58,911 nucleotides of DNA from Nitrospirota bacterium (lineage in GTDB: Bacteria; JACPQY01), in NCBI GenBank assembly GCA_016190245.1, contig JACPQY010000016.1:1-58911 (forward strand). The letters are read 5' to 3'. A program made the translations under genes and the position numbers. This document shows, in pieces, positions 1 to 58,911 of this stretch; within the stretch, counting starts at the first letter, position 1, and each line of letters opens with the position of its first letter. The notes below the pieces were generated by a model. That model ran no database searches and was not told the origin of the DNA. It saw only the letters and a list, made by a program, of their open reading frames with translations.

Positions 1-136
1 CCCTTGCCGAGGATGGCATGGGGCCATGATAGGTTGCGGCCCAGGAAGGGCCGCATGGAACATGGCCTTCACGGGTGCGTCTTCGTCTTCGGACGCGGGC
101 TCCCTGTCCGCCCCCCGGCGGGAAGCCCGCGCCTAC
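1..136 (+). repeat. Interspersed element, copy A
   Basis: This is the first of four copies of one intergenic element. It starts at the window edge, so its left end may be missing. The shared core contains the words TTGCCGAGGATGGCATGGGG and AACATGGCCTTCACGGGTG and ends in a GC-rich hairpin that closes with the word CTAC. The other copies are at 6124-6272, 7137-7284 (inverted) and 43224-43347. No open reading frame is conserved between copies and no transposase is nearby, so I read it as a non-autonomous intergenic repeat. Its function is unknown. Confidence 0.8.
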
Positions 137-300
137 CTTGGTGATCTGCTTGACATCTACCGCGCCCTCGTCATAGCCTGATCCTCGGGTGGCGGGCTCT
201 GCGTGGATACGAGGAGGCCGCGAATGAGCCCCGGACAAGGCGCGAAAACATCCAACCGGTACCCTAGTCGTTCGTGGCGCATTTCCAGGTGTCTTGAAGA

Positions 301-379
301 CGCACGCATGAAGCGTGCGCCTACGGGACTTGGCGGCAGGACTGGTAGCAAGACTGGTAGCCGCGGGCTTGAGCCCGCG
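301..379. repeat. Two short GC-rich palindromes upstream of the NHL gene
   Basis: There are two perfect 7-bp inverted repeats: CGCACGC/GCGTGCG at 301-307/313-319, and CGCGGGC/GCCCGCG at 362-368/373-379. They belong to the same loose family of TAGCCGCG-type palindromes found in other intergenic gaps here (3441-3494, about 6293-6320 and about 7290-7318). They show that the reading frame running from 203 to 418 in front of the NHL gene is untranslated repeat sequence and not an N-terminal extension. Confidence 0.6.
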
Positions 380-418
380 TGTGCCGGCGGGCTTCGACGT
401 CCCCAGACTTCTCGGCAG

Positions 419-3402
419 ATGCCCGCCGGTTTTGTCATCGCCGCCCTCGTCCTCGGTTTCCTCCCCTCCCCCGCCCTCGCCCAATCCCTCTACATCCAGA
501 CCGTGGCCGGCGGCGGCAGCGTGGGCGACGGCCCGGCCCTGACGGCGGGGCTAAACCGTCCAAACGATATTGAACTGGATTCCAACGGCGTTCTGTACAT
601 CGCGGACCGATCCAACCACCGCGTGCGCGCTGCCAATCTGACCGCTGCGGATGTCACGGTCGCAGGCGTCACGATCCCGCCGGGCGAAATCGCAACCATC
701 GCAGGGACGGGCGACGCAGGATTCTCCGGCGACGGCGGACCGGCCACAAGCGCCAAGCTGAACCAGCCCTCGGGCGTGGGGATCCATCAGGCGACTGGCG
801 AGATCTATGTGGCAGACCGGTCCAATCACAGGGTTCGACGAATAGACCCCGCTACAGGTGTCATCACGACCTTCGCAGGCACAGGGGTGGCTGGCTTCTC
901 GGGCGATGGCGGTTTGGCTACATCCGCCGAACTGAACCAACCGCGTGACATCACCATCGAAACCGCATCGGGTGATCTCGTCATCACGGACACCCTCAAC
1001 CACCGCATCAGGCGTGTGACGTCCGGAATCATTTCCACCCTCTCGGGCACGGGAACGGCCGGTTCCGCCGACGGCCCTCTGCCATCCGCCCAGTTCAACA
1101 CCCCCGAACAGATCGCCTCCGATCCTGCCACGGGAGCGTTGCTGGTTGGTGCGCAGACGGGCGTTCGCATTCTCAATCCGACCGGTGGAGCGGTCACGCT
1201 GGGCGGTACGACGATCTCCCCCGGCGAGGTTACAACCGTCCTGCTCGCGTCCGCCTACGCACCCATCGTGGGTGGCGCGGGCGACCTTTTCGCCACAAGC
1301 AGCACCTACACCGGCAACACCAACGATGTGCGCCGGATAGATCCGGTGGGAGCGATATCCGTTGTCGCCGGTTGTTGTGCCTCCCACGGATTCTTCGGGG
1401 ATGGCGGTCCTGCTGTGGCTGCCAATCTGGCGCGCCCCGTTGGTCTTGCGAAGGCCGGCAGCGTTCTCTACGTTGCAGATTCAAACAACAATCGCATCCG
1501 CGCCGTGAACCTCACATCGAGCCCGGTCACGGTGGCAGGCGTCAATATCACACTCATCGGGAATGGTATTCACACCGTTGTCGGAAGCGGTTTCTCGGGG
1601 TTTTCCGGTAGCGCCGCCCTTGCCTACACGGCCTCGATGGTACCACTCGATGCGGACATTTCACCCACTGGCGAGATCCTGGTTACCGACAACAGCAACC
1701 ATCGGATTGCTCTCGTTGAGCCCGCCAGCGCCGGCAAACCAGGAGGAACCCTACAGGCCGTCGCGGGCGACGGTACGCTCGGCTTCTCAGGCGATGGCGG
1801 GCCCGCTTCAGGCGCGCGCCTGGCCTATCCCCAGTACGGCGCGCTCGATGCCTTGGGCAATGTTTATGTCGCCGATACTGGAAACTACAGGGTCAGGTTG
1901 GTGAACCGCTCAGCGGCACCGCTCACCGTCAGAGGCGTTTCGATCGGCCCGGACCAGATTGCCACAATCGCCGGCTCCGAGTTGGGCGACACGATCTTGC
2001 TGCCCAGTGGGATCGCTGTCATCGACGACGCGTTCGGTCGCGTGATCTACTTTGCGGACGCTGCAGCCGGCAAAGTGTATGCCATAAACGCATCTGCCAT
2101 AGCGCGGACCGTCATCGGGCAGAACATACCCCCAGACGGAATCGCGATGTAAGTACTGCCTTCTACTATCCCCGACAAATCCAGGTTGATCCCATCACCG
2201 CGGACATCTACGCAGCGGAGAGCCTCCGGCATCGCATTTCCCGTGTTGACGGCACGACCGGCACCCTCGCCGTCGTGGCGGGCACAGGCATCGGCGGCTT
2301 CAGTGGCGACGGAGGACCCGCTGTGTCCGCACAGCTCTTGTATCCCGGTGGAGTTGCTCTTCTGCCTAATCCTGGGGACTTTGTTGTCGGAGACACGACC
2401 AACCATCGGGTCCGCCGCGTGGTTGGAGGAGTCATCGAGACCATCGCCGGCAATGGCACCCCCGCGTTCACCGGTGACGGGGGACTGGCAGCGGCGGCCA
2501 GCCTCAACGCGCCCATACGCGTCGAGGCCACCTCGAATGCCGAAGTCTACATCTCAGACCTATACAACGGCCGTGTCCGGAAACTTGCGCCGCCCAATGT
2601 CCCCGCGCCCCTCGCTCCCGGCACGACGATCTACCCGATCCGTGGAGTAACGCTCACGTTCAACGACGGGACGACGACCTCGGGTAATGTCGGCGTCCGT
2701 GCCTCCAACGAGTTCCCGCCGGATATCGTCGAGAACTTCGATCTCGGACCCAGCGCCAATGCCCCCCAACGCCTCCTCTACGACATTGATCTCAACGGCG
2801 TGACTCTTCCCCCCGGTGGGACGGTAACGATCTGCATCAACTATGGCAACCAGTTCACGGGCGGGCAGGAAAACGCGATCAAGCTCTTCCATGCAAACCC
2901 CAATCCGCCGCCCGACTTCGAGAACATCACCTGCCCAAAGGATGGCAGCGATCCGGAGTGCCCTCCTCAGGACGAGGCCAACAACGTGATCTGCGGCAAG
3001 ACGACCTCGTTCTCCGAGTTCTTCCCCGGGATCGACAAATCCGTCTCGGGCACGGCCGATCTCGACCCCGACGTCCTCAATACGAAGAGCCAGGGGAACC
3101 CAGTCACGGCCTACATCGAACTGTGCGGTGGCGAATCACCGTCCCTGATCGTCCCCGCCACGGTCGCGCTTACCGCCGCGAGCGGCCAGGCGATCGGCCC
3201 GCTGCCTGCCTTCGATCAACCCGTGGCCGTGGGCGACGGGAACAACAACGGCATCACCGATCTCAAGGTGCAGTTCAACCGCCAGGCATTGATCGCCGCG
3301 CTCCAGGCACTCGGCCTGACGGGCGACGTGACGCTCGACGTGCAAGGCTCGCTCACAGACGGCCGTTCCTTCAAAGCGCCCGGCACGATCGAGGTGAAGT
3401 AG
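419..3402 (+). pseudogene. Secreted NHL-repeat beta-propeller protein, broken by a frameshift
   Basis: The chosen ATG at 419 starts a clear signal peptide (MPAGFVIAALVLGFLPSPALA, cleaved before QS). Many NHL repeats follow, with the pattern TIAGTG-x-GFSGDGGPA...LYVADxxNHRVRRV. The first frame stops at 2152. The second frame is already open at 2149 and continues the same repeat series to 3402. Joining the two at about 2146-2150 gives a continuous propeller of nearly 1000 residues, so one base has been gained or lost. After about position 2590 the repeats end, and a distinct C-terminal region with several cysteines follows (2650-3402). NHL propellers usually bind ligands or proteins outside the cell, and no catalytic residues are recognisable. 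It could be a true pseudogene or a sequencing error. No operon partner is evident. Confidence 0.8.
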
Positions 3403-3440
3403 TAGGCCAGGACTGCCCCATCCGTCTGATCTTGTCCGTG

Positions 3441-3494
3441 GTAGCCGCGCCCTTTGAGGGCGCGTCACAAACGCGGCCTGAAGGCCGCGGCTAC
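3441..3494. repeat. Nested palindrome between convergent genes
   Basis: The outer arms GTAGCCGCG (3441-3449) and CGCGGCTAC (3486-3494) are perfectly complementary. Inside are two further hairpins, CGCCC-TTTGA-GGGCG and GCGGCC-TGAA-GGCCGC. The element lies between the 3' ends of the NHL gene (plus strand) and glgP (minus strand), where a bidirectional terminator would be expected. There is no T-tract on either side, so intrinsic termination is only inferred. It belongs to the short-palindrome family of this genome. Confidence 0.55.
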
Positions 3495-3525
3495 GCAAGG
3501 ATCACAACCGCGCGCCGACGGGACC

Positions 3526-6039
3526 CTACACCACCTGATACACTGCGGCCCAGTTCACGCGCTCGCCATCCGCCACGCACGGCTGCACGCCCCAGATCTG
3601 CCGCGCGTACTCGTTGATCGTCCGGTCGGACGAGAACACCCCTGAAGCGGCGACATTGAGGACCGCCTTCGAGGTCCACTCCTCCGGCTTCATCCACAGC
3701 TCTGCCGCGTCGCGGTGCGCGGCCGTGTACGAAGGCAGGTCGGCCAGATGCCGGTAGCGGTCGCCGTAGTCCACCAAGGCCCTCCGGATCGGCTCGAACA
3801 ATCCCGGTTGGCCGAGATCGAAGAGACCCGAGAAGGCAAGATCGAGGGCTTCGCGGATCTCCGGGTCCCGGCCGTATTCGTGCCGGGGGTCATACGCGTG
3901 CGCCGAGCATGCGATCTCCTCCGCGGTGAGCCCGAAGATGAACATGTTCTCGCGCCCCACCGCCTCCATCATTTCGATATTGGCGCCGTCGAGCGTGCCG
4001 ATGGTCAGGGCGCCGTTCAGCATGAACTTCATGTTGCCTGTCCCCGATGCCTCGGTCCCCGCCGTCGAAATCTGCTCCGAGAGGTCCGCCGCCGGGATGA
4101 TCCGTTCGGCCAGGGAGACCCCGTAGTTCGGCACGAAGCAGACCTTGATCCGCCCCGCCACGGACGGGTCGCTGTCCACCACCGTCGCAATGTTGTGGAT
4201 GAACTTGATGAGGAGCTTGGCCATCCAGTAGCCGGGCGCAGCCTTCGCCGCAAAGAAGAACGTCCGCGGGGGCATTGCGGCGGCCGGGCTCTTCCTCAGG
4301 CGGTGGTAAAGCACGACGATGTGCAGGGCATTGAGGAGCTGCCTCTTGTACTCGTGGAGGCGTTTCACATGAACGTCGAAAATCGAGTCGGGGTCCACCG
4401 CGAAGCCGTGCCGCGAGGCCACGTAGTTGGCGAGGTCCTCCTTGTTGGCTCGCTTCACGGCTCGGAATCGGTCTCGGAACGCCGCATCGCCGGCCAGAGG
4501 AGCCAGTTTCTTCAGCTCGTACAGGTCTCGGATCCAACGGTCGCCGATCGCCTCAGTAATCAGGGCGGCAAGACGGGGGTTGGCTTTCAGAAGCCAGCGG
4601 CGGGATGTGATGCCGTTCGTCATGCTGTGAAACCGCTCCGGGAACATCGCCCAGAAGTCGGGCACCACCCGGTGCTTGAGCAGTTCCGTGTGCAGTCGCG
4701 CCACCCCGTTTGTGGCATGGGACCCCGCCATGCACAGGTGAGCCATGCGGACCTGCCGCACGGGCCCTTCCTCGATCATGCTCATTCTTCGCACCCGATC
4801 TTCGTCGCCCGGGAAATGCACGCGCACGGCATCGAGGAAGCGCCGGTTGATCTCGCAGATGATCTGCCAATGTCGCGGGAGCAGTCTTTCCATCACATCC
4901 ACAGGCCACTTCTCGAGGGCTTCCGGCAGGAGAGTGTGGTTGGTGTATCCGAGACAGCGCAGTGTGAGGTCCCAGGACTCGTCCCATTCGAGTCCCTCCC
5001 GATCCAGCAAAAGACGCATCAACTCCGGGACCGCGAGGGCCGGATGCGTGTCGTTCATCTGGATGGCTGCGGCTCGGGGGAGATCTTTCCACTCGGTGAA
5101 GTCGGTCTTGAACCGCCGGAGGATGTCGTGGAGGGAGCAGGCCACAAGAAAATACTCTTGCTTGAGGCGCAGTTCGCGACCCGCGGAGACGGCATCGTTG
5201 GGATACAGAACCTTGGTGAGCGTCTCTGCGCCGATCTTGGCCTCGACGGCCGCCACGTAGTCGCCCGCGTTGAAGTCCTGGAGGTCGAACTCCTCGGCCG
5301 ACCGCGCGCTCCAGAGCCGCAGGGTGTTCACGGTCTGACCGCCATGCCCGACCACCGGGGTGTCGTATGGGATGCCCATCACGGGACGGGCATCCAGCCA
5401 CTTCGCGAAGAGACGGCCCCACTCGTGCGCGAACTCCACGCGACCGCCGAAATAGACGGGGATGCGGAAATCGGGTCGAGGGATCTCCCACGGGTTCCCC
5501 ATGCGGAGCCAGTCGTCGGGTTCCTCGACTTGGTAGCCGTTCTCGATCCGTTGGCGAAACATGCCGTAGTCGTACCGGAGGCCGTAACCGAAGGCGGGGT
5601 AGCCGAGCGTTGCGAGGGAATCCAGGAAGCAGGCCGCCAAGCGACCGAGTCCGCCGTTTCCGAGCCCGGGGTCCGCCTCTTCCTCGCAAATCGCCTCCCA
5701 ATCCAAGCCGATCTCGTCCATCGCCCTTTTCACTTCACGCTCGATGCCGAGGTTCACGACGTTTTGCCCGAGGGCGCGGCCCAGCAGGTATTCCATCGAG
5801 AGGTAGTACACGCGCTTGGCTTTGCTGAGATGGTGGTGTTGCTGCGTCTCGATCCAACGGGCGATCAGACGGTCGCGCACGGTGGATGCGAGCGCCAAGA
5901 AGCGGTCGTGGAACGTCGAGGCGAATCGGTCACGCGCGAGGCCGTACTTGAGGTGCTGGGCATAGCCGCGCTTGATCGCCTCGTGGTCCGCGCCGGCCCT
6001 CGCCTCGTCGTCTTCGCCGTTCAGGACTGATTGGGGCAT
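3526..6039 (-). CDS. glgP: Glycogen/alpha-glucan phosphorylase
   Basis: This enzyme releases glucose-1-phosphate from the non-reducing ends of glycogen or other alpha-glucans in the cytoplasm. The product is 837 residues, close to the family norm of about 800-850. Family signatures are plain: YLSMEYLLGRAL near residue 85, DLEEEADPGLGNGGLGRLAAC-like sequence slightly further on, and the pyridoxal-phosphate lysine segment EASGTGNMKFMLNGALT in the C-terminal half. I chose the ATG at 6039 (MPQSVLNG). The open frame continues upstream to 6207, but that part lies inside repeat copy B and shows no homology. The gene stands alone on its strand. It fits functionally with the debranching enzyme, glucosidase and pentose-phosphate operon at 15.7-31.4 kb, to which it would supply glucose-1-phosphate. 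No phosphoglucomutase is seen in the window. Confidence 0.95.
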   Translation of the reverse strand: MPQSVLNGEDDEARAGADHEAIKRGYAQHLKYGLARDRFASTFHDRFLALASTVRDRLIARWIETQQHHHLSKAKRVYYLSMEYLLGRALGQNVVNLGIEREVKRAMDEIGLDWEAICEEEADPGLGNGGLGRLAACFLDSLATLGYPAFGYGLRYDYGMFRQRIENGYQVEEPDDWLRMGNPWEIPRPDFRIPVYFGGRVEFAHEWGRLFAKWLDARPVMGIPYDTPVVGHGGQTVNTLRLWSARSAEEFDLQDFNAGDYVAAVEAKIGAETLTKVLYPNDAVSAGRELRLKQEYFLVACSLHDILRRFKTDFTEWKDLPRAAAIQMNDTHPALAVPELMRLLLDREGLEWDESWDLTLRCLGYTNHTLLPEALEKWPVDVMERLLPRHWQIICEINRRFLDAVRVHFPGDEDRVRRMSMIEEGPVRQVRMAHLCMAGSHATNGVARLHTELLKHRVVPDFWAMFPERFHSMTNGITSRRWLLKANPRLAALITEAIGDRWIRDLYELKKLAPLAGDAAFRDRFRAVKRANKEDLANYVASRHGFAVDPDSIFDVHVKRLHEYKRQLLNALHIVVLYHRLRKSPAAAMPPRTFFFAAKAAPGYWMAKLLIKFIHNIATVVDSDPSVAGRIKVCFVPNYGVSLAERIIPAADLSEQISTAGTEASGTGNMKFMLNGALTIGTLDGANIEMMEAVGRENMFIFGLTAEEIACSAHAYDPRHEYGRDPEIREALDLAFSGLFDLGQPGLFEPIRRALVDYGDRYRHLADLPSYTAAHRDAAELWMKPEEWTSKAVLNVAASGVFSSDRTINEYARQIWGVQPCVADGERVNWAAVYQVV

Positions 6040-6123
6040 GCGGTAAGCCACGGTGGGATAAGGGGTTAGGATACCCGTTTGCGCCCGCTGATGCACGTCG
6101 CGCGAGATGTGATCTCGTTCTCT

Positions 6124-6272
6124 GGTAGCCGCACCCCCTTGCCGAGGATGGCATGGGGCCATGCTAGGTTGCGGCCCAGAAAGGGCCGCATGGAACATGG
6201 CCTTCACGGGTGCGTCTGCGTCTTCGGATGCGGGCTCCCTGTCCGCCCCCCGGCGAAAAAGCCCGCGGCTAC
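6124..6272 (+). repeat. Interspersed element, copy B (left bracket of tetR)
   Basis: This 149-bp copy begins with GGTAGCCGCA and ends with CGCGGCTAC. It is almost identical to the reverse complement of copy C (7137-7284). The two share variants such as CATGCTAGG and CCCAGAAAGG that copies A and D lack, and they differ visibly only near the terminal hairpin. It lies between glgP and tetR, so B and C form long inverted repeats around the tetR gene. Confidence 0.85.
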
Positions 6273-6330
6273 CAAACCAAACCCAAGGCCCACACCGTTA
6301 GCCGCGCCCCTTGGGGCGCGTCCAGGGGGC

Positions 6331-6374
6331 TTGACAAGAAATCCAGGTTGGTGTAAATAGACTGACATGTCAGT
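6331..6374 (+). promoter_or_regulatory. tetR promoter with palindromic operator
   Basis: A consensus -35 box TTGACA is at 6331-6336. After 17 bp comes the -10-like box TAAATA at 6354-6359. Directly downstream is the perfect 14-bp palindrome ACTGACATGTCAGT at 6361-6374, which covers the expected start of transcription and the first ATG of tetR at 6367. The same 17-bp word (palindrome plus TCG) recurs at 7074-7090. The position is classic for autorepression by a TetR-type protein. Binding itself is inferred. Confidence 0.75.
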
Positions 6375-7029
6375 TCGCGCCAGAAAACAGCGACCTTCCG
6401 GCATGGGAACCAGCCGCACCCGCCAATGGCTGCCCGGGGACGAGCGGCGCGAGCAGATCCTCCAGGCCGCGACGAGGACCTTTGCCAAGTACGGGTATCA
6501 ACGGACGAGCATCGACCGGGTCTGCCGGGCCTGCGGCATCGCGCGCGGGACCCTGTATCAGTACTTTCACGACAAGAAGCACCTCTTCAGGGAGATCCTG
6601 GCAGCGCACGCCAGGAAGATCGAGGCCCACATGGTGCCCTTCGATCAACTTGGGCTTGAACTCCCCCGCGAGAAGGAGGCTGTGGCCCGATTCCTGGCCG
6701 CCCGTCTCAAGCAGATCTTCCAGATGGTGATTGATGATCGCGATCTCTACACGATCCTGCTCAAAGAGGCCGTGAGTCGCACCACAGACACGGGCGACCT
6801 CGTCAGGCAGATCGAAAACCAGTTCCTCTCCCTCATGGCGGGCGAGATGAGACAGGCCCAGGCGGGGGGTGTATTGCGGTTCGAGGATGCCGACTTCGCG
6901 GCGAATTTCTTCCTAGGTGGGATCTTCAAGACCGTCCAGTTCTACGTATTTGACGCCGACAAGCCCGCGGCCGCGGACGAGCTCGCAGACAAGGTCGCGC
7001 GGCTTATCTTGGATACCATCGCCACCTGA
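6367..7029 (+). CDS. TetR/AcrR-family transcriptional regulator
   Basis: The product is 220 residues. The N-terminal helix-turn-helix domain is typical: RREQILQAATRTFAKYGYQ, then T-SIDRVCRACGIARGTLYQYFHDKKHLF, covering about residues 25-75. The rest is an all-helical ligand-binding region of usual length. The ATG at 6367 lies inside the operator and next to the predicted transcription start, so translation from it would be leaderless. An in-frame ATG at 6403 would give a 208-residue protein with the whole DNA-binding domain, and is the main alternative. Neither has a good ribosome-binding site. Two identical palindromes, one at each end of the gene, suggest that it represses itself and the FAD/Fe-S genes downstream. 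The ligand is unknown. The gene sits between inverted repeat copies B and C. Confidence 0.9.
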   Translation: MSVRARKQRPSGMGTSRTRQWLPGDERREQILQAATRTFAKYGYQRTSIDRVCRACGIARGTLYQYFHDKKHLFREILAAHARKIEAHMVPFDQLGLELPREKEAVARFLAARLKQIFQMVIDDRDLYTILLKEAVSRTTDTGDLVRQIENQFLSLMAGEMRQAQAGGVLRFEDADFAANFFLGGIFKTVQFYVFDADKPAAADELADKVARLILDTIAT

Positions 7030-7073
7030 AAGGACCATCGATGCTCCACAACCGCTCTTTCCCCATCATGTAC

Positions 7074-7087
7074 ACTGACATGTCAGT
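7074..7087. promoter_or_regulatory. Second TetR operator copy
   Basis: The perfect palindrome ACTGACATGTCAGT is identical to the one at 6361-6374, and the identity extends three bases further. It lies 45 bp after the tetR stop and upstream of the FAD oxidoreductase operon. A weak -10-like TACACT at 7071-7076 overlaps it, but I see no convincing -35 box. If transcription of the operon starts here, the mRNA leader would contain repeat copy C and be about 260 nt long. Confidence 0.7.
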
Positions 7088-7136
7088 TCGTATCTCAATC
7101 CCCATCGAGAGGAGAGGCGACCTGGCAGCCTCTCCT

Positions 7137-7284
7137 GTAGCCGCGGGTTTTCCGCCGGGGGGCGGACAGGGAGCCCGCATCCGAAGACGCAGACGCACCC
7201 GTGAAGGCCATGTTCCATGCGGCCCTTTCTGGGCCGCAACCTAGCATGGCCCCATGCCATCCTCGGCAAGGGGGTGCGGCTACC
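7137..7284 (-). repeat. Interspersed element, copy C (right bracket of tetR)
   Basis: This is an inverted copy of the element, nearly identical to copy B and oriented towards it. It starts with GTAGCCGCGGG and ends with GTGCGGCTAC on the plus strand. It separates the second operator from the FAD oxidoreductase operon. A short palindrome with the arms CGCGCCCT/AGGGCGCG follows at about 7296-7315. Confidence 0.85.
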
Positions 7285-7345
7285 AGGAACATTGCCGCGC
7301 GCGCCCTGAAGGGCGCGTGAACCTCAAATGGAAAAGGAGGCCAGC

Positions 7346-8854
7346 ATGCCCGATCTGATCGAACAGCTCCACGCCGAGGTTCCTACCCTCGAGATAGACC
7401 GATCCTCGTCGCTCCTTCGCGCCATTGAGAACGACGCGAGCGGGCTGAAAGGCGCACCACCGATCGCCGCAGTTGCCCCGACAGACCTCCACGAACTCCA
7501 AGACCTCGTCGCGGCGGCCCGCCGGATCGGCCTCCCCCTCGTCCCCGTCAGCTCCAGCGGAGAACATCATCGGGGCGACACCCTCAGCACGCGGCCGACC
7601 GCAACGGTGAGCATGCGCCACTTCCGCAAGATCCTGCGAGTTGACCGGCGCAACCGGGTGGCCCTGGCCGAAGCCGCAGTGGACTTCCCGGAGTTCACGC
7701 GGGCCGTACACGCCAAAGGGCTCCGCCCGATGCTTCCGCTTGCACCACGCCCGGGCAAGTCCGTCCTCGGCGCTTACATCGAACGCGAACCGACGATCTA
7801 CCCGCGCTTCCAATGGGACATGGCCGACCCCCTTCTCTGCTTGGAGGTCGTCTTCGGCACCGGAGAGCTTTTCCGGACCGGCTCGGCCGCCGGCCCCGGC
7901 ACGATCGAGGAGCAGTGGGCAGCCGGCGATGCCCAGAAGAACCCGATGGGTCCCGGGCAATCGGATCTCATGCGTGTGATCCAAGGCGCGCAGGGCACGA
8001 TCGGCATCGCCACCTGGTGCTCCGCCAAGTGCGAGCCCCTGCCCTCCCGCGAAACCCTTCACGCGGTGGCCTCCAAAACGATCGAGCCGCTCGTCCGTGT
8101 TGCCTACGGCCTCCTGCGTCGCAACCATGCGGACATTCTCTTCCTGGCGAACGGCCACACTCTGGCCGCCCTCCTGGCAAGCGACCGGGACACGTACCTC
8201 CGCGCCCTACCCGCCGCCGCCGACTGGTATCTCATCTTCAGCGTGAGCGACCCCCCGGAATTCCCCGAGGATAAGCTGCGCTACGTGTGGCGCGAGATTG
8301 GCGGACTGCTTGCCGCGCACGGTCTCGCGGAGACGGCCACCCTTCCCGCGGGAACGACGGACTCCCTGTACCGACGGATCACCCGGCCGGACCTCAGCCA
8401 GGGCCTCCCCTACTGGCGTCGGGCGGGCCTCCCACTGGTGCGCGAGGTTGCCTTTCAGACAACGCTCGACCGCGCCGCGCGCTTCTTCCCCGCGGTCGAG
8501 GCGTTCGCGAGGACCCGCTGGGCATCCTCCGACGTCCTCGCTTACGTCCAGCCCCAGATCGGGGGCCGTGTCTGCCACGTGGAGTTCGACTTTGCCTATG
8601 CCCCTGGGCCACCCGAGCACGAGGTCGAACGCGAGGCCGCCCTCCTGGGCCTCGCCCGTGAACTCCGGTCGCTGGGTGCCTTCTTCAGCCGCCCCTATGG
8701 ACCGGTCACGCCCGTCGCCTTCGAGAAGAGCTCGACGGCCTGGATCGTGCCCAAGGTAAAACGAATGTTCGACCCGGACGGGATTCTCTCGCCCGGTTGC
8801 CTCGATGTCCCCGAACGCCCGAGAAAGCAGGGAGGTGCCCATGCTCTCCAATAA
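7346..8854 (+). CDS. FAD-binding (FAD_binding_4 type) oxidoreductase
   Basis: The ATG at 7346 is chosen because GGAGG lies six bases upstream. An upstream in-frame ATG at 7328 has no such site. The 502-residue product resembles the GlcD/lactate dehydrogenase group of flavin oxidoreductases. An FAD/PCMH-type domain spans about residues 30-240, including PLVPVSSSGEHHRGDT and a VQGAQGTIGIATW-like phosphate-binding stretch (here MRVIQGAQGTIGIA). The C-terminal part is less conserved. The substrate cannot be told. It is the first gene of a tight cluster (14-bp overlap with the next, then a 4-bp overlap) of flavoprotein, Fe-S protein and flavoprotein. That arrangement resembles GlcD/GlcE/GlcF glycolate oxidase or related 2-hydroxyacid dehydrogenases. 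TetR control from the operator at 7074 is likely. Confidence 0.75.
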   Translation: MPDLIEQLHAEVPTLEIDRSSSLLRAIENDASGLKGAPPIAAVAPTDLHELQDLVAAARRIGLPLVPVSSSGEHHRGDTLSTRPTATVSMRHFRKILRVDRRNRVALAEAAVDFPEFTRAVHAKGLRPMLPLAPRPGKSVLGAYIEREPTIYPRFQWDMADPLLCLEVVFGTGELFRTGSAAGPGTIEEQWAAGDAQKNPMGPGQSDLMRVIQGAQGTIGIATWCSAKCEPLPSRETLHAVASKTIEPLVRVAYGLLRRNHADILFLANGHTLAALLASDRDTYLRALPAAADWYLIFSVSDPPEFPEDKLRYVWREIGGLLAAHGLAETATLPAGTTDSLYRRITRPDLSQGLPYWRRAGLPLVREVAFQTTLDRAARFFPAVEAFARTRWASSDVLAYVQPQIGGRVCHVEFDFAYAPGPPEHEVEREAALLGLARELRSLGAFFSRPYGPVTPVAFEKSSTAWIVPKVKRMFDPDGILSPGCLDVPERPRKQGGAHALQ

Positions 8855-10139
8855 CTTCCAGAGCCTCGAAGACCTCCGTTTCGTCGCGGAGAAGTGCCCG
8901 CGCTGCTCGCTGTGCAAGTTCCCGCCGCTCACGCGCGTGGAGCACGGCGGCTTCGCGGGCATCTGCCCCAGCTACGAGGAGTTCAAGTTCCATGCCGCCT
9001 CGGGCAGCGGCCTTCTCATCATGGCCATGAGCATCCTCGACGGCCGAAGCGAGCCCAACGAGACGGTTCGACGGTTCGCGTTCGGTTGCACGGCCTGCGG
9101 TGGCTGCGATGTGGCGTGCAAGTACAACACGGACATCGAGATCCAGGAAACTATCCTCCAACTGCGCGCCCATCTCTTCCGCACCATCGGGCCCCTGCCC
9201 GCCCACCGGGCCGTCCTGGATGCGATCGAGAAGAAAGGCCATCCACTCACCGAAGCCGGCGAATCTGCGGGCGGCTGGATGTCCGATCTCGGGTTCCGCG
9301 ACGGGCAACCCGGCGCCGAATACCTGCTCTGGCTCGGTCCCCACTACCGATTCCAAAAGGAGACCCGGCGCGTGCTCGGCCGCATCCTCGCCCTGCTCCA
9401 TCGCGGGGGCGTCTCCTTCACTGCGCTGAGCGACGAGCCCTACACAGGGCGCGCCGCCCTCGAGATCGGCGATAGGGATCTCTTCCGGCGTTGCAGCGAG
9501 CACACTTCAGCGGCGCTGCGCGCCTCGCGCGCGCGGGCGGTCGTCTGCCTCTCGGCCGAGGACTACGCTACGCTGCGAGCCCTCACCCCCCGCTTCGCGC
9601 CGATCGAGAAGCCCGTTCTGCACATTGTGGAGATCTACGACGAACTGGTCCGGCGGCGGAAGCTGACGCCCCGCGCACGCGTTCGCGCAACGGCCGTTTG
9701 GCATGACAGCAGCTACCTCGGCCGTTTGTCGGAGCCGTACGCGCCGTGGACCGGACAGAGAAAGAAGGTGGAGGGACAGATCGCGGTGTACGATCCGCCG
9801 CGGCCGGTCCGCAGTGGTGCGGAGGGCTGCTACGAGCCGCCCCGCCGCGTCCTGCAAACGCTCCCTGGCCTCGAGATGCGCGAGTTCCACCGCCGGAAGG
9901 AATACGCCTTCGACAGCGGCGAGACCGGCCAGGCCGCCGCTGCGAATCCCGACTTTGCCCTCAGCACAGCGCGCCGCCGCGTGGCGGAGGCGCGGGAAGT
10001 CGGGGCCGACACCATCGTCACGGAGTGCCCCCAGAGCGCCTACTGGCTATCGAGGGCCTCCGGCGCGACGGGGCCGGCGATCAAGATCACAACGCTCACC
10101 GACCTTCTGGCGGAAAGCGTCAATGGAGGTGTGTCATGA
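8841..10139 (+). CDS. HdrD/GlpC/GlcF-like Fe-S protein with degenerate CCG region
   Basis: The ATG at 8841 follows GGGAGGTGCCC, a good ribosome-binding site, and gives 432 residues. Two [4Fe-4S] motifs lie in the N-terminal part: CPRCSLCK with a distal CPS (about residues 22-45), and CTACGGCDVACK (about residues 78-90). This is the usual pattern of electron-transfer partners for flavin dehydrogenases. The C-terminal half aligns by eye with the CCG (cysteine-rich) domains of that family, but the cysteines are mostly replaced. HDSSYLGR stands where HDPCYLGR is usual, and the later CCG box reads AFDSGETG. Only ECPQSA keeps a cysteine. It probably passes electrons from the adjacent FAD subunits to quinone or another acceptor. 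Confidence 0.75.
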   Translation: MLSNNFQSLEDLRFVAEKCPRCSLCKFPPLTRVEHGGFAGICPSYEEFKFHAASGSGLLIMAMSILDGRSEPNETVRRFAFGCTACGGCDVACKYNTDIEIQETILQLRAHLFRTIGPLPAHRAVLDAIEKKGHPLTEAGESAGGWMSDLGFRDGQPGAEYLLWLGPHYRFQKETRRVLGRILALLHRGGVSFTALSDEPYTGRAALEIGDRDLFRRCSEHTSAALRASRARAVVCLSAEDYATLRALTPRFAPIEKPVLHIVEIYDELVRRRKLTPRARVRATAVWHDSSYLGRLSEPYAPWTGQRKKVEGQIAVYDPPRPVRSGAEGCYEPPRRVLQTLPGLEMREFHRRKEYAFDSGETGQAAAANPDFALSTARRRVAEAREVGADTIVTECPQSAYWLSRASGATGPAIKITTLTDLLAESVNGGVS

Positions 10140-12013
10140 CCTTTGCTGTAACGAGCGCAAGCGAAGCCGTCCAAGTCCCGCGTTTTGCGGGCGAGTTGCA
10201 CCACCGTGTCCACGAGGCGCTCGCCGAGATCGTGGGGAAACGGTGGGTGGAGACCGACCCCGCCGTGCTGGACACCCACGCCTGGCAGTACATCGCCGAG
10301 GCCGTGACCGGCTCGCACTACATGCCGCGTCCGGTTGCGATCGTCCTACCGGCCAACACGGCCGAGGTGGCCGCGATCGTGCGCCTGTGCAACCGGCTCG
10401 GGATCCAATACAAGGCCGTCAGCACGGCCTTCGGGATGTGGAACGCGCCGGCCCGCGCCGACCAAGTCGTCCAGATCGACCTGCGGCGCCTCGATCGGAT
10501 CATCAGGATCGACAGGGACAACATGTACGCCGTGATCGAGCCCTACGTGACCGGCAACCAGCTTCAGACGGAGGCCATGAAGGTCGGACTCAACACCCAC
10601 ATCGCGGGCTGCGGGGCACAGTGCTCATCCCTCGCGTCTGCGACCTCCATGATGGGACAGGGCATGGACGGTGTCTCCATGGGCTTCTCGAACCGGAACC
10701 TGCTCGGCTTTGAATGGGTCACGCCGGACGGCGAGATCGTTCAGGTCGGGTCGTTCGACGTCGCGGGGGACGACTTCCTCGGCGACGGTCCGGGATTCTC
10801 GATCCGGGGAATCATCCGCGGCTTTGCCGGCGCTCTGGGTGGCCTCGGGGTCTTCACGCGCGCCGCCGTGAAGCTGTATCCGTGGTACGGCCCTCCCGCG
10901 TTCGAGCAGAACGGCGTGTCACCCTACTATCACTTGCGCATCCCCGACCATCACACGGCCGCCGTCCTCCTGGTGAACGACTGGCGCGGCATGGCCGAGC
11001 TGGGCCGGCGGATCGGAGAGGCGGGCATCGCCGATCATCTCACGCGGAACGCTCCCTCTCTCATGGCGGGCGCCGTCACCGCCGACAACAACGAGGCCGT
11101 GGAGGTCTATCGCATCCCGATGCTCCACGAGATGTACTACAACCTCATCATCGTGATGACCGCGCTGCACGACGATGAGGCGCGATGGAGGAGGAAGGTG
11201 CTTCGAAAAATCCTGTCCGACCTCAGGGGCGGGATGCTATCGAACGACCTTTCACTGGGCGGCACGACCGCGCTGCTCGGTTTCGTGCGCACGGTTGCGC
11301 GTCGAATCGGCTGGGGAGGATTGCTCAAGTCCATGCCGTCCTTCCTCAAACTGATGATGCGGGATGCCGAGCGCTTCGGGTGGGGCGCCGTTCCCGACGG
11401 CCTCCCCTCGATGATGTACCAGGCCGTCGTCAGAGCAGGCATGAACATGCGCGGGGTGTTCCGGTTCGCCGGAACCTTCTGGACGGCCATGGGGTCGCTC
11501 GTCTCGTGGGACAACGCCATCCGCGGCGCCAGGGTCGGCGCCCAAGTGAAGGCCAAGTACATTCGAAAGGGCGCCATCGTGGACGACGGTGGGGACAACG
11601 CTTGGGGCGGGCTCTACGAGGCCGGAGCCTATGCCCACCTCGAAGAGCTGTGCATGTACGACCAGACGGATCCCGCGTGCAAGGAGGCCGTCACGGAATA
11701 CGTCATCGAGACCAACCTCGCGTGCATTGAGAACCACTGCGGGGACAGTTTGAACGCGGTCGGTCCCACCGCGCACGTCCTGTTCTCACCCGTGTGCATG
11801 GACTACGACAAGTTCACCGCGCGCATCAAAGCCGAGTTCGATCCCAACAACTCGGCCGAGGCGTCGTTCTACACGGATCCGAACTTCGTTCCGCCTGAGG
11901 GCGCGCAGGCGCGGATGGCCGCCGTGCTGGCCGACCGCGCGCCCGTGAGCGTGGACAACGATCACATACCCCAGGAGGAGGTGGAGACCCGCCGGGCCAC
12001 GACACGCTCCTAG
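10136..12013 (+). CDS. FAD-binding oxidoreductase, GlcD-like large subunit
   Basis: The start codon overlaps the stop of the Fe-S gene (ATGA), which indicates translational coupling. The 625-residue protein has an N-terminal FAD_binding_4 domain: PRPVAIVLPANTAEVAAIVR near residue 62, then DRIIRIDRDNMYAVIEPYVTGNQL, then a glycine-rich RGIIRGFAGALGGLGVFTRA-like segment. A long C-terminal half has two clusters of aromatic residues and an acidic tail. It is longer than typical GlcD (about 490 residues), so extra substrate or membrane-interaction segments are present. It is the last gene of the operon and converges on the small membrane-protein gene, with 16 bp between the stops. The substrate is unknown. 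Confidence 0.75.
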   Translation: MTFAVTSASEAVQVPRFAGELHHRVHEALAEIVGKRWVETDPAVLDTHAWQYIAEAVTGSHYMPRPVAIVLPANTAEVAAIVRLCNRLGIQYKAVSTAFGMWNAPARADQVVQIDLRRLDRIIRIDRDNMYAVIEPYVTGNQLQTEAMKVGLNTHIAGCGAQCSSLASATSMMGQGMDGVSMGFSNRNLLGFEWVTPDGEIVQVGSFDVAGDDFLGDGPGFSIRGIIRGFAGALGGLGVFTRAAVKLYPWYGPPAFEQNGVSPYYHLRIPDHHTAAVLLVNDWRGMAELGRRIGEAGIADHLTRNAPSLMAGAVTADNNEAVEVYRIPMLHEMYYNLIIVMTALHDDEARWRRKVLRKILSDLRGGMLSNDLSLGGTTALLGFVRTVARRIGWGGLLKSMPSFLKLMMRDAERFGWGAVPDGLPSMMYQAVVRAGMNMRGVFRFAGTFWTAMGSLVSWDNAIRGARVGAQVKAKYIRKGAIVDDGGDNAWGGLYEAGAYAHLEELCMYDQTDPACKEAVTEYVIETNLACIENHCGDSLNAVGPTAHVLFSPVCMDYDKFTARIKAEFDPNNSAEASFYTDPNFVPPEGAQARMAAVLADRAPVSVDNDHIPQEEVETRRATTRS

Positions 12014-12029
12014 CGCACACTGCGGGGCC

Positions 12030-12458
12030 TCAGGCGCGGCCTCCGCCCTGCCCCCTCAGCCAGAACAGGCAGAGCAGGCAGACCAACACGATGCTGCCAT
12101 CCACAAGACCGTTCGTGAGGTAGATGAAAGCCTTGGCATTGCCGTAGTAGAAGGCGAAGCTGGTGAGAGAAGAGGTCGCCTTCCCAAGGGTGAGGGCAAT
12201 CAAGGCGGGCTTGTTTTTCACCGGATCCTTCTGGACGTAGTAGGCAAGCATCGTCACCACGGCCATGTAGGACACAGCGAGCGAAAGCCACAGGAGGTTG
12301 CCCGTGGCCGGAGCATCCGCGAAGAGGCCGAGGCGGTCACCCAGATCGTTGAAAACGCGGCCGAGGGCGTCCGGCCCGAACAGCATCAGGAGGCCGACCA
12401 GGAGGAAGGCCACGGCATAGATGCGCATGATGAGGGCGACGAGTTCCTTCTTGTTCAT
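12030..12458 (-). CDS. Small four-helix integral membrane protein of unknown function
   Basis: The ATG at 12458 has a strong GGAGG five bases upstream. The product is 142 residues with four clear hydrophobic segments: AVAFLLVGLLMLFGP, LLWLSLAVSYMAVVTMLAYYV, a weaker helix around TSFAFYYGNAKAFIYL, and SIVLVCLLCLFWL. The N-terminus is short and charged (MNKKELVALIMRIY). I do not recognise the family. It follows the GMC oxidoreductase on the same strand after a 108-bp gap. A role in membrane anchoring or electron transfer for that enzyme is a guess from position only. Confidence 0.7.
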   Translation of the reverse strand: MNKKELVALIMRIYAVAFLLVGLLMLFGPDALGRVFNDLGDRLGLFADAPATGNLLWLSLAVSYMAVVTMLAYYVQKDPVKNKPALIALTLGKATSSLTSFAFYYGNAKAFIYLTNGLVDGSIVLVCLLCLFWLRGQGGGRA

Positions 12459-12479
12459 GGGTCCTCCTCTCTGTGAACC

Positions 12480-12578
12480 GTGAGGTCGTGACGTCGGGAG
12501 GTCGAGAGGCCGAAGGGTAAAGAAGCGCAGGCGTCGAGCCGCCGGTCGGCTTCTTCGTTCACGATCTCACGACCTCAC
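12480..12578. repeat. Inverted 12-bp pair between the GMC gene and the small membrane protein gene
   Basis: GTGAGGTCGTGA at 12480-12491 and TCACGACCTCAC at 12567-12578 are exact reverse complements, and the right arm covers the end of the GMC gene. The surrounding bases carry further variants of the same word (CTCACGAC, TTCACGA). The same style of TTCACGA sequence occurs at 43361-43395, at the end of the giant gene. This looks like another 3'-end repeat family, and mRNA pairing or termination is possible. Confidence 0.5.
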
Positions 12579-14492
12579 GACTTCACGAAGGTGAAACGCC
12601 ACCTTCGTGGCCAGCGCCATGATGGTGATCTGTGGGTTCACGTGGGGCGTGTCCGGCAGCAGGCTGGCGTCGGCGACAAACAGGTTTTCAACGCCCCAGA
12701 CACGGCCCGCCGAATCCGTAACGCCCTCCTCCGGATGCGCTCCCATGCGGCAGGTTCCCATTGGATGGTACGCCGAAAGCTTGAGCTGGCTCGGTTTCAC
12801 CCGCCCGGCCGTGATCTTTGGAACGTCGGACGGCGACCTCACGTCTTCGAGGCCCGGCAGGATCGTGAACACCCGCTTCGCTCCTGCCGCGAAGTAGAGG
12901 CGGGCGGACCATTCGATGGCTTCCTGCATGCGCTTCGCATCTTCCGCCGTCATGCCATAGAGCATCAGGGGCCCCCAGGGCGTGAACGCGACGCGGCCCT
13001 CGCTGCGATCGGACAGGATGACCCCCAGTGTCGCCATCTGCCGGTATCGGGCGACCAACTCCTTGTGCTCGATGCCCACAAACGGAAGCGTACCGGCTGA
13101 GTACGTGACGATCGGCGGAGGGAAGGTCGCTTCAAGAAGAATCCCCTTCTCCTCGAGGTCGTGCACGTAGTAGCACTGCATCACGCCCTTCCACCCGTAG
13201 ATCTCCTCGTCGAACATCGCCGCCACACCGCACCCCGGATGGATCTTCAGCCCCCGGCCGAGGAGTGCGTGGTGATAGCCGCTCTTGTGAAGCAGGAACG
13301 GGGTGTAGATTGCCCCGGCGGCAAGGACGACGCTCTTCGCGCGGACCCCGAGCCGCCCCACGACCCGCTTCGACGCCGGCGCCAGGATGTCCGCCTCAAC
13401 GCCCACGGCCTGGTTGCCCTCAAAAAGAACGCGCTTCGCCCGGCACCGCGCGAAGATCGCGGCGCCGTGGCGCACGGCGGCAGGCAAATACGACAGATGC
13501 ATGGCCTGTTTGGCGTCCGTCGGGCAACCGAAGGCGCATACGCCCGAGCCGTGGCAGTCGCGTGTGGGACGGCGAATCGGGCCATGGTCTTTCACGCCGA
13601 GCGCCTCCGCCCCGCGCCTCAGGACACGGCCGTTCCTGCTCATGATTTCGTCGCCCACCGGCTCTACGTGAAGCTCCGCCTCCACGCGGTCGAAACAACG
13701 AGCCAAGTCCTCCGGACCGACGCCCTGCAAACCCCTTTCCTCGGCCCACTCGTGGAGCACCGCCTCAGGCGTCCGGAAGCAGGTGCCCGAGTTGACCACA
13801 GTGGTGCCTCCCACGGCGCACCCCATCGGGAGAAGGATGACCGGCGACCCGAACGTCGCCGTGAAGCCATGACCCCGGTAGAATCGGCCCACGCGCTCCA
13901 AGAGATCCGTCCCATCGAAATCGGATCGTCGTGCGGGACCACCCTCTTCGAGCACGATGACTTTGTGCCCGACCTCCGCCAGTTCTCGGGCCACGATCGC
14001 GCCGCCGGCTCCGGAGCCCACCACACAGACGTCGCATTCGACGTCGCCCGGCTGGAGATCCGGGGAAACTTGGCAGTGCAAATCAGGCGACTCGGGGAAC
14101 TCTCGAGTGCGGGCTTTCATCGGAGCGCCGTCGTACCCGATGCCGGCTTGGGCGCGCGGGTCGCTGAGGAACATGGATTCGCAGAGGAGGTTCAGCGCCA
14201 TCACGATGTTCTTGCTGAGGGTCCCCCCTTCCTGCGCCGCTCTGGAGAGATACTCGGCCCGCTCAGCCTCGGACAGGCTCATGAACGTTCTCCCCTTTTG
14301 AAACAGTGGGAGGAGGTTGCAGACGCGCAGGAACCGGCCCATCTGACGGGCCATGCCGGGGGGAAACTGGGAGAGCAACCGCTCCGTGATTGCGCCGAGG
14401 GCAAGGTCCTCCACCCCAAGGGGTAGCGTACCACCGCGCGGAAAGAGGGCCGAGGCCAAGGCCCTCAGAATGGCTTCGTCTTTCAGCGTCAA
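12567..14492 (-). CDS. GMC-family oxidoreductase with N-terminal gluconate-dehydrogenase-subunit-3-like domain
   Basis: The product is 641 residues starting at a TTG that overlaps the pfkB-like stop (TTGA). Residues 1-120 are helical and resemble the small gamma subunit fused to some membrane GMC enzymes. The FAD Rossmann motif CDVCVVGSGAGGAIVARELAE starts near residue 152. The GMC C-terminal signature is complete, with the catalytic-site motif AYHPMGTCRMG near residue 585 and VNPQITIMALA near the end. A cysteine-rich insert, CHGSGVCAFGCPTDAKQ, resembles that of long-chain alcohol oxidases and choline-dehydrogenase relatives. It probably oxidises an alcohol group. It might share a substrate pathway with the TetR-controlled flavoproteins that converge on it, but this is inference. 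Confidence 0.8.
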   Translation of the reverse strand: MTLKDEAILRALASALFPRGGTLPLGVEDLALGAITERLLSQFPPGMARQMGRFLRVCNLLPLFQKGRTFMSLSEAERAEYLSRAAQEGGTLSKNIVMALNLLCESMFLSDPRAQAGIGYDGAPMKARTREFPESPDLHCQVSPDLQPGDVECDVCVVGSGAGGAIVARELAEVGHKVIVLEEGGPARRSDFDGTDLLERVGRFYRGHGFTATFGSPVILLPMGCAVGGTTVVNSGTCFRTPEAVLHEWAEERGLQGVGPEDLARCFDRVEAELHVEPVGDEIMSRNGRVLRRGAEALGVKDHGPIRRPTRDCHGSGVCAFGCPTDAKQAMHLSYLPAAVRHGAAIFARCRAKRVLFEGNQAVGVEADILAPASKRVVGRLGVRAKSVVLAAGAIYTPFLLHKSGYHHALLGRGLKIHPGCGVAAMFDEEIYGWKGVMQCYYVHDLEEKGILLEATFPPPIVTYSAGTLPFVGIEHKELVARYRQMATLGVILSDRSEGRVAFTPWGPLMLYGMTAEDAKRMQEAIEWSARLYFAAGAKRVFTILPGLEDVRSPSDVPKITAGRVKPSQLKLSAYHPMGTCRMGAHPEEGVTDSAGRVWGVENLFVADASLLPDTPHVNPQITIMALATKVAFHLREVVRS

Positions 14493-15397
14493 CGCCGCGT
14501 GAGCCTACGGATCTCGCGGGCGCGGCCGGCGACCTCTCCCCTTCGCAGGAGGAGGAGCCGATCCACCCCGAGGCCCTCGACCGATGCCGAGGCCGCCGCT
14601 GAGCCCACCACTACCGCCTCCCGCAGCACCCGCGCTGTCACCCGGGCCTTGGAGGCCAGCCATCCCATGAAGGCGCCCGCGAAGGTGTCCCCCGCGCCGG
14701 TTGGATCCACCGCTTCTTCAAGAAGGAACGCCGGCGAGAAGAACGGAGTCTCGCCCTTCACAAACAAGAGAGCACCCGCATCACCGCGCTTGATGACCAG
14801 GATCCTTGGCCCCCAGGCATGCACAGCCCGCGCCGCCGCGGGGTAGTTGCCCTCCTCCGTGAGCAGCAGGGCTTCCTCGTCATTGATGATCAGCGCGTCC
14901 ACCTTGGAGAGTGTTCGAACGATCTCCTTGCGCTTTGTCCGAATCCAATGGTCGATGGTGTCCATTCCGACGAACTTGGCGTCTCGGGCTTGCTGAAGAA
15001 CGCGGTCTTGGAGGCTGGGATCAATGTTCGCCAGGAAGACGTGCCGAGAGCTGCGGTAGGGCGCGGGCAGCTCGGGGCGGAACCCGGCAAAGACATTGAG
15101 CGCCAGGGAGACCGTCTCCCGGCTGTGGAGGCCTGCTGCGTAGCGTCCGTGCCATCGGAAGGTGAGACCGGAATTCTGGTGGATGCCGCGCGTATCGACG
15201 TTTGGGCGGCGGAGGACTTTCCAGTGGTCGGCCCGGAAATCGTGGCCCACGACGGCGACGACTCGGGTGGGGGCGAACAGGGAACACGCCAGTGAGAAAT
15301 AGGTCGCCGAGCCACCAAGGCATTCCTCTACGCGCGCGCTGGGCGTCTCGATCGTGTCCAGAGCAACGGAACCGACGACGAGCACCGGCTGGGTCAC
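14489..15397 (-). CDS. PfkB-family sugar/nucleoside kinase
   Basis: I chose the GTG at 15397, which gives 302 residues beginning (M)TQPVLVVGSVALDTIE. The frame is open to 15484, but that stretch overlaps the 5S promoter on the other strand and shows no homology. The ribokinase-fold features are present: ECLGGSATYFSLA near residue 25, INDEEALLLTEE in the middle, and the anion hole and catalytic base motif DPTGAGDTFAGAF near residue 230. Such enzymes phosphorylate sugars or nucleosides such as adenosine, and the exact substrate is not evident. Its stop overlaps the start of the GMC gene by 4 bp, so the two are probably co-transcribed. Confidence 0.85.
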   Translation of the reverse strand: MTQPVLVVGSVALDTIETPSARVEECLGGSATYFSLACSLFAPTRVVAVVGHDFRADHWKVLRRPNVDTRGIHQNSGLTFRWHGRYAAGLHSRETVSLALNVFAGFRPELPAPYRSSRHVFLANIDPSLQDRVLQQARDAKFVGMDTIDHWIRTKRKEIVRTLSKVDALIINDEEALLLTEEGNYPAAARAVHAWGPRILVIKRGDAGALLFVKGETPFFSPAFLLEEAVDPTGAGDTFAGAFMGWLASKARVTARVLREAVVVGSAAASASVEGLGVDRLLLLRRGEVAGRAREIRRLTRR

Positions 15398-15478
15398 GGC
15401 GTCACACCTGCGTTCGGGCGACAATTCATGGCCGAAATCTAGCACGGGCGGGGGAAGACCCGCAATGAATCGCCCCTC

Positions 15479-15506
15479 TTGCATCCTTCGCCAGATCGGC
15501 TATAAG
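15479..15506 (+). promoter_or_regulatory. Promoter of the 5S rRNA gene
   Basis: TTGCAT at 15479-15484 and TATAAG at 15501-15506 are separated by 16 bp. They would start transcription about 20 nt before the mature 5S 5' end. Both boxes match four to five of the six consensus bases, and the orientation matches the rRNA gene. This supports independent transcription of the 5S gene. Confidence 0.6.
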
Positions 15507-15532
15507 AAGGGTGCCGGCTGTGGTCCGCCAGG

Positions 15533-15657
15533 TGGTTTTGGTGGTCATGCCGGGGGGGAAACACCCGTTCCCATTCCGAACACGGCCGTTAAGCCCCTCA
15601 GGGCCGATGATACTATCCGCCGCTGGTGGATGGGAAAGTAGGTCGCTGCCAAGACCA
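15533..15657 (+). rRNA. rrf: 5S ribosomal RNA, isolated gene
   Basis: The conserved core is unmistakable: CCCGTTCCCATTCCGAACAC, GGCCGTTAAGCCCC, and GATGATACT followed by GGGAAAGTAGGTCGCTGCC. I set the ends from helix I, where TGGTTTTGG (15533-15541) pairs with CCAAGACCA (15649-15657) with one G-U pair. That gives 125 nt, slightly long for 5S, with a somewhat extended helix IV/V (ATCCGCC...GGTGGAT). Pairing can extend two bases further on each side. No 16S, 23S or tRNA gene is adjacent: the neighbours are pgl and the PfkB kinase, both on the minus strand. I see no clear terminator after it. Confidence 0.95.
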
Positions 15658-15700
15658 CCGGGCGGATCCAGCCGGCATTGCCGTTGAAGGGGAAGTCTTC

Positions 15701-16480
15701 TCAGGCGTAGGAACGGAGGAGCTTCGCCGCACCGCGGTCCAGGATCCAGATGAGAGCGCCGCGCGAGGGCCGGATGAGCTGCGCGGGATAGAGCGGCTTG
15801 GCGAGCTCGCCCTCCAAGATCTCCTTCACACGGTGCGCCTTTTCCTCACCCTGCACCAGAAACACCACGGCGGCGGCGTTGTTGATGGCCGGCGGCGTGA
15901 GCGTCACTCTGTGGGTTTTCAGTTTCTCGACCCACGGTGCGGCCACTATTCGTGTTTGGTCGTAGAGCGCCTCGGATTCCGGAAAAAGCGAAGCTGTATG
16001 TCCGTCGGCCCCCATTCCGAGTAGGATGAGATCGAAGCGAGGCCACTGCCCCGCCTCGAGGCGGAAAAAGGTCCGGAGGTGCTCCGCGTAAGCCTCGGCG
16101 GCTAGCTCCGCGCTGGACGATTCGGCGAGAATCCGGTGCACGTTCTCCGCGGGCACGGGGGCCTTGGACAACATGGCGTCTTGAGCCACACGGAAGTTGC
16201 TGTCGGGATGCTCCGGGGGCACGTGCCGCTCGTCTCCCCAGAAAAAGTGGATTCGGTCCCACGGAAGGCCGGCGCGCCACGAACGCTCGTGGCGTTCCGT
16301 GGATGCGAGGAGCGCGTACAACGCGCGGGGCGTCGTTCCTCCCGAGAGGGCGATCGTGAACTTTCCCTGGGAGGCCACACCGTCGGTGGCCCGGCGCAGA
16401 ATCTCATCCGCGGCGGCCGCCATCTGCGCCGCCTGATCGGGGAAGATGCGGACGTCGGGGGTCGGGTTTGGATCGCCCAC
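15701..16480 (-). CDS. pgl: 6-phosphogluconolactonase
   Basis: This enzyme hydrolyses 6-phosphogluconolactone to 6-phosphogluconate in the oxidative pentose phosphate pathway. The GTG at 16480 gives 259 residues and a 20-bp gap after fbp. The frame stays open to an upstream start at 16555, inside fbp, and neither start has a clear ribosome-binding site. Family motifs are present: LSGGTTPRALYALLAS, IHFFWGDERHVPP-HPDSN and LLGMGADGHTASLFP. It is the last gene of the 11-gene operon. Confidence 0.92.
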   Translation of the reverse strand: MGDPNPTPDVRIFPDQAAQMAAAADEILRRATDGVASQGKFTIALSGGTTPRALYALLASTERHERSWRAGLPWDRIHFFWGDERHVPPEHPDSNFRVAQDAMLSKAPVPAENVHRILAESSSAELAAEAYAEHLRTFFRLEAGQWPRFDLILLGMGADGHTASLFPESEALYDQTRIVAAPWVEKLKTHRVTLTPPAINNAAAVVFLVQGEEKAHRVKEILEGELAKPLYPAQLIRPSRGALIWILDRGAAKLLRSYA

Positions 16481-16500
16481 GGAGAAGGAGGGTCTGCCGA

Positions 16501-17490
16501 CTAGGTCCTTCCGTCCCGCACGTAGCGTTCGTAGACCGCAACGTCCTCCGCGCAACCGATCGCGAGCGGAACACGTTGGTGGATCGCCGTTGGCACGATG
16601 TCAAGGATGCGCTGATCGCCCGTGCTGGCGCGTCCACCCGCCTGCTCGGCCAGGAGCGCGAGTGGGGCGCATTCATAGAGCAGGCGTAGCTTGCCGTTCT
16701 TGTTCTTTGTGTCGGCGGGGTAGAAGTAGATCCCGCCGTCCAGGAGGCTCCGGTGGAGGTCCGCCACGAGGGCTCCCGTGTACCTCAAGGAGTACTGGGG
16801 TTTGCCCGAGGGTCCCGGTGCCTGCACGTGCTCCACGTAGCGCTGTAGATTCGGCGTCCATTGAGAGATGTTCCCTAGATTGGCGCAGTAGTACTTCCCC
16901 CTGGCGGGGCACCGGATGTCCGGGTGCGTGAGAATGAAGTTGCCTTCCTCGGAGTCCAGGGTGAATCCGTGGACGCCGTGGCCGCATGTGTAGACGAGCA
17001 TCGTGCTGGTGCTGTACATCACGTAGCCCGAGGCGATCTGCTCGGTGCCCTTCCGCAAGAGAGCCGGCTCCTCTTCTCCGCCCTCGTTCAGGAACACGCC
17101 GAAGATCGTGCCGACCACCCCGTTGATGTCCGTATTCGACGAGCCGTCGATTGGATCCATACAGACAACGAACGGGGCGTGCCGATCCTCGGACAGCCTC
17201 AGCGGATCGCTGACCTCTTCGGACACGAGGCGGGCGATCAGGCCCGACGCCTTCAGAACCTCGATCATCGTCTCGTTCCCAACCACATCCAGCTTCTTCT
17301 GCACGTCGCCGGTCACATTCTTGTCGCCCGCGTAGCCGAGTCGGCCCGCCAGGGCCGCGCGGGCCACCTGCCGAGCGAGTGTCCGCGAGGCCGATGCGAG
17401 ATGGAGGATAAGGGACGGAAGCGATGTCGGGATATCCGGGTACTTGGCACGGGTTTCTGCGAGGTGTGTGTCCAGAGTCATGCGTGACAT
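16501..17490 (-). CDS. fbp: Fructose-1,6-bisphosphatase, class I
   Basis: This enzyme dephosphorylates fructose-1,6-bisphosphate, the committing step of gluconeogenesis, and allows hexose phosphates to recycle into the pentose phosphate pathway. The ATG at 17490 has AGGAGA eight bases upstream and gives 329 residues, the usual size. The metal-binding signature MDPIDGSSNTDINGVVGTIF is near residue 110, and KNGKLRLLYECAPLALLAEQAGG is near the end. An Arg/Lys-rich reading frame upstream to 17592 is not counted. It lies 13 bp after glk. Confidence 0.94.
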   Translation of the reverse strand: MSRMTLDTHLAETRAKYPDIPTSLPSLILHLASASRTLARQVARAALAGRLGYAGDKNVTGDVQKKLDVVGNETMIEVLKASGLIARLVSEEVSDPLRLSEDRHAPFVVCMDPIDGSSNTDINGVVGTIFGVFLNEGGEEEPALLRKGTEQIASGYVMYSTSTMLVYTCGHGVHGFTLDSEEGNFILTHPDIRCPARGKYYCANLGNISQWTPNLQRYVEHVQAPGPSGKPQYSLRYTGALVADLHRSLLDGGIYFYPADTKNKNGKLRLLYECAPLALLAEQAGGRASTGDQRILDIVPTAIHQRVPLAIGCAEDVAVYERYVRDGRT

Positions 17491-17503
17491 TTTGGTTCTC
17501 CTC

Positions 17504-18574
17504 TTACGGCGCCGAGTGGAGGAACGCATACCGGCCCGCTCCAAGGAGCGCCGTTTTGTCATTGAGGATAACGCAAACAGGAATGTCTGCAAGGAGCGAC
17601 GTCATCCGGCCCTTGGCGGTGAAGGCCCGCATGAAAAGAGGGCCGCTGAGCTTCTCGCGGATCCGGGGCGCGATGCCGCCGCCGACATAGACGCCGCCTG
17701 TCGCCATGACCTTGAGCGCCAAGTTGCCTGCCTCCGAGCCGTAGAGGCTCACGAAGAGATCCAATGTTTGGACGCACAGAGCCTCCCGCCCTTCGAGCGC
17801 GGCGCGGGTGATGACCGCCGCCGGATCGCCGCCGGCCAACTCGCTCCGCAGCCGGTCGGATTCCGCCCCGCGACCGGTCTCCCGAAGGAAGCGATAGATT
17901 TCGCACAGGCCGGGGCCAGACAGCACGATGTCCCAGCTCACGTGTTCGTGTGACCGGAGCAGGAACACGAGGAGTTCCGCCTGCACGGCGTCGGCCGGCG
18001 AGAAGCTCGCGTGTCCGCCCTCGGTCGCGAAGGGCCTGCGGACTGTCCCATCCCAGTACATCCCCGCTTCTCCAAGACCCGTTCCGGCGGAGATGATGGC
18101 TGCATTCCCTCGCGCCCCCGGTGCGCCGGGGTTCACCATGACGAGGTCCGTCTCGGCCAACTCTGTGATGCCGTACGCGTTGGCCTCCAGGTCGTTGATC
18201 AGGCCGGCCGACCGCAGATCCGCCACGACCGCGAGTTTGCGCGCATCCACCGTCCACGGAAGCTTCGTGACTTCGCAACGTCCGTCTCGCACGGGCCCAG
18301 CCACACCGAAAGCCGCGCCGTTGGGGGCGATCTTTCGCTCGGACAGGAAAAGGCGGACGATCTCCTCCAAGGCGGCGAAGTTGCGGCTGGGATAGACGGC
18401 CTGCTCCACGGCCCGAAGCCTCCCGTCCGCGACCTCGTACAGCGCCAGCCGCGTGTTGGTACCTCCCACGTCGCCGGCAAGAATCCGAATAGGTCGCCCA
18501 CCCGGCGAACCTGAACGACGTCGCAAGGGCCGCTTCGCTTGAGGGCGGGCCCTCGACCAGCGGCCAGCCCTCAC
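17504..18574 (-). CDS. glk: Glucokinase (ROK-independent Glk type)
   Basis: This enzyme phosphorylates glucose with ATP to glucose-6-phosphate. The GTG at 18574 overlaps the zwf stop as GTGA and has GGAGG eight bases upstream, which makes it a better start than the GTG at 18589. The protein is 356 residues with [18 protein letters not shown] (phosphate 1 motif) near residue 30, [13 protein letters not shown], and TKLPWTVDA in the middle. In front of the first strand is a 28-residue extension very rich in arginine, unusual for Glk. In the operon it takes glucose released by the GH63-like glucosidase and debranching enzyme into zwf. Confidence 0.9.
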
Positions 18575-20106
18575 TCGATCTGCCTCCACGCGCGCCCGTC
18601 CTTCCTCATCAGTTCATTCGCCTCTTTCGGTCCCCACGCCCCAGCCGGGTAGTTCGGGAAATTGCGAGGGGGCAACGCCTTCCAGACATCCAGCATGCTG
18701 GTGACCACACACCACCCCGCCTCTACCATGTCGCCGCGCTGGAAGAGCGTCGCATCGTTGATCATGCAATCGTAGAGCAGCGTCTCGTAGCCCGTGCTGG
18801 GGGTGGCGCCAAAGTAGTCCGAGTAGTCGAAGTGCATCTTGACGGAGCCCGTGCGCACCACAGGTCCCGGCACTTTCGCTTCGAAGCTGAGCGAGATGCC
18901 CTCGTCCGGCTGGATGTGCACGACCAGGAGGTTCGGCTGGAGGCGCTCCACCGGTGTGTTTCGGAACAAAATGAGAGGGGCGCGCTTGAACTGAACCGCG
19001 ATCTCGCTGCACCGCTTGGGCAGACGTTTGCCCGTGCGCAGATAGAACGGTACGTCGGCCCACCGCCAGTTGTCCACAAAAAGCTTGAGCGCCACGAAGG
19101 TCTCCGTCGTGGAGCTCGGCGACACGAGAGGTTCGGCGCGGTAGGCCGGAACGGCCTCGTTACCGATCGTCCCCTCCCCGTATTGACCGCGAACAGTGTG
19201 CGTCAGGATGTCTTCCGGGGCCAGCGGACGCGTGGCGTGAAGGACTTTCACCTTCTCGTCGCGCACGGCGTCCGCCTCAAACGAAATCGGAGGCTCCATG
19301 GCGGTCAGGGCGAGGAGTTGGAAAAGGTGATTGGGCACCATGTCGCGCAGAGCACCCGCCTCTTCATAGTAGCTCCCGCGTTGCTCAACGCCCAGGCACT
19401 CGGCCACCGTGATCTCGACGTGGTCAACATAGCGCCGGTTCCAGACCGGTTCGAAGATGCCGTTGGCGAACCGAAACACAAGGAGGTTCTGGACCGTTTC
19501 CTTGCCGAGGTAGTGATCGATGCGGAAGACCTGGCTTTCATCCACAACGGACGTAAGGTCGCGGTTCAGCGCCCGGGCCGACTCCAGATCGCGCCCGAAC
19601 GGCTTCTCGATGATGATCCGGCGCCACCGATCCTCAGTCTCTTGCACAAGCCCCGCGGCGCCAAGCTCGCGCGCGATCTCGGTGAAAAAGCTCGGTGGGG
19701 TGGCCAGGTAGAAGAGGTAGTTGCCCCGGGTGCCGTGCTCCCGGTCGCCTTTCTCGAGAGCGGCCTTCAGCCGAAGGTAGGTCTGTGGATCCTTGAAGTC
19801 ACCTGCCACATAGGACAACCGCTCTTCAAACCAGCGCCACGCATCGGGGTGAACGGCACCGGTTGCGTGCTTGCGGATGTCCTCCGCCATCCTGCGCCGG
19901 TATTCATCCGTCGTGAGCGGCTCGCGCGAGACGGCGACCGCCGCGAAGGAAGGGGAGAGAAGCTGCCCCTGGGCAAGATTGAGCAACGCCGGCACCAATT
20001 TCCGCTTGGTCAGATCGCCCGCGCCACCGAAGATGACCACGGCGCAGGCGTCGGCGCGGCGCGCCCGCTGCTCGCTGTCCCCGTTGTCCGTGAGAAGGGC
20101 CTCCAT
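18571..20106 (-). CDS. zwf: Glucose-6-phosphate 1-dehydrogenase
   Basis: This enzyme catalyses the first step of the oxidative pentose phosphate pathway, making NAD(P)H and 6-phosphogluconolactone. The product is 511 residues, typical for the family. The N-terminal nucleotide fold reads [17 protein letters not shown] near residue 25, and the active-site signature [15 protein letters not shown] is near residue 195. The start ATG follows GGAGGTTGAGGGATC. It lies 6 bp downstream of gnd and overlaps glk. Confidence 0.96.
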
Positions 20107-20112
20107 GATCCC

Positions 20113-21096
<984 letters not shown>

Positions 21097-21126
21097 GCCC
21101 ACGCTCCTTTCGTTGCCGCTCCGAGC

Positions 21127-22884
21127 CTACGCGAGCGCCGCGCGGACGGCCTCGCTCAGGCGCCTGAGCCCCGTTTGAACATCCTTCCCGAGATGAACGC
21201 GCAGGACGCGCCGTCCGCGCTCGGCCAGGACGGTCAAGTCGCCTCGCGCCTGAGCCGCCTTGACAGCGCCAAAGGTGTACGGCTCACCGGGGACCGGTAA
21301 GTCGACCGCGTCGTCGCAGGTCACCTGGAGAAACACCCCCGTGTTCGGTCCGCCTTTGTAGGCCTGTCCCGTGGAGTGCAGGAAGCGAGGACCGAATCCA
21401 ACACACGTGGCCACTCGCCACCTGTCGCGTACCGCGTGACGGATGTTCTGGAGGGCGCCGAAGTGATCGTCCTTCATTTCAACATAGGCGAGGAGCGCGA
21501 AGTAGTCCCGTGGTCTCAGTCGGTCTAGGTGGGCGCGGATCCATCCTTCGAAAGTGTTCCGGACGTCCACGGCTGAACGAATCGCGGTCGCGTTGGCCTC
21601 GTCTGCATAGAGGCGGGTTCCATCCTCCTCGATGAGAGGCGTCTCGGACGGAAGCCGTCCGCTCTTCGCGGACTCGGCCATGAGGGCGAGTGTGGCGACT
21701 TTGCTCGCCTCCACGTCCGGCTGGTCGAAGGGGTTGATCCCTATGATCGAGCCGGCCACGGCCGTGGCCAACTCCCACCGGAAGAACTCCCGACCTAGAT
21801 CGTAGGTGTCCGCGATACCGATGCGGACCACGGCGTGCCCTGCCCTCTCAAGGGCCTCCACCGCGCGGTCCTGGGCCGGATCGGGCGCCTGCTCCAATCG
21901 CAGATAGGCGAGGAGCCGGTCGTCACCGTATGCCTCCGGAGGCCCGAGACCTTCGAGATCGACCGGAATGAGCCCTTTGCCGACCTTCCCCGTCGATTCA
22001 GCGAGGAGTTGCTCGAGCCACGCCCCCAAGCCCGCTACACCCGGCGAGGCCACGAGTGTCACCTTGTCTCTCCCCTGCAGCGCGCCCGCCCCGAGAACCG
22101 CCCCCAACAGGACGCCTGGGTTGTCCACAGGAAGGACGTCCGCCGAGCAGAGACGGACCATGTCCGCGGTCCGCTCCAGGAGTCGCCTTACGTTCAACCC
22201 CATGACGGCCGCAGGGACTATCCCAAAATCCGAGAGCGCAGAAAAACGTCCCCCGATGCTCGGGATGCCGTGGAATACGCGCCGGAAGCGGCTCTGCTCC
22301 GCCACTTTCTGCATCCTGGAGCCGGGGTCGGTGATGGCGATGAAGCGATGGCCGGCACGCTCGGCGCCCACTACCTGCTTCGCCCGCTCGAAGAAATACT
22401 GCTCAAAGATGTTGGGCTCGAGCGTGCTGCCGGACTTGCTCGATACGATGAACAACGTCCTCGAAAGATCCACCACCCGCTCCAGCGCGAGGACCTGGGC
22501 CGGGTCCGTGGAATCGAGGACGTGCAGCTCCGGATGGCCCGCGATCCGCCCGAATGTTCTCTTCAGCACTTCGGGGCACAGGCTCGACCCCCCCATGCCG
22601 AGCAGCACGACGTGGCCGAAGCCCTCGCCCCCCAGCTCTCCGGCGAACCGGGTCAACTCGTCCACGCGCTGAAGCTGATCGTGAACGATTCCGAGCCAGC
22701 CCAGCCATTCCGATTCATCGCGGCCCGTCCAGAGCGTGGCGTCACGTTCCCACAAACGTTTGAGCTTGCCCTCCGCAGCCCATGCGTCCACGGCCGCGCT
22801 CACGACATTCCCCAAGCTGCCGGGCAAAACCACCTCCTGGCGAGCATGCCTCAGGGTGCGGACCCACCCGCGGTTGGCGGCCAT
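21127..22884 (-). CDS. pgi: Glucose-6-phosphate isomerase, Tal-Pgi-related
   Basis: This enzyme interconverts glucose-6-phosphate and fructose-6-phosphate. The ATG at 22884 begins 4 bp after the rpiB stop and gives 585 residues. The SIS-fold signatures are clear: GHVVLLGMGGSSLCPEVLKR near residue 115, FIVSSKSGSTLEPN near residue 165, and GGRFSALSDFGIVPAAVMG near residue 230. The pattern resembles the isomerase half of bifunctional transaldolase/glucose-6-phosphate isomerases, yet no transaldolase domain is attached and none is found elsewhere in the operon. An upstream in-frame start at 22944 would overlap rpiB and looks non-native. Confidence 0.88.
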   Translation of the reverse strand: MAANRGWVRTLRHARQEVVLPGSLGNVVSAAVDAWAAEGKLKRLWERDATLWTGRDESEWLGWLGIVHDQLQRVDELTRFAGELGGEGFGHVVLLGMGGSSLCPEVLKRTFGRIAGHPELHVLDSTDPAQVLALERVVDLSRTLFIVSSKSGSTLEPNIFEQYFFERAKQVVGAERAGHRFIAITDPGSRMQKVAEQSRFRRVFHGIPSIGGRFSALSDFGIVPAAVMGLNVRRLLERTADMVRLCSADVLPVDNPGVLLGAVLGAGALQGRDKVTLVASPGVAGLGAWLEQLLAESTGKVGKGLIPVDLEGLGPPEAYGDDRLLAYLRLEQAPDPAQDRAVEALERAGHAVVRIGIADTYDLGREFFRWELATAVAGSIIGINPFDQPDVEASKVATLALMAESAKSGRLPSETPLIEEDGTRLYADEANATAIRSAVDVRNTFEGWIRAHLDRLRPRDYFALLAYVEMKDDHFGALQNIRHAVRDRWRVATCVGFGPRFLHSTGQAYKGGPNTGVFLQVTCDDAVDLPVPGEPYTFGAVKAAQARGDLTVLAERGRRVLRVHLGKDVQTGLRRLSEAVRAALA

Positions 22885-22888
22885 CGTC

Positions 22889-23353
22889 CTATCCCGTGTG
22901 GCGGTTCGCGTAGCGCTTTTCCAACGCTTTGACCTTCTCGACACGGCGCCGATGCCGTTCCTCGCCGCCGAACGATGCCGCGAGGAACGCCTTCACGAGT
23001 TCGAGCGCCGTGGCCGTTCCGATCACGCGCCCCCCCATCACAAGCACGTTCATGTCATCGTGCTCCACGCCCTGGTGAGCCGAGTAGACATCATGGCAAA
23101 GACCCGCGCGGACGCCCGGGATCTTGTTGGCGGCCACGCTCGCGCCCACCCCGCTTCCGCACACCAGGATGCCGCGCTCCGCTTCGCCACGCATAAGAGC
23201 GCCGCCCACCTTCTCTGCAAAATCGGGATAGTCGGTCGGTTCGGTGCCGTGCGCCCCCACGTCCACCACCGCGTGACCCAGGCTGCGAACGAACCCCAAG
23301 ACTTCCTGCTTGAGTGGGAAGCCCGCGTGGTCCGATCCTACCGCAACGCGCAC
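22889..23353 (-). CDS. rpiB: Ribose-5-phosphate isomerase B
   Basis: This enzyme interconverts ribulose-5-phosphate and ribose-5-phosphate. The product is 154 residues from a GTG start. RpiB motifs are present: [14 protein letters not shown] at the N-terminus, [16 protein letters not shown], and [28 protein letters not shown] with the active-site cysteine, then [12 protein letters not shown]. It lies between tkt (9 bp) and pgi (4 bp) in the operon. Confidence 0.95.
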
Positions 23354-23362
23354 GCCGTGATC

Positions 23363-25426
23363 CTACCCGGCCGAGCGGACTTGGTCGAGCGCCGCCGCCA
23401 CCACGCGATCCGCCGTGAAGCCGAACTTCTTCTGGAGTTCCTTGAGGGGTGCCGAGGCACCGAAGGTACTCATGCCCAGAATCGTCCCGGTCAGCCCCGC
23501 GTATCTTTCCCAGCCGAACGTTGCGGCCTGCTCGACGGCAACGCGGGCCTTCACGGCCGAGGGGAGCACGCTCTCACGATACCCCGCATCCTGCCGCTCG
23601 AACATTTCCCATGACGGCATGCTCACCACCCGCGCCTTCACGCCTCTGGCCGAGAGGATCTCGAACGCCTTCACGCACAAGTCCACCTCGCTTCCGCTTG
23701 CGAGGAGGAGGACTTCCGGTTCTCCTCCTTCAGCATCCACCAGGACGTACGCTCCCCGCCTCACGCCCGCGGCCGATGCGTATCGCGAGCGATCCAGCGT
23801 GGGGACGGCCTGCCGGCTCAGAACGAGCGCGGCGGGCTCGTGTTGCAACTCCATGACAATTTTCCAGGCCTCGACAATCTCGTTCGCGTCCGCCGGCCGG
23901 AGGGTTACCAGCCCGGGGATCGCGCGCAGCGAAGCGAGCTGCTCGATCGGCTGGTGGGTCGGGCCATCCTCGCCCACGCCGATCGAGTCATGCGTGAAGA
24001 TGTAGATGACCGGAATTTCCATGAGGGCGCTGAGCCTGATCGCGGGCCGTGAATAGTCGCTGAAGATCAGAAACCCCGACCCAAAGGGCCGCACCTTGCT
24101 GAGGGAGAGCCCGTTGAGAATTGCCCCCATCGCATGCTCACGGATCCCGAAATGGAGATTGCGGCCCGCACGGTCCGCGGCCGCAAAGTCGCCCGCGCCT
24201 TCGAACGTGAGGCGGGTCTTCGTGGACGGGGCCAGATCCGCCGAACCACCCATGAGCCACGCCGTGCCGCGTGCCAGCGCGTTCAGCACTTTCCCCGAGG
24301 CATCGCGCCCCGCCAAGCCTTTCGGGTCCGGCGGGAAGCTCGGGAGATTCCGGTCCCAGTCGGCGGGCAGATCCCGGCGCTGCATGCGAAGAAGCTCATC
24401 TCCCAATTCAGGGTGCGCGCCCCGGTAGGACTCGTAGCGAGCGAACCACTCATCGCGCAGGCCCTTCCCGCGACGCCCGACACCCTGGGCGAAGTGCTCG
24501 ACAACTTCCGCCGGCACACGAAACTGCACCCCCTCCGGCCAGCCATAGGAGCGCTTGGCCAGTCGGATCTCGGCCTCCCCCAGCGGCTCACCGTGCGCCG
24601 CGCTCGTGTCCTGCCTGTTTGGGGCCCCATACGCAATGTGACTGTCCACGATGATGAGCGTCGGCCGGTCGCGCGTCGCCTCGAACGTCCGCAGGGCGCG
24701 ATCGAGCATCTCCAGATCATTGGCATCGCCCACGCGTGTCACGTTCCAGCCGTATGACATGAACCGTGTGGCCACGTCTTCGCTGAACGCCCACTCGGTG
24801 TGACCCTCGATGGTGATCTTGTTGTTGTCGTAGATCCAGCAGAGGTTGGAAAGGCGCAGGTGGCCGGCGAGAGACGCGGCCTCCGCGGAGACGCCCTCCA
24901 TCATGTCGCCGTCCCCGCACAGCGCGAACACGCGGTAGTTGAACATCTCGAAACCGGGGCGGTTGAAGTGGGCCGCCATCCACTGTCCCGCGATGGCCAT
25001 GCCGACGCTCGTGGCCACACCCTGGCCGAGCGGCCCCGTCGTCGTTTCGACTCCGGATGTCCAGCGATACTCCGGATGGCCGGGACACTTGCTGTCCAAC
25101 TGCCGGAACCGCCGGATGTCGTCCAGAGACACTGAGGGAGCACCAAGGTTCTCGTACTTCGCGTTGACGGCCTTCACTCCGGTGAGGTGGAGGAGAGAAT
25201 AGAGCAGCATCGAGGCGTGGCCGATCGAGAGGACAAACCGATCGCGGTTGGGCCAGATCGGGTCCCCCGGATCGAACCGCAGGAAGCGCTGCCAGAGGCA
25301 GTAGACGACCGGTGCCATCGCCATCGCGGTGCCGGGATGGCCGGAATTGGCCTGCTGAACCGCGTCCATCGAGAGCGTGCGGATCGTGTTGATGGAGAGC
25401 TGCTCAAGCGACTTGCCGTCGGCCAC
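23363..25426 (-). CDS. tkt: Transketolase
   Basis: This thiamine-diphosphate enzyme transfers two-carbon units between pentose, tetrose and hexose phosphates. The GTG at 25426 has GGAAGGAG six bases upstream, which decides the start over a further upstream ATG at 25474, and gives 687 residues. The N-terminal GHPGTAMAMAPVVY, the ThDP motif GDGDMMEGVSAEAASLAG...NNK near residue 155, and THDSIGVGEDGPTHQPIEQL near residue 455 are all diagnostic. The gene overlaps the 3' end of the debranching gene by 23 bp. Confidence 0.96.
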   Translation of the reverse strand: MADGKSLEQLSINTIRTLSMDAVQQANSGHPGTAMAMAPVVYCLWQRFLRFDPGDPIWPNRDRFVLSIGHASMLLYSLLHLTGVKAVNAKYENLGAPSVSLDDIRRFRQLDSKCPGHPEYRWTSGVETTTGPLGQGVATSVGMAIAGQWMAAHFNRPGFEMFNYRVFALCGDGDMMEGVSAEAASLAGHLRLSNLCWIYDNNKITIEGHTEWAFSEDVATRFMSYGWNVTRVGDANDLEMLDRALRTFEATRDRPTLIIVDSHIAYGAPNRQDTSAAHGEPLGEAEIRLAKRSYGWPEGVQFRVPAEVVEHFAQGVGRRGKGLRDEWFARYESYRGAHPELGDELLRMQRRDLPADWDRNLPSFPPDPKGLAGRDASGKVLNALARGTAWLMGGSADLAPSTKTRLTFEGAGDFAAADRAGRNLHFGIREHAMGAILNGLSLSKVRPFGSGFLIFSDYSRPAIRLSALMEIPVIYIFTHDSIGVGEDGPTHQPIEQLASLRAIPGLVTLRPADANEIVEAWKIVMELQHEPAALVLSRQAVPTLDRSRYASAAGVRRGAYVLVDAEGGEPEVLLLASGSEVDLCVKAFEILSARGVKARVVSMPSWEMFERQDAGYRESVLPSAVKARVAVEQAATFGWERYAGLTGTILGMSTFGASAPLKELQKKFGFTADRVVAAALDQVRSAG

Positions 25427-27368
25427 GTATTCTCCTTCCGGACGGGGTTGAGCGGGCGGCCGCGAGAACCTCAAGGTCGAGCCTTAGCGCTTCGGCCACG
25501 GACCAAGCCTGAAACGGACACCCCCGTGGGGTGTGGGGTGGGTCTCCGTCGGCAATTTCGGAGATGTGACCGAGGCCGCCCTCATTCAGATGATCGAGCA
25601 GCGGTCTTAGGAACCGCCGCCGGGCCTCGGCTTTCGCCCGCACGGTTTCGCCATTGACACGAACCCACGCCTCCACGAATGGTCCGGCCAGCCACGGCCA
25701 GGCCGTACCCTGATGGTAGGCGGAATCGCGCTCGGCGGCGCCTCCCTCATAGCGGCCGACGTAGTGCGGCTCGCCAGGCGCCAGGGAACGAAGGCCCAGG
25801 CGCGTCCATAGGCGTTCTTTGACGGCGTTCACCAACCGGCGGGCACGCGCCGGATCGAGAAGCATGAGAGGCAACCCGCCCACGGCGAGAATCTGATTCG
25901 GCCGGAATGACGCGTCCACCTTGCCTTCAATGTGATTCACGTCCACCACATCATACAGATACCCCCCCGACTCGTTCCAGTATTTCTCACGGAAGGCCGT
26001 GCACCCGCGCTCGAAGGCGGGCCGCCACTCCGGATCGTCGGCCGTCGCGAGATAGAGAGCGTTGAGCCAGAGCGCCTGGACCTCCACCGGCTTGCCGATC
26101 CTCGGCGTGACCGCCTGACCGCCCGCGCGGGCATCCATCCACGTGAGCGGCACGCCCGGCTCGCCGCAGGCCAAAAGGCCATCAGGGCTCATGCGGATCC
26201 CGTGGAGCGTTCCACGCGCGCACGCGTCGAGAACCGCCCGGCCGGCCCGGAACAGACGGGAGCGGTCACCATCCGAAATCAGACGGGTCTCCCGCTCCGC
26301 GGCACGCAGGAACTGGTGGATCGCGATGATAAACCACAGGGCGGCATCCACGCTGATGTGCTCGGGCTGTCCACCCTCATCCGCGGTTCCGGGGAATAGG
26401 CCGTCCCGGGCCTTCTCGGAGCCCTCGAGCAGGATCGAGCGGGCTTCTTCGAGGCACCCCGTGGCAAGGCACAGCCCCCGAAAGGCGATGAACGTCTCCC
26501 GCCCCCACGCGGAGAACCAAGGATAGCCGGCCACAACACTCCAGCCCGAGGTAGCCCGCACGAGATACGCCTCTGCGGCCCGTCTAAGGGGACCGCCGAG
26601 CCGGCGTCTGCGCTCCCTCTCGGCCGCCTTGATTCGAGCGACCCATTCGCCCGCATCCGGTCCCGAGCCCGGCACCACCCCCTCAGGGTGAAGAACAAGG
26701 AACGCTTCCCCATCCTCGAGCGGCCAGCGGAAGATGCCGGGAGAAGCGAGATCTTCGACGTAGTCGAGGCCGCGCGCCTGCTCCCCTGCGTAGAGAAAGT
26801 TCCGGTACCACCGTGGATCATGCTTGTACGCGCCGTTCGTGAGAGCGATCACTCCGGGCACGCCGGTGTAGGGGCGCCAGGAGATACTGTCCACGCCTGC
26901 CTGCGGCGTGAAGTCGAAATCCGCATTCTCGCGGTGAAGGTGATGGATGTCGCGCCCCGAGAGGAGCGGGCGAACCGCCAGCGTGAGCCCGCGCGTGCGG
27001 GCGCGCAGACGCCACGTGAGGATGACAACTCTGAGACCGCGCGGGACGCACACCTCATGCTCGATCCGTGCCGATTTCTCCAAGCGGAACACCCAACATG
27101 GCCAGGGGTCGGAGGCGAACCTTTCGAGCCGCTCGCCGGCGTCCGGGGGCACCGTGCCCGGCGCGTATCGGTGGGCGGAGAGCACGCGCGTGCCGAAGGG
27201 TCCCTCGATCCAGACCTCGAGCCCGCTCACAAGATTCATGCGGCCGCCCGGCGGCCGCGTGGCTACCGTGAGGAGGCTGTGGTAGCGGCGGGTCCGGATC
27301 CCCGAGCGCGTTCCCATGGCGAACCCGCCCCACCCATCCGCCTCCAGCCATTCCTGTTCGTGCTCCAC
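25404..27368 (-). CDS. Glycogen-debranching enzyme (amylo-alpha-1,6-glucosidase domain)
   Basis: The protein should hydrolyse alpha-1,6 branch points in glycogen-like glucans and release glucose. The GTG at 27368 begins one base after the stop of the upstream gene, giving 654 residues. The N-terminal domain (EWLEADGWGGFAMGT, then RYHSLLT) is the usual bacterial GDE N-terminal beta-domain. The C-terminal (alpha/alpha)6 part contains GYPWFSAWGRETFIAFRG, with the conserved WGRD-type motif as WGRE, and YHQGTAWPWLAGPFVEAW. The WGRD motif normally carries an aspartate, so the glutamate is a mild deviation. It is the third gene of the operon. Confidence 0.9.
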   Translation of the reverse strand: MEHEQEWLEADGWGGFAMGTRSGIRTRRYHSLLTVATRPPGGRMNLVSGLEVWIEGPFGTRVLSAHRYAPGTVPPDAGERLERFASDPWPCWVFRLEKSARIEHEVCVPRGLRVVILTWRLRARTRGLTLAVRPLLSGRDIHHLHRENADFDFTPQAGVDSISWRPYTGVPGVIALTNGAYKHDPRWYRNFLYAGEQARGLDYVEDLASPGIFRWPLEDGEAFLVLHPEGVVPGSGPDAGEWVARIKAAERERRRRLGGPLRRAAEAYLVRATSGWSVVAGYPWFSAWGRETFIAFRGLCLATGCLEEARSILLEGSEKARDGLFPGTADEGGQPEHISVDAALWFIIAIHQFLRAAERETRLISDGDRSRLFRAGRAVLDACARGTLHGIRMSPDGLLACGEPGVPLTWMDARAGGQAVTPRIGKPVEVQALWLNALYLATADDPEWRPAFERGCTAFREKYWNESGGYLYDVVDVNHIEGKVDASFRPNQILAVGGLPLMLLDPARARRLVNAVKERLWTRLGLRSLAPGEPHYVGRYEGGAAERDSAYHQGTAWPWLAGPFVEAWVRVNGETVRAKAEARRRFLRPLLDHLNEGGLGHISEIADGDPPHTPRGCPFQAWSVAEALRLDLEVLAAARSTPSGRRIRGRRQVA

Positions 27369-27369
27369 G

Positions 27370-30051
27370 CTACGCCTCGCGCCCAGCCAAGTCCTCGAGG
27401 AGTCGCGCGACGAGCGCCGTCCATCCCGTTTGATGGCTGGCTCCCATTCCACGGCCCGTGTCGCCGTGAAAGTACTCATGGAAGAGCACCAAGTCTCTCC
27501 AGTGGGGATCGCCGGCATGCCGGCGGTCATCGCCCATGGAGGGTCGCCGACCTGTGTCGCCCCGCCGGAAGAGGGCCGCCACACGGGAAGCCATCTCGTG
27601 CGCCACCTCCCCCAGATTCATCAGGCGGCCGGAGCCCGTGGGACACTCCACGCGCAGCGTGTCGCGATAGAAATGGTGATACCTTTCGAGCGCCTCGATG
27701 AGGAGGTAGTTCAGCGGCAGCCAGACCGGACCCCTCCAGTTGGAGTTGCCCCCAAACATACCTGTGGTGGACTCCCCGGGAACGTACTCGATACGGTATT
27801 CCTCACCATTCATGTGAAACACGAAAGGTCTATCATTATGATGCCGTGACATCGACCTTATTCCAAACGGAGACAGGAACTCGTTCTCGTCCAGCAGATA
27901 TCGGAGAACGCGCTCCAGGCGTTTGCGCGAAGGCACTGCAAGCAGCGTGTGCTCGTGCTCGTGCTCCCGCAGCGTTTCCATGTAGGAGATAAAATGTACC
28001 AGATCCTTGCGGTTCCTGAGGAACCATTCCATCCGGCGCGAGAATCCTTTCAGCCTGCCCAGGGCCTCCGATTCGAGCACTTCCACCGCCAGGAGGGGAA
28101 TGAGCCCCACCATGGACCTCACACGGATGGGATGCGGGTGCCCGCGCAGCATGAGCTGGTCGTAGTAGAACCCATCCTCTTCGTCCCACAGGCCGGTCCC
28201 GCCCAGCAGATTCATGGCATCGCTGATGGCCACAAAATGCTCGAAGAACTTCGATGCCACATCCTCGTAGGCGGGATCCTCGCGCGCCAACTCCAGAGCC
28301 ATCGAGAGCATGGTGGTGCAGAAAAACGCCATCCACGCCGTACCGTCTGCCTGCTCGAGAACCCCACCGGTGGGGAGCGGCTTCGAGCGGTCGAACACAC
28401 CGATGTTGTCGAGCCCGAGGAAGCCTCCCGAGAAGAGATGCTGCCCCTCGGTGTCCTTCCGGTTTACCCACCACGTGAAGTTGAGCAGGAGTTTCTGGAA
28501 CGTGCGGGAGAGGAAGACGCGGTCCCGCTGCCCTCGGGGCCCGGTCATCTTGTAGACGCGCCAGCAGGCCCACGCGTGGACGGGCGGATTGACGTCCGAG
28601 AACCCGAACTCGTAGGCGGGGATTTGTCCGTTGGGATGCATGTACCATTCGCGCAGGAGGAGCACGAGCTGTTCCTTGGCGAATTGCGGATCGAGGCGGG
28701 CGAAGGGGATGGCATGAAATGCCAGATCCCACGCCGCGTACCAAGGGTACTCCCACTTGTCGGGCATGGAGACGACGTCCCGGTTGTAGAGGTGGCGCCA
28801 GTCATGATTCCGCCCCTGCTTGCGCGCCTCAGGCGGCGGAGGTTGGGCGGGATCTCCCTCCAACCAGTGGGTGATCACGTAGTGGTAGAACTGTTTGGAA
28901 TGAAGGAGCCCCGCGTACGCCTGGCGGGCAATTGAGTTCTCATCCTCCGCCAAACCCTTCGGAATCAGCGCGTCATAGAACGCATGGGATTCCGCGACGC
29001 GCTGCCAAAACACTTCGTCGAACGGCTCACCAAAGATCTCCTCCGGCGCCTCCCGTTCACTGAAGAGCCGGAGGCAGATCTGGCGCGTCGCACCGGGAGG
29101 ACAGTCCAGCGCGTAGTGGGCGGCGGCTTTCGTGCCGCATCCCGCGGGATTGACGGCTTCGCGGCGGCCGCCGATCACGCGGTCATGAAACGCGTCTTTC
29201 ACATAGGTCGAGCCATCGGCCGAGCCAAAAAGCCGCGAGGCGTTCGTCTCGTTTTCCGTGAACAGCCACTCGGGCGGTCGCCCGTCCGGGCCGGTGGCAG
29301 CGGCCAGCCTGAACCGACCGAGAGAGGAGTGGTCCGCCCGAACGGCGGCTGAGCCATCGCGGGTGATAACCGGCCGCGGTGGATAGCCCTCCCCCGCGCG
29401 CCCCCAAGACCACGTGTTCCGGAACCAGAGCTGGGCCAAGACACGGAGAGCGGCCGCCTCCGGTCCTCGATTGGTAATCGTGATCCGGATGAGCACGTCG
29501 TCCGGCGAGGCCTTGGCGTACTCGGCGACGACGTCGAAATAGCGGCCCTCATCAAAGACACCCGTGTCCTCGAGTTCCCACTCGGGCTCGCCCCGTCCAC
29601 GCCGCCGCCCCTCTTCGACCAGGCGGGCGTACGGAAATTCGGCTTGCGGATACCTGTACAGCGACTTGAAATACGAGTGCGTCGGTGTCGAATCGAGGTA
29701 GAAGTAGCATTCCTTGACGTCCTCCCCGTGATTGCCCTCCGGTCCGGCCAGACCGAAAAGCCGTTCCTTCAGGATGGGGTCCCGCCCGTTCCAGAGCGCG
29801 AGGGCGAAGCAGAGCCGGCCTTCGCGATCGCACATGCCCAAGAGCCCGTCCTCACCCCACCGATAGGCGCGGCTCCGGGCGTGGTCGTGCGGGAAATAGG
29901 TCCACGAGTTGCCATCCGCCGAGTAGTCCTCGCGCACGGTTCCCCACTGCCGCTCCGCGAGGTACGGCCCCCACCGCTTCCAGTTCTTCTCGCGACGCGC
30001 GTCTTCCTCGAGGCGACGCGCCTCCGCGCCGGGGTCCGCCGGTGGGACCAC
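27370..30051 (-). CDS. GH63/MGH1-like glucosidase
   Basis: The product is 893 residues from a GTG that follows the sthA stop by two bases. It belongs to the bacterial GH63-type (alpha/alpha)6 glucosidases related to mannosylglycerate hydrolase. The signs are [14 protein letters not shown]-like sequence (here [20 protein letters not shown]), [17 protein letters not shown], and [17 protein letters not shown] near the C-terminus. No signal peptide is seen, so it is cytoplasmic. Likely substrates are small alpha-glucosides such as glucosylglycerate or kojibiose-type sugars, and this cannot be resolved from sequence alone. Co-transcription with debranching enzyme, glk and zwf points to glucose release. 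Confidence 0.82.
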
Positions 30052-30053
30052 GG

Positions 30054-31445
30054 TCAGTTGGGTGTCCAGTGACCGAGGGCGTCATAGGCCGCGTACTTGT
30101 ACGCGTCGCACAACGTCGGGTAGTTGAACACCGAGGCGATGAAGAAATCCACCGTCCCCTGCATCATGAGGCACGCGACGCCCACGTGGACGATCTCGGA
30201 GGCGTTTTCACCCACGAGGTGGACGCCCAGGAGCCGGCGGCTCTGCGCGTCGAAGAGGAGCTTCACAAAACCATCGGTTCCGACGATCTGCCCGCGCGGA
30301 TTGTTCGCGAAGGATGTCTTGCCCGCCACGTAGCGAACGCCTTTCTCCTTCAACTCCCGCTCCGCGAGCCCGGCGCAGGAGACCTCGGGGATGGTGTAGA
30401 TCCCGTACGGCAAGACAGACGAAACCCGGTCCTTGTACTTGAGGTCGAAGGCGTGACACATCGCCACCCTCCCCTGCTCCATCGACGTGGACGCGAGCGC
30501 CGGAAAGCCGATTACATCCCCCGCGGCATAGATGTGGGACACGCACGTCTGGAAATGCTCGTTTGCCGCGAGTTGCCCCCGATCGCCGGCCTCGATCCCG
30601 ACGCCCTCAAGTCCCAACTCGGCCGTGTTGCCAACACGCCCTGACGCAAACAGAAGCTTCTCGCTCACCACTTCCCGCCCATCTTTCAGAAGGGTTACCA
30701 CTCCCCTTCCTAACTCCTCCTTCACCCGCTCGACCGTCGCGTTGAACACGACTCTGACACCCAGCCTCGCGGTCATCGAGGTGCAGAGAGCACGAGCCAC
30801 GTCTTCGTCCAGGAAGGGGAGTAGGCGATCCCGACCATCCACGAGGCTCACCGGGATACCGAGCGCGGCAAAGAGACACGCGTACTCGCAACCGATCACT
30901 CCTCCCCCGATAATCGTGAGGCTCTTCGGGAAGGCGTCCAGGCCAAGGATGGAATCGCTGTCGTAGATCTTCGAATCGTCAAATGCGATGTTCGAGGGGC
31001 GATGGGGACTCGATCCCGTGGCGATGAGGATGATGTCGCCTTGCAATAGCTCCGATCCGTTGGTGCCTCGCACCTCCACCGTGTGCGGGTCCGCGAAACG
31101 GGCCGTCCCGCGGAAGGTCTCGATACCGTGGCGTCGCAGGTTGCGGTCCACCTGTTCACGTTGCTCGTGCTGGATCTGGTCCTTGCGATGCATGAAGCTT
31201 TGCACCGTGACACCGTTCTTGAGCTTCCAGTCCACGTGGTAGAGTTCCCGCGCCTTGAGGCCGGAGAAGAAAATCGCGGCCTCGCGCAGCGTCTTGCTCG
31301 GCAATGTGCCCGTGTTGACGCACGCCCCGCCGAAAACCGGAGCCCTTTCGATGAGGGCCACGCTTTTGCCGAAGTAGGCGGCTTGCGCGGCGCCCTTTTC
31401 GCCCGCCGGCCCGCCCCCAATTACGATCAGGTCGTACCTCTTCAG
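30054..31445 (-). CDS. sthA: Soluble (Si-specific) NAD(P)+ transhydrogenase, probable CTG start
   Basis: This flavoprotein equilibrates NADPH and NAD+, which suits an operon rich in dehydrogenases. The frame contains the FAD motif [20 protein letters not shown] at the extreme N-terminus, [19 protein letters not shown] with one cysteine where dithiol enzymes have two, [17 protein letters not shown], and [15 protein letters not shown]. There is no ATG, GTG or TTG between the upstream stop at 31476-31478 and the FAD motif. A CTG at 31445 lies exactly eight bases after GGAGG and gives 463 residues, the normal family length. An internal GTG at 31361 would remove the FAD-binding motif. It is the first gene of the operon, and its promoter must lie in the 170 bp before the divergent gene at 31616. 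Confidence 0.88.
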
Positions 31446-31615
31446 GTGGTTTTCCTCCCGAGTGCGGGGGGTATCTTACTCGATCGGCCCCTGCCGCGCG
31501 AGCGCAGTGACTTCATGCGCACGTCCAAGGGGTGTATCTTCCCGCCGTGGATTCCCGCCCTGCGAACCTCGATCACCGCACACGGCCATCCCACCGCATC
31601 TGCGGCCGGACCGTC

Positions 31616-32620
31616 ATGATTCCAAGCCTGATCGCCATCGCCGCCGCCTGCTCCTCGGAGAGATCCGGGACACGCCTCCTGATCATCGACGACGACGTCG
31701 GGTTCGATCTCGCCGTGGTCCGCCGCGAAGGCGCGTACGATGCGCCGTTTGACCTGAAAGTGCCCTTCACGGATCCGGATGGCGGCCTGGAGGTGATCTA
31801 TGCGGGACGGGATCCTTCCGTGGAGCTCCTCGGGGTGACCTGCCTTTTCGGCACCGTGTACGAAACCACGTGCGAAGGGGCCGCCAGAAAAGCGCTGGAT
31901 GCGATCAATGGTCCTGACATCCCCGTGCTCGCGGGAGCCATCTCCCCCTTTGACTTGGGGCAGGCCACGCCCGCTGCAGACTTCATCATTCAATCGGTCC
32001 TGAGCCATCCCGGCGACGTCGAGATCGTGGCCTCCGGCCCGCTCACCAATATCGCCACGGCCCTCATGATCGAGCCCTCGATTCGCGAGCGATGGAAAGC
32101 CCTCCACGTGCTGAGCGGCGAGTTCCGGATGGGATCCGATATCCAACAGTTCGAGGCCCTGCTGGGAGGAGACCTGAACCTCTCGACCGATTATCCCGCG
32201 GCCAAGTACGTCTTTGAGAACGGTGGACCTTTTCCGCTGTATCCGAACGAACTCATGGACGAGGTGCTCTTCAATCGAACGGACCTTGCCGAGATCGCCG
32301 CCGCAGGCACGCCTCTCTCCGCCCTTGTCGTTTCAGAGACTGAGGAGTGGATGCGCCTGTTCTCGACGGCCGCTGGAGTGGACGGGTTCTATCCTCACGG
32401 GATGACGGGCATCGCGGCGGTCCTCGACCCCACGTATTCCCCCGTTGAATACACCTTCGAGATTCGCTTGGAGGCCATCGGAGAGCCGACCGGCCGACAC
32501 TACTGGGGCTCGATCGCCACGGTTCGAGGGAGCGAGGGCGAGGGCCCCGCCCACGCCATCCGTCTGCGATTCGAGGAGCCTGAGCGATTTCGGCAAGCCT
32601 ATCTCCAGCGGCTGAGATGA
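31616..32620 (+). CDS. Nucleoside-hydrolase-like protein with altered metal ligands
   Basis: The ATG at 31616 is followed by a short hydrophobic stretch ending in AAAC-SS, which may be a weak lipoprotein signal. A GTG at 31532 would add 28 residues without homology. The 334-residue protein has the inosine/uridine-preferring nucleoside hydrolase fold: VELLGVTCLFGT, NGPDIPVLAGA and VASGPLTNIATAL. The N-terminal motif, usually DxDPGxDDA, reads DDDVGFDLA, so the last aspartate is leucine. The late HD pair reads HGM. Both lost aspartates bind calcium in characterised family members. It may bind ribosides without cleaving them, or use a different chemistry. It is divergent from the sthA operon. Confidence 0.7.
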   Translation: MIPSLIAIAAACSSERSGTRLLIIDDDVGFDLAVVRREGAYDAPFDLKVPFTDPDGGLEVIYAGRDPSVELLGVTCLFGTVYETTCEGAARKALDAINGPDIPVLAGAISPFDLGQATPAADFIIQSVLSHPGDVEIVASGPLTNIATALMIEPSIRERWKALHVLSGEFRMGSDIQQFEALLGGDLNLSTDYPAAKYVFENGGPFPLYPNELMDEVLFNRTDLAEIAAAGTPLSALVVSETEEWMRLFSTAAGVDGFYPHGMTGIAAVLDPTYSPVEYTFEIRLEAIGEPTGRHYWGSIATVRGSEGEGPAHAIRLRFEEPERFRQAYLQRLR

Positions 32621-32837
32621 CCCGCGGGCAGCAGTGGCTCCACCCTGCAATCGCCGCTAGGACGTTGAGCCGACTGTTTCAAAGGATGAGATTCCGATGC
32701 GACCTGATCTCTCATGTTTGAAGAATGCTATGCCATTTCCTTTGAAGTGCGGCCAAGATCAAGCCCAGGGCTGGGATATTTCTATGTTTAGATATGTTAC
32801 AGCGGAACGCCTTCCTGCGTGGAACGGGACTTGCTAA

Positions 32838-32849
32838 CTAACCGGTTAG
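32838..32849. promoter_or_regulatory. Palindrome abutting the radical SAM start codon
   Basis: CTAACCGGTTAG is a perfect 12-bp palindrome ending one base before the ATG at 32850. The preceding 200 bp (32621-32837) are noticeably more AT-rich than the rest of the window and hold no gene. This is a plausible operator or a small mRNA hairpin at the start site. No ribosome-binding site is visible next to the ATG. The assignment is tentative. Confidence 0.4.
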
Positions 32850-34517
32850 ATGCTTCGCGCCACCGGCTCCGAGGCCAGGGACAAGGCCATCCGGTCAAAC
32901 GGTAGTGGCCGCAGGACGGTCCGGCGCTGGTCACGCGGGCCGATCCTCCTGATTTACCCCTCCTCGAAGCGCTATTCCGGTTTCATGTCGACCAACCGCT
33001 TCCCCTTCCTGTACACCGCCCACGCCGGGCTTCCGATTCTCGCCGAGATCCTGTCCCGGAAAGGCTACGAGGTGGCAGTCCACGATGACAACATCACCCC
33101 GATCACCGCTTCCCTCCTCCGCCGCGCCTCCTTCGTCGGGATTTCCGTGGAGACCCTCTGGGCCACGCGAGGCTACGAAATCGCGCGCATGGCCAAGGAT
33201 CTCGGCCTTCCGGTCGCCTTTGGCGGTGCCCACGCCACGCTGAACCCCTCCGATGCTCTCGACCACGGGGACTACGTGATCCGAAACGAGGGCGAACACT
33301 CCCTGCCCGATCTCCTCGACGCCTTCGAAACGGGACGTCCGTTGGAGACGGTCCTCGGCCTCTCCTTCCGTGACGGACGAGGGCGGGTGGTACACAACCC
33401 CGAACGACCGTTCCTCACGACTCGCGAACTGGACCAGGTTCCCTGGCCGAATCTCCGCAAGATCCACGGATGGTCCTCGCCCGTGAATCTGCTCGGCCGC
33501 TACATCTACTTCACGATGGTCTCACGAGGCTGCCCTTTCCACTGCAACTTCTGCTCGATCACGCCCGAGTTCGGGAAGGCCTACCGCCACCGCTCCGTCT
33601 CGAACGTGATAGACGAATTGAAGGACCGCTACGACCCGAAGACCCAGTTCCTATTCTTCATGGACGACTCGATCGCCGGCGACACGGAGTATCTGAAGGA
33701 GCTTCTGGAGGAGATGCTCTCGAAGAACGTCGCGCCCCGCATCGGCTGGCACTCGCAGATGCGGTCCGATACGGCGAAGGACAAGAAACTCGTCCGCCTC
33801 ATGCAACGCACCCATTGCCTCTTCGCAACCTTCGGCTTCGAATCCATCGATGACCGGACGCTGCGCTACATGCGCAAGGGGCAGAACCTGAAGCTCATCC
33901 AGGAGTGCATCCGCACGATGCAGGCGCACGACATCATCGTGAACGGATTCTTCATGCTCGGCTCGGACCACGACACGGTCGCGAGCATCCGCGAGACGGT
34001 GGATTTCGCGCTCAAGAATTGCGTCATCGCCGGCTTCATGCCGATGACCCCCTTCCCTGGGACGCCGTTCTTCGCGGACCTGGAGCGCGAAGGACGCATC
34101 TTCACCCGCCACTGGGAGCTTTACGATGTGCAGCACGTCGTGTACTGGCCCAAACAGATCAGCCCCTACGATCTCTACATGGGATGCCTGGATGCGTACC
34201 GGAAGTTCTACACCGACCAGCCGAGCATGTTTGCCGTGAAAATGCGCAGGGCCGCTCCCAAGCTTTTCAGGGCGCTAAGGCTTTGGAATCCCGTCAGCTA
34301 CCTCCGGCCGCACACGCACATCTTCAACCTCGCCACGCTCTGGCCCCTGCTGAAGCTGGTGGACTACGGCAAGGAAATCGCGGCCAACCTCGACTACATC
34401 GCCTACTTGCGTTCCTTGGATCGTGATCACCCTCGGGAATTCGTTCCGCGTGCCGGATTGGTGCAGGACGTGCTCAGTTGGCGCCCTGCCAAGAAGTTGA
34501 TGGCCCTGGCGGCGTAG
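32850..34517 (+). CDS. B12-binding-domain radical SAM protein
   Basis: The product is 555 residues. The N-terminal cobalamin-binding fold covers about residues 30-170 (ILLIYPSSKRYSG, YTAHAGLPILAEILSRKGYEV, SFVGISVETLWATRGYEIA, VAFGGAHATLNP). The radical SAM domain begins at VSRGCPFHCNFCSI near residue 225, where the CxxxCxxC triad binds the [4Fe-4S] cluster. The C-terminal 150 residues are basic and aromatic-rich. This class makes methylations or rearrangements on lipids, cofactors or natural products, and the substrate cannot be deduced. It precedes the molybdenum-cofactor cluster by 157 bp, but a separate promoter (34570-34599) suggests independent transcription. It is not MoaA. Confidence 0.85.
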   Translation: MLRATGSEARDKAIRSNGSGRRTVRRWSRGPILLIYPSSKRYSGFMSTNRFPFLYTAHAGLPILAEILSRKGYEVAVHDDNITPITASLLRRASFVGISVETLWATRGYEIARMAKDLGLPVAFGGAHATLNPSDALDHGDYVIRNEGEHSLPDLLDAFETGRPLETVLGLSFRDGRGRVVHNPERPFLTTRELDQVPWPNLRKIHGWSSPVNLLGRYIYFTMVSRGCPFHCNFCSITPEFGKAYRHRSVSNVIDELKDRYDPKTQFLFFMDDSIAGDTEYLKELLEEMLSKNVAPRIGWHSQMRSDTAKDKKLVRLMQRTHCLFATFGFESIDDRTLRYMRKGQNLKLIQECIRTMQAHDIIVNGFFMLGSDHDTVASIRETVDFALKNCVIAGFMPMTPFPGTPFFADLEREGRIFTRHWELYDVQHVVYWPKQISPYDLYMGCLDAYRKFYTDQPSMFAVKMRRAAPKLFRALRLWNPVSYLRPHTHIFNLATLWPLLKLVDYGKEIAANLDYIAYLRSLDRDHPREFVPRAGLVQDVLSWRPAKKLMALAA

Positions 34518-34569
34518 CACATCGGGCCATTGCAGAATCGAGACGATTTCAAGCCCCTGTTTCCCAGAC

Positions 34570-34599
34570 TTGACAGGGGCCAGCCTATTTTGGTCTAAC
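34570..34599 (+). promoter_or_regulatory. Promoter of the molybdenum-cofactor cluster
   Basis: A perfect -35 box TTGACA is at 34570-34575. After an 18-bp spacer comes TCTAAC at 34594-34599, a four-of-six match to the -10 box. Transcription would start about 34606, some 70 nt before the mobA-moaD ATG. No other good promoter is visible in the 157 bp between the radical SAM stop and this gene. Confidence 0.5.
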
Positions 34600-34674
34600 C
34601 TCTGGTATAGGCACGGCGTTTCCCGCGAAGCCTTGGCCCGTTGCTTGCGCGGTGAGAGGCAGGTAGCATCCAGT

Positions 34675-35616
34675 ATGTTGAACTCGGTGGCATCTTTTTG
34701 CGTGGCGGCCGGCGGTCAAGCGAGCCGCTTCGGATCCGACAAGAGGTTTGCGTACTTTCGAGGGCATTCCTTCATCGAGATCATCCTGTGTAAAGGCATT
34801 GAGCTTGGTTGGCCGATCCTTCTGTCGGTCCAGGAGGAAGAGCAGGCTCGCGCGGTACTGGACTCCCTCCCCCCGGCGGTGCGAACCGACATCCGAGTGG
34901 TCACCGACATTCCTGGCACGGCCGGACCGATCGCAGGGCTTTGTGCGACACTGCGAGCCGCACATACCCCGTACGTGTTTTTCGCCGCGGTTGATCTGCC
35001 CCTTCTGGATCACCGCCTCGCGATAGACTTGGTCCGCGTCGGAAACGAGGGCGGCTACCACATTGTGGTGCCGCGGACCGCGCGGCGCATCGAGCCGATG
35101 GCTGCCGTCTACTCCCGGTCTTGTCTGCCCGATCTGGACGTCTACGTCGCCTCTCGAAAGAACTCCCTGCAAGGCTTCATACGATCGCTCCCCCCGAACC
35201 GGGTCTTGTGCTACGTGCCGAGACCGGGCGAGCGCGCGCAGTTCCACAACGTCAACCGGCCTGAGGATCTCGATCGCATCGAGATGGCCCCCGAGGTCGC
35301 CGAGCAGGTCTCTCCCACACCCGCCGCTCGCGTGCAGGTTCGGTTCTATGGCCGTGCTAGAGATCTGGCCGGCATTGAGACGGATGACGTCGATCTCCCG
35401 TCCGATCCCTCCGTGGGAGAGTTCCGGAAGGCACTCTACGAGCGCTTTCCCGCCCTCTCGCCGTTTGGACAGCGCCTGGCCGTCGCGGTGGTGGACCGGG
35501 CCGCCCAGAGCCGAGGCTCATCCGGAGACGGGGCGCCCGCTTCGGTGGTGTCCGACGCGCACTACCTCGCGTCCGGGGACGAGGTTCTCGTGTTGCCTCC
35601 GGTCACTGGGGGCTAG
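34675..35616 (+). CDS. Fusion of MobA-like molybdenum cofactor guanylyltransferase and MoaD
   Basis: The ATG at 34675 gives 313 residues. Residues 1 to about 205 are a MobA-type nucleotidyltransferase with AAGGQASRFGSDKR at the N-terminus, VTDIPGTAGPIAGLCATL, and FFAAVDLPLLD for metal binding. The closing NVNRPEDL motif is near residue 200. A linker rich in Pro/Glu follows. Residues about 222-313 form a ubiquitin-like MoaD, starting VQVRFYGRARDLAG and ending in the essential GG (PPVTGG). MoaD carries the sulfur for molybdopterin synthase, and MobA attaches GMP to the finished cofactor. A fusion of these two non-consecutive steps is unusual. The next genes, moaE and moaC-moaB, complete the set. 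Confidence 0.88.
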   Translation: MLNSVASFCVAAGGQASRFGSDKRFAYFRGHSFIEIILCKGIELGWPILLSVQEEEQARAVLDSLPPAVRTDIRVVTDIPGTAGPIAGLCATLRAAHTPYVFFAAVDLPLLDHRLAIDLVRVGNEGGYHIVVPRTARRIEPMAAVYSRSCLPDLDVYVASRKNSLQGFIRSLPPNRVLCYVPRPGERAQFHNVNRPEDLDRIEMAPEVAEQVSPTPAARVQVRFYGRARDLAGIETDDVDLPSDPSVGEFRKALYERFPALSPFGQRLAVAVVDRAAQSRGSSGDGAPASVVSDAHYLASGDEVLVLPPVTGG

Positions 35617-35752
35617 TACCATGTTGACTAGTTCTTGGAACAGATCGGTGCCTCCAACATGGTACTTTCGGAACGATGTTTGCTTCCGCAAACATCGTTC
35701 CGATGGTCCCGCGTCGGTGACAATCTGCTCCAACAATTCCTCAACGCGGGAC
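35615..35752. repeat. Three consecutive stem-loops between mobA-moaD and moaE
   Basis: There are three perfect inverted repeats in a row. Arms of 12 bp lie at 35615-35626 and 35655-35666 (AGTACCATGTTG/CAACATGGTACT, starting in the stop codon). Arms of 16 bp lie at 35668-35683 and 35688-35703 with a four-base loop TTCC, a very stable hairpin. Arms of 9 bp lie at 35706-35714 and 35744-35752 (GTCCCGCGT/ACGCGGGAC). The rest of the 261-bp gap is GC-rich and has a further imperfect palindrome around 35812-35856. The block has no coding potential and might be a small mobile or regulatory element, or an mRNA-processing site. Confidence 0.7.
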
Positions 35753-35877
35753 TAGGAGAGGAAGATGCCTCCTGCTGCCTCTGGACTCGTATGGAGCGAT
35801 TCTGACCCGCCTGCCCGCCAGAGCTGGCACGGCGGGCCTGCCGAGCCGCGGGCAGGTCGCTGCGCACGAACCGACGC

Positions 35878-36393
35878 ATGGGAATCCGTCCCTACCTCGC
35901 GTCAGGCGGGGCGAACGGCAGGCGACCCGTGAAATTCCTCACGCGCGACCCGATTGAGACGGAGCCGTATCTGGCCAAGGTGGCCGGCGAGGACTTTGGA
36001 GGCACGGCCGCGTTCATCGGTACGGTTCGGTCGCTGAATGAGGGTCGCCGCGTGGTCTCGATCACGTTCGAGGCCGCGGAGCCTCTCGCGGAGACGGCGC
36101 TCCAGCGGATTTACGAGGCGATGCGGGCGCGCCTCGCGGGAGGCCAAGCCGCGCTCATCCATCGGGTGGGGGAAGTCAAGGTCGGCGAGATCGCCGTTCT
36201 GATCGCCGCGTCCAGCGCGCATCGCCGTGAGGCTTTCGACGCCGTCCGCGAGGCCATCGAGACGCTCAAGGCGTCGGTCCCGATCTGGAAGAAGGAGCAG
36301 TATGCGGACGGAACGAGCGCCTGGCTCGATGGGTGCGCGCTCGAACCGCCCACACATCCCGGGGAGGAACCTCATGTACGACACCAGCGATAA
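35878..36393 (+). CDS. moaE: Molybdopterin synthase catalytic subunit
   Basis: MoaE joins two MoaD thiocarboxylates to precursor Z to make molybdopterin. The frame starts at ATG 35878 (171 residues). A GTG at 35929 (VKFLTRDPIE...) gives the usual length of about 154 residues and is a credible alternative, as neither has a clear ribosome-binding site. Motifs are FGGTAAFIGTVR, VSITFEAAEPLAE, HRVGEVKVGE and PIWKKEQYADG with the catalytic lysines. Its end overlaps moaC-moaB by 20 bp. Confidence 0.92.
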   Translation: MGIRPYLASGGANGRRPVKFLTRDPIETEPYLAKVAGEDFGGTAAFIGTVRSLNEGRRVVSITFEAAEPLAETALQRIYEAMRARLAGGQAALIHRVGEVKVGEIAVLIAASSAHRREAFDAVREAIETLKASVPIWKKEQYADGTSAWLDGCALEPPTHPGEEPHVRHQR

Positions 36394-37324
36394 GTTCGAC
36401 ACCCTGCGCACGGCCCGGGCGCAGGCCCTTGTCCGCGTCAGCAAGCCGACGTTCGACCTCGTCTCGTCCGGCCGCCTGCCCAAGGGAGACCCGCTTCCCG
36501 TGCTGCGCGTGGCGGGGGTGATGGCCGCCAAGCGGACGGCGGATCTCATCCCCTACTGCCACCCGATTTCCGTGGATCATGTGAAGGTGGAGATGGAACG
36601 AACGGACCGCGGGTATCTCATCACTACCGAGGTGAAAGCGATCGCGAAGACCGGCGTGGAGATGGAGGCGCTTACCGCCGCCGGCGTGGCAGCCCTCACG
36701 CTGTACGACATGCTCAAGCCGGTGGATGACGCGATCGTCATCGAGTCCGTGCGGCTGCTGGAGAAAACGGGAGGCAAGTCGGATTTTTCGGACCGCTTCG
36801 ACCCCGCTTTGCGGGCTGCGGTGCTTGTCCTTTCCGATTCCGTGCATGCCGGAAAAAAAGAGGACAGGGCTGGGAAGGTGATTCTGGAGGAACTCAAGGC
36901 CCATCCCGTGAAGGTGGAACACTACGAGATCCTCCCGGACGAACCCGCGCAGATCGCGGACCGGCTCCGCCGGTACGCGGACGAGGAGAAACTGGACATG
37001 GTTCTGACGACGGGTGGCACCGGGACGGGGTCTCGGGACCAGGCCGTGGAAGCGGCCCGGCCGCTGCTCGATCGCGAGCTGCCGGGTGTGATGGAGGCGG
37101 CCCGTGCGCACGGCCAGCGCCGGACGCCCTACGCGATGCTTTCGCGGGGCGTCGCGGGCTTCCGGCACGGCACGCTGATCGTTACGCTTCCGGGAAGCAC
37201 GCGAGGCGCACGCGAATCCGTTCAGGGCCTCTTCCCCGCGCTGTTGCACGTTTTCCGCGTCAGCAAAGCGAGCTTCCAGCACGACGGCTCGGCCCGCAAG
37301 ACCAGACGCAAAGGCAAATCGTGA
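36374..37324 (+). CDS. Fused MoaC-MoaB/MogA molybdenum cofactor protein
   Basis: The ATG at 36374 follows GGGAGG and gives 316 residues. Residues 1 to about 150 are cyclic pyranopterin monophosphate synthase MoaC (AGVMAAKRTADLIPYCHPI, KTGVEMEALTAAGVAALTLYDM). Its N-terminus is short, missing some of the usual first strand. Residues about 155-305 are the MoaB/MogA molybdopterin adenylyltransferase fold (AVLVLSDSVHAGKKEDRAG, LTTGGTGTGSRDQ, HGTLIVTLPGS). MoaC-MoaB fusions are known in bacteria. The two halves act at the start and end of the pathway. It is translationally coupled to moaE and to the exporter gene that follows (GTGA overlap). Confidence 0.9.
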   Translation: MYDTSDKFDTLRTARAQALVRVSKPTFDLVSSGRLPKGDPLPVLRVAGVMAAKRTADLIPYCHPISVDHVKVEMERTDRGYLITTEVKAIAKTGVEMEALTAAGVAALTLYDMLKPVDDAIVIESVRLLEKTGGKSDFSDRFDPALRAAVLVLSDSVHAGKKEDRAGKVILEELKAHPVKVEHYEILPDEPAQIADRLRRYADEEKLDMVLTTGGTGTGSRDQAVEAARPLLDRELPGVMEAARAHGQRRTPYAMLSRGVAGFRHGTLIVTLPGSTRGARESVQGLFPALLHVFRVSKASFQHDGSARKTRRKGKS

Positions 37325-38112
37325 GCCCAACACCTGCCTGGCTCATCCCCGCGTTCCTTCTCGCGGGGGCCACCTATGGGGCAGTGGGCCACGGGGGCGC
37401 ATCGGCCTATCTCGCCCTTCTGACATTGGCCGGCGTTATGTCCCCTGAATGGGTTTCGTTCGTGCTCATCCTCAACGTCATCGTGGCCGGCTCGGCGTTG
37501 TACCGCTTCACGAGACAGGGCCACCTGCGTCGCGAGCTCCTTGCACCGTTCGCGATCGCCTCGGTTCCTTTCGCCTACCTTGGCGGCGCGGTGAGGCTCG
37601 ATCCGACCGTCACGGGCGCCCTGCTGGCCCTCGCGCTCTGCGCCGCGGGCTTGCGTTTCCTCTTGCTCGGGCGAGCGGCGGGCCGCCGGTGGCCCCCGCC
37701 CCCGCGGCCTCTCGCGCTGGCGCTGGGCGCAGTCCTCGGTTTCGTCTCGGGCGCGGTCGGCATCGGGGGAGGTGTGTTTCTCAGTCCGCTCCTCGTATTG
37801 ACCGGCTGGGCGGACGTGAAGGAATCGGCCGCCGTCGCGGCGGGGTTCATCGTCCTCAATTCCATCGCCGGTCTCCTGGCGCGGTTTCTCTCAGGGCCGG
37901 CCACGGGGACAGGGCTCCCGGGTGCGCTGCCTCTGCTCTCACCGGACGCGATTGGGTTGCTGGCGGCCGCGATCATCGGCGGACAGATTGGGGCCTGGGC
38001 CGGTGCCGCGCGTCTCCCGAAACCGGCACTGACCCGCGTACTGGGCGTCGTCCTCATCCTCGCCGCCGTCCGGCACGGCTGGGCCGTGTGGGCGGCCGCA
38101 CCTGGGTCATGA
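37321..38112 (+). CDS. TauE/SafE-family anion exporter
   Basis: This is a 263-residue integral membrane protein with about eight hydrophobic segments. The TauE features are the AVGHGGASAYLALLTLAGV repeat near the N-terminus and its second-half counterpart GAVGIGGGVFLSPLLVLTG. Members move sulfite, sulfonates or other sulfur anions. The GTG start overlaps the moaC-moaB stop and its own stop overlaps moeA (ATGA), so it is firmly inside the cofactor operon. It may handle a sulfur or oxyanion species linked to a molybdoenzyme, but that link is positional only. Confidence 0.85.
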   Translation: MSPTPAWLIPAFLLAGATYGAVGHGGASAYLALLTLAGVMSPEWVSFVLILNVIVAGSALYRFTRQGHLRRELLAPFAIASVPFAYLGGAVRLDPTVTGALLALALCAAGLRFLLLGRAAGRRWPPPPRPLALALGAVLGFVSGAVGIGGGVFLSPLLVLTGWADVKESAAVAAGFIVLNSIAGLLARFLSGPATGTGLPGALPLLSPDAIGLLAAAIIGGQIGAWAGAARLPKPALTRVLGVVLILAAVRHGWAVWAAAPGS

Positions 38113-39443
38113 GTTCCTCCGCGGACACGCCCCGACCATCCGTTCTCCCGATCGGAGAGGCGCGAAGACTCGTCCTCGAACAGACGCGACGCCTGGATGT
38201 AAAGGAAGTCCCGGCGCTCAGCGCGCTGGGCTGCGTGCTGGCCGGCCCCGTCAGCGCGGCATGGGACCAGCCCGGGTTCGACGCCTCCGCGATGGACGGC
38301 TATGCCGTTCGCTCTGAGGACACGACCCCCGCCACGTCTTCGCAACCGGTCACGCTGCTGGTGCGCGGTGTCGCGCGCGCCGGCGCCGCCTCGCGGGCAA
38401 GGGTCCGTCCTGGAACGTCGGTCAGAATCATGACGGGGGCGCCTCTCCCGCCGGGAGCCGATGCGGTGATCGAACAGGAGGCCGTCCAACGGAGCGACGC
38501 GGCAGTGGAGATCAGGGGGCCCGTCGAGCCCGGCCGCAACGTTCGCCCGAGAGGTTCGGACATGAAGGCGGGGACGCACCTCGTGGCGGACAGCGAGATT
38601 GTCACGCCGGCCGTCATCGCGCTCGCCGCTGCTGCGGGCCGGGAGAGGTTGAGCATCTATCGGAAACCCCGCATCACGATCCTCGTCACGGGCGATGAGC
38701 TGGCGTCCGCGGGCAGTCGCCCCCGGCACGGCCGTGTGCGCGATCTCAACACGCCCTTGGCGGCTGCTTTCCTCAAAGACCTCGGCCTCGAACCCGCCGC
38801 GCTGATCAAAGTCCGTGATTCGGAGGCCACACTTGTCCGGCACCTCCGCGCGGCGAGCCGCTCGTCGGACATCGTGATCGCGACGGGCGGCGTATCGGTC
38901 GGCGATTTCGACTACCTTCCCCGGGCGCTTGCCCAACTCCAGGCGAAGATTCTCTTCAGCGGCGTCGCGCAGAAGCCGGGGAAACCGCTCACGGTGGCGC
39001 GCCTCGGCCCGGCGCTACTGTTCGGTCTCCCGGGAAACCCGGTGGCCGTGTTCGTCGGACTCTACGAGTACGTCCGCCCCTCGATCCTGAAAATGATGGG
39101 GCGGCCCGCCACGGATCTGAGTCTCCCCCTCGCTTGGGCCCGGCTGTCCAAACCTCTCGAGATAAAACCGGGGCGGGCGCACTTCCTCCGCGTTTCGCTC
39201 GATCAGGATGCGGACGGATACGTGGCGACGGTCCTGCCAGGTCAGGAGTCCTACCAGGTGTCCAACCTCGTGTGGACCGATGCGCTCGCGGTTTTGGATG
39301 GTGAGACATCGCGCATCGATGAAGGCGAGGTGGTGCCCGTGCACCTCATGCCGTGGTTCGAAGGCGGCTGCGTGCTTGGGGCGAGGCCGCGCGTCCAGTC
39401 CCAAGTCCCATTCGCCCCGCGGGCGCGCCCGGAAAAGGTCTGA
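38109..39443 (+). CDS. moeA: Molybdopterin molybdenumtransferase
   Basis: MoeA inserts molybdate into adenylated molybdopterin. The product is 444 residues. Signatures are QPGFDASAMDGYAVR near residue 55, ITILVTGDELASAGSRPRHG with RDLNTPL, IATGGVSVGDFDYLP, QKPGKPLTVARLG and FGLPGNPVAVFVGLYEYVRP. The C-terminal domain IV is followed by a tail of about 30 basic residues not usual for the family. The gene starts in an ATGA overlap with the exporter. Confidence 0.93.
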   Translation: MSSSADTPRPSVLPIGEARRLVLEQTRRLDVKEVPALSALGCVLAGPVSAAWDQPGFDASAMDGYAVRSEDTTPATSSQPVTLLVRGVARAGAASRARVRPGTSVRIMTGAPLPPGADAVIEQEAVQRSDAAVEIRGPVEPGRNVRPRGSDMKAGTHLVADSEIVTPAVIALAAAAGRERLSIYRKPRITILVTGDELASAGSRPRHGRVRDLNTPLAAAFLKDLGLEPAALIKVRDSEATLVRHLRAASRSSDIVIATGGVSVGDFDYLPRALAQLQAKILFSGVAQKPGKPLTVARLGPALLFGLPGNPVAVFVGLYEYVRPSILKMMGRPATDLSLPLAWARLSKPLEIKPGRAHFLRVSLDQDADGYVATVLPGQESYQVSNLVWTDALAVLDGETSRIDEGEVVPVHLMPWFEGGCVLGARPRVQSQVPFAPRARPEKV

Positions 39444-39445
39444 CC

Positions 39446-40192
39446 GTGATTCGACCAACCGCCCCCAGTCCCGTCTCCCCCGCCATGGAACACGTCTACC
39501 GTGAAGTCGGCCGGTACGCGAGTCGCCCGGATCCTGTTCTGATCCTCGGCGAGACGGGCGTAGGGAAGCGCACCCTGGCCTCCTACATCCACGACCAATC
39601 CAGCCGTCGCGAAGGGCCGTTCGTCGTTTTCGACACCGTGGGTCTCGAGGAAGAGGCGATCCGAGTGGAACTGGCCGGCGCGGGGGACCCCACTTCCGGC
39701 CTGCGTCCGGGCGCCGCGCTCCAGGCCAACGGAGGAACGCTCTACCTCAGCAACACCGACGAGTTGCCAGGTGGCACGCAGGCCCAACTCCTGCGCTTCA
39801 TCGAGTATGGCGAGATCTACCCTCCCCATGCAAGCACCCCGGTCCGCGCCGATGCCCGGCTCGTGGCCTCCGCTTCACTTGAGCTGCCGGACCGCGTGGA
39901 GGCCGGCCTTTTCCGCGGCGACCTGTTCTGCCGCCTCGGGGTCTGCACAATCCGAATCCCCCCTCTGCGCGAGCGAACCCAGGAAATCCCGGGCCTCGCG
40001 ACGGCCTTTGCCCGGGAGATTCAGGGAACCGAGGTGGGCATCGCCCCGCAGGTCTTCGACGCCCTCCGGCGGTATCCTTGGCCGGGCAACCTGCTGGAGC
40101 TCAGGAACACGATCCACCAGGCTGTGGAGAGGGCCGAGTGCCAGCCGTTGCGCTTGGAGCATCTCCCGAGCTGGGTCCTACAGCATCCGTAA
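39446..40192 (+). CDS. Stand-alone sigma-54-activator-type AAA+ domain lacking GAFTGA and DNA-binding domain
   Basis: The GTG at 39446 lies 2 bp after the moeA stop. The 248-residue product is clearly a sigma-54 interaction-type AAA+ module: Walker A GETGVGKRT near residue 37, Walker B region NGGTLYLSNTDELPG, FRGDLFCRLGVCTIRIPPLRERTQEIPGLA, and RRYPWPGNLLELRNTIHQAVERAE at the end. The GAFTGA loop that touches sigma-54 is missing, and that region reads GDPTSGLRPGAALQA. No receiver, PAS or HTH domain is attached. The Walker B acidic pair is also changed (SNTDE for LDE). It may act as a remodelling ATPase for molybdoenzyme or cofactor work rather than a transcription activator, which is inference. 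Confidence 0.78.
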   Translation: MIRPTAPSPVSPAMEHVYREVGRYASRPDPVLILGETGVGKRTLASYIHDQSSRREGPFVVFDTVGLEEEAIRVELAGAGDPTSGLRPGAALQANGGTLYLSNTDELPGGTQAQLLRFIEYGEIYPPHASTPVRADARLVASASLELPDRVEAGLFRGDLFCRLGVCTIRIPPLRERTQEIPGLATAFAREIQGTEVGIAPQVFDALRRYPWPGNLLELRNTIHQAVERAECQPLRLEHLPSWVLQHP

Positions 40193-40220
40193 TCCCCGCC
40201 GTCGGCAAGGCACCTCGGAG

Positions 40221-40265
40221 CCCGATTACTGTACAGTGGACGGCCGTCCTGTGTACAGTAACGGG
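40221..40265. promoter_or_regulatory. Long near-perfect palindrome after the Moco operon
   Basis: Bases 40226-40261 form a 36-bp inverted repeat with only two mismatched pairs. The outer arms are TTACTGTACA/TGTACAGTAA around the perfect core GGACGGCCGTCC. CCCG and CGGG continue the stem after one bulged base. Each half contains a shorter ACTGTACA-type palindrome. No T-tract follows, so it is either a factor-binding site or an mRNA-end structure. The rest of the 308-bp gap (40193-40500) holds the promoter of the next gene and two small leader palindromes. Confidence 0.65.
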
Positions 40266-40368
40266 ACCACCCCCATCGCTCGAATCCACCCATCACCGCT
40301 CGTCCAGCGGCCAGCAGGCGGACACCCTTGGGGCTCCGACAGGAGCGCAATCGAACAATCAATTCCAC

Positions 40369-40396
40369 TTGACACATGTGAGCACAATGCTAGAAT
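40369..40396 (+). promoter_or_regulatory. Strong promoter of the cyclic-di-GMP gene
   Basis: A perfect TTGACA (40369-40374) and TAGAAT (40391-40396, five of six consensus) are spaced by 16 bp. The expected transcript has a leader of about 95 nt with the palindrome CACGATCGTG and the hairpin ACGGG-GGTTT-CCCGT shortly before the start codon. The leader does not match the cyclic-di-GMP riboswitch consensus as I know it. Confidence 0.75.
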
Positions 40397-40500
40397 AGGA
40401 TGGGTGTTGGTATGAATGGCGGGGCTGCAAGTCGGAAGATTCACGATCGTGATCGTTTCGTTGCCCACTCCACGGGGGTTTCCCGTAATCTTTCGTGAGC

Positions 40501-42297
40501 ATGGGCAACTCGGTTCCCCTCTCTTTTGGCTACGTCGGCCTGAGAATGGCTGATCCGGATCCGGACAGGGGAGCCGCTTCACCCGGTGGAAGCCGCAGGA
40601 ACGGCTCGGCCGGCAAGCCCGCTCCCTCCTCCCCGGAAGCCGAGGACGCCGACGCCCTCAAGATCCTCTTGATCGAGCAGCAGGCGGGCGACGCCCAGCT
40701 CATGCAAGTGGATCTCTCGGAGGCGTTGGCCGGCCAGGAAATCTCTGTGCGTCATGTGCGCGACCTGCAGGAAGCGTCTTTACACCTGTCCCGCGAGAGA
40801 GTGGATCTCATACTCCTCGATCTCAATCTCCCCGAGAGCCACGTGCAGGACAACCTTGAGCGGATCCAGGAGATCGCCTCCGGGACCCCGGTGATCGTCC
40901 TCACGGGGATCGGTGGCGAGGCCTCCGCGATCCGCGCCATCGAATCGGGCGCCCAGGATTACCTGGTCAAAGGGTTGGGCGACCGCGCCACCATGGTGCG
41001 AACCATTCAATACTCCATAGAGCGCCACAGATTGCAGAAACAGCTCGATACCGCCACGGAGGAACTGCGGGCTACTCAGGAGAAGCTGGAGTCCCTCGCG
41101 TGCGCGGACCCCGTCACCTCCGGGCTGAACGTCCGCGGGCTCCAGCGCGCTTTCCAGCGCGAGCTTCAGTGGTGCCGGCGAATGGGATCCGACCTGTGCG
41201 CGCTGGTCATCGATCTGGATGATTTCCGCCGCATCAACTCCAGCCTCGGCCACGCCGTGGGCGATATCGTTCTCGCCGAAACCTCGCGCCTCCTGGAGGA
41301 GACGCTGCGCGCCACGGATCACGTCGGTCGCCTCGGCGGAGATGAGTTTCTCGTCCTCCTCCCGCAGACCCGACCTGCCGAGGCGCGTCGCGTCGCGGAG
41401 AAGGTGCGCGCCTCGCTCTCGCGCCTACCGATCGTCCTCTCCTCCGGCACGGTCCAATTCACGGCCAGCGTGGCCGTGCTCACCGTGTCCTCGGCCACAC
41501 AGACCCTGGATGAGCTTCTGGCCCAATCACGCCGGATGCTGGATCGCGCGCGCACCGCCGGTCACAACCGTCTTTCCCTCGAGACCGGGATGGAGGCCGA
41601 TGCCTCGGATGCCTACTCTCTCATCTCGCGGGGGGACCGGTTCCACGTGGCCCTCCAGCCCATCTTTCGCCTGCAGGACGAATCCAAGGTGGGCTACGAA
41701 CTCCTGTGCCGCTCGACGATCCAAGGTTACGAACAACCGGATCACTTCTTCGGCCTTTCAATGGAGGCCAACATCCTCACGCTGGTGGACCAAGCCTGCT
41801 TCAAGAGCTGCCTCGCCGCTTCTCGCCGGGTGGGGGACGATCTCACATGCCACATCAACCTCTTCCCCTCGACCCTTCTCGGGGTGCCGGCGGCATCCAT
41901 CCTCGAGGCGCTCCCGGACCGCCGACCACCCGCGTCTTATTGCCTCGAGATCAGCGAGAAGCAGATCATCGGCAGCCCGTCCTACCTCAGCGGACCCGTT
42001 CAGGAGCTTCGATCGGCCGGCGTCCGGATCGCCATCGACGACGTCGGCTTCGGGCACAGCTGCCTCGAGAGCCTCATCCTTCTCCAACCGGACGTCCTCA
42101 AGATCGATCGCGCGTGTGTGAAGGGGATCGCGGAGAGCGTGGCCCTGTCGCGCTCCCTCGTCCGACTCCTGAAGATGGCCCACTCCCTCGAGGCGGACGT
42201 CGTCGCCGAGGGGATCGAGACACGCGAGGACCTCGAACGTCTCAAGGAACTTGGCGTCCCGTACGGCCAGGGCTTCCTCTGGGGCAAACCGGCCTGA
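40501..42297 (+). CDS. Response regulator with GGDEF and EAL domains (cyclic-di-GMP turnover)
   Basis: The ATG at 40501 gives 598 residues. A GTG two codons upstream is possible. Residues about 55-175 are a receiver domain with the phosphoacceptor in LILLDLNLP, then VLTG and YLVKG. Residues about 190-360 are GGDEF: the active-site motif RLGGDEFLVLLP is intact and RATD sits five residues before it as an inhibitory I-site. Residues about 370-598 are EAL: the first motif is YELLCR (E-x-L-x-R kept), followed by INLFPSTL, EISEKQI, IDDVGFGHS, LKIDRACV, VAEGIET and GQGFLWG. All key phosphodiesterase residues appear to be present, so it may be bifunctional. The partner kinase is not in the window. 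Confidence 0.93.
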   Translation: MGNSVPLSFGYVGLRMADPDPDRGAASPGGSRRNGSAGKPAPSSPEAEDADALKILLIEQQAGDAQLMQVDLSEALAGQEISVRHVRDLQEASLHLSRERVDLILLDLNLPESHVQDNLERIQEIASGTPVIVLTGIGGEASAIRAIESGAQDYLVKGLGDRATMVRTIQYSIERHRLQKQLDTATEELRATQEKLESLACADPVTSGLNVRGLQRAFQRELQWCRRMGSDLCALVIDLDDFRRINSSLGHAVGDIVLAETSRLLEETLRATDHVGRLGGDEFLVLLPQTRPAEARRVAEKVRASLSRLPIVLSSGTVQFTASVAVLTVSSATQTLDELLAQSRRMLDRARTAGHNRLSLETGMEADASDAYSLISRGDRFHVALQPIFRLQDESKVGYELLCRSTIQGYEQPDHFFGLSMEANILTLVDQACFKSCLAASRRVGDDLTCHINLFPSTLLGVPAASILEALPDRRPPASYCLEISEKQIIGSPSYLSGPVQELRSAGVRIAIDDVGFGHSCLESLILLQPDVLKIDRACVKGIAESVALSRSLVRLLKMAHSLEADVVAEGIETREDLERLKELGVPYGQGFLWGKPA

Positions 42298-42335
42298 CCT
42301 CAGCCCACACGACCAAGCCCCTTCGACTCACTCCG

Positions 42336-43193
42336 TCATCCCACGAGGCAGCCGGCCGCCTCGACGATGCGGAACCCCTCTTTCCCTTCCACCTCGACCA
42401 CGCGCACCGGTCCGTGGTCTCTCTCGATCGTTCGTCTCTCTCCGCCCATCACCACCTCCACCCCCTTCGCCAACCGCCGACGCACGCAGATCTCAGGCCG
42501 GACTCCCAGCGGGTGTCCCCCCACGCCATCGCCCCCCCCAGCCAGCTCCTCCAACTCCCTCCGACTCGTCCAACCACCTCACCCTCATCTCTCTCGCCCC
42601 CTCCCTCACGTGCTCCGGCATCCCGCTCATGTCCCCCGTCGCCAACACCTCCAACGAGATCACCCTCTCCACCATCCCAATCCTACCCAGCAACTCCGCC
42701 CCGCCTCCGCTCCACCCACTCCACCATCCTCACCCCTCCCCCTCACTCCCCCCTCCTCGACCGCCATCACCACCCTCGGCGACGGACCCGGCCGAGCCGC
42801 TCGCCTCTCAGTCAAGTTCCCCACGTGCCGACCCACCGCATCCGAGAACCGAAACCACGAGTCCCGACCATGCGTCGGCGCCTGCCCCACCGCCACACAC
42901 GCTCTCTCAAACGACTCCCCTCGACGAATCCGCTCCAAACACTCCTCCACCACCATCGCCTCAATCCCCTCCGTCACACCCACCCGGTTGAACAACCCTC
43001 TCAAATCTCCCCCCCCAAACACTCGCCGCGCCTCGGGATGCACCCCCGATGCGTCAAAACTCAGCCTCGCCTCCATCCCCCCCCGCTCCACCTCCAACAC
43101 AAGCGCCGCCTCCATCGGAGCTCCGCCCAACGGCTCCGAACAAGGCACCCGCGCCAACCATGCCGCCGATCCCAACGGCACGTCAGGAGTCAT
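42336..43193 (-). pseudogene. DUF342/FapA-like gene, frameshifted
   Basis: Reading the minus strand from ATG 43193, the frame runs through a DUF342-type N-terminal part: LFNRVGVTEGIEAMVVEECLE, then ACVAVGQAPTHGRDSWFRF. Near 42690 the sensible frame shifts to one containing MVERVISLEVLATGDMSG, and near 42540 it shifts back to LAKGVEVVMGGERRTIERDHGPVRVVEVEG, which resembles the FapA C-terminus. Two compensating frameshifts occur in C/G-rich tracts, including a run of eight identical bases near 42530. FapA-type proteins are associated with flagellar placement or polar assembly. The product is also short for the family (450 residues or more), so the central beta-solenoid is mostly missing. Decay is more likely than assembly error, but both are possible. 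Confidence 0.5.
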
Positions 43194-43223
43194 CCCGTCA
43201 TGGTGGGACAACGCAACTTCTGT

Positions 43224-43347
43224 GGTAGCCCCATCCCCTTGCCGAGGACGGCATGGGGCCATGATAGGCTGCGGCCCAGGAAGGGCCGCATCGAACATGG
43301 CCTTCGAGGGTGCGTCCGAGAACGCAGGCTCAAAGCCTGCGGCTACC
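43224..43347 (+). repeat. Interspersed element, copy D
   Basis: This copy begins GGTAGCCCCA and ends CTGCGGCTACC. It shares the core TTGCCGAGGACGGCATGGGG with one change, and it carries its own terminal hairpin GCAGGCTCAAAGCCTGC in place of the longer tail of copies A-C. It lies between the broken FapA-like gene and the end of the giant gene. Confidence 0.8.
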
Positions 43348-43360
43348 GGATCTCTCAACG

Positions 43361-43395
43361 CTTCACCCTTCACGACTCACTCTTCACGATTCACG
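43361..43395. repeat. TTCACGA-type short tandem words at the end of the giant gene
   Basis: The segment reads as imperfect tandem units of TTCACG/CTCACT (CTTCACCCTTCACGACTCAC continuing TCTTCACGATTCACGG). It overlaps the last codon region of the 4146-residue gene. The same words occur at 12560-12590. It is probably a 3'-end repeat family. Confidence 0.4.
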
Positions 43396-46300
43396 GCGTG
43401 GGATCGTTCACCTTGTTCAGGAAGTACAACCCCCCGTCGCTCGTGCCGATCATGAATTTCTGTTGCCCCGAGTTGTAGCCGACCTGGCCGATCGTCACCC
43501 CCGAGCCGAAATCGTACGTCTGGATCACGTTCGCAGCGCTCTCGTCGATGTAGTACACCTTGCCGTTCGCGTTCCCGACCACCATGACGCCTGAGATCAG
43601 GAGACCCCCGTTGGTGAAGGCCGATGTCGAGCCGCCCGGGCGGAAGGGGTAGCCTGTCACAGCCGCCGGCGTCGTATCCAAGACATAGAAATGGCCATCC
43701 GCGTCGCCGTACTCAACCCTCCAGTTCCCCCACTTCACATAAGGGGCGGCGGTGATGGGGTAGACGCAATTGTCCAGGTTCGCAACGGAGTGGTTGGTCG
43801 TATCCCTGTACGGGTAGCTCCCGAGGTTCGCAAGACCCGAGGCATTGTCCAACCCGTGCATGCGACCGCCGTCGTCTCCCACGTGGATTCGGCCTCCCAA
43901 GAGGGTCGTCAAGCCGTTGACGTTGTGCAGGGCTGAAGCGCTGTTGTCCGTCTCCACGCTCCCCGCCCCGGTCGTGTTCACGCGGTAGATGTGGGCCGTC
44001 CCGGTGCCGGGGCACCCCGGGCTCTGCCTCGATCCCACGTACAGATAGACCGTGCCGGAAAAATCCTTCCAGGCCGGCGCGGTGTGCACCCTCGAGGCGG
44101 CGCCCACGTTTTTCGGAAGGGTCTTGTCGGAAATCTGGATCCCGAAAATCCGGGCCGCATCGGAGGTGTTCTCACCACCGAAGTAGAGGTTGTTCGCGTC
44201 GTAGATGAGCGGCGACGTGATCTCGTCCACGGCCGATCCGCCGTCCGAATACGGCGTGTTCCAGGCGCAACCGGCGGCGGGCACTTCCAGCGCCTGGCTC
44301 ACACTGTCATCGGTCAGGAGGAAGACCTTCCCCACCGACCCCGGATCCGCCTTCCCGGTCGCAACGTAGAGAACGTGCAGCCCCGTGTCGGTCGTGTCTC
44401 CGTCGTTGTTGAGATCGCAGTCGGGGTTGAATGAGGCCTCATCCTTCGTGTCCCAGATCGGGGTGCCCAGGAGATCCCCGTCCGCGTCGGCGATGTCGTA
44501 GGTGTAGAGCGGGTTGCCCGCGGTGTCGCGAACGTAGATGCGGTCGGCCGTGCCGGCCCCTCCCACGTTCTTGAAACCCACATAAACGGCGTACGGTGCG
44601 TAGGTGTTCCAATCGTAGGCCAGCGTCGGAAAACCGCCCCCGATGTCCCCTGCCGTATCCGAGGCGCACGACTGAAGCCAGTTAATGGTCGCGCCATTTA
44701 CCTCCTGTTCTTTCGAGGAACCGCGGCCCGGGCCGTTGGCCACGTCGCTGATATCCTCCACGCACAGGTAGGTGTCCGTGCTGCCGTTGTTGTCTTCGAA
44801 CCGGAGGTTGTACTGCCCGGCCCCCACCGCACCCCAGTAGATGTCCGGAGACTTGGCGATGAGCGTGGCCACCTTCACCGTCATGTGTCGGGCGCCCGCC
44901 GCGGCGTTGATGTTGCTGAAGGTGATCCCCTCCAGCTTGGTGATCGTCGGCGTGTTGGTACCGTCACCGACCTGGAGACCGTTGCCGGAGCCATAGCTGA
45001 ACGCGAGGCCCGTGATATCCACCTCGCCGTAGATCCGGAACCTGAATCCTCCGGAACCCGGGGCTGTCTTGGTGACCGTGGCGCTGGCGCTCGAGGCCTT
45101 GAACTTCCCGGGGTTGGATGCCGCGTAGCTCGCCTGGAAAGTCGAGGTGTCCGCAAGACGCAAGGTGGAGGCGCCAGCCATCTGGAACACGCCGCGCTGG
45201 GACACGGTCACGTCCGCATTGGCAACGAGCGTCCCACTCGAGCCGCCCGTGTTGAAGGTGGCCGTGCCACTCCCGCCGCCAATCGTCATCGCCCCCGTGG
45301 AGTCCAATGTGCCCGCCCCCATGTTGAACGTGCCGCCCGTCAAAGTGAAGGTCCCCGTCGAGGTGAAAGACGAATTGCCCGCATTGAACGTGCCATCTGC
45401 CTGCGCGTAGTTGGTGTCGCCGACAGCCAACGTCATCCCCGCGTTCTGTGTGATCGTGCCCGTGTAGCCGCTCACGATGTTGATCCCCCGAACGTTCAGG
45501 TTGGCCGCGATGTTGCATGCCCCCAAGCCGTTTCCGTCGAACGTCGCCGTGTCGATCGAGGAGGGCGTGGTCCCGTTACTGGCGCCACCCGACGAATTGG
45601 ACCAGTTGCCCACGGTGGCGAAGTTGGACGCCGAGCCGCTGATCCAATACATCGTCGTCCCGCATCCCGCGCTGATCGTCCAGTTCGCCCCATTGTTCAG
45701 CGAATCCGTGCTGCTCCCGGCCGTGATCGTCAGCGTCCCCGCCTGGTCCATGACGTCCACGTCGTAGGCCGTGACCGAACCGGTGCCGCTCCACGTCCGC
45801 TGCGTGGGCGAGGCGCTTGAACGGATCAGGATGTCGTCCACGCTGCCGCAGCCCGCTCCGTTTCCGTCCAGGACCATGGCGCCGTTCACGGTGACACTTG
45901 AAACCCCGATCGTGATGTCCCCGGTGGACTCGTTCCTATAGATCCCGGACGAGCCCACGCTGATCCCCGCTGCTGTGACGTTGGCCGTCGTCTGCTTGAA
46001 CGTGCCCGAAGTGACTGTGAGCGTGCCGTTGACGGTCAGGTTCGCCGCCGGCGTCCACATCCCCGCTCCGTTGAACGCAAGATTGTAGTACGCGTTCCCC
46101 GCCGCGAGGGACGCGTAGGTGGACCCGCCCGAGTAGGTCGTGGTGCCGCTGTCGGTGTCGAACGTGGTGATCGTGACGGTCTCACCCCCCTGGAGCTGGA
46201 GGGTCCCGTTGTTGGCGAGAGTGGCGATCGTGACATTGAAGCCCGCCAGCCCGAAGGTGTCGTCGGCCCCGATCGTGAGTGTCCCAAAGGCAACCGTTCC

Positions 46301-49300
46301 ACCCAGGTTGACGGTCTTGCTGGCGCCGTCCACCGTGACCGTACCGAGGTTCTGCCCGTTCCCCGTCAGCGTGGACGTGCCGGAGCCGTCGAAGGTCCAC
46401 GTGCCCGTACCCTTCGTGACGGACCCGTTCGTCTGGATGATCACACTGCCGGCCGTGTTCACGTTCGGGTTGTACATGCCGAGGTCCAGGTTGCCGTCCG
46501 TGAGGGTCAAGTTCCCGTTCACGTCCAGGTTCCCGGAGATCACCACCTCGTCGCGCGAGGGTCCGATGGTTCGCCCGTAGAGGTCGTCGTTCGTGCCGTC
46601 CACCGCCGTCGCGTAGAGTCGCGCCGAGCTGGAGAGATTGATGCGAACGCCGTAGAGATCTGTAGGCGACGTATTGATGGGACCCTGCTCGTTGGTCCAC
46701 GTCGTCATACCGTCGGTGGAGCGCTTCCAGTAGACGTTTCCCGTGCTCGCCGTTCCCGGCGTGGTCCGCGCGGTGTACACGACATAAACGTCGCCGGTCG
46801 ATTCATCCACGGCGATCTTCGCGCCGGTGACGCCCTTCGAGTCGTTCGTGAGCACGTTGGTCTTGGCGGTCCAGTTCCCGTTCGAGTAGACGGCCGTCCG
46901 GATGTCGTCGTCCGCCCCGAGCGCCACGATGTCAGCCGCGTAGGCAAGATAGATCTTGTCGGTCGACTTGTCATAGGCAGCCCCGAAGGTCCCCACGTAC
47001 GTGGTGTTGTCGGTCACCGAGAGATCGATCGAGGTCCACCCCGCATCCCACGTGTCGGTCGAATCCGCATAGACCTTCGAGGCCAATCGGTCGCTACCGG
47101 GGTGATGCCGGATGACCACGATGTTGTTGTTGGCCAGTGGCACAAGTTGGATGAAGTAGTCGCCGACGGCCAAGACCCCGCTCCCTGCCTCCGTCCAGTT
47201 GGAAGCCTGAGTGCAGTCGCTCCCCGTCGGACACTTGATCACAAAGGCATCGGAATCATCGTTGATCCCCATGTAGAGGTCCCCGTCGGCTCCTTTGGTG
47301 ATGGTCGGGACGGCGCCGGACGTGGAGGAGAATGACCCGCCTTGGTTCGCCCCCGTGGCGTTGACGGGGGTTGTGACCAGATCGGTCGTCGTGTCCAGCC
47401 GCTCGTACCAGAGGTCGTCCGAGCCGCTGTCGATGGTGACAATGTGAATGTAGTTGCCGGCGCTGTCTCCCGGCGTCCAGCGGTCGTACCACGCGGCGAC
47501 AGCCACGCAGTCAGCCTGCGGATCCACGGTCACCGCCGCACCCCAGGTGGTGCCTCCGTCCGTCGTCTTGCTATAGGCGCAGATACCGGTGGAGTCCGTG
47601 TAGAATGCATAGCCGACATTTGCGCTGGTGAAAACGACCGTCGGACTGGTGCCCTGGTGGATGCCATCGGTGGAGTTGACGTTGGAGTCCACGGCCGCCT
47701 GACTGCTGGTGACGTCCGTTCCAGTGTTGTTGATCGTGAGGTGGTTGAACGTCACGGCATTCGTTGTGACGGTCTGTACCCGCGTCCCGTCCAGGGTGAT
47801 CGTGCCTCCGTTCGCGGAGAACGTGGGTGCGCCCGATACCGTCATGTTCTTCTCAATGGACAGTGTCCCGCTCGTTGACGTGAAAGTGCCGCCGGAGAGG
47901 ACAAAATTCCCGTTCACATCAATGGCCGAGTTCCCTCCCGTGAAGGTCCCGGCAGCCTGATCGAAGTGATTCACTCCGACGGTGAGGGTGACGGTCGAGT
48001 TCTGGGTAATTGTCCCCGTGTAGCCGCTGTTGATGTCCACCCCCCGGACCGAAGCGCTCGCGGCGAGGGTACAGTTCCCCGTCCCTCCCCCATCGAATGT
48101 GGCGGTGTCGTCGGTGCCGGGGGCGGTGGTGTTGTTGGCGCCGCCCGAGGACAGGGACCATCGAGTGTTGTCGCCAAAAGTGCCGGCGCCCGCCCCGATC
48201 CAATATTTCGTGACCGGGCAATTCGAGGAGAAGCTCCACCCCGATCCGTTGTTCCCCGAGTTCGTGCTGCTGTCCGCGTTGATCGTGATGCCGACCGTGT
48301 CCTGGTCCTTAACATCCACATCGTAGACCGTGAAGGTGCCGCTCCCCAACCAGTTCCGGTTCGTACCCGACACGGTGGAGCGGATGAGGATGTCATCCGC
48401 GCCGCCGCACCCGCCACCCCCCGCATCCAAGGTCATGGAGCCGCCATTCGATACGCCCCCGCCCCCCACGGTCAGGTCGCCGGTGGAAGTGTTTGTCCAC
48501 GTGGTGCCCGAAGCGAGGCTGAGCCCACCGGTCGTCACATTGTTCGCCCCCTGAGTGACCGTGCCCGTGCTCACGGTGATCGTGCCCACAACGTACAAGG
48601 CGGCGCCGAGCTGGAAATTGTCCTTGGTCGCGTTGACGTCATTGATCGTGAGGATGTAGTAGTCGGTTCCCGCGACGAAATCCGCAATGGTCCAGGTCTC
48701 GACCGCGCCGTCGCCGTCGCCCTTGTACTCGACCGTCCCTGAATCCGAGTCCGGTGTCGTGATCGTCAGGGCCTCGCTACCATAGAGTTGGAGCGTGCCG
48801 GTGTTCGCCAGTGTCGTCACGGTCAGATTGTTCCCGGCCAAGACGAGCTTGTCGTCCCCGCCGATGGCGAGAGTGGTGCTGGTCAACGCGCCACCACTCA
48901 ACGTCAGCGTGATGGCGCTGCCATCCACGGTGACCTTTCCCAGGCTCTGCCCGTTCGGGCTCAGCGTCACGGCGCCATTTCCGTCGAAGGTCCACGTGCC
49001 GCCGCCCGGGGTGACCGAGCCGGCTGCCGCGATGGACACGTTGGCGAATGTACTCACGTTGGGGTTGCTCACCGCAAGATCCAGATCGCCGTCGGTGACC
49101 GTGAAGAGCTTGTTGACGTCGAGGTTGCCGGACACCACGATGTCGTCGTTGCCCGCCGCCCCCGTGTTGTTGATCGTGAGGAGCTCAAAGGCCACACCGT
49201 TGGTGCCAAAGGACTGGTCCGCTGCGCCGTCCAACGTCACCGTGCCGGTCCCCTGCCGAAGCTCGCCGGCCGTTTGGATGTTGACATTGCCCGCCAGATT

Positions 49301-52300
49301 GGCGTTGACGTTGTTGGACATGAGGTCGAGACAGCCGTCCGTGACGGTGAGGTTACCGTTCACATCCAGAGCACCGTTGAGGGTCACGAGGTTATTGGCA
49401 GGTCCCACGGTGTTGCCGTAGAGAGGATAGTCCGGCACGTTGCTGACCCAAGCCACGTAGAGGCGTTGGGAGGACAGGATGTTGACGCGCGGATAGTAAT
49501 CGCCACTGACCGCGTTGAGGGGGCCCATCTCGGCGCCCCATGTGCTCATCCCATCCGTGGATTTCTTCCAATAAACATTGGATGTCGAGGCCGTGCCAGG
49601 CGTTGTCCGAGCGGTGTACACCACGTACAAGTCGGCGTTGCCCCAGTCGCGCGCGATCTTGGCCGCCGTGATGCCTTTCAAACTGTTTGTCACTACGTCC
49701 GTGTTGAGCGTCCAGCTCCCGCCGGAGTAGGTGGCGGTCCGGATGTCGTCGTCGTTGCTGCCGATCGTGGCCACGTTGGCCGTGTAGGCGAGGTAGACGT
49801 CGTTGTTGGTCGGGTTGACTGTCGCCCCGAAGCCCGCGTCGTAGGTGTTGTTTTCGTCGGCGGAGGCGTCGATATTCGTCCAGGAACCGGACCACGAATT
49901 CGTCCCGTCCGTGTACACCTTGGAGCGGACCGTGTTGGCGGAGATGTCCCAGACGATCGCGAGGATGTCGCCGCCGGCGAGCGGCATCAAAATCAGGTAG
50001 TCGTTCTGGAGATCGAAGGGGTTGGTGCCCGCCTCGGACCAGTTGGCCTGGTTCGTGCAATCCGCCCCGTTGGCGCACTTGATCACGAAGGAATCGCTCG
50101 TGTTTTGTATGCCGATGTAGAGGTCCCCATCCGTCCCTCGCACCATGGAGACGAAGGTGGCGCCGGCGGAGAACGACCCGCCCTGCGCCGTCCAGGAGGC
50201 GTTCACGGTGGTCGTCAGTCCATCGGTCGCCGTATCGAGCCGGGTGTAGTAGACGTCAGCGCCATCCATCGTGGCGACGTGGATGTAGTTGCCCGTGGTG
50301 TCCCCCGGGGTCCACCGGTCGTACCAGACGTCGATGGAGTAGCAATCCGTCTGCGCATCCACCACGACCTTGGAGCCCCACGAGACACCCCCGTCGTTGG
50401 TCTTCCGATAGACACAGTCCAGCGTGTCGTCGCGATAGAAGAGGTAGCCCGTGCTGGCGGTCACGAACACGACGTTGGACCCACCGCCCGGGTAGGCCAG
50501 AGATGCTGCCGTCAGTGCGTCCGGATTGGTTTGGCTGCCCGTGGCGGATCCACCCGTGTTGTTCAGCGTCACGTTGTTGAAGGGCTTGCTATTGGTGCGG
50601 AAGGTCTGGTCCGTCACGCCGTTGAGGAGGACCGTTCCACCGTTGGCCGAGAAGGTCGGCCCCGGCGATCCCACGATCGTGAAACCCCTGAGCACGCTCA
50701 GCGTCCCGCTCGTGGACGTGAAAGACGTTCCCGCATTGGAAAGGGCGAAGGGGCCGCTGGATGTGATGGCAGAATCGCCACCCGAGAATGTGCCGGCGGC
50801 CTGAGTGTAGCCGCCGGTCCCGAGGGTCATCGTAACGCCTGAGTTCTGCGTGATCGTGCCGGAGTAGCCGCTCACCACGTTGAACCCGGTCACGTCCACG
50901 TTGGCGGTGAGGGTGCAGTTGCCCAGACCGTTCCCGTCGAACGTGGCGGTGTCGAGCGTGCCTGGTGTCGTCCCGTTGCTGGCGCCGCCCGAGGAGTTCG
51001 ACCAGTTGCCCACGGTGTTGAAGTTGGCGGCGCCGCCACTGATCCAATACATCGTCGTGCCGCATGTGGTATTGATCGTCCAGTTGCCTCCGTTGTTCCC
51101 GGAGTTCGTCCCGCTCCCCACCGTGATGGAGGCCGCACCGGCCTGATCCATCACATCCACATCGTACATCGTGACACTGCCGGAACCACCCCACGTCCGC
51201 TGTGTCGGCGAAGCGCTTGATCGGACAAGGATGTCGTCTGTGCCGCCGCACCCCGCACCCGAGCCGTCGAGCCAGATCGTCCCGTTGTTCGTCACATTGC
51301 CGGCCCCGATGGTCAGATCGCCCGTCGATTGGTTGCGGTAGATCCCGGCGGATCCCATGCTGAGACCGCCCACCGTGTAGTTGCCGACCATCTGCTTCAG
51401 TGTCCCTGCCGTCACGCTGAGGAGGTTGTTTACCGTCAGGGCCGTCGCCTGCGTCCACGAGGCCGTGCCGTTGACGGTGAGGTTGTAGTACGTGCTCCCG
51501 GCGGCGAGAGAGGTGTAGGTCCCGCTGCCGTTGTATTCGGTCGTTCCCGAGTCGGTGTCGAACGTCGTGATCGAGACGACCTCGCCCCCCTGAAGCCGAA
51601 GCGTGCCGTTGTTCACGAGCGACGTGGCCGTGAGCGCATAGCCGCTCAGATCGAAGAGGTCATCGCTTCCGATCGTCAAGGTGGAGATCGTGACGGTTCC
51701 TCCCAGGTTCACAGTCTTCGCGGTCCCATCCGCCGTCACGGCGCCCACGTTCTGGCCGTTCGGGGAGAACGTGGACGTGCCGCTCCCATCGAATGTCCAC
51801 GTGCCGCTGCCCGCCGTCACGGACCCGCCCGACATGACGGTCACGTTGCCCGCGGTGTTCACCGCCGGGTCGTTGGTGTCCAGGTCGAGGTCGCCGTCCG
51901 TCAGGGTCAGCGTCCCGTTCACATCCAACGTCCCTGAAATCGTGACGTCGTCCAGCCCCGCCCAGCCGGACTGATTCAGCGTGAGGTTGTTGAACGAGAT
52001 GGAGTTGGTCGTGACTTTCTGGTCACGGACTTGGCCGTCTAGTGTGACCGTCCCCCCATTGGCGGTAAAGGTTGGACCGCCGGAAACGGTCAGGAACCAG
52101 GCCACGCTCATGTTCCCGGTCGTGGAGGTGAACGTGCCACCCGAGAGGATGAAATCCTCATTGATGTCGATCGTCGAATTGCCCCCGGCGAACGTCCCGG
52201 CGGCCTGGTCGTAGCCGCCCATCCCAACCGCCAGGGTCACTCCCGAATTCTGAGTGATCGCGCCCGTGTACCCCGAGTTGATATCGATGCCGTACACGCT

Positions 52301-55300
52301 CGCGTTGGCGGCCATCGCGCAGTTTCCGGTGCCACCCCCGTCGAACGTGGCCAGATCGTTGGAGCCCGGCGCCGTCGTATTGTTGGCCCCGCCCGAGCTC
52401 AGGGACCAACGGGTATTGTCGCCGAAATTCCCCGCAGAGCCCGCTATCCAATACTTCGTGGTGGGAGGCGTCAGATCGGCCAGGGTGGCGCCCAGGAGGT
52501 CGTTGTCCGTGACGACGAACCAGCTCACGAAGATCCGATCCCCCGACAAGATATTCATCTTCGCGCCATAGAGGTCGCCGGAAATCATGTTCACAGGGCC
52601 TTGTTCGGGGCCCCAGGTGGTCATGCCGTCCGTAGACTTGCGCCAATAGACGTTGGCGGTGGTCGGGTCGGGTGGATTCGTCCAGGCCGTGTAGATCGCG
52701 TAGACATCCTTCGAGTTCTCGTCGAAGGCGATCTTCGCGCCCGTGGGGCCCAACCCCGTATCGGTGAAGACGTCGCTCTTGCGGGTCCACGCCCCTTCCG
52801 AATAGATGGCCGTCTCGAAATCGTCAGACCCGTTCCCGATCCCTCCAAGGTCGCCCGCCCAACCCAGGTAGATGTCGTTCGTTCTCCGGTCCACCGTTGC
52901 GCCGAAGTGCGCCGTGTACACGCTGTTGTCGGATGTGCCCGCCCGCACGGTGGTCCACGCGCCGTCCCAGGAGTCGGTGGAATCGTGGTAGACCTTCGAC
53001 TCAATGGTGTCGGCCGGGCGGTCCCAATAGATGGCCAGGATGTTGGCGTTCGGCAGGGGCATCAGGATGAGCCAATCGTTGGTCAGGTTGAACGGATTGG
53101 CGCCGGCTTCGACCCAGTTCGCGGCGTTCGTGCAGTCCGCTCCGTTCGCGCACTTGAGGACGAATCCATCGCTGTCATCCGGGATACCCATGTAGACGTC
53201 GCCGTCGCTGCCCTTCGTGATCGAATGGAAATCGCCTTGGCTGAACGTCCCCCCCTGCCCGGCGCCGGAGGCGTTCACCGTGGAGGTGAGAGAGTCACCG
53301 CTGGTGTCGAGCCTCGTGTAGAAGATGTCGTTGTAGTCGAAGGTAGAGATGTGGATTTTCGTCCCCGAGTTGTCACCCGGCGTCCACTGGTCGTACCAGA
53401 CGGCGATCCGGGCGCAGTCCGCAACGTTCACGCTATCGACCCGAATGGGAGCCCCCCACGTCGACCCCCCGTCCGTCGTCTTGCGGTAGACGCATTCCTG
53501 GCCGCTGTCCGCATAGAACGCGTAGCCGACCTGATCGGTCGTGAACACGGTCGTCGGGCTCGTCCCGCTGTGTTTCGACTGCGTCGAGTCCGCCGCCGAG
53601 TCGATCGCGACGACGCAGGCCGAGTCGAAGGTCCAGTTCGGTCCATTGTTCCCCGTGTTGGTGCTGTGTCGGGTGCGGATCGAGGCACCGCCGGCCTGAT
53701 CCTGCACGTCCACGTCCTGGATGGCGAAAACTCCCGAACCGCTCCAGGAGCGCTGCGTGCCGGATGAGGTGGATCGAATCTGGATCGGATCGCCGCCCAG
53801 GCAGCCCCCGCCGCCGCCATCGAAGAGGATGCGACCGCTGTTGGAGACGCCGCCGGACCCCAGCGAGACGTCCCCCGTCGAAGAATTCTGCCACTCGCCG
53901 GAGGAACCGATCGAGACCGTGCCGGCCGTCACGTTGGCTGTTGTCTGCACGAGGATCCCGTCCGTTATCGTCAGGGTTCCGTTCACGGCAAGGGCCCCGG
54001 ACACGGACACGCGGTCGAGACCGGAGGCGCCCGTCGCGTTGACGGTCACGTTGTTGAGGGCGACTCCGCCCGTCGTGACGGCCTGATTGATCGTGCCGTC
54101 GAAGGTAACCGTGCCGGAGTTGTGGTTGAAGGTGGGACTGCCCGAGATGCTGACGGTGCGGGAGAGCGCAAGCGAGCCGCTGCCGGACGTGAACGTCCCA
54201 CCGGACAACGTAAAGTCGCCGTTCACGTCGAAGGTCGAGTTCCCACCGACGAACGTACCGGCCGACTGTTTGAAGTCCGAGGCCCCGACGGTGAGCGTGA
54301 CACCGGTGTCCTGGGTGACGGCGCCGGTGTAGCCGGACTTGATTTCAAGGCCGCGGACGCTCGCGTTGGAGGTAAGCGAGCAGTTCCCCGTCCCGCCGCC
54401 ATCGAAAACGGCCACGTCATCGGCCCCCGGCGCGGTCGTGTTGTTCGCCCCACCCGAGGAGGTGGACCACCGCGCGTTATCGCCGCAATTCCCGCCCGTC
54501 GACCCGATCCAGTACTTGCTGGTCGGCGGAGCCAGATCCACGACGGAGTCACCGTAGAGGCCGTCGGGTGTGGCCTCGTACCACCCCACGAAGATGCGCT
54601 CCGTCGAGAGAATGTTGATCGTGACGCCGAACATGTCTTCGGAGCCCGTGTTGATGGGGCCGTTCTCGCCGCCCCACGTCAGCATCCCGTCACTCGATCT
54701 TTTCCAGTAGACGTTGGCGGTTGTGGCGGTTCCCGGGGTGGTGCGGGCGGTGTAGACGACGTAGACATCCTTCTTGTCCTCGTCCAGCGCAATCTTGACG
54801 CTGGTGATCCCTTTCGCATCGTCGGTGAGGGCGTTGGTCCGCGCCGTCCACACTCCTCCGGAGTAGATAGCCGTGCGGATATCGTCGTTGGTCCCGAGGG
54901 TGCTGTTGTCCGCACAGTAAGCGAGGTAGATCTCGTTCGTTTCGCGGTCCACCGTCGCCCCGAATCCGCCGTCGTAGGTCGTGTTTGCGGAGGGGGCGAG
55001 ATCGATGTCGGCCCACGCCCCGTCCCACGTGCCGCTGCTATCGTCGAAGACGTTGGACTGGAGCACCCCGGTATAGGGGTCATAGTCGATGGCCATGACC
55101 TTTCCGCCGGCGAGGGGCATTAACAGCGGCCAGGCGTTTTGGGGAGTAAACGGATTTGTGCCCGCCTCGAGCCAGTTCGTTCCGACCGTGCAATCCGATC
55201 CGTTCGCACACCTGACGACGAACGAATCCGCCAGGGAGATGGTCCCCATGTAGAGGTCCCCATCGGTTGCCTTCGTAATGGCGCCCTCGCTCGATCCCGC

Positions 55301-55831
55301 GGAAAGGGTGGCGGTCTGGCCCGAGTTCGAAGATGCGTTGACGGTGGAGCTGAGTGAGTCGCCGCTCGTGTTCAGTCGCGTGTACCAGAGGGCGCCTGAG
55401 CCAGAATCCCAGGTGACGATGTGGATGTAGTTCCCGGTCGTGTCCCCCGGCGTCCAGCGGTCGTACCAGACGCCGATGCCGATGCAATCCGTCTGCCCGT
55501 CTACCGTTTGGGCCGCCCCCCAGCCTGCGCCGCCGTTGGTGGTTTTGCTGTAGACGCAGGTTCCACCGGAATCTCGATAGAACACGTAGCCCGTCGAATC
55601 GTCTGTGAACACAACCATCGGGCTTCCGCCGAGGTGTGACCCCTGAACGGTGCTGACGGTTCCGTCAATCGTCACCTCGGCCGCCAGCGCCGTGCTCAGT
55701 CCCCATAGGGATATCCCGCACCAGACTACCAAAGCGGCGGGCCACCTTGGGCCTTGGGATATAGCTACGGATCCTAGAATATTGCGCAAGTAGCTCTCCA
55801 GCCGCCTAGCTTGGAGCAAGCCCAGTGCCAC
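43391..55831 (-). CDS. Giant secreted protein with alternating Asp-box propellers and repeat modules
   Basis: The GTG at 55831 sits just after AGGTT and gives 4146 residues. A signal peptide ends at TALA-AEV (about residue 51). Four large modules, at about residues 60-430, 755-1120, 1785-2140 and 2730-3090, carry sialidase-style Asp boxes (KTTDGGTTWGA, KRSTDGMTTWTNE) and the phrase WYDRWTPGD. Between them are five copies of another module beginning YWIGS-x-G-x-FGDNTRWSLSSGGANNTT (near residues 440, 1125, 1594, 2544 and 3394). These run into strand-forming repeats such as GTFTGGNSAIDVNGNF, typical of extracellular beta-solenoids. The last 420 residues (from about 3725) look like a PQQ-type propeller with GDADGHFYVLDTT and VGNANGKVYYIDESA. 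No LPxTG, PEP-CTERM, autotransporter barrel or transmembrane anchor is visible. A close paralogue of the C-terminus begins at 57162. The function is probably surface adhesion or matrix. Confidence 0.88.
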   Translation of the reverse strand: MALGLLQARRLESYLRNILGSVAISQGPRWPAALVVWCGISLWGLSTALAAEVTIDGTVSTVQGSHLGGSPMVVFTDDSTGYVFYRDSGGTCVYSKTTNGGAGWGAAQTVDGQTDCIGIGVWYDRWTPGDTTGNYIHIVTWDSGSGALWYTRLNTSGDSLSSTVNASSNSGQTATLSAGSSEGAITKATDGDLYMGTISLADSFVVRCANGSDCTVGTNWLEAGTNPFTPQNAWPLLMPLAGGKVMAIDYDPYTGVLQSNVFDDSSGTWDGAWADIDLAPSANTTYDGGFGATVDRETNEIYLAYCADNSTLGTNDDIRTAIYSGGVWTARTNALTDDAKGITSVKIALDEDKKDVYVVYTARTTPGTATTANVYWKRSSDGMLTWGGENGPINTGSEDMFGVTINILSTERIFVGWYEATPDGLYGDSVVDLAPPTSKYWIGSTGGNCGDNARWSTSSGGANNTTAPGADDVAVFDGGGTGNCSLTSNASVRGLEIKSGYTGAVTQDTGVTLTVGASDFKQSAGTFVGGNSTFDVNGDFTLSGGTFTSGSGSLALSRTVSISGSPTFNHNSGTVTFDGTINQAVTTGGVALNNVTVNATGASGLDRVSVSGALAVNGTLTITDGILVQTTANVTAGTVSIGSSGEWQNSSTGDVSLGSGGVSNSGRILFDGGGGGCLGGDPIQIRSTSSGTQRSWSGSGVFAIQDVDVQDQAGGASIRTRHSTNTGNNGPNWTFDSACVVAIDSAADSTQSKHSGTSPTTVFTTDQVGYAFYADSGQECVYRKTTDGGSTWGAPIRVDSVNVADCARIAVWYDQWTPGDNSGTKIHISTFDYNDIFYTRLDTSGDSLTSTVNASGAGQGGTFSQGDFHSITKGSDGDVYMGIPDDSDGFVLKCANGADCTNAANWVEAGANPFNLTNDWLILMPLPNANILAIYWDRPADTIESKVYHDSTDSWDGAWTTVRAGTSDNSVYTAHFGATVDRRTNDIYLGWAGDLGGIGNGSDDFETAIYSEGAWTRKSDVFTDTGLGPTGAKIAFDENSKDVYAIYTAWTNPPDPTTANVYWRKSTDGMTTWGPEQGPVNMISGDLYGAKMNILSGDRIFVSWFVVTDNDLLGATLADLTPPTTKYWIAGSAGNFGDNTRWSLSSGGANNTTAPGSNDLATFDGGGTGNCAMAANASVYGIDINSGYTGAITQNSGVTLAVGMGGYDQAAGTFAGGNSTIDINEDFILSGGTFTSTTGNMSVAWFLTVSGGPTFTANGGTVTLDGQVRDQKVTTNSISFNNLTLNQSGWAGLDDVTISGTLDVNGTLTLTDGDLDLDTNDPAVNTAGNVTVMSGGSVTAGSGTWTFDGSGTSTFSPNGQNVGAVTADGTAKTVNLGGTVTISTLTIGSDDLFDLSGYALTATSLVNNGTLRLQGGEVVSITTFDTDSGTTEYNGSGTYTSLAAGSTYYNLTVNGTASWTQATALTVNNLLSVTAGTLKQMVGNYTVGGLSMGSAGIYRNQSTGDLTIGAGNVTNNGTIWLDGSGAGCGGTDDILVRSSASPTQRTWGGSGSVTMYDVDVMDQAGAASITVGSGTNSGNNGGNWTINTTCGTTMYWISGGAANFNTVGNWSNSSGGASNGTTPGTLDTATFDGNGLGNCTLTANVDVTGFNVVSGYSGTITQNSGVTMTLGTGGYTQAAGTFSGGDSAITSSGPFALSNAGTSFTSTSGTLSVLRGFTIVGSPGPTFSANGGTVLLNGVTDQTFRTNSKPFNNVTLNNTGGSATGSQTNPDALTAASLAYPGGGSNVVFVTASTGYLFYRDDTLDCVYRKTNDGGVSWGSKVVVDAQTDCYSIDVWYDRWTPGDTTGNYIHVATMDGADVYYTRLDTATDGLTTTVNASWTAQGGSFSAGATFVSMVRGTDGDLYIGIQNTSDSFVIKCANGADCTNQANWSEAGTNPFDLQNDYLILMPLAGGDILAIVWDISANTVRSKVYTDGTNSWSGSWTNIDASADENNTYDAGFGATVNPTNNDVYLAYTANVATIGSNDDDIRTATYSGGSWTLNTDVVTNSLKGITAAKIARDWGNADLYVVYTARTTPGTASTSNVYWKKSTDGMSTWGAEMGPLNAVSGDYYPRVNILSSQRLYVAWVSNVPDYPLYGNTVGPANNLVTLNGALDVNGNLTVTDGCLDLMSNNVNANLAGNVNIQTAGELRQGTGTVTLDGAADQSFGTNGVAFELLTINNTGAAGNDDIVVSGNLDVNKLFTVTDGDLDLAVSNPNVSTFANVSIAAAGSVTPGGGTWTFDGNGAVTLSPNGQSLGKVTVDGSAITLTLSGGALTSTTLAIGGDDKLVLAGNNLTVTTLANTGTLQLYGSEALTITTPDSDSGTVEYKGDGDGAVETWTIADFVAGTDYYILTINDVNATKDNFQLGAALYVVGTITVSTGTVTQGANNVTTGGLSLASGTTWTNTSTGDLTVGGGGVSNGGSMTLDAGGGGCGGADDILIRSTVSGTNRNWLGSGTFTVYDVDVKDQDTVGITINADSSTNSGNNGSGWSFSSNCPVTKYWIGAGAGTFGDNTRWSLSSGGANNTTAPGTDDTATFDGGGTGNCTLAASASVRGVDINSGYTGTITQNSTVTLTVGVNHFDQAAGTFTGGNSAIDVNGNFVLSGGTFTSTSGTLSIEKNMTVSGAPTFSANGGTITLDGTRVQTVTTNAVTFNHLTINNTGTDVTSSQAAVDSNVNSTDGIHQGTSPTVVFTSANVGYAFYTDSTGICAYSKTTDGGTTWGAAVTVDPQADCVAVAAWYDRWTPGDSAGNYIHIVTIDSGSDDLWYERLDTTTDLVTTPVNATGANQGGSFSSTSGAVPTITKGADGDLYMGINDDSDAFVIKCPTGSDCTQASNWTEAGSGVLAVGDYFIQLVPLANNNIVVIRHHPGSDRLASKVYADSTDTWDAGWTSIDLSVTDNTTYVGTFGAAYDKSTDKIYLAYAADIVALGADDDIRTAVYSNGNWTAKTNVLTNDSKGVTGAKIAVDESTGDVYVVYTARTTPGTASTGNVYWKRSTDGMTTWTNEQGPINTSPTDLYGVRINLSSSARLYATAVDGTNDDLYGRTIGPSRDEVVISGNLDVNGNLTLTDGNLDLGMYNPNVNTAGSVIIQTNGSVTKGTGTWTFDGSGTSTLTGNGQNLGTVTVDGASKTVNLGGTVAFGTLTIGADDTFGLAGFNVTIATLANNGTLQLQGGETVTITTFDTDSGTTTYSGGSTYASLAAGNAYYNLAFNGAGMWTPAANLTVNGTLTVTSGTFKQTTANVTAAGISVGSSGIYRNESTGDITIGVSSVTVNGAMVLDGNGAGCGSVDDILIRSSASPTQRTWSGTGSVTAYDVDVMDQAGTLTITAGSSTDSLNNGANWTISAGCGTTMYWISGSASNFATVGNWSNSSGGASNGTTPSSIDTATFDGNGLGACNIAANLNVRGINIVSGYTGTITQNAGMTLAVGDTNYAQADGTFNAGNSSFTSTGTFTLTGGTFNMGAGTLDSTGAMTIGGGSGTATFNTGGSSGTLVANADVTVSQRGVFQMAGASTLRLADTSTFQASYAASNPGKFKASSASATVTKTAPGSGGFRFRIYGEVDITGLAFSYGSGNGLQVGDGTNTPTITKLEGITFSNINAAAGARHMTVKVATLIAKSPDIYWGAVGAGQYNLRFEDNNGSTDTYLCVEDISDVANGPGRGSSKEQEVNGATINWLQSCASDTAGDIGGGFPTLAYDWNTYAPYAVYVGFKNVGGAGTADRIYVRDTAGNPLYTYDIADADGDLLGTPIWDTKDEASFNPDCDLNNDGDTTDTGLHVLYVATGKADPGSVGKVFLLTDDSVSQALEVPAAGCAWNTPYSDGGSAVDEITSPLIYDANNLYFGGENTSDAARIFGIQISDKTLPKNVGAASRVHTAPAWKDFSGTVYLYVGSRQSPGCPGTGTAHIYRVNTTGAGSVETDNSASALHNVNGLTTLLGGRIHVGDDGGRMHGLDNASGLANLGSYPYRDTTNHSVANLDNCVYPITAAPYVKWGNWRVEYGDADGHFYVLDTTPAAVTGYPFRPGGSTSAFTNGGLLISGVMVVGNANGKVYYIDESAANVIQTYDFGSGVTIGQVGYNSGQQKFMIGTSDGGLYFLNKVNDPTP

Positions 55832-55851
55832 AACCTGAAATGATGCGGCTT

Positions 55852-55910
55852 ATTATATTATTCTAACTATATATTTTCGGATGGGACTCAAGCGAACTCA
55901 ATATTTTCGG
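55852..55910 (-). promoter_or_regulatory. AT-rich promoter region of the giant gene with phased direct repeats
   Basis: On the minus strand a perfect TATAAT lies at 55857-55852, about 20 bases before the GTG start, in an AT-rich block unlike the rest of the window. No good -35 box is placed for it. Upstream are two identical 10-bp words, ATATTTTCGG on the plus strand, at 55871-55880 and 55901-55910. They are exactly 30 bp apart, three helical turns, which suggests an activator binding on one face of the DNA. That is inference. Confidence 0.5.
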
Positions 55911-56032
55911 CTAGGCAAGCCCCTACCGGATGGAATCTTCAGGAAATGTCTGGATTTTTGATGGTGTGTCCAGGGTTATTCCCTACCGCATTTCGAGACC
56001 TCCAGGATCCACCTGTAGGGCCTACCCCCCCC

Positions 56033-57004
56033 TCAGGAAGAAGGACGCCAGACGTCGTGGCCCATCTTGTCGATGTACCCCACATGCCCCCCCGCCGAGA
56101 CTTTTGACAAACCGGCACGAAATGGCGAAGCAAACGTATATCGTGGCGCGATCTTCATGTTCCCAGCAAGATCGAGGAATCCCCACACGTGCGTGGCCTT
56201 CACAGGGGCCAAACCGTCCGAAAACGGCCCGACTTGTTGGTAGGCCGGCTCGATCACCCATTTCCCCTCCCGATCAACGAACCCCCACTGTTCGCCGCGG
56301 CGGGCCGCCGCCAGCCCGTGCGAAAAGGAACCGATCTCGTCAAACATTGGATCCAGCTCCCACTCCCCACGTTCGTCGACCAGCCCGTATCGCCCCCCGA
56401 TGGCGGCAGGCGCGAGGCCATCGGAGAAATCCCCGGCCCACTCGAAAGAATACGGGATGGCCAGTCCCCCCCCCCGATCAAGGAAACCCCATCGCCCCCC
56501 CTCGCGAACCCTTGCCAGTCCTCCCGAGAACGGCGAGGCTGCCTCGAACCGCGGCTCGACCACCAAGCGCCCCTTCGAATCCACGAAACCGAACCTCGCA
56601 TTCAAAAGGACGAGCCCCCGTCCATCCGAGAATGGTTGCGCTTCCTCGTATCCCGGGGGAATCCGCTCACGCGCATCTCGATCCACATAGCCCCACCGGA
56701 TTCCAACCTTCACCGCTGCCAAGCCCTCGGAAAAGCGGCCCGCGGCGTCGAAGGAGGGGGGGACAATCCATTCCCCCTTCGCATCCAGGTAGCCCCACTT
56801 GAGGCCCCTTGCCGCGGCCGCGCGGCCTTCGTAGAAGTCGCCTGCCGCATCGAACGAGCAGGGGATGGCGAGCCTCCCGCGCCCATCCATGTAGCCCCAG
56901 CGTCCGCCTTGAACCACGGCAAAACGATCGCTGGAGCCGGAGCAGGCCGCAAGGGCAGCCACCATGGCAGCCACGAAGCCGATGCGAGGCGCAAGGGAGT
57001 GCAC
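56033..57004 (-). CDS. WG-repeat lipoprotein
   Basis: The GTG at 57004 gives 323 residues. The N-terminus is a lipoprotein signal (FVAAMVAALAAC, lipobox with cysteine near residue 21), so the protein is probably anchored in a membrane and faces the periplasm or outside. The rest is eight WG repeats of about 33 residues plus a partial ninth, each built as RWGYxDxxGxxxIPPxFDxAGxFSEGLAAVxxG. The third repeat is the most altered. WG repeats form small beta modules, often in exported proteins, and no enzyme activity is implied. It lies between two paralogous giant secreted proteins on the same strand, so it may help present or anchor them. Confidence 0.88.
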   Translation of the reverse strand: MHSLAPRIGFVAAMVAALAACSGSSDRFAVVQGGRWGYMDGRGRLAIPCSFDAAGDFYEGRAAAARGLKWGYLDAKGEWIVPPSFDAAGRFSEGLAAVKVGIRWGYVDRDARERIPPGYEEAQPFSDGRGLVLLNARFGFVDSKGRLVVEPRFEAASPFSGGLARVREGGRWGFLDRGGGLAIPYSFEWAGDFSDGLAPAAIGGRYGLVDERGEWELDPMFDEIGSFSHGLAAARRGEQWGFVDREGKWVIEPAYQQVGPFSDGLAPVKATHVWGFLDLAGNMKIAPRYTFASPFRAGLSKVSAGGHVGYIDKMGHDVWRPSS

Positions 57005-57072
57005 ACATTCATCCTACAACACCGGCCGACCGTCGACCAAGAGTTTGGGGCAATGGCTTACAGGCCCTATCA

Positions 57073-57097
57073 GCGGATTTCGCATACTGAAATCCGC
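57073..57097. terminator. Hairpin after the right-hand giant paralogue
   Basis: GCGGATTTC (57073-57081) and GAAATCCGC (57089-57097) form a perfect 9-bp stem with a seven-base loop. It sits about 65 bp downstream of the stop of the minus-strand gene at 57162 and upstream of the WG gene. There is no T-tract, so termination is only suggested by position. Confidence 0.4.
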
Positions 57098-57161
57098 CAT
57101 TCGCCTTTCAGCGGCGGGGACAAGGCAGGCACTACTCTTGCTTTCGCTTTTCGCCCTTCCC

Positions 57162-58911
57162 CTACGGCGTCGGGTCCGCCTCCTTGTTCAGGTAGTACAG
57201 CCCCCCGTCGCTCGTCCCGATCATGAATTTCTGCTGGCTGAAATTGAAGCTCACCTGTCCGATCATCACTCCCGAACCGAAATCGTAGGTCTTGAACACG
57301 TTGGCCGCGCTCTCGTCAATGTAGTACACCTTCCCGTTCGCGTTCCCCACCACGTGGACGCCCGAGATGGCCAAGCCGCCGTTCACAAAGGCCGCCGTCG
57401 AGTTGCCCGGCCGGAACGGATAGCCGGAGAGCGGGGCCGGCGTGCTGTCCAGGACGTAGTAGTGGCCGTCCGAATCGCCGTACGCCACCTTCCACGTTCC
57501 GTATGCGATGTAGGGCGCGGCCGTGATCGGATAGTTGCAGTTGTTGAGGCCTAGGGGATGCCGCCCGGGCTCCGGGTCCGAGTAGGGGTAGCTTCCCAGG
57601 TTGGCGAGGCCGGAGTTGGCATCGAGGCCGTGCATTCTTCCTCCGTCATCCCCCACATGGACCCGCGTGCTGACGAGTGAGACGAAGCCGTTGATGCCGT
57701 GCTGGGCGGACGTGTTGTTGTCCGTTTCCACGCTCCCCCCCCCCGTGGTGTCCACCCGATAGACGTGGGCCGTCCCTCCACCCGGGCAACCCGGACTCTG
57801 CTCCGAGCCCATGTAGAGATACACGGTTCCCGTGAAGTCCTTCCAGCCCGGGGCCGTCTGGACACGAGAGGCCGCGCCCACGTCCACGACGGGCGCATTG
57901 GGATTCGTGTCCGTATCGGAGATCTGCACGCCGAATATCCGGGGACTGTTCGCCGCGTTCTCGCCGCCGAAGTAAAGATTGTTCAGGTCGTAGATCAACG
58001 GCGACGTGATCTCGTCCACACTCGTGTGCGCGTAGGCCGCCTGCCAGGGACAACCGCTCTTGGGGAGTTGGAGAGCGTTGCCGGTGTCCACGAGCAGGAA
58101 AATCCTGGCTACGCTCCCAGGGTCGGGCTTTCCGGTCGCCACGTAGAGGACGTGCAAGGTATTGGCCCCGCCGCTGTTGTCCATGTCGCAGCCCCCGAAG
58201 TCGGCGGTCTCGTCCTTCGTATCCCACACGGGAGTCCCCAAGACGTCGCCCTCGGAGTCCGCGATGTCGAACTCGTCCACCGCGTTCCCGGCTACGTCGC
58301 GAAGGTAGATCCGATCCTCGGTGGAGGGGCCGGAGATGTCTTTTGCGGCGGCGTACACCGCGTATGGCGCGTACGTGTTCCAGTCGAAGGCCAGCGTCGG
58401 GAAGCCCACGACCTCCCCCCCGAGCCCGTACCCGCTCGTGGTCCACTGGATCACGGCGTCCCCACCCACCGTGTCCGGCGTCCCATCCTCGTTTGCATCG
58501 TTGTCGCTCTCGAACGAGTCCCCCTTGCCCGAGCCGGAGGCGCCGAATGTGGCGAAGACGACAGATCCACCCAGCGCCCCGTCGTTATCCATCAACTTCA
58601 CGTTGTTCCCGGCCGCGATCGCGCCAAACGCAAGGCCTGCCCCCGCCATCGAGAATCCACCGTTGGCCTTGATGGTCATGAAGGTCGTCCCCGCCCCGCC
58701 GTGGTTCTGAAACGTCACGTTCTCGAAATTCGTGATCGTCGGGTTGTTCGTCCCGTTCCCCAGCTCGAGCCCGTTCGCGCCCGCGTAGTCGAACGTCAGT
58801 CCCGTGATGTCCGCCTCGCCGTAAATCCGGAAGGCGAAACCGCCCGACCCCGCACCCGTCTTGGTCACCTTCGCACCCGTGTTGGAGGCCGTGAACTTCC
58901 CCGGCGTCGCC
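57162..58911 (-). CDS. C-terminal part of a second giant secreted protein (runs off the right edge)
   Basis: The frame is open to the end of the window, so the start lies beyond 58911. The visible part of about 580 residues matches the C-terminal region of the 4146-residue protein closely. It shows FRIYGEADITGLTFDY, the propeller segment FPTLAFDWNTYAPYAVYAA, PLIYDLNNLYFGGENA, HVGDDGGRMHGLDANSG, and the final VGNANGKVYYIDESA plus KFMIGTSDGGLYYLN ending in DPTP. The first visible residues correspond to the solenoid-to-propeller junction of the paralogue, so the missing N-terminal part may carry the same alternating modules. The WG lipoprotein gene follows 158 bp downstream. Confidence 0.9.
   Translation of the reverse strand, partial: ATPGKFTASNTGAKVTKTGAGSGGFAFRIYGEADITGLTFDYAGANGLELGNGTNNPTITNFENVTFQNHGGAGTTFMTIKANGGFSMAGAGLAFGAIAAGNNVKLMDNDGALGGSVVFATFGASGSGKGDSFESDNDANEDGTPDTVGGDAVIQWTTSGYGLGGEVVGFPTLAFDWNTYAPYAVYAAAKDISGPSTEDRIYLRDVAGNAVDEFDIADSEGDVLGTPVWDTKDETADFGGCDMDNSGGANTLHVLYVATGKPDPGSVARIFLLVDTGNALQLPKSGCPWQAAYAHTSVDEITSPLIYDLNNLYFGGENAANSPRIFGVQISDTDTNPNAPVVDVGAASRVQTAPGWKDFTGTVYLYMGSEQSPGCPGGGTAHVYRVDTTGGGSVETDNNTSAQHGINGFVSLVSTRVHVGDDGGRMHGLDANSGLANLGSYPYSDPEPGRHPLGLNNCNYPITAAPYIAYGTWKVAYGDSDGHYYVLDSTPAPLSGYPFRPGNSTAAFVNGGLAISGVHVVGNANGKVYYIDESAANVFKTYDFGSGVMIGQVSFNFSQQKFMIGTSDGGLYYLNKEADPTP

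Follow-up and report, generated by a model that had tools for sequence, protein, structure and literature searches.

The seven-bladed lectins of the PLL type bind fucosylated and O-methylated sugars between their blades (PMC12203525), and the enzymes of family GH145 and the related lyases use His and Arg, the lyases with an Arg neutraliser together with His or Tyr (PMC8377490). Large adhesins in which a beta-propeller is combined with a repeat stalk are represented by BapP of Pseudoalteromonas (PMC12153261) and the LapA-type RTX adhesins, and giant ORFs of Omnitrophota and Patescibacteria encode very long secreted or surface proteins, for which a role in adhesion has been proposed (PMC10066038). 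Here we analyzed a giant gene of a Nitrospirota bacterium that shares features with each of these systems. The window, that is, the whole stretch of DNA analyzed, comprises 58,911 nucleotides of contig JACPQY010000016.1. It also carries a 5S rRNA gene (15537-15654, plus strand) next to a series of genes for pentose-phosphate and glucose metabolism, with no other Rfam match at the gathering score in the window, and a gene for a 605-residue protein (21127-22944, minus strand) that matches phosphoglucose isomerase over about one third of its length only.

The giant gene is a single uninterrupted frame of 4,146 codons, in agreement with the sequence-only reading, which had described one 12.4-kb gene. 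Compared with the listed GTG start, the TTG of residue 16 has the better Shine-Dalgarno sequence, and an apparent signal peptide, read by eye, ends ..STALAA ahead of the first propeller. Two kinds of module follow, namely P, an Asp-box propeller of ~380 residues, and S, which opens with YWI..W..SSGG and continues as a beta-solenoid. Their order is P1-S1-P2-S2-S3[P3]-S4[P4]-S5-CT, where CT is a propeller-like C-terminal domain. The five YWI modules counted earlier could thus be placed by their YWI..SSGG caps (residues 440, 1127, 1595, 2543 and 3395), and the different C-terminal propeller described at that time was confirmed as a propeller-like domain. The composition of the protein is skewed (G 14%, T 14%, N 7%). 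The features are as follows.

43391..55831, minus strand: whole gene, 4146 aa; GTG start as listed, residue-16 TTG as alternative start
55679..55831, minus strand: probable N-terminal signal peptide, residues 1-51, ..WPAALVVWCGISLWGLSTALAA followed by EVTID (read by eye)
54542..55678, minus strand: propeller P1, residues 52-430 (from alignment)
55442..55468, minus strand: WYDxWTPGD motif of P1
53621..54532, minus strand: YWI-capped solenoid S1, residues 434-737, uninterrupted
52481..53620, minus strand: propeller P2, residues 738-1117 (from alignment)
53372..53398, minus strand: WYDxWTPGD motif of P2
51071..52471, minus strand: YWI-capped solenoid S2, residues 1121-1587, uninterrupted
50552..51061, minus strand: first part of solenoid S3, residues 1591-1760
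49406..50539, minus strand: propeller P3, residues 1765-2142, inserted in S3 (from alignment)
50300..50326, minus strand: WYDxWTPGD motif of P3
48227..49387, minus strand: second part of solenoid S3, residues 2149-2535
47720..48217, minus strand: first part of solenoid S4, residues 2539-2704
46565..47707, minus strand: propeller P4, residues 2709-3089, inserted in S4 in the same loop as P3 (model pLDDT ~90)
47465..47491, minus strand: WYDxWTPGD motif of P4
45668..46546, minus strand: second part of solenoid S4, residues 3096-3388
44636..45661, minus strand: YWI-capped solenoid S5 and linker, residues 3391-3732
43394..44635, minus strand: C-terminal propeller-like domain, residues 3733-4146, common to three more genes of the genome
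57162..58868, minus strand: 3' end of the neighbouring gene, just upstream, which encodes this C-terminal domain too and is truncated by the end of the contig

Self-matches between modules reach E-values of 1e-80 to 1e-140, far above chance, and together with the alignment they confirm the homology of P1-P4, which had been recognized as four Asp-box propellers. The modules had also been described as near-identical, and this near-identity at the DNA level was thought to allow changes in copy number by recombination; neither statement held. The propellers show 50-52% protein identity to one another (P2-P4 to P1, 51-52%) and 64-70% DNA identity, DNA self-matches within the gene show 64-73% identity (the best long one ~70% over 1.2 kb), and exact repeats of at least 24 bp are absent from the gene. 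Recombination between modules is therefore not favoured at present, and a recombination hot spot arising from near-identical modules was ruled out.

The alternation of propellers with YWI modules that had been proposed fits the order P1-S1-P2-S2, but S2 passes directly into the S3 cap with no propeller between them, and P3 and P4 are nested inside S3 and S4. Both S1 and S2 contain the stretch '..NNxTxNxxGxxGLDxVxxSGxLxVNG' without interruption; S3 and S4 instead hold an entire propeller, flanked by '..VTLNNTG' or '..LTINNTG' on one side and by 'VTLNGALDV' or 'VVISGNLDV' on the other, and the flanks of this insertion are contiguous sequence in S1 and S2. The propeller tree supports P3 and P4 as sisters (98/87) but shows no further supported grouping that would unite P1-P4 among the cellular copies, and a DNA self-match (positions 4572-6317 versus 7413-9158 of the gene) covers solenoid and propeller together. 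The sister relationship and this joint self-match fit a history, proposed on sequence grounds, in which one insertion was followed by tandem duplication. Such a nested layout illustrates how a shared stalk can be fitted with new binding heads.

We modelled P4 within its solenoid (S4[P4]) using AlphaFold2 with 26 aligned sequences and obtained pLDDT values of ~90 across the propeller and mostly 60-85 across the solenoid. The P4 model matches the solved lectins BP39L, PLL, PHL, PLL4 and PLL5 with Z 26-28.5 over ~310-323 residues, the closest solved structure being BP39L (Z 28.5, 323 residues). It also matches the enzyme CylK, as well as BT3686 (GH145), BACINT_00347 and ulvan lyases (Z 25-27 for the last three). 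The best structural matches are seven-bladed, and the six-bladed NanA stands lower in the list. The S5 model matches parallel beta-helices (P22 tailspike, Z 12.1; Ag43b, Z 10.3). The models thus predict a seven-bladed propeller fold for the P modules and a beta-helix for the S modules. The C-terminal domain was modelled poorly and only in part (mean pLDDT 44 over the whole model, four sequences), with its last residues matching propeller blades.

Pfam and NCBIfam searches of the modules gave nothing over the cut-off, and the sole Pfam match of the whole protein was BNR_2 (PF13088) at 24.3 bits, below the curated cut-off of 31.4. PHROGs yielded no useful match to the modules and none that covered the propeller domain, and a PDB sequence search with the four window propellers alone returned nothing. 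With a profile, the best PDB match of the propeller was 5muk (BT3686, GH145; E 9e-4, 112 residues); the next was the rhamnose-glucuronate lyase FoRham1 (7esl; E 0.002), and PLL-type lectins were absent from the profile matches at E<=1. The WYDxWTPGD loop is near-invariant in all branches of the family (W78 47/49, D80 49/49, W82 48/49), as are Tyr38, Trp60 and Trp342; position 93 is His in 41/49 sequences and Tyr in 8. No Arg is invariant, either among the relatives, where the best column reaches 18/22, or in the 49-row alignment, where the best reaches 38/48 (79%) and the next 61%. We excluded a GH33 sialidase, in which these columns would have to supply the catalytic arginine triad; the triad is absent. 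The lack of sialidase residues had been noticed before, and because these catalytic residues are absent, the structural or ligand-binding role suggested at that time is the better reading.

To follow the propeller in cellular genomes, one genome per species of GTDB r220 was scanned with a pattern, which yielded 15 relatives, nearly all from Patescibacteria/CPR and several from groundwater. One copy in this set comes from a 'Candidatus Brocadia' bin (L016, 9920-11167); its frame is lost near the domain end, the remainder matches in another frame, and the contig may be a contaminant of that bin. A full-length propeller was present in 3/287 genomes of an even sample of Patescibacteria, and 0/59 other relatives had the propeller. 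In the Patescibacteria proteins examined, the propeller is N-terminal, behind an apparent signal peptide, and in one of them (L009) it is followed by Fn3 and a dockerin-like tail. A sensitive profile of 21 rows, searched over 386 diverse genomes, found the full-length domain in the window's own genome and in none of the 385 other bacteria; partial matches of Asp-box type occurred in 37 other genomes.

Propeller relatives were also found on 29 IMG/VR contigs, all of which (29/29) match the profile at E <=1e-21 (best 1e-67), mostly over the whole domain, and no match was obtained in the isolate phages and plasmids searched. Five of the phage proteins (L072, L074, L079, L082 and L092) open directly with the propeller (MAD.. 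or MAE..) and have no signal peptide. The neighbouring genes encode terminase (L089, L075), portal (L078, L087), a virion structural protein (L082) and a tape-measure protein (L079), and this gene context suggests that the phage propeller genes encode virion proteins. In L079 (4950-8363), the propeller runs on into a region that weakly matches a baseplate hub (GPD, E 8.5e-4, under the cut-off), and its position near the tape-measure gene makes a tail-tip receptor-binding arrangement possible. In the propeller tree, the cellular copies, including those of the window, lie on one side of a branch of 0.98 changes/site with support of 100/100; the sole phage-contig copy that groups with them is L077, on a long branch. 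Since this branch is long and fully supported, any exchange between phages and cells is old and recent transfer is not indicated. A single query with the S1 solenoid against viral contigs found nothing.

Three other genes of the genome also encode the C-terminal domain of the giant, and two of these lie on other contigs; none of 385 genomes outside it has the domain at E 1e-3 (0/385). The three are the truncated neighbour, a frame of 2,363 codons that also has Fn3 and MAM-like domains, and a second giant of 4,737 codons (L029, 5102-19312, minus strand). The second giant has a DUF2341-like N-terminus, as judged by eye, and '..VSFRWAD..' repeats that resemble a repeat in a Patescibacteria propeller protein (L018). 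Between the two window genes that share the C-terminal domain sits a gene (56033-57004, minus strand) for a WG-repeat protein with eight repeats (Pfam E 3e-88) and a lipoprotein-like N-terminus. The family relative examined, G001, encodes a giant whose solenoid is of the same type and whose C-terminal domain is related (29% over 267 residues, E 1e-16), but its genome gave no match to the Asp-box propeller. On the basis of these two genomes, the solenoid and C-terminal domain appear to be a scaffold particular to the lineage, to which the window species would have added the Asp-box propellers as a payload. This sharing of the C-terminal domain, the nesting of P3 and P4, and the occurrence of the propeller family on phage contigs and in Patescibacteria had all escaped the sequence-only reading.

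On balance, we lean with modest confidence towards a secreted multivalent surface or matrix adhesin, in which a beta-helix stalk bears glycan- or polymer-binding propellers. The giant would be secreted by Sec and would cross the outer membrane by some further route; two secretins are present in the genome. The five YWI-capped units may form the beta-helix stalk carrying four seven-bladed propellers, with P1 and P2 mounted in line between stalk units and P3 and P4 plugged into a loop between coils. The C-terminal domain, which other large proteins of the organism also possess, probably anchors or exports them, and the four propellers along the stiff stalk would bind glycans or other surface polymers with high avidity. 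We infer surface display, ligand binding and the role of the C-terminal domain from the predicted closeness of P4 to lectins, whose PLL members bind sugars, the beta-helix matches of the S5 model, the near-invariant aromatic-acidic loop, the relatives in apparently secreted Patescibacteria proteins and among phage virion genes, which are places that use binding modules, and the lineage scaffold found in four genes here and in the propeller-free giant of the family relative. However, PLL-type lectins are missing among the sequence matches, seven-bladed propellers have many roles, and the best sequence match is a glycoside hydrolase. Secretins apart, we identified neither a dedicated secretion system nor an anchor or sorting signal for the giant: its C-terminus has no Pfam or NCBIfam match to a type IX sorting domain, a type Va autotransporter beta-barrel is absent, the C-terminal part matching propeller blades instead, and type I secretion genes are absent among the window genes scanned.

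The weak match to BT3686 keeps an enzymatic role as a rival, in which hydrolases or lyases of the seven-bladed GH145/PL24/PL25-like superfamily would be arrayed on the stalk. The two PDB profile matches, the structural similarity to BT3686, BACINT_00347 and the ulvan lyases, and the conservation of His93 and Asp80 agree with it; yet lyases use an Arg neutraliser and the propeller family has no invariant Arg, His93 is replaced by Tyr in 8/49, and the presence of four copies on one stalk, like the use of the module among virion genes, is at least as compatible with binding as with catalysis, so that we regard enzymes as rather improbable. It is also unlikely, in our judgement, that the giant is a structural coat or matrix fibre whose propellers are spacers or protein-protein contacts with no glycan ligand. 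Its compositional skew, its size and a scaffold common to other giants of the genome would suit such a fibre, but the relative G001 has the scaffold without the propellers, which are thus not needed for it, and conservation of the aromatic loop across copies from phages, Patescibacteria and the window speaks for a binding function that has been retained.

The homologues among virion genes further raise the idea of a decoy or phage-derived module mimicking a phage receptor-binding domain and blocking the attachment of phages or others. We consider this very unlikely, because the phage and cellular copies are separated by the long branch described above and no defence context was seen among the window genes scanned. 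Finally, the genome assembly is a draft (86 contigs, 85% complete) and the contig ends inside a related gene, which could point to an assembly or binning artefact. Repeat-driven misassembly is unlikely because the gene contains no exact repeat of at least 24 bp; codon usage agrees with that of the other contig genes (correlation 0.98), GC matches as well, and the same C-terminal domain is found on two other contigs, which leaves an artefact extremely improbable. Contamination by a CPR contig was rejected, since GC and codon usage fit and paralogues lie in the same genome.

Beyond the preferred adhesin reading, we tentatively raise a broader and doubtful proposal, namely that the WYDxWTPGD propeller is a new glycan-binding family for cell-surface recognition, used in phage virions (in one case apparently as part of a baseplate-hub protein), in episymbiotic Patescibacteria and in the four-fold stalk array described here. 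If the propeller binds glycans, it would link the recognition modules of uncultivated phages, CPR bacteria living on other cells and giant surface proteins, and the linking domain is small (~380 residues) and testable.

Compared with the described systems, the window propellers share the predicted seven-bladed fold with the PLL/PHL/BP39L/CV39L lectins (Z 26-28.5); however, those lectins are small and soluble, whereas the window protein carries four copies on a stalk and shows no sequence match to them at E<=1. GH145 (BT3686) and the PL24/PL25 enzymes resemble them in fold, in Asp-box repeats and in the weak BT3686 match, but differ in that the window propeller family has no invariant Arg. Proteins of the BNR/Asp-box sialidase-like type (BNR_2, GH33) likewise have Asp boxes, and BNR_2 reached 24.3 of the 31.4 bits required, but their arginine triad is missing here and seven-bladed lectins are better structural matches. 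Unlike the Omnitrophota and Patescibacteria, for whose giants we found no description of a beta-helix with nested propellers, the window host has a 3.3 Mb genome with ample sugar metabolism and is not reduced in the manner of a symbiont. BapP combines a single propeller of five blades with Ig-like repeats, whereas Pfam identifies no Ig, cadherin or RTX repeats in the window giant. No described family with this module order was known to the sequence-only reading, and we likewise found no description of the nested architecture or of the WYDxWTPGD propeller family in the domain libraries (Pfam, NCBIfam, PDB profiles and PHROGs) or literature searched; propeller-bearing large adhesins and giant adhesion ORFs are, in themselves, known kinds of protein.
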